Shown: piece after piece, positions 1 through 18,004 of the stretch
Layout of the letters: every line of letters begins with the position of its first letter
How positions within the stretch are numbered: position 1 is the stretch's first letter
The notes under the pieces: generated by a model
The model's input: only the letters and a program-made list of their open reading frames with translations
Told to the model about the DNA's origin: nothing
The model's database searches: none
Position numbers and translations under genes: made by a program
From: Candidatus Aerophobota bacterium
GTDB lineage: Bacteria > Aerophobota > Aerophobia > Aerophobales > JAGGXI01
Direction of reading: 5' to 3'
Assembly (NCBI GenBank): GCA_021163155.1
Contig: JAGGXI010000008.1
Location: 1 to 18,004, forward strand
DNA: 18,004 nt

Positions 1-75
1 AGACACCGAACCCTTAAGAAAAGGTCCTATCTTCTTTAAAATTTTACGCATATTCTCTTTGTTATCTTTATTCAT
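1..75 (-). CDS. Partial N-terminus of a DUF6788-like transposon-associated protein
   Basis: The minus strand carries an ATG at 75-73 and an open frame of 25 codons that runs off the left edge. The peptide begins MNKDNKENMRKILKKIG and continues PFLKGSVS. The IGPFLKGS stretch resembles the N-terminus of the short DUF6788 proteins often found beside insertion sequences, which is a recollection of the family and not a search result. No strong ribosome site is visible before this ATG, and a second in-frame ATG lies eight codons in, after AAAGAGA. The function of the family is unknown. The identity rests on very few residues and is uncertain. Confidence 0.4.
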   Translation of the reverse strand, partial: MNKDNKENMRKILKKIGPFLKGSVS

Positions 76-382
76 AGATTTACTCTTTGTATATTCTTAC
101 AATAATATTATAACAAGAAATATTTTTGTCAACCCCCTTTTTTCTATAGTATTTTTTAATGGAAAAAGATATTTGGAGAATGCTACGAGAAATGCGGTAG
201 GAGTTCAGAGAAAGTTCTCTCTTAAGAAAAAAATTGATTGTAAAGCTTGGTGAGAAGTAGAAGAAGCAAAAGATCTACTTAGTATTAGTGGTATTTGACA
301 GAACTTCTAAAGTGTAGTAAATTACATTAGTCTTTTAGTAAAACTAAACTATTACAATAAGGGTATATATTAATATGTGTGA
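76..382. other. Gene-free AT-rich stretch
   Basis: No convincing coding region, tRNA or repeat was found here. An open frame at 59-253 has low-complexity composition, no ribosome site and no recognisable family, so it is not annotated. The stretch separates the minus-strand fragment at the left edge from the transposase relic on the right. Confidence 0.5.
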
Positions 383-411
383 TTGGAAAACGGAAAAATT
401 ATTGATATAAT
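383..411 (+). promoter_or_regulatory. Sigma-70-type promoter for the transposase relic
   Basis: TTGGAA at 383-388 and TATAAT at 406-411 are separated by 17 bases, a near-ideal housekeeping promoter arrangement. A strong ribosome site AAGGAGG (431-437) and an ATG at 447 follow. It would have driven the now broken transposase gene. Confidence 0.55.
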
Positions 412-446
412 GGGAGCAAATCAATTTTAAAAGGAGGTTGCTTCCT

Positions 447-845
447 ATGAAAAGGCTTAGAGTTCCGGATATAAAGATTTTTATTGCTGCTATTCAAGGT
501 GAAATATCTCGGACCTCGGAAGGCCAATACTTTCATTGACTCCACGTTGTTCTTCGTGTGCTCCAAGGTGCCAGTTACTATGAAACTGTGTGTCTTTAGG
601 CATTCGTCGTGGAGCGTTCAATACTGGATTCATCGGCTAATCTCATACGGTATTAGAGGGTCGTGGAATAGAGAACACCCATGGCGTCCCAAGCCTAATT
701 TAAGTAGATCTCATTCGGGTCATAAAATATACCCATATTTACTCAGAAGTCTTAAAATCAACAGGATTAACCAGATTTGGAGCACTGATATCACCTATAT
801 AAATTGAGGCATGGATGGCTCTATTTAATTACATAGGAAAGTATT
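447..845 (+). pseudogene. Chimeric transposase relic (HTH-type N-terminus joined to an IS3 OrfB fragment)
   Basis: From ATG 447 the frame reads MKRLRVPDIKIFIAAIQ and continues to a TGA at 537. Past that stop the same frame goes on as LHVVLRVLQGASYYETVCL, then another stop. The frame starting at 484 carries the continuation (HSSWSVQYWIHRLISYG, about 600-660). Together these resemble the helix-turn-helix N-terminus of IS630-like transposases. From about 695 the text changes to HKIYPYLLRSLKINRINQ and IWSTDITYI, the hallmark of IS3-family OrfB just before its DDE core. It then shifts frame into RHGWLYLI near 806-840 and stops. Two stops, two frameshifts and a join between unrelated transposase types show a dead, composite relic. 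The left edge is fixed by the ribosome site and ATG; the right edge is approximate. Confidence 0.7.
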
Positions 846-974
846 AAAAATGAAATTGCTCTTTTCCTTTACTAAACTGAAAAAATTGATATAATTAGTT
901 CTCATGGCTAAGCTTCCCAAATAGATTTTTGTAAATAAAAAATTTTCATCCGTATCTTTAAGGATAATTAGAGC

Positions 975-1064
975 GAACATAAAAGAGTATGTAAGTATAG
1001 AAAAGTAGAAGATGAAGATGCTAAACGTTTTTTAAAGTACGGAGATTTAAAGAGAGGGAAATAA
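975..1064 (+). pseudogene. C-terminal gene fragment, 29 codons, no start
   Basis: An open frame follows a TAG at 969-971 and ends at TAA 1062-1064, directly abutting the ATG of the flavodoxin gene. It reads EHKRVCKYRKVEDEDAKRFL and continues KYGDLKRGK. It has no ATG, GTG or TTG start. The polar, gene-like composition and the stop-start junction suggest the tail of a lost upstream cistron that was once translationally coupled to the flavodoxin gene. The family is not recognised and chance is possible. Confidence 0.25.
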
Positions 1065-1553
1065 ATGGCAAAGATTTTGATTATCTATTATTCAAGGTCA
1101 GGAAATACTGAGAAAATGGCTCATCTTATAGAGGAAGGAGTAAAAGAGGAAAAAGTAGAGGTTAAAAGTAAAAGGGTAGAAGATATAAATTTGAATGAGC
1201 TTTTGGAAGCAGATGGAATAATTCTTGGCTCTCCCACTTATTTTGGTTCTATGGCTTCTCCTCTTAAAAGATTGGTTGATGAGAGCGTTAAGTATTACGG
1301 TAAACTTAAAGGTAAAGTGGGAGGAGCATTCACTTCCCGTCAGCGGGCCGGAGGAGGAGGTGAAACTACTCTGCAGAGTATTATAAATGCATTTTTAATT
1401 CATGGAATGATTATTCAGGGAAATGTTGAAGGTGACTATTACGGTCCCGTAGCAACGGGAGCGCCAGATAAAATTGTGAGTGAGGAGTGCAAAAATTTAG
1501 GGAAAAGAGTTGCTATAATGGTTAAGCGTCTTTTCCCCGAAACGAGAAGATGA
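1065..1553 (+). CDS. WrbA/flavodoxin-like FMN protein
   Basis: A 162-residue soluble protein of the flavodoxin-like fold, probably an NAD(P)H:quinone oxidoreductase of the WrbA type or an electron-carrying flavodoxin. The N-terminus KILIIYYSRSGNTEKMA (residues 3-19) is the FMN phosphate loop. ADGIILGSPTYFGSMAS (about 49-65) is the second FMN loop, with the aromatic Tyr-Phe pair that stacks on the flavin. GAFTSRQRAGGGGETTL (about 87-103) is the WrbA-like third loop. The length is shorter than typical WrbA (about 200) and near that of short WrbA-like proteins. The ribosome site is AGAGAGGG at 1051-1058. It lies just before an AOR-family gene, so it might exchange electrons with that enzyme, but the structured spacer between them argues against simple co-transcription. 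Confidence 0.85.
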   Translation: MAKILIIYYSRSGNTEKMAHLIEEGVKEEKVEVKSKRVEDINLNELLEADGIILGSPTYFGSMASPLKRLVDESVKYYGKLKGKVGGAFTSRQRAGGGGETTLQSIINAFLIHGMIIQGNVEGDYYGPVATGAPDKIVSEECKNLGKRVAIMVKRLFPETRR

Positions 1554-1705
1554 GCAGAAGTAATCCAAAGCGGATATACAGCGATGGAGGGGAAAAGTCC
1601 CGAGATTCTCTTTAATAATGCACGGATTCTGGGTAGGGTGAGTTCACTCCCCCAAAATGGGATGCTGAAGCTTCTCCCACACTCAGATGAAGTTTCAGAG
1701 ACAAT
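1554..1705 (+). other. Structured spacer, possibly an IS200/IS605-type right-end (omega-RNA-like) remnant
   Basis: The spacer between the flavodoxin and AOR genes is more GC-rich and more structured than its surroundings. GTGAGTTCAC at 1638-1647 is a self-complementary hairpin flanked by G- and C-runs. TGGGA (1658-1662) pairs with TCCCA (1675-1679) around the palindrome GAAGCTTC (1667-1674). The order C-run, AAAATGGGATGCTGAAGCTT, CTCCCACAC and GAAGTTTCAG recalls the right ends of IS200/IS605 elements, where the TnpB guide RNA lies. No tnpA or tnpB is present. A cis-regulatory leader for the AOR gene is the alternative; I could not match it to the molybdenum-cofactor riboswitch. Confidence 0.3.
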
Positions 1706-1727
1706 AAAATAAGAAAGGAGTTAATCG

Positions 1728-3917
1728 ATGAATAATAAAACTAAAACAATTGAACAAATGAGAGAAGCACATAAGGTATTATCCACCTTTGATTTTGAGC
1801 CGGGGAAAATAGAGAAAGGTTATACTGATAGGCGTTTATATATTAATCTTTCGGAAAATAAGATAGAAGGTAAGTCTATTGCTCCCGAGGTAAAGGAAGT
1901 TTTTACCGGAGGCCGGGGCTATGGATTGTGGTATTTATGGCAGGCGGTATCTTCTGATACCCAATGGAATGATCCAGAAAATGAGATAATTATGTGCACA
2001 GGCCCTCTTTGTGGGATTACTCAATATGCTGGATGTGGTAAAAGCCATGTGGTTAGCATATCTCCTGAAACTAATAGTGTTAATGATAATAACTCTGGTG
2101 GTTATTTTGCTCCTTTTTTAAAGTTTTCTGGCTGGGACCTTTTAGAGGTTCAAGGAAAGGCTAAAAGGGATGTAATAATATTTATTGACGGTAATAAAGG
2201 AAAAGTAACTATTGAAGAAAGTCCCTGTGAGGCTATCGATACCTATATTCTTGTTGATGAGCTAACTGAAATGTACGCTGATGATGAAAAGGATAAAAGA
2301 AATATTAGTGTAATCTCTTCAGGAACAGGGGCCCAGAACACCCGATTAGGTATACTTAATATTAGCTGGTATGATATGCATCGTAAAAAAGTTAGAATTA
2401 AGCAGGCAGCAAGAGGCGGAACGGGCACTGTCTTCAGAGATAAAAAAATAAAAGCTATAGTAATAAAATACAAGGGAGTGAGAACTGATTCTAATAAAGT
2501 GGCTAATATGGACCTTATTAAAAAAGCGGGTCAAAGAATAACTAAAGAGATTTTAACTTTAGACCACTCTCAAAATAGAATGAGAGAGATAGGCACTGTT
2601 CATTTAATAGATGCTATGCAAGACCATGATTGTTTACCTGTTTGTAATTATAAATACGGTTCTCATCAGGATGCTTATAAAATTGAGTCTGAAGTTTGGC
2701 AGAAGAGAATAACTCAGAATGAACCGGGTGACTCTTGTTGGATGGGATGTAGTATGCGCTGTTCACATGCAGTAGATAACCTTGAGTTAAAGACAGGGCC
2801 TTTAAAGGGGCAAAGAATCCTGGTAGATGGACCAGAATATGAAACTACGGCTGGATTTGGGGCTAACTGTGGTACTTTTGACCTTGATTTTTCCTTAGAG
2901 GCCAATTTTTATTGTGATAATTATGGTTTAGACACTATTGCTGTGAGTACCGGTATTGCTTTTCTAATGGAATGTTATGAGAATGGTATAATCAATAAGG
3001 AGATTACCGGAGGTTTAGAGCTCAATTTTGGCAATACCGATGCGGCCTTAGAGCTAATTCACCAAATGTCCCGAGGTGAAGGATTTGGCAAGATTGCTGG
3101 CCAAGGAATTCGTATTTGTAAACAATTATTTGTAGAGAAGTATAATGCTAATTCAAAATTTTTACAAGATATTGGTATGGAATGTAAGGGAATGGAGTTT
3201 TCTGAATATGTAACCAAAGAGACTTTAGCTCAACAGGGAGGGTTTGGTTTAGCAAATAAAGGGCCTCAGCATGATGAGGCTTGGCTTATTTATATGGATC
3301 AGGTAAACAATCAAATCCCTACCTTTGATGATAAAGCAGAAGCACTTCACTTTTTCCCGATATTCCGCACATGGTTTTCTCTCGTAGGACTTTGCAAACT
3401 ACCCTGGAATGATATTGAACCAGCAAATAATCAACAGGCTTATCATGGCATAGAAGCAGCTAAAGTGCCTGAGCATTTAGAGAATTATTGTTGGCTTTTT
3501 GAAGGAATTACCGGAAAACCTGTTACTATAGATGACTTAATTTTTCAATCAGAAGTTGTGTATAATTTCCAGCGCTTGTTTAATTTAAAGATGGGCTATG
3601 GCACCAGGGAATATGATGCAATTCCATACCGCGCTATGGGTCCTGTAACAAAGGAAGAGTATGAGTCACGAAAGGACCGTTACGATAAGCAGCTTAAAGA
3701 GGTAGTTGGCTTTAACCCTGATAATAAATCAACAGAAGAGAAGATTAAGGCACTGCGAGCTTATAGAGAATCTCAATACAGAAAGCTCTGCGATGCTGTA
3801 TATAAACGTCGAGGATGGGATTCTAATGGTGTGCCCACACTTGAAACTATTAAAAGGTTAAAAATAGACTTCCCTGATGTAATTGAGTTAGTAGAAAGGT
3901 ATCATCATAAAAAGTAA
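1728..3917 (+). CDS. Aldehyde:ferredoxin oxidoreductase (AOR) family tungsten/molybdenum enzyme
   Basis: A 729-residue cytoplasmic enzyme of the AOR family, which uses a bis-pyranopterin tungsten or molybdenum centre and one 4Fe-4S cluster to interconvert aldehydes and carboxylic acids, or in relatives to reduce ring or acyl substrates, with ferredoxin. The N-terminal FTGGRGYG (59-66) is the pterin-binding domain signature and RGGTGTVFRDKKIKAIVI is its end. The cluster ligands are C337, C341 and C345 (CWMGCSMRC) and C556 in GLCKLPW. GPEYETTAGFGANCG and CDNYGLDTIAVS match the conserved core. The protein is about 100 residues longer than classical AOR (about 605-620); extra sequence lies at the N-terminus and in a charged helical stretch before the usual C-terminal RRGWDSNGVPT. 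Ribosome site AAAGGAG, then ATG 1728. The substrate cannot be read from sequence; a link to the aminotransferase product is an inference. Confidence 0.9.
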   Translation: MNNKTKTIEQMREAHKVLSTFDFEPGKIEKGYTDRRLYINLSENKIEGKSIAPEVKEVFTGGRGYGLWYLWQAVSSDTQWNDPENEIIMCTGPLCGITQYAGCGKSHVVSISPETNSVNDNNSGGYFAPFLKFSGWDLLEVQGKAKRDVIIFIDGNKGKVTIEESPCEAIDTYILVDELTEMYADDEKDKRNISVISSGTGAQNTRLGILNISWYDMHRKKVRIKQAARGGTGTVFRDKKIKAIVIKYKGVRTDSNKVANMDLIKKAGQRITKEILTLDHSQNRMREIGTVHLIDAMQDHDCLPVCNYKYGSHQDAYKIESEVWQKRITQNEPGDSCWMGCSMRCSHAVDNLELKTGPLKGQRILVDGPEYETTAGFGANCGTFDLDFSLEANFYCDNYGLDTIAVSTGIAFLMECYENGIINKEITGGLELNFGNTDAALELIHQMSRGEGFGKIAGQGIRICKQLFVEKYNANSKFLQDIGMECKGMEFSEYVTKETLAQQGGFGLANKGPQHDEAWLIYMDQVNNQIPTFDDKAEALHFFPIFRTWFSLVGLCKLPWNDIEPANNQQAYHGIEAAKVPEHLENYCWLFEGITGKPVTIDDLIFQSEVVYNFQRLFNLKMGYGTREYDAIPYRAMGPVTKEEYESRKDRYDKQLKEVVGFNPDNKSTEEKIKALRAYRESQYRKLCDAVYKRRGWDSNGVPTLETIKRLKIDFPDVIELVERYHHKK

Positions 3918-4008
3918 AAGGAGGAGAGATTTAGAGATTTCTGAAAAAATCAGAAATCTCTGTAATCAGGAGACCGTGTAGGTTTTCAGAGGTCTCAATT
4001 TAAAACCG
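3918..4008 (+). repeat. Two inverted repeats between the AOR and aminotransferase genes
   Basis: AGAGATTTCTGA (3933-3944) and TCAGAAATCTCT (3950-3961) form a perfect 12-bp stem with a five-A loop. GAGACC (3970-3975) and GGTCTC (3991-3996) form a second short stem. No T-run follows, so this is not a standard intrinsic terminator; an mRNA-processing or stabilising hairpin between cistrons is more likely. A strong ribosome site (AAAGGAGGAGAG, 3916-3927) precedes the hairpins but has no start codon after it, while the aminotransferase ATG at 4009 has no ribosome site directly upstream. Confidence 0.6.
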
Positions 4009-5184
4009 ATGAAAAATCAATGGATATTTTCTAAAGTGGAAGAACTTAAGCCTTCAGGTATTAGAAAGGTTTTTGATAAAGTAGGCCAACTGAAAAGTAA
4101 GGGAATAGAGGTAAGTAATTTTTCTATTGGAAGGTCCTTTTTTGATACTCCTTCTATGATAAAAGAAGAGACTAAAAAGGCTCTTGATAAAGGGATGGTT
4201 CACTATACAGGCAGTGTAGGAATAATGGAGCTAAGAAATGCCATTGTACAAAGAATCTTAATAGATAAAGGTGTAGAATATAAACCAGAGGAGATTATTG
4301 TCACTATAGGTGGAAGCGAAGGAATGTTTGTAGCTTTACAGACTCTTTTATGCCCTGGAGATGAGGTAATTATTCCTGAGCCTATGTATGTTTATTATAA
4401 AGGATGGATAAGTTTTGCCGGGGCTAAGTGCATCTCCTTGCCTTTAAAAGAAGAAGACTTTTCCTTAAATCTTGAAGAATTAGAGAAGAAAATTAATTCT
4501 TCTACTAAAATGATTCTTATCAACAGTCCTCATAATCCTACTGGCTCGGTTATCTCTCGTCAGAATTTGGAAAGAATAGCAAATTTAGCTAAAAAATATG
4601 ATTTATTAATACTTAGTGATGAGATTTATCAGAGGATAACCTATGATGATTGTCAGGCTTTTAGTATAGCTTCTTTTCCTCAAATGAAGGAAAGGACTGT
4701 TGTATCAGATAGCTTTTCTAAAACTTATGCTATGGATGGTTGGAGAATAGGATATTTAGCTGCTCCTCAAGAAATAATAAGTCAAATAGCTAAGCTTCAC
4801 CAACATACTATTTCTTGCCCTAATACATTTGTACAGGTAGGAGCAACAGCAGCTTTAAATCAAGACCAGGAATGCGTAGAGAGTATGGTGCTGGAGTTTA
4901 CCCGGCGAAGGGAATTAATGATGGGTTATCTGAAAAGAATGAAATTACCTTTTATTGTGCCAAAAGGGGCCTTTTACTTTTTTCCTTTAATAAGAGAATT
5001 TAACCTTAGCTCAGAAGAATTGGCCGATTATTTATTAAAAGAAGCTAAAGTAGCAGTAGTGCCAGGTAACGCTTTTGGCAAGGCAGGAGAAGGATATATT
5101 AGATTATCATTTTCTCCACCTTATGAAGAGATTAGAACTGGAATGGAAAGAATGGAAAAAGCTATCCAGAAGTTGAGAGAATAA
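4009..5184 (+). CDS. Class I/II pyridoxal-phosphate aminotransferase
   Basis: A 391-residue fold-type I PLP enzyme of the aspartate-aminotransferase family, moving an amino group between an amino acid and a 2-oxoacid in the cytoplasm. The PLP and substrate motifs are in order: NSPHNPTG (172-179), DEIY (204-207, Asp204 binding the pyridine nitrogen), SFSKTYAMDGWR with the Schiff-base lysine K238, and YIRLSFS with the substrate-carboxylate arginine R365. The length is normal for the family. The start is supported by the conserved opening IRKVFDKVGQLKSKGIEVSN, although no ribosome site is close. Its position between the AOR-family gene and the citrate-lyase genes suggests that it feeds or drains a 2-oxoacid or glutamate pool. 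The amino acid used is not determinable from sequence. Confidence 0.9.
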   Translation: MKNQWIFSKVEELKPSGIRKVFDKVGQLKSKGIEVSNFSIGRSFFDTPSMIKEETKKALDKGMVHYTGSVGIMELRNAIVQRILIDKGVEYKPEEIIVTIGGSEGMFVALQTLLCPGDEVIIPEPMYVYYKGWISFAGAKCISLPLKEEDFSLNLEELEKKINSSTKMILINSPHNPTGSVISRQNLERIANLAKKYDLLILSDEIYQRITYDDCQAFSIASFPQMKERTVVSDSFSKTYAMDGWRIGYLAAPQEIISQIAKLHQHTISCPNTFVQVGATAALNQDQECVESMVLEFTRRRELMMGYLKRMKLPFIVPKGAFYFFPLIREFNLSSEELADYLLKEAKVAVVPGNAFGKAGEGYIRLSFSPPYEEIRTGMERMEKAIQKLRE

Positions 5185-5209
5185 ATTAGAAGAAAAAGAT
5201 GAAGATAAA

Positions 5210-6253
5210 ATGTTTTATTATAGTATAAATATAAATGATGAACAAGAAAAAGAGAAGATTGTAAGATTTCTCCATAAATTAAATTTAAGATACGAGGATG
5301 ATATAGAATTTACTCTAACAGTTGTAGATAATAACGAGATAATAGGAACAGGCTCGATTAGTGGAAAGATTTTAAAGTGTATCGGCGTAAAACCAGAAAG
5401 ACAAGGAGAAGGAATATCAGCAAAGATTATTACTTATCTTATGCAAGAGCAATTTAAAAGAGGGCGGAACCATATTTTCCTTTTTACCTCCCCTGATAAG
5501 GCAGATAGATTTATAAATTTGGGTTTTCAAGAGGTAGCCTCTGCAGAGCCTAATTTTACTTTGTTAGAGATGGGAATAGGAGGAATAAAAAAATATCTTG
5601 AAAATTTAAAAGAACATAAGCTCAGGACGAATGATAAGAAAACAATATCATCCATAGTAGTGAATGCCAATCCTTTTACTTTAGGGCATCAGTATTTAGT
5701 TAAGAAAGCTTCCCTGGAAAGTGATGCCGTTTATGTTTTTGTGGTGAAAGAAGATAAATCTCTCTTTCCTTTTAAGGTGCGGTTTAATTTAGTAAAGAAA
5801 GGATGCCAAGAATTTGAAAATGTAGAGGTAATAAACGGGGGCGATTATATTATTTCAAACAGTACTTTTCCTACTTATTTTACTCGAGATAGTGAAGAGA
5901 AAATTGTATTTATGCAAGCTACTCTTGATGTAAACATATTCGCTAAATATATTGTTCCTACTTTGAATATTAAGAGAAGATACATAGGAGAAGAGCCTTA
6001 TTGCGGGACCACTAACCTTTATAATAAAGCAATGAAACAGATATTACCTTCTGTAGGAGTAAAAGTGGTAGAGGTACCAAGACTTAAAATAAAAGGAGTT
6101 GCCGTAAGTGCCTCTACAGTAAGAAATTTAATTAAGAAATCTGATTTTATAAAGCTTCAAGAATTGATTCCCGAATCTACATATCGTTTCTTAGTTTCTA
6201 AGGAAGCATATCCTATTATTGAAAAAATCAAATCTTCCAGGAGCCGTCATTAA
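5210..6253 (+). CDS. citC: [Citrate (pro-3S)-lyase] ligase
   Basis: A 347-residue enzyme that uses ATP and acetate to acetylate the thiol of the citrate-lyase acyl-carrier prosthetic group, switching the lyase on. The N-terminal third is an acetyltransferase-like (GNAT) domain, with VKPERQGEGISAKII near residues 63-77. The C-terminal part is a nucleotidyltransferase domain with the HIGH-type motif NANPFTLGH (152-160) and the SASTVR motif (300-305) that binds ATP phosphates. The length matches the family. The ribosome site is weak (GATGAAGAT about ten bases before ATG 5210). It lies 25 bases after the aminotransferase gene and 28 before citD, first in the lyase set as in many bacterial cit operons. 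Confidence 0.93.
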   Translation: MFYYSININDEQEKEKIVRFLHKLNLRYEDDIEFTLTVVDNNEIIGTGSISGKILKCIGVKPERQGEGISAKIITYLMQEQFKRGRNHIFLFTSPDKADRFINLGFQEVASAEPNFTLLEMGIGGIKKYLENLKEHKLRTNDKKTISSIVVNANPFTLGHQYLVKKASLESDAVYVFVVKEDKSLFPFKVRFNLVKKGCQEFENVEVINGGDYIISNSTFPTYFTRDSEEKIVFMQATLDVNIFAKYIVPTLNIKRRYIGEEPYCGTTNLYNKAMKQILPSVGVKVVEVPRLKIKGVAVSASTVRNLIKKSDFIKLQELIPESTYRFLVSKEAYPIIEKIKSSRSRH

Positions 6254-6281
6254 GCAGGATTAAAAGAGGGGGTAGATAAAA

Positions 6282-6575
6282 TTGAAAGATACAGCTAAGA
6301 TTGGTCAATCTGGAACGTTGGAATCCAGTGATATTTTAGTAATGGTTCAACTTTCTCCTGATCAGAATGGCATAAGAATTGAACTGGAAAGTCCATCAAA
6401 AAAATGTTTTGGTAGCCAAATACTGAAGACAATTAAACAGACGCTGCATAATCTTGGCATTATGAATGCATATGTTAAGGCTCAAGACAGAGGGGCTCTG
6501 GATTGTACCATTAATGCTCGGGTGGAAACTGCTGTTAAAAGAGCATTGAAGTTTAAAGAGAAAGGGGATGTATAG
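6282..6575 (+). CDS. citD: Citrate lyase gamma subunit (acyl carrier protein)
   Basis: A 97-residue acyl-carrier subunit that bears the phosphoribosyl-dephospho-CoA arm. The motif GQSGTLESSD (8-17) matches the modification site of CitD, and by alignment to the E. coli protein as I recall it, Ser15 is the attachment serine. DRGALDCTINARVETAV near the C-terminus is also typical. It starts with TTG at 6282 behind AGAGGGGG (6265-6272). It ends in TAG, one of only two UAG stops among the intact genes; reading through would add just 15 residues before TAA at 6621-6623. This matters because the window also encodes PylSc. The gene sits one base before the preferred citE start. Confidence 0.92.
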   Translation: MKDTAKIGQSGTLESSDILVMVQLSPDQNGIRIELESPSKKCFGSQILKTIKQTLHNLGIMNAYVKAQDRGALDCTINARVETAVKRALKFKEKGDV

Positions 6576-6576
6576 A

Positions 6577-7464
6577 ATGGAAAAGAGATTAAGACGTACT
6601 GCATTGTACATTCCGGGCAATAATCCGACAATGATTCAAAACGCAGGGATTTTTGGTGCAGATTCTATAGTGTTAGATTTAGAAGATGCGGTGTCTATTG
6701 AAGAAAAAGATGCAGCGCGCATTTTATTACGAAATGCTTTAAGAACCATTGATTACAAGAATACTGAAGTAGTAGTAAGAATTAATCCCCTTTCTACACC
6801 TTATGGTCATGAAGACCTGAAGGTAATTGCAAGAGAGAAGCCTGATGCCATTCGGTTGCCAAAATGTGAATCTGTAGAAGATGTTCAAGAAGCTGATAAG
6901 CTGTTAACAAAAATTGAAGAAAACATAGAATTAAAAGAAGGGACAATAAAATTAATGCCTTTAATTGAGTCAGCTAAGGGGATTTTTAATGTCTTTGAAA
7001 TTGCGAGAGCAAGTCAGCGGGTCGTAGCTCTTAATTTTGGAGCAGAAGATTATACAGCAGATATTGGCGCAGAAAGAACAAAAGAAGGGAAAGAATTATT
7101 AGACATAAGAGCAAGAATACTTTTAGCAGCACGAGTAGCAGGAATAGATGCTCTCGATAGTGTGTTTGGAGATATTAATGATGAGAAAGGTTTAATAGAA
7201 GAGACAAAATTTATAAAACAGCTGGGCTTTAATGGAAAATCAATAATTCATCCCTGTCAAATAAAACCGGTTCATCAAATATTTACTCCTTCAGAAGATG
7301 AGATCAAATATGCTCAAAGGGTTATCGCAGCTATTGAGGAGGCAAAAGCTAAAAAGTCAGGGGTTATTGCTTTGGACGGGAGAATGATTGATGCTCCAGT
7401 AGCTTCCAGAGCGCGAAGGATTTTAGCATTTGCCAAAGCTGCAGGCTTAATCAGTGTAATCTAA
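6577..7464 (+). CDS. citE: Citrate lyase beta subunit (citryl-ACP lyase type)
   Basis: A 295-residue TIM-barrel lyase of the CitE family. In the complex it cleaves the acyl-ACP thioester (citryl-ACP) to acetyl-ACP and oxaloacetate. RRTALYIPGNNPTMIQNA opens the barrel; LDLEDAV (33-39) carries the Glu/Asp of the metal site; VVRINP (66-71) supplies the conserved substrate arginine; IESAKGIFN and LNFGAEDYTADIG carry the other metal-binding acids. I chose ATG 6577 over the in-frame ATG at 6568, because AAAGGGG at 6561-6567 touches 6568 but is correctly spaced for 6577, and the start then falls just after the citD stop. A citramalate lyase beta subunit would look almost identical, so the exact substrate is inferred from neighbours only. 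Confidence 0.92.
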   Translation: MEKRLRRTALYIPGNNPTMIQNAGIFGADSIVLDLEDAVSIEEKDAARILLRNALRTIDYKNTEVVVRINPLSTPYGHEDLKVIAREKPDAIRLPKCESVEDVQEADKLLTKIEENIELKEGTIKLMPLIESAKGIFNVFEIARASQRVVALNFGAEDYTADIGAERTKEGKELLDIRARILLAARVAGIDALDSVFGDINDEKGLIEETKFIKQLGFNGKSIIHPCQIKPVHQIFTPSEDEIKYAQRVIAAIEEAKAKKSGVIALDGRMIDAPVASRARRILAFAKAAGLISVI

Positions 7465-7496
7465 ATAAATCTGTGTAATCATCATAGGAGAAAAAG

Positions 7497-9038
7497 ATGG
7501 CTATTAATGCTGTAGGTCGTGAAATACCGGAAGAAATAAAAGGGGTAGGAGAGCTGAATCCGTATCAGGGAGCTTTTAAAACTGTGCCTACCGGGAACAA
7601 AATGTCTCCTAATATATCTATGCAAAAGCGGGGTGAAACGAAAGTACTAAATTCTCTTGAAGAAGCAATTAAGAAAGTGGGAGTGAGAAATGGGATGACT
7701 ATCTCTTTCCATCATCATCTTAGAAACGGAGATTATGTAGTTGCTATGGTGCTTGATACTTTATCTAATTTAGGCATAAAAAATATAACTATTGCTCCCA
7801 CTGCACTTTTCCCTGCCCATAAATCTATAATAAAGCATATCAAAAGTGGCGTAGTTACAGCTATTCAGGGAAGCGTAAATGGACCGATAGGTAGAATAGC
7901 CTCTGAAGGTGTTTTCGATGTTCCAGTTATTCTTCGCTCTCATGGAGGAAGAGCTCGAGCGATTGAATCTGGAGATCTTCCTATTGATGTAGCTTTTATA
8001 GCTGCCCCTACCGCAGACATATATGGGAATATAAACGGGGTTAAGGGTCCATCTGCTTGTGGTTCACTTGGATATATTGTAGCTGATGCTATGTATGCAG
8101 ATAAAGTGGTAGCTATAACTGATAATTTGGTTGATTATCCAGTAGCGCCTATTTCTATTCCTCAGATATATGTAGATTACGTTGTGAAAGTTAATAAAAT
8201 AGGCGATCCAAAGGGAATAGTTTCGGGGACTCTTGAAATAACCAGAGACCCTTTGAGGTTACTAATTGCGGAAAGAGCTGCCAGTGTCATAGAAGCCTCA
8301 GGTTTATTACGTAATGGTTTTTCATTTCAAACCGGTGCCGGAGGAATATCTTTGGCGGTTGCCTATCATATTCGCAAGATAATGAAACAGCACAGCATTG
8401 TGGGTAGTTTTGGTTCTGGAGGAATAACAGCTTATTTTGTTCGAATGTTAGAAGAAAAGTTGTTTAGGGTATTGCTTGATGTTCAGTCTTTTGATATAGA
8501 AGCAGTAAAATCACTAATCAGGAACCCCAATCATCTTGAAATGAGTGCCTCGTTTTATGCAAATCCTCACAATAAGGGATGCGCAGTAAACAATTTGGAT
8601 ATTATAATCTTAGGAGCTACACAGATTGATACCGATTTTAATGTAAATGTAAATACTGAGTCTGATGGGGTTCTTTTACATGGAATTGGTGGACATATGG
8701 ATACAGCAGCAGGGGCTAAACTTACTATAATAGTAACTCCGCTTTTAAGAGGAAGAATACCTATAGTAGTGGATAAGGTAATTACAATAACCACACCGGG
8801 AGAGACAATTGATGTTTTAGTAACTGAGCGAGGAATTGCTGTAAATCCTAATCGAAAGGATCTATTACAGCGATTAAAGAAGACTCGGCTTCCTCTTGTA
8901 AACATTGAAGATCTAAAGAAAGAGGCTGAGAAGATGACAGGCAAACCAGAGGTGCCACAATTCGAGAATAAAATCATAGGTTTAGTTGAATATAGAGATG
9001 GAACTATCATTGATGTGATAAGGCAGGTTAGAAAATAG
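7497..9038 (+). CDS. citF: Citrate lyase alpha subunit (citrate:acetyl-ACP transferase)
   Basis: A 513-residue CoA-transferase-family subunit that swaps acetate for citrate on the acyl-carrier arm. Typical CitF segments occur in order: AVGREIPEEIKG and LNPYQGAF at the start, SFHHHLRNGDYVV, GPSACGSLGYIVADAMYADK, GTLEITRDPLRLLIAERA, FSFQTGAGGISLAVAYH, GSFGSGGITAYFVRMLEEKL, MSASFYANPHNKGCAVN and LHGIGGHMDTAAGAKL. The length is normal. Ribosome site AGGAG at 7486-7490. It ends in TAG (9036-9038), with a backup TAA four codons on (9051-9053). The last bases overlap the probable AUA start of citX. As with citE, a citramalate lyase alpha subunit cannot be excluded by sequence alone. Confidence 0.93.
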   Translation: MAINAVGREIPEEIKGVGELNPYQGAFKTVPTGNKMSPNISMQKRGETKVLNSLEEAIKKVGVRNGMTISFHHHLRNGDYVVAMVLDTLSNLGIKNITIAPTALFPAHKSIIKHIKSGVVTAIQGSVNGPIGRIASEGVFDVPVILRSHGGRARAIESGDLPIDVAFIAAPTADIYGNINGVKGPSACGSLGYIVADAMYADKVVAITDNLVDYPVAPISIPQIYVDYVVKVNKIGDPKGIVSGTLEITRDPLRLLIAERAASVIEASGLLRNGFSFQTGAGGISLAVAYHIRKIMKQHSIVGSFGSGGITAYFVRMLEEKLFRVLLDVQSFDIEAVKSLIRNPNHLEMSASFYANPHNKGCAVNNLDIIILGATQIDTDFNVNVNTESDGVLLHGIGGHMDTAAGAKLTIIVTPLLRGRIPIVVDKVITITTPGETIDVLVTERGIAVNPNRKDLLQRLKKTRLPLVNIEDLKKEAEKMTGKPEVPQFENKIIGLVEYRDGTIIDVIRQVRK

Positions 9039-9547
9039 ATAAAAAACTCTTAAGCGAAATATTACAGGCCAGAGAAAGCCGGGTAGCAACCCAAAAAGAA
9101 ATGATAAGTAAATATAATTTACCTTTAGTATCTATTACTCTTAATATTCCAGGCTCTAATAAAGACAGTTTAAAGATCAGAAAAATTTATAGAGAGTGTA
9201 TAAGGGTGGTAAAGATAAAATTACTAAAACAGAGAGAATCTACAATTGTTTGTGAGAGAGAACGGTTTTCTGCTGAAGGTCCTGAATTTTTTATGGTGGT
9301 CGATGGTATCGCTGCCAAAACACTAAAAAAGATGTTCATCCAAATAGAGAATGAGCATTTAGTTGGTAGATTGTTTGATATTGATGTGATAGATAAAGAC
9401 TTCAGTGTAGTTAGCCGTAAGGATGTGAATATGCCTCCAAGGAAATGTATAATATGTGAAGATGATGCCATAAACTGTATATCTATGCGTAAACATAAAA
9501 GAGATGAAATAATTAAAGCTGTAGATAATCTTATAGATCAATTTTAA
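9035..9547 (+). CDS. citX: Apo-citrate lyase phosphoribosyl-dephospho-CoA transferase, probable AUA start
   Basis: CitX transfers the triphosphoribosyl-dephospho-CoA arm onto the CitD serine. Core motifs are NLPLVSITLNIPG, then VGRLFDIDVID (GRLFDIDV at 111-118 counted from 9035) and PPRKCIICE (Cys138 and Cys141). The first ATG in frame is at 9101, but family sequence clearly continues upstream: LLSEILQARESRVATQKE precedes that methionine and aligns with the CitX N-terminus. Between the in-frame TAG at 9029 and the ATG there is no ATG, GTG or TTG. The best start is ATA at 9035, overlapping the citF stop as ATAG with AAGGCAGG (9020-9027) at ribosome-site distance; a second ATA at 9059 is less likely. 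The product would be 170 residues, near family length. A sequencing error is the alternative. Confidence 0.8.
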   Translation: MDKKLLSEILQARESRVATQKEMISKYNLPLVSITLNIPGSNKDSLKIRKIYRECIRVVKIKLLKQRESTIVCERERFSAEGPEFFMVVDGIAAKTLKKMFIQIENEHLVGRLFDIDVIDKDFSVVSRKDVNMPPRKCIICEDDAINCISMRKHKRDEIIKAVDNLIDQF

Positions 9548-9568
9548 TATTTTAATAAAAGGTAATCT

Positions 9569-10519
9569 ATGCCCCAAAAAATAATCTTACAAAAAAAAGA
9601 GATTGGTTTATTCAATAACAATATCTATTCTTCTTATTCCGGTTTTCATCCCCTTGCAGTTAATATAGGAGAAGCGGCTATAAAAGGTATATTGTTGGAG
9701 TTAAGTTGCACTCCAAAGCCGGGATTGGTTGATAGGTTAAATAATGGAGCCAATCTAGATATGAATTTTACTACCTTTATCTTAAGTTCTTCTGCTATAT
9801 CCTATGGTATGTATCAGTGTGCCCAACTTGGAATAGATTTTTCAGGTAAGGCTGATGCCCTTTTGCCTGAGTTTCGTCGAATTGGGCTTGATATGGAAAG
9901 AAAAATGTTTAAGGCAACAGGAGGCATAAATACACAAAAGGGATTGATATTCCTTGAAGGATTGGTTTGCGTCTCCGCTGGTTCCTTGATAAGAAAGGAA
10001 CAAAAATTAACTCCAGAAAATATTTGTCAAAGAATAAAGGAGATAACAAGAGGAATTGTAGATAGAGAACTTAAAACATTTCTTAATCATCTTACTTATA
10101 GAAATAGAAAACTCACCACTGGCGAGAGGCTGTTTTTAAAATATGGTATTACAGGTGTTCGGGGAGAAGTGGAAGAAGGACTTCCTACTGTAAGAGAGAG
10201 TGGATTACCAGCACTTCAAACTGCACTTAAACAAGGTCTATCACTTAATGATGCATTAGTTCAAGCTTTAATTTCTATAATTGCGGTTTTAGAAGATACC
10301 AATGTAATAGCACGCTCGAGTCCAGAGATTTTGTCCAGGATAGTCCATCCTATGGCTAATAAGGCGGTACAATTGGGAGGAATGTCCACTACTGCAGGAC
10401 GAAAAAAGATTATTGCAATAGACAGATATTTTATTAGAAATAATATTAATCCTGGAGGGTCAGCTGATTTACTTGCGGTGACTGCTACTTTATATTATCT
10501 TTCTTTGCTGTCATCTTGA
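9569..10519 (+). CDS. citG: Triphosphoribosyl-dephospho-CoA synthase
   Basis: A 316-residue enzyme that joins ATP and dephospho-CoA to make the precursor of the citrate-lyase prosthetic group, which CitX then attaches to CitD. Strong family motifs: TPKPGLVDR (48-56) followed by LNNGANLDM, ATGGINTQKG (116-125), GITGVRGEVEEGLPTV (about residues 193-208), LEDTNVIAR, and NPGGSADLLAVT near the C-terminus. The length is slightly above single-domain CitG, with about 25 extra N-terminal residues. Here citG and citX are separate genes, unlike species with a fused CitXG. The ribosome site is AAAAGGT at 9557-9563. It is the last gene of the lyase set, just upstream of a small mobile element. Confidence 0.93.
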   Translation: MPQKIILQKKEIGLFNNNIYSSYSGFHPLAVNIGEAAIKGILLELSCTPKPGLVDRLNNGANLDMNFTTFILSSSAISYGMYQCAQLGIDFSGKADALLPEFRRIGLDMERKMFKATGGINTQKGLIFLEGLVCVSAGSLIRKEQKLTPENICQRIKEITRGIVDRELKTFLNHLTYRNRKLTTGERLFLKYGITGVRGEVEEGLPTVRESGLPALQTALKQGLSLNDALVQALISIIAVLEDTNVIARSSPEILSRIVHPMANKAVQLGGMSTTAGRKKIIAIDRYFIRNNINPGGSADLLAVTATLYYLSLLSS

Positions 10520-10528
10520 AAAAAATTG

Positions 10529-10538
10529 TAAATAGTGA
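10529..10538 (+). repeat. Target-site duplication, left copy
   Basis: TAAATAGTGA occurs here and again at 10876-10885, bracketing the element between them. The identity over ten bases in direct orientation is what insertion of a transposable element leaves behind. Confidence 0.6.
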
Positions 10539-10875
10539 GATGGTTCAATCTTCTCTGAAAGCTTAGTTTTTATTCTCATAATTATTTTACACTTTTATCA
10601 GTGCCCGTGCTTTCTTTCGGTGTCTTGGAACGCCGCTCTTTTGGTTTTACTCTTATCTGGATACTTTGACGGGCACCTCGTTTTTAAATTTTTTTAGTGA
10701 TAGCGGTGAGGTGCTCTTGGCGACTGCGAGATAATGAACTTTGTTTAAGGGTTAGAGCTTATAGACCCGCCCTTATAAGCTGCTTATCCAAGACAACCTC
10801 AATGCACGGTTAGTTTGAAGCGCTGAATAATTAAAAGCTCTTTTAAGGAACTTTTAGAGAAAATTGAACCATGTC
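10539..10875. mobile_element. MITE-like non-autonomous element with terminal inverted repeats
   Basis: ATGGTTCAATCTTCTCT (10540-10556) and AGAGAAAATTGAACCAT (10856-10872) are inverted repeats matching at 16 of 17 positions. They are bracketed by the 10-bp direct repeat TAAATAGTGA. The 337-bp interior encodes no plausible transposase. It holds an 8-bp inverted repeat GTGCCCGT/ACGGGCAC (10601-10608, 10669-10676) and a perfect hairpin AGCTTATA/TATAAGCT (10757-10764, 10775-10782). It is also more GC-rich than its flanks. These are the traits of a miniature element or an internally deleted insertion sequence mobilised in trans; a duplication of about 10 bp would fit IS4-like elements, but the family is not established. 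This is all that the 390-base gap between citG and the HD gene holds, apart from the HD ribosome site. Confidence 0.65.
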
Positions 10876-10885
10876 TAAATAGTGA
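10876..10885 (+). repeat. Target-site duplication, right copy
   Basis: Second copy of TAAATAGTGA, directly right of the miniature element. It lies about 24 bases before the start of the HD-domain gene, so the insertion sits within its upstream region. Confidence 0.6.
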
Positions 10886-10908
10886 ATAGTTAAAAAGGAG
10901 GAAGATAA

Positions 10909-11442
10909 ATGATAAAAGAAGAATTGCGGGAGCTTATTCCTGAATTTAGTTTAATTGAGGATTTAAAATTAAGAGAGAAGACTTTGAAGGTTTGGGAAAT
11001 TGCCCTTAAAGCTGGGGGTTGGGAGGTAAAAGACCTTAAGATAATGCCTTTTACTTTGTTAATTGAACCTTGTCCTTGTAGTATGGTTGAGCATATACGG
11101 GGAGTAACGAGAGTCTCTATTGAAGCAAGAAAAGCCCTTAAAAGCATTTACAAAGATAAGCTAAAAATAAATAGAGATTATCTAATCTCAGGAGCATTAC
11201 TTCACGATATAGGAAAATTGGTAGAATATAAAAAAGAAAATGGAAAATTTATGCAGAGTAAATGTGGGACTTTGTTACGTCATCCAATCTCTGGAGTAGG
11301 TCTCTGCTATAGTCAGGGTATACCTGAGGAAATAATGCATATTATCGCTTCTCACTCCTGGGAGGGAGACCGTTCCAAACGAACCCCAGAGGCCGTTATT
11401 GTCCATCATGCTGATTTTATTAATTTTGAACAATTTAAATAA
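10909..11442 (+). CDS. HD-domain metal-dependent hydrolase
   Basis: A 177-residue single-domain HD protein, predicted to be a metal-dependent phosphohydrolase. Metal ligands are visible as H62 (MVEHIRGVT), the H99-D100 doublet (LLHDIGKL), H125 (LLRHPISG), H149 (IASHSWEG) and D169 in VHHADF, the arrangement of five- or six-ligand HD domains. It has no GGDEF, kinase or nucleotide-binding partner domain, no signal peptide and no membrane segment. It has a strong ribosome site (AAAAAGGAGG) before ATG 10909 and lies 12 bases upstream of the large hydro-lyase subunit, so it is probably co-translated with it. The substrate is unknown; a small phosphorylated or CoA-like metabolite of the neighbouring pathway is only a guess. 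Confidence 0.8.
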   Translation: MIKEELRELIPEFSLIEDLKLREKTLKVWEIALKAGGWEVKDLKIMPFTLLIEPCPCSMVEHIRGVTRVSIEARKALKSIYKDKLKINRDYLISGALLHDIGKLVEYKKENGKFMQSKCGTLLRHPISGVGLCYSQGIPEEIMHIIASHSWEGDRSKRTPEAVIVHHADFINFEQFK

Positions 11443-11454
11443 AGGGAGGAAAAG

Positions 11455-12714
11455 ATGGGAAAAACCTTTGCGGAGAAGATTTTAGCTCTTAAATCAGGGA
11501 AAGAGAGCATATCTATAGGAGAGATTGTAACTGTTTCTCCTGATGCGGTAATGTCTCACGATAATGCTGCAGCTATATCTAAGAAATTTAAGCAAATTGG
11601 AGTTAATAAAGTAATACATCCTGAGAGAATAGTGATTCCCCTGGACCATTGTGTTCCTGCGGCAACAGAAAAGTATGCCCTTAACCATAAAGTCATAAGA
11701 GAATTTGTTCAAGAACAGGGAATTAAAAATTTTTACGATATCAACACAGGAGTCTGTCATCAAGTGCTTCCAGAAAAGGGGCATACTCTTCCTGGGACTC
11801 TCGTCTTAGGATCCGATTCCCATACTACTACCTATGGAGCATTTGGGGCTTTTGCTGCTGGTATTGGGAGAAGTGAGGTAGCTTCAATTTGGGCTACAGG
11901 CAAGATATGGCTTAAAGTTCCGGAGACAATCAAAATAAATATTGAAGGAGAAATTCCTAAAGGAGTATATCCTAAGGATATCATTCTCTATATTATTGGT
12001 GATTTAGGCGCTGATGGAGCTTTGTATAAAGCAGTTGAATTTAGTGGGAAAGTGGTCAGGGATATGAGTGTTGGTGGTAGAATGACTTTGTGTAATATGG
12101 CAGCTGAAATGGGAGCAAAGATTGGCTATGTGGAGCCGGATGAGAAGTCCATTCAATGGCTTGCTTCAAGAACTGAAAAGGAATACAAAATAGTAAAGTC
12201 AGATGCTGATGCAGAGTTTGAAAGAATTATTGATTATGATATAAGTGGTTTAGAGCCTCAAATAGCTTGCCCTCACACTGTGGATAATGTGAAGCCTGTT
12301 TCTGATGTTATGGGAACAAAAATTAACCAGGCTTTAATTGGAACCTGCACTAATGGAAGAATAGAGGATTTAAAAATTGCCAGTGATATTCTTCAAGGCA
12401 AGAAGATTTCCAGGAATGTAAGACTTCTTGTCTTTCCTGCCTCAATGGAGGTTTTTGCTGAGGCGATGGAGAAGGGAATTTTTCAGGAATTGGTTAAAAG
12501 CGGTGCTGTAATAATGAATCCAGGATGCGGTCCCTGTCTGGGTGCTCATGAGGGAGTTTTAGCGCCAGGAGAGGTTTGTTTAAGCACTGCCAATAGAAAC
12601 TTTAAGGGAAGGATGGGTTGTAAAGAAGCAAAAGTTTATCTTGCCAGTCCGGCCACTGTTGCTGCTTCTTCTCTTTATGGTGAGATTACTGATGTAAGGA
12701 GGTGTTTAAAGTGA
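11455..12714 (+). CDS. Aconitase/3-isopropylmalate dehydratase-type hydro-lyase, large subunit
   Basis: A 419-residue large subunit of the LeuC/homoaconitase group, which isomerises or dehydrates 2- or 3-hydroxy tri- and dicarboxylic acids with a labile 4Fe-4S cluster. The cluster cysteines are C298 (IGTCTNGR), C358 and C361 ([13 protein letters not shown]). [19 protein letters not shown] (118-136) and [13 protein letters not shown] (376-388) are the substrate-cradle motifs. The size of about 420 residues is that of the archaeal-type two-subunit enzymes rather than monomeric aconitase. Ribosome site GGGAGG. The stop TGA overlaps the GTG start of the small subunit by four bases. Possible substrates include citrate/isocitrate, citramalate/mesaconate, isopropylmalate, homocitrate and dimethylmalate. 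No leucine-biosynthesis neighbour such as leuA is present, which weighs against LeuC itself. Confidence 0.88.
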
Positions 12715-13205
12715 TTATTAAAGGGAAAGTATGGAAATATGGGGATAATGTGAATACTGATGTTATCTTTCCTGGTAAATATACCTATACTATAACAGAA
12801 CCTGAAGAGATGGCTAAACATGCTCTGGAGGACCTTGACTCTAATTTTACCAAAGAAGTAAAAAAAGGAGATGTTATTGTTGCTGGGAGGAACTTTGGCT
12901 GTGGGAGTTCTCGGGAACAGGCAGCAACCTGCCTTAAGTATGCAGGGGTAGGAGCTATTGTAGCAAAATCATTTGCCAGGATTTTCTTTAGAAACTCCAT
13001 TAATCAGGGGCTTCTTGTAATTCAATGTAAGGAGGCAGTAGAGAATATATCTTCAGATGAGATAATTACTATTGATTTTGAAAAAGGTAAATTATCCTGT
13101 AAAAAAGGAATTTTTAATTTTCCACCTTTGTCAGAATCTGTTTTGGGGATTCTTAACGATGGGGGGCTCATTCCTCATACAAGGAGAATTTTAGGAATAA
13201 AATAA
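12711..13205 (+). CDS. Aconitase/3-isopropylmalate dehydratase-type hydro-lyase, small subunit
   Basis: A 164-residue swivel-domain subunit that partners the preceding protein. [14 protein letters not shown] (11-24) opens the domain, [10 protein letters not shown] (62-71) is the conserved substrate-binding stretch, and NQGLLVI follows. I chose GTG 12711 because AAGGAGG (12697-12702) is correctly spaced for it, whereas the earlier in-frame GTG at 12702 overlaps the ribosome site; 12711 also gives the common 4-base GTGA overlap with the large subunit. The specificity loop after the first helix reads [11 protein letters not shown] (23-33). Archaeal homoaconitase has YLRT and isopropylmalate isomerase YLVY at this place (from memory), so YTYT fits neither and the substrate stays open. 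Confidence 0.87.
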
Positions 13206-13304
13206 GGTAATGCCAAAAATTTTATGAAGGAATCCCAAGTTAACATTATCGATAAAGAAAAAAAAGAATTATCCAGGGGAGAGGAAATTATCCTAAATAA
13301 AAAG

Positions 13305-13333
13305 TGGTAGCCGCAACTTTTAAGTTGCGCAAA
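13305..13333. repeat. Palindromic intergenic repeat, copy 1
   Basis: A 29-bp unit beginning TGGTAGCCGCAAC and ending AAGTTGCGCAAA. Its core CGCAACTT-TT-AAGTTGCG can fold into an 8-bp stem with a two-base loop. It is matched by copy 2 at 28 of 29 positions. It lies in the gap between the small hydro-lyase subunit and the dehydrogenase gene. Confidence 0.75.
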
Positions 13334-13343
13334 ACAATGCAGA

Positions 13344-13372
13344 TGGTAGCTGCAACTTTTAAGTTGCGCAAA
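13344..13372. repeat. Palindromic intergenic repeat, copy 2
   Basis: Second copy of the 29-bp unit, starting TGGTAGCTGCAAC and differing from copy 1 by one C-to-T change. The two copies are ten bases apart. This looks like a REP-like dispersed repeat of the genome. Confidence 0.75.
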
Positions 13373-13407
13373 GAAATATTATTAGATAAGAACGCAGGCT
13401 CTGAGCT

Positions 13408-13419
13408 TTGCGGCTACCA
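13408..13419. repeat. Inverted partial copy of the palindromic repeat
   Basis: TTGCGGCTACCA is the exact reverse complement of the first 12 bases of copy 1 (TGGTAGCCGCAA, 13305-13316). The cluster 13305-13419 is thus bounded by inverted termini, so the whole 115-bp block may be one mobile repeat unit. Confidence 0.6.
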
Positions 13420-13474
13420 ATTACAGAAAATAGATTATTTTGACATTATATAAAATAAAGAAAGGAGACTAAAG

Positions 13475-14596
13475 ATGGCAAAATATAAGATAGCCTGGTT
13501 ATCTGGTGATGGAATTGGAAAAGATGTGATGGAGGCAGCAAGAATTGTGTTAGATTCGCTAAAACTTGATGCTGATTATATTCAAGGTGATGTAGGTTGG
13601 GAATTCTGGAAAAAAGAAGGAAACCCTTTACCTAATAGGACAATAAAGATCCTTCGGGAAACAGATTGCTGCCTTTTTGGAGCAATCACCTCTAAACCCA
13701 AAGAAGAGGCAGAAAAAGAGCTTAATCCTGAGCTTAAAGGAAAAGGTTATGTCTATTTTAGTCCTATTGTCCGAATACGTCAGGAGTTTAAATTACATAC
13801 TAATCTAAGACCGTGTAAATCCTATAAAGGAAATCCTCTTAATTATCGAGACGATATAGATTTAGTTGTCTTTAGAGAAAATACAGAAGGATTATATAGT
13901 GGAGTAGAGTTTCATCCTCTGCCAAAAGATTTAATGGACTCTCTTTTAAAAAATCATCCAAAGATGAAAAGATTTAAGGAGACTCCTTTGGAGGATATCG
14001 CTTTATCCTGCCGGATTTTTACAAGGAAAGCTTGCCAGACAATTATTCGTCAAGCATTTGAATATGCAAAGAAATTTGATAGAGATTCAGTTACTCTTAT
14101 TGAGAAACCAAATGTGATAAGAGAGACAAGCGGGTTAATGGTGAGGGAAGCTCGGAAGATTGCTAAAGAGTATCCAGGAATTGAGCTCTGGGAAGCAAAT
14201 GTAGATGCAATGTGTATGTGGCTTGTTAAAAATCCCCAAAAGTATAGTGTCCTCGTTGCTTCAAATCTATTTGGAGATATAATCTCTGACCTTTGTGCTC
14301 AACTTGTAGGTGGATTAGGATTTGCCTCCAGTGCCAATATCGGAGATGATTATGCTCTCTTTGAACCTACTCATGGTTCTGCTCCCAAGTATGCAGGACA
14401 ATATAAGGTAAATCCTACAGCAATGCTCCTGGCTGTTAAATTAATGCTTGATTACTTAGGAGAGGATGAGTCAGCAGGAAGATTAGGGAGCTCAATTGCT
14501 AAAGTTATTGAAGAGGAAAAAGTGAGGACCTATGATTTAGGGGGAACAGCTTCTACTTTAGATGTAGCTAAAGAGATAGTTAGAAAGCTATCGTGA
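13475..14596 (+). CDS. Isocitrate/isopropylmalate-family beta-decarboxylating dehydrogenase
   Basis: A 373-residue NAD(P)-dependent, metal-dependent beta-decarboxylating dehydrogenase. Family landmarks: LSGDGIGKDVM (9-19), R102, R112 and R134 as the substrate arginines, ENTEGLYSGVE with catalytic Tyr141, catalytic Lys211, metal acids D244, D268 and D272 (NLFGDIISD), and the cofactor loop EPTHGSAPKYAG (297-308). Lys305-Tyr306 resembles the NADP-binding pair of bacterial isocitrate dehydrogenase. The substrate loop SPIVRIRQ (96-103) keeps the Ser of isocitrate enzymes but has Ile98 where E. coli isocitrate dehydrogenase has Asn115, plus an extra Arg100. The length is closer to LeuB or homoisocitrate dehydrogenase than to E. 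coli Icd. Ribosome site AAAGGAG. Placed after a LeuCD-type pair, it probably oxidises the hydroxy acid they form; identity as isocitrate dehydrogenase is not assured. Confidence 0.85.
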   Translation: MAKYKIAWLSGDGIGKDVMEAARIVLDSLKLDADYIQGDVGWEFWKKEGNPLPNRTIKILRETDCCLFGAITSKPKEEAEKELNPELKGKGYVYFSPIVRIRQEFKLHTNLRPCKSYKGNPLNYRDDIDLVVFRENTEGLYSGVEFHPLPKDLMDSLLKNHPKMKRFKETPLEDIALSCRIFTRKACQTIIRQAFEYAKKFDRDSVTLIEKPNVIRETSGLMVREARKIAKEYPGIELWEANVDAMCMWLVKNPQKYSVLVASNLFGDIISDLCAQLVGGLGFASSANIGDDYALFEPTHGSAPKYAGQYKVNPTAMLLAVKLMLDYLGEDESAGRLGSSIAKVIEEEKVRTYDLGGTASTLDVAKEIVRKLS

Positions 14597-14611
14597 TTGA
14601 GAGGTAAAAAA

Positions 14612-15985
14612 ATGGAAACAATAAGTCAAAGATGGGCTAAGTTTGCTCTTGGATTACATTACGATGATATTCCTCCTGAGGCTTTAGAGGAGGCTAAGCG
14701 ATTCCTTTTAGATAGTGTGGGTTGTGCCCTTTCTGCCGTTGACAGCAAGGATATGCAAGCTGTCTTCCACTATATTCAGGATTTAGGAGGAAAAGAGCAG
14801 GCTACTATTATAGGTTGGGGAAGAAAGGCAAATATGCCTCAAACCACTTTAATGAATTCCTTGCTTATACGAGCCAGGGATTATAATGATATCTATTGGG
14901 AGCAGGACCCTTCTCATCCTTCGGATATTATCCCGGCTGCACTTAGCACAGGTGAGTTTAAGGAAAGAAGTGGAAAAGAGATTCTTGTAGGGATAGTGCT
15001 TGCCTATGAATTAGAGATGAGGTTATGTCAGGCAGCTATTCCAGGGGTTCGGGAGATAGGTTGGCATCATGCTACTTTAACCCAGTTTGTAAGTCCTGTA
15101 GTAGCCGGGCGAATGTTAGGATTAAATAAAGAAAAGATAGTAGCTGCAGTAGGTATTAGCGGCTCCTCTCACTTTACCTTAGGAGGGGTAGTAGCTGGAC
15201 ATCTTACCAATATGAAAAATACAGCTGACCCTTTAGCTGTAAAGGCCGGAGTAGAAGCCGCTTTACTGGCGGATAAGGGCTATACTGGTCCAGTGGAGGT
15301 ATTTGAAGGGAAAGAAGGGTTATTTGAAGTGCTGGATAAAGTAAAGTGGAATAAGGATATTCTTTTAAAAGGATTGGGAGAGAAATTTCTAATTACCGAT
15401 TGTGGTTACAAAGCTTTTCCTACCGAAGCTTTAACACATCAACCTATTACTGCTACTTTAGAGGTTATGCAAGAAAGCCATCTTGACCCCCACGAGGTGA
15501 AAGAAGTTTTGGTAGAAACTACCACCAGAGGAGCAGATATTTTATCTGACCCAAGTAAGTATAAACCTACTACCAAGGAAACAGCCGACCACTCTCTCCC
15601 TTATTGTATAGCTGTAGCCATAGCTAAAGGTAATGTTCTTCCTTCTGATTTTGAAGAGGAAGCTCTTCATGACAGCTTTGTCTTATCATTACTGAATAAG
15701 ATTAAGGTAGTGGCTAATTCCCAAATAGACTCTCTTTTTCCAAAAGTAAAAAGAGCTATTGTCTCTATTAAAACCTCTAAAGGAGTATATAAGAAACAGG
15801 AGGACCTTGCTAAAGGTCAACCAAAAAGACCTTTAAGTAATGAAGAGCTTATATCCAAATTTAAGGCCAATGCCAAAAGAAAAATATCTTCTCAAAGGAT
15901 GGAGGATATTATAAAAGCTACTAAAGAACTTGAAAATGTTGAGAATATTGAAGAGTATATCAGACTTCTTGCAAGCGATAAATAA
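14612..15985 (+). CDS. MmgE/PrpD-family protein (2-methylcitrate dehydratase / cis-aconitate decarboxylase relative)
   Basis: A 457-residue all-helical-plus-lid MmgE/PrpD protein. The family includes 2-methylcitrate dehydratase, cis-aconitate decarboxylase and iminodisuccinate epimerase. Active-site landmarks: RARDYNDIYW with D90, HPSDIIPAA (102-110), GWHHATLTQF with H152, MKNTADPLA (201-209) with K202, and YKAFPTEALTH (266-276). These line up with the Asp, His, His and Lys residues reported for cis-aconitate decarboxylase. The histidine after its KxFPx appears to be Glu272 here, which would argue against itaconate formation; both statements are from memory. I chose ATG 14612 with AGAGGT (14600-14605) rather than the upstream in-frame TTG at 14597. 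It follows the dehydrogenase by 15 bases and so shares its operon. A methylcitrate or aconitate-type substrate fits the neighbours. Confidence 0.87.
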   Translation: METISQRWAKFALGLHYDDIPPEALEEAKRFLLDSVGCALSAVDSKDMQAVFHYIQDLGGKEQATIIGWGRKANMPQTTLMNSLLIRARDYNDIYWEQDPSHPSDIIPAALSTGEFKERSGKEILVGIVLAYELEMRLCQAAIPGVREIGWHHATLTQFVSPVVAGRMLGLNKEKIVAAVGISGSSHFTLGGVVAGHLTNMKNTADPLAVKAGVEAALLADKGYTGPVEVFEGKEGLFEVLDKVKWNKDILLKGLGEKFLITDCGYKAFPTEALTHQPITATLEVMQESHLDPHEVKEVLVETTTRGADILSDPSKYKPTTKETADHSLPYCIAVAIAKGNVLPSDFEEEALHDSFVLSLLNKIKVVANSQIDSLFPKVKRAIVSIKTSKGVYKKQEDLAKGQPKRPLSNEELISKFKANAKRKISSQRMEDIIKATKELENVENIEEYIRLLASDK

Positions 15986-16038
15986 AAAGGTAGGTTTAAG
16001 AAGTGTTCAGTATCATTGTAGCCAAATTTAGCGGAGAA

Positions 16039-16066
16039 TTGACAAAATTTTTGAGTATGGTATAAA
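16039..16066 (+). promoter_or_regulatory. Promoter upstream of the glycine riboswitch
   Basis: TTGACA at 16039-16044 is a perfect -35 element. TATAAA at 16061-16066 is preceded by an extended -10 TG (16058-16059), with 16 bases between the two boxes. It lies about 33 bases before the riboswitch P1 stem, suitable for transcribing the whole leader. Confidence 0.7.
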
Positions 16067-16098
16067 TTAAATACCGAATTGAAAATATATCATAGAGG

Positions 16099-16288
16099 TA
16101 ATTAAGGGAGAGACTGGGATATCCAGAACCGAAGGGGCAAGCTTTAAGTAGTAAGCGAAACTCTCAGGTAAAAGGACCTTAATTGAGCAACTCTCTGGAG
16201 AAATTTTCCTAAAATTTTAGGGGAGGAACCGAAGGGGCATTATTACCTTTACAGGTAAGGTAAAATCTCTCAGGTAAAAGGACAGAGG
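16099..16288 (+). promoter_or_regulatory. Tandem glycine riboswitch (two aptamers)
   Basis: Two glycine aptamers follow one another. Aptamer 1 (about 16100-16184) is closed by AATTAAGG/CCTTAATT and contains the hallmark ACCGAAGGGGCAA and ACTCTCAGGTAAAAGGAC. Aptamer 2 (about 16191-16288) repeats ACCGAAGGGGCA and TCTCTCAGGTAAAAGGACAG and is closed by CTCTG (16193-16197) with CAGAG (16283-16287). The 3' strand of its closing stem touches the terminator, so ligand binding can influence termination. Glycine riboswitches typically control glycine cleavage, glycine uptake or related aminotransferase genes. The next frame here is a truncated aminotransferase, so what the switch now controls is unclear. 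Confidence 0.93.
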
Positions 16289-16327
16289 GCATAACAGCTT
16301 AATTTAAGTTGTTATGTCCTTTTTTTT
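16287..16327 (+). terminator. Intrinsic terminator of the glycine riboswitch
   Basis: GGGCATAAC (16287-16295) pairs with GTTATGTCC (16311-16319) with one G-U pair. The inner AGCTTA/TAAGTT extends the stem to about 15 pairs with a three-base loop. A run of eight T (16320-16327) follows. The hairpin begins at the last base of the aptamer 2 closing stem, so it is the expression platform of the switch. Confidence 0.88.
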
Positions 16328-16375
16328 ATTATCCGTTTATTAGTGAAAAAATAAACTAAAAAGAGAGGTGTCCCG

Positions 16376-16483
16376 ATGCAAATAACAAAAAGAATAGAAA
16401 GATTAGGAACCGAAACCGCTTTTGAGGTCTTGCCAGAGGTAAACAAACTCAAAGAAAATGTTATTAACTCAAAAGGCTCTTAA
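16376..16483 (+). pseudogene. Truncated class I aminotransferase N-terminus behind the riboswitch
   Basis: A 35-codon frame with a good ribosome site (AGAGAGGTG, 16362-16370) reads MQITKRIERLGTETAFEVLP and then EVNKLKENVIN before SKGS and TAA. This matches the start of PLP aminotransferases (KRIxxLGTETAFEVL...VNxLK...VIN), up to the point where the family continues into its GEPDFDTP-like motif. Nothing further of the enzyme is visible, so a deletion joined the first 31 or so codons to unrelated DNA. It was probably the gene regulated by the glycine riboswitch. The complete aminotransferase at 4009-5184 is a different, only distantly similar gene. Confidence 0.65.
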
Positions 16484-16512
16484 TGAAGGATAGGATATAG
16501 AAAAGGCTTTAA

Positions 16513-16689
16513 ATGAGACTTAGGAGAATTACCGAAGAACTTGAAGAACTTAGTGATATCGAGGAGCTTCTTCTTTTTTATCATAATGCAATGAAACCAG
16601 GCAGAGAGATTTCTAAAAGGAACAATATTCAAGAAAGACTTTACCAAATTCTCAACCTTAGTGAATTTGTTCCTAAGAAAATTGGGTAA
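16513..16689 (+). CDS. Small ORF of 58 codons, unrecognised
   Basis: ATG 16513 to TAA 16689 encodes a charged, mostly helical peptide beginning MRLRRITEELEELSDIEELL and ending NLSEFVPKKIG. It has no good ribosome site; the nearby TAGGAG falls inside its first codons. The composition is protein-like, and ITEELEELSDIEELL could form a coiled coil. The frame upstream of it (from ATG 16458) shows similar text, KALNEG and DIEKALNET, broken by two TAG codons. A decayed larger gene, shifted in frame, is therefore as likely as a real small protein. I do not recognise the family. Confidence 0.3.
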   Translation: MRLRRITEELEELSDIEELLLFYHNAMKPGREISKRNNIQERLYQILNLSEFVPKKIG

Positions 16690-16840
16690 TACGTTTTGCA
16701 GTTTTTAAAAACCCGACTATTCTTATATTTCCGTTTTTTTAACTTTGCTATTGACGAAAGTCAGGATTATATTTCCGAGAAAAAAAGAATAAGAAGCTAA
16801 ATAACTTTATCTACAGTGAGCGAAAAGGAGTAAGTAACAG
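16690..16840 (+). promoter_or_regulatory. Upstream region of pylSc with a candidate promoter
   Basis: TTGCTA (16745-16750) and TATATT (16768-16773), 17 bases apart, are a moderate -35/-10 match. AAAAGGAG at 16823-16830 is the ribosome site for the TTG start at 16841. I looked for a tRNA-Pyl with a CUA anticodon here and found none. Confidence 0.35.
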
Positions 16841-17674
16841 TTGACTATAACCTGGACAATAGCTCAAAAACAGCGTTTAAGAGAATTAAATGTTACCCCA
16901 GATTTAGAAGAAAAGGTATTCTCTGATATTCAAGAGCGGGATAAAACCTTCCGTAGTATAGAACAGCTACTCGTAAAACAGAGTAAACAACATTTAATGG
17001 AGATGAGGAATATTCATCGCCGTCCAGCACTCTGCAAATTGGAGAGGGTTCTATCAGATGTACTCATCAAAAACGAGTTTGTCCAGGTAGTTACCCCAAT
17101 TATATTAGCTAAGGGCTTATTAGCAAAGATGTCAATTACAAAAGATCATCCTCTATTTAAGCAAGTATTTTGGTTGGATGAAGATAGATGTCTAAGGCCA
17201 ATGTTAGCACCAAATCTTTATTATCTTTTGAGAGAGCTTGTTCGCTTGTGGGAGAAACCCATACGAATCTTTGAAATAGGTCCCTGTTTTCGCAAAGATT
17301 CGGGAGGCGGTTGTCATTTAAATGAATTCACTATGTTGAACCTCGTAGAACTTGGTTTATCTGAAGAGAAGGAAAGTAAAAGATTGGGGGAGCTTGCTTC
17401 TATAATAATGAATGCTGTAGGTATAAAAAATTATCAATTGATCTCTAATCAGTGTGAAGTATATGGAGAGACGATAGATGTAGTTTCCAAAATAGAGGTG
17501 GGTTCAGGAGTTATAGGTCCTCACATCCTGGATACTCAATGGGGAATAGTTGACCCGTGGGCAGGAATAGGGTTTGGCCTGGAGAGACTTATTATGGTTA
17601 AAGAAGGATACCAGAATATTCAAAGGGTGGGGCGTGCTCTTGTATATCTTAATGGCGTACGACTAAATATTTAA
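16841..17674 (+). CDS. pylSc: Pyrrolysyl-tRNA synthetase catalytic domain (PylSc)
   Basis: A 277-residue class II synthetase that charges the amber-decoding tRNA-Pyl with pyrrolysine. It is the separate bacterial catalytic protein, lacking the N-terminal tRNA-binding domain that is a distinct gene (pylSn) in bacteria such as Desulfitobacterium. FVQVVTPIILAKGLLAKMSI holds motif 1, RIFEIGPCFRKDSGGGCHLN (142-161) motif 2 with R151, and GFGLERL (244-250) motif 3. The pyrrolysine pocket is present: RPMLAPNLYYLL (119-130), N167 in FTMLNLVELG, Y208 in VYGETIDV, and W240. Val169 stands where the methanogen enzyme has Cys348 and, from memory, D. hafniense has Thr. It starts with TTG behind AAAAGGAG and ends 62 bases before a corrinoid-protein gene, placing it in a methylamine-type locus. 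Confidence 0.95.
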   Translation: MTITWTIAQKQRLRELNVTPDLEEKVFSDIQERDKTFRSIEQLLVKQSKQHLMEMRNIHRRPALCKLERVLSDVLIKNEFVQVVTPIILAKGLLAKMSITKDHPLFKQVFWLDEDRCLRPMLAPNLYYLLRELVRLWEKPIRIFEIGPCFRKDSGGGCHLNEFTMLNLVELGLSEEKESKRLGELASIIMNAVGIKNYQLISNQCEVYGETIDVVSKIEVGSGVIGPHILDTQWGIVDPWAGIGFGLERLIMVKEGYQNIQRVGRALVYLNGVRLNI

Positions 17675-17736
17675 TGTTGAATGATTTTAAAATTAAAAGA
17701 AAAGTATAAGTAGTAAGTTTTAAGGAGGATTAAGTT

Positions 17737-18004
17737 ATGGGGAAAGAGGAGCTTTTAAAGGAAGCTGCAGATGCGATTGTTAACTATAATAAGAATAAAG
17801 CTGAGGAGATAGCCAAACGTACTCTTGCTGAGGAGATAGATCCTTTGGAGATGATTGAGAAGGGGTTCCGAAAAGGCATAATTAAAATAGGTGATCTCTT
17901 TGGAAGAGGGGAGATATTTCTACCGGAGCTAGTGCAAGCAGCTGAGGCTATGAAATCATCAACCGATATTCTTATCTCTGCACTACCCCAGGGTACGCAA
18001 GAGA
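17737..18004 (+). CDS. Methyltransferase corrinoid protein (MttC/MtbC-like), partial at right edge
   Basis: The first 89 residues of a cobalamin-binding methyl-carrier protein, cut by the window end. Strong ribosome site AAGGAGG (17722-17728), then ATG 17737. The visible part is the four-helix cap domain: EEIDPLEMIEKGFRKGI, then IGDLFGRGEIFLPELVQAAE and AMKSSTDIL, the typical cap of MttC, MtbC, MtmC and MtgC. The B12 domain with its DxHxxG histidine should follow outside the window. Such proteins accept a methyl group from a cognate MttB/MtbB/MtmB methyltransferase, several of which carry a pyrrolysine. Directly after pylSc this points to tri-, di- or monomethylamine, or to glycine betaine, use; the substrate depends on the methyltransferase, which is not visible. 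Confidence 0.92.
   Translation, partial: MGKEELLKEAADAIVNYNKNKAEEIAKRTLAEEIDPLEMIEKGFRKGIIKIGDLFGRGEIFLPELVQAAEAMKSSTDILISALPQGTQE

Follow-up and report, generated by a model that had tools for sequence, protein, structure and literature searches.

A pylSc gene at a contig end in an Aerophobota genome bin: the probable left end of a pyrrolysine cassette cut by assembly

The window, i.e., the whole 18,004 bp stretch of DNA analysed here, is the entire contig C38 of the Candidatus Aerophobota genome bin G000 (1.83 Mb, 119 contigs, scored 93% complete). At its right end an intact gene for the catalytic part of a pyrrolysyl-tRNA synthetase, pylSc, is followed by the 5′ part of a corrinoid protein gene. 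Most probably a bacterial pyl cassette of the standard type, itself probably functional, begins here at its left end and was cut by an assembly break. Lysine is converted by PylB, PylC, and PylD into pyrrolysine, the 22nd amino acid. This residue is inserted where tRNA-Pyl (CUA) decodes an in-frame UAG in MtmB, MtbB, or MttB, and there it positions the methylamine for transfer of its methyl group to a corrinoid protein. The catalytic half of the synthetase and the N-terminal half of the corrinoid protein are the sole parts of such a system present in the sequence of this genome; from the gene order found in other genomes we infer that a working pyrrolysine system may accompany them.

The reading frame at position 16841–17674 on the forward strand encodes an intact PylSc of 277 amino acids, i.e., the catalytic subunit of the pyrrolysyl-tRNA synthetase in its split, bacterial form. 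It begins with a TTG codon that has an AAGGAG Shine-Dalgarno-like motif (16825–16830, forward strand, read directly from the sequence) 10 nt ahead of it. An in-frame stop is found two codons upstream of the start, and the product therefore carries no fused N-terminal tRNA-binding domain. The PylS_Cterm model TIGR02367 is matched over its full length (model positions 1–242 of 242) with 351.6 bits, where the curated cut-off is 178 (178.15) bits, and the structure of the Desulfitobacterium hafniense enzyme (PDB 3dsq) is matched with an E-value of 6.7e-100 at 55% identity, agreements that chance cannot explain. The D. hafniense PylSc (3dsq/2zni) thus shares its length, the full-length match and the core of the binding pocket with the window protein. 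The two systems differ in gene order, as pylSc is followed by the corrinoid gene in the window and by pylB in D. hafniense, and in composition, as D. hafniense belongs to the class termed sN, with PylSn as well as PylSc, whereas no PylSn was found in the bin of the window. Three classes of pyrrolysyl-tRNA synthetase are known, and the split sN class exceeds the other two in size (PMC11363022).

The pyrrolysine/ATP binding pocket is complete in its core residues, as the initial annotation had proposed. All core residues are kept in the window protein, i.e., L126, Y127, R151, N167, Y208, W240, and G242, and in an alignment of 83 PylSc sequences the positions of Methanosarcina mazei L305, Y306, R330, N346, Y384, W417, and G419 are invariant; the matching of positions to the M. 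mazei numbering relies on the equivalences between the M. alvus and M. mazei enzymes. The same annotation had singled out Val169, at the position of M. mazei C348, as a natural variant at a position that shapes substrate specificity. This suggestion had to be given up, since valine is the commonest residue there (V in 60, T in 21, and A in 2 of the 83 sequences) and also the state of the well-known M. alvus enzyme. D. hafniense PylSc has threonine at this position.

A corrinoid protein gene of the methylamine type, MttC/MtbC-like, starts 62 bp downstream of pylSc and occupies position 17737–18004 on the forward strand, so that the description of a PylSc adjoining a methyltransferase corrinoid protein, and its placement, can be retained. 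The gene stops at codon 89 because the contig ends at position 18004. Its product matches the B12-binding helical domain PF02607 (E-value 1.4e-21) and, partially, TIGR02370 (model positions 2–80 of 197), and the cobalamin-binding half with the DxHxxG motif falls past the point where the contig stops. The window closes with a near-repeat of 407 bp (17598–18004, forward strand), which spans the 3′ end of pylSc and the 5′ part of the corrinoid gene. Its copy, of 97.5% identity, forms the left end of contig C39 in the same bin, and the two contigs stop at the identical base inside the corrinoid gene. The presence of a near-identical copy of this stretch elsewhere is the probable cause of the break inside the corrinoid gene. 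The 3′ half of the window corrinoid gene was found on no contig of the bin in a corrinoid-family profile search that recovered six other corrinoid genes. As this 3′ half must exist, the sequence directly downstream of pylSc is missing from the bin.

What the missing piece may hold is indicated by the gene order in other genomes. Of 80 loci that were compared, there are five in which pylSc is followed at no more than 120 bp by a corrinoid gene and the sequence can be read further, i.e., L031 and L054 from Spirochaetes, L034 and L039 from Aminicenantes, and L032 from a further MAG. In all five pylB comes next after the corrinoid gene, and the two that are long enough run on to pylC, pylD, and pylSn, and also to pylT (14690–14761 in L054 and 9953–10027 in L032); in L054 an mtbB gene with an in-frame TAG comes after the pyl genes. 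The N-terminal halves of the corrinoid proteins are 54–63% identical to that of the window in L031, L034, L039, and L054, and 46% identical in L032. The window has the same order of pylSc and corrinoid gene, with the same close spacing, as these compact cassettes, which continue past the corrinoid gene whereas the window sequence stops inside it. The initial annotation had left it open whether the locus was split or continued to the right; the rightward continuation is better supported, by the cassettes elsewhere and by the cut corrinoid gene, while the remainder was not found in the bin. The cassette would be of the type pylSc-corrinoid-pylB-pylC-pylD-pylT-pylSn, so that the missing piece would carry PylB, PylC, PylD, tRNA-Pyl (CUA), and PylSn, in addition to one or more methylamine methyltransferases whose genes contain an in-frame TAG. 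Because they lie together in the layout of L054, the loss of one block of about 7–8 kb could explain all the absent parts. This reading is also favoured by the genomes of the closest PylSc relatives, five from Dehalococcoidia, which hold other components in varied combinations (PylSn in four, tRNA-Pyl in two, and amber MtbB in all five). In a compact cassette of this type pyrrolysine would be loaded onto tRNA-Pyl by PylSc and PylSn acting together, the tRNA would read the TAG inside the methyltransferase, where pyrrolysine would activate the methylamine, and the corrinoid protein would take up the methyl group and pass it to C1 metabolism.

An interruption at this place is not confined to the window. 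In the genome G203 the contig with pylSc ends 373 bp past the gene and another contig starts with the corrinoid gene followed by pylB, pylC, pylD, pylT, and pylSn, and in G202, an Aminicenantes sequence labelled as a chromosome, a scaffold gap of 100 N lies inside the corrinoid gene. Such interruptions at the pylSc/corrinoid junction in two other genomes suggest a general assembly artefact of pyl cassettes, and cassettes that begin with pylSc, corrinoid gene, and pylB tend to be split in assembly at the repeated corrinoid gene. The loci with the gap or break at this junction are L048 (11033–11132) and the right end of L050 with L172 (Aminicenantes bin34, Acetocimmeria).

The window itself contains neither a tRNA nor pylSn, pylB, pylC, or pylD, and the searches of the incomplete bin G000 for the remainder of the system returned nothing either. 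No PylSn was found in the bin, which is broken at the place where it is expected, with a profile that finds PylSn in 9 of 14 comparator genomes. A pattern search in IUPAC code for tRNA-Pyl gave no match in the bin. A covariance model (R1) built from 21 tRNA-Pyl sequences, used in its place, scores 77–99 bits in 7 of the 14 comparators and likewise detected no tRNA-Pyl (CUA) in the bin. The best R1 matches there, at 32.6 bits or less, are ordinary tRNAs and were rejected. The best scores in the bin were 30.8 bits for PylB (cut-off 348) and 22.8 bits for PylD (cut-off 150), and no MtbB was found in it, while an amber MtbB is present in 12 of the 14 comparators. None of the six MttB homologues of the bin that span the pyrrolysine site has an in-frame TAG at that position (the residues are I, C, Q, C, A, and S).

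These absences cannot be read as real because the bin is demonstrably broken at the corrinoid gene. To conclude from the lack of PylD and PylSn that pyrrolysine is not used was therefore rejected, as the missing 3′ half of the corrinoid gene proves that there is a gap at this very place. The initial annotation had held that a complete genome devoid of tRNA-Pyl and pylBCD, or of a TAG-containing methyltransferase, would point to a non-functional or repurposed synthetase; these were indeed not found (with PylB and PylD as the biosynthetic proteins searched for), but the genome is incomplete and the synthetase is not discredited by the result.

It could nevertheless be argued that the locus is a relic, i.e., that most of the pyl cassette has been lost, that pylSc and the corrinoid gene are recent leftovers, and that homologues of MttB and MtmB devoid of pyrrolysine serve methylated amines instead. 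The missing PylSn, tRNA-Pyl, PylB, PylD, MtbB, and amber methyltransferase would all agree with this, as would G202, where likewise just pylSc and the 5′ end of the corrinoid gene are present and the rest of the system was not found in searches for PylSn, tRNA-Pyl, and MtbB. The contig C39 lends itself to the same interpretation. In its copy of the junction pylSc is reduced to the final 26 codons, which are joined on their upstream side to a transposase-like fragment. Upstream of this remnant lie a corrinoid gene and an MtmB homologue of full length (L105, position 1247–2614, reverse strand; PF05369, 347 bits). This homologue contains no TAG, has a sense codon at the pyrrolysine position and, on its sequence, is classified with the pyrrolysine-free MtmB homologues. 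The first of these to be assigned a function is MtqB, which was recently shown to demethylate tetramethylammonium and choline (PMC13044021), and by analogy a partial replacement of pyrrolysine enzymes by such homologues is thinkable. On the other hand the pylSc of the window is intact, with a reading frame that has stayed open over 277 codons despite a divergence of about 30% from its nearest relatives and a pocket that shows no drift; the order of pylSc and corrinoid gene is that of complete cassettes; and the bin and G202 are both gapped exactly where the cassette is expected to continue. We therefore regard a relic as unlikely. It is quite unlikely that the PylSc is an orphan which, retained with its corrinoid partner after the loss of tRNA-Pyl, PylSn, and pyrrolysine biosynthesis, has been put to another purpose or is caught midway through the loss of the 22nd amino acid to pyrrolysine-free MtmB and MttB proteins. 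Where a MAG yields pylSc and nothing else of the system, loss of the code should not be concluded.

About ten pyrrolysine-free genes or gene fragments of the MttB superfamily are scattered over the bin (contigs C93, C79, C114, C4, C48, C58, C31, C104, and C11). Several of them are cut at contig ends, with C104 and C48 ending at the same codon, and this family therefore fragments the assembly.

When 84,980 species genomes were scanned, 285 PylS-encoding stretches came to light, which makes PylS uncommon but not singular, a rarity that is best called moderate. The nearest PylSc sequences come from Dehalococcoidia MAGs (L025–L029) and are 69–71% identical, and in a phylogenetic tree the window PylSc is joined to them in a clade with support values of 99/95. 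Chloroflexi-type pylSc and pylSn have been reported previously (PMC5424206). No PylS was found in 16 other genomes searched from the order to which the window belongs, and two scans of IMG/VR with PylSc revealed no viral relative.

With relatives so distributed, the pylSc end of the contig might be thought to stem from another organism, through mis-binning or a chimeric contig. The five nearest sequences being from Dehalococcoidia, the absence of PylS from the 16 genomes of the order, and a third-position GC content (GC3) of 0.39 in the corrinoid part, above the 0.24–0.30 of other window genes, would fit such an origin. However, the pylSc gene itself (GC 0.38, GC3 0.32) is near the contig GC of 0.367 and the GC3 of 0.24–0.30, no near-identical donor was found, the best identity being 71%, and a copy of the junction is carried by a second contig of the same bin. 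A foreign origin of the contig end is consequently highly improbable.

The Dehalococcoidia relatives also raise the question of whether the system could be functional but dispersed, with the remaining pyl genes at another locus that is missing from the bin, since this is the layout of the genomes with the nearest PylSc. Their pylSc has an activase gene upstream and lies apart from pylBCD, whereas the window has no activase gene upstream of pylSc and a corrinoid gene downstream of it, which is the layout of the compact cassettes. A dispersed system is therefore very unlikely here, and a compact cassette cut by assembly is preferred. In the Dehalococcoidia loci (L025–L029) the gene preceding pylSc encodes an AcsV/RamA-like corrinoid reductive activase, and a separate locus on another contig (L170) has the order pylB-pylC-pylD-pylSn-mtbB(TAG)-corrinoid-pylT, so that the pyl layout is split.

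The PylSc of the window is thus ordinary in kind, a further bacterial split pyrrolysyl-tRNA synthetase, encoded where the assembly of its probable cassette breaks off. Its interest lies in its host, as the patchy list of lineages with pyrrolysine machinery gains an order in which none of the 16 other genomes searched has PylS, with a PylSc that branches beside those of Dehalococcoidia.

Upstream of pylSc the window has a different content. Position 5210–15985 is occupied by genes in one direction, first the citrate lyase genes citC, a citD-like gene, citE, citF, and citG, and then genes for subunits of an aconitase/isopropylmalate-type hydratase, an isocitrate/homoisocitrate-type dehydrogenase, and an MmgE/PrpD protein. 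They are followed by a glycine riboswitch aptamer at position 16095–16189 (RF00504, 68.7 bits), next to which a second, sub-threshold aptamer and a terminator-like hairpin can apparently be discerned by eye up to about position 16297. Behind the riboswitch, from position 16377 onward, lies the start of an aminotransferase-like reading frame, which stops interrupt after 38 codons.
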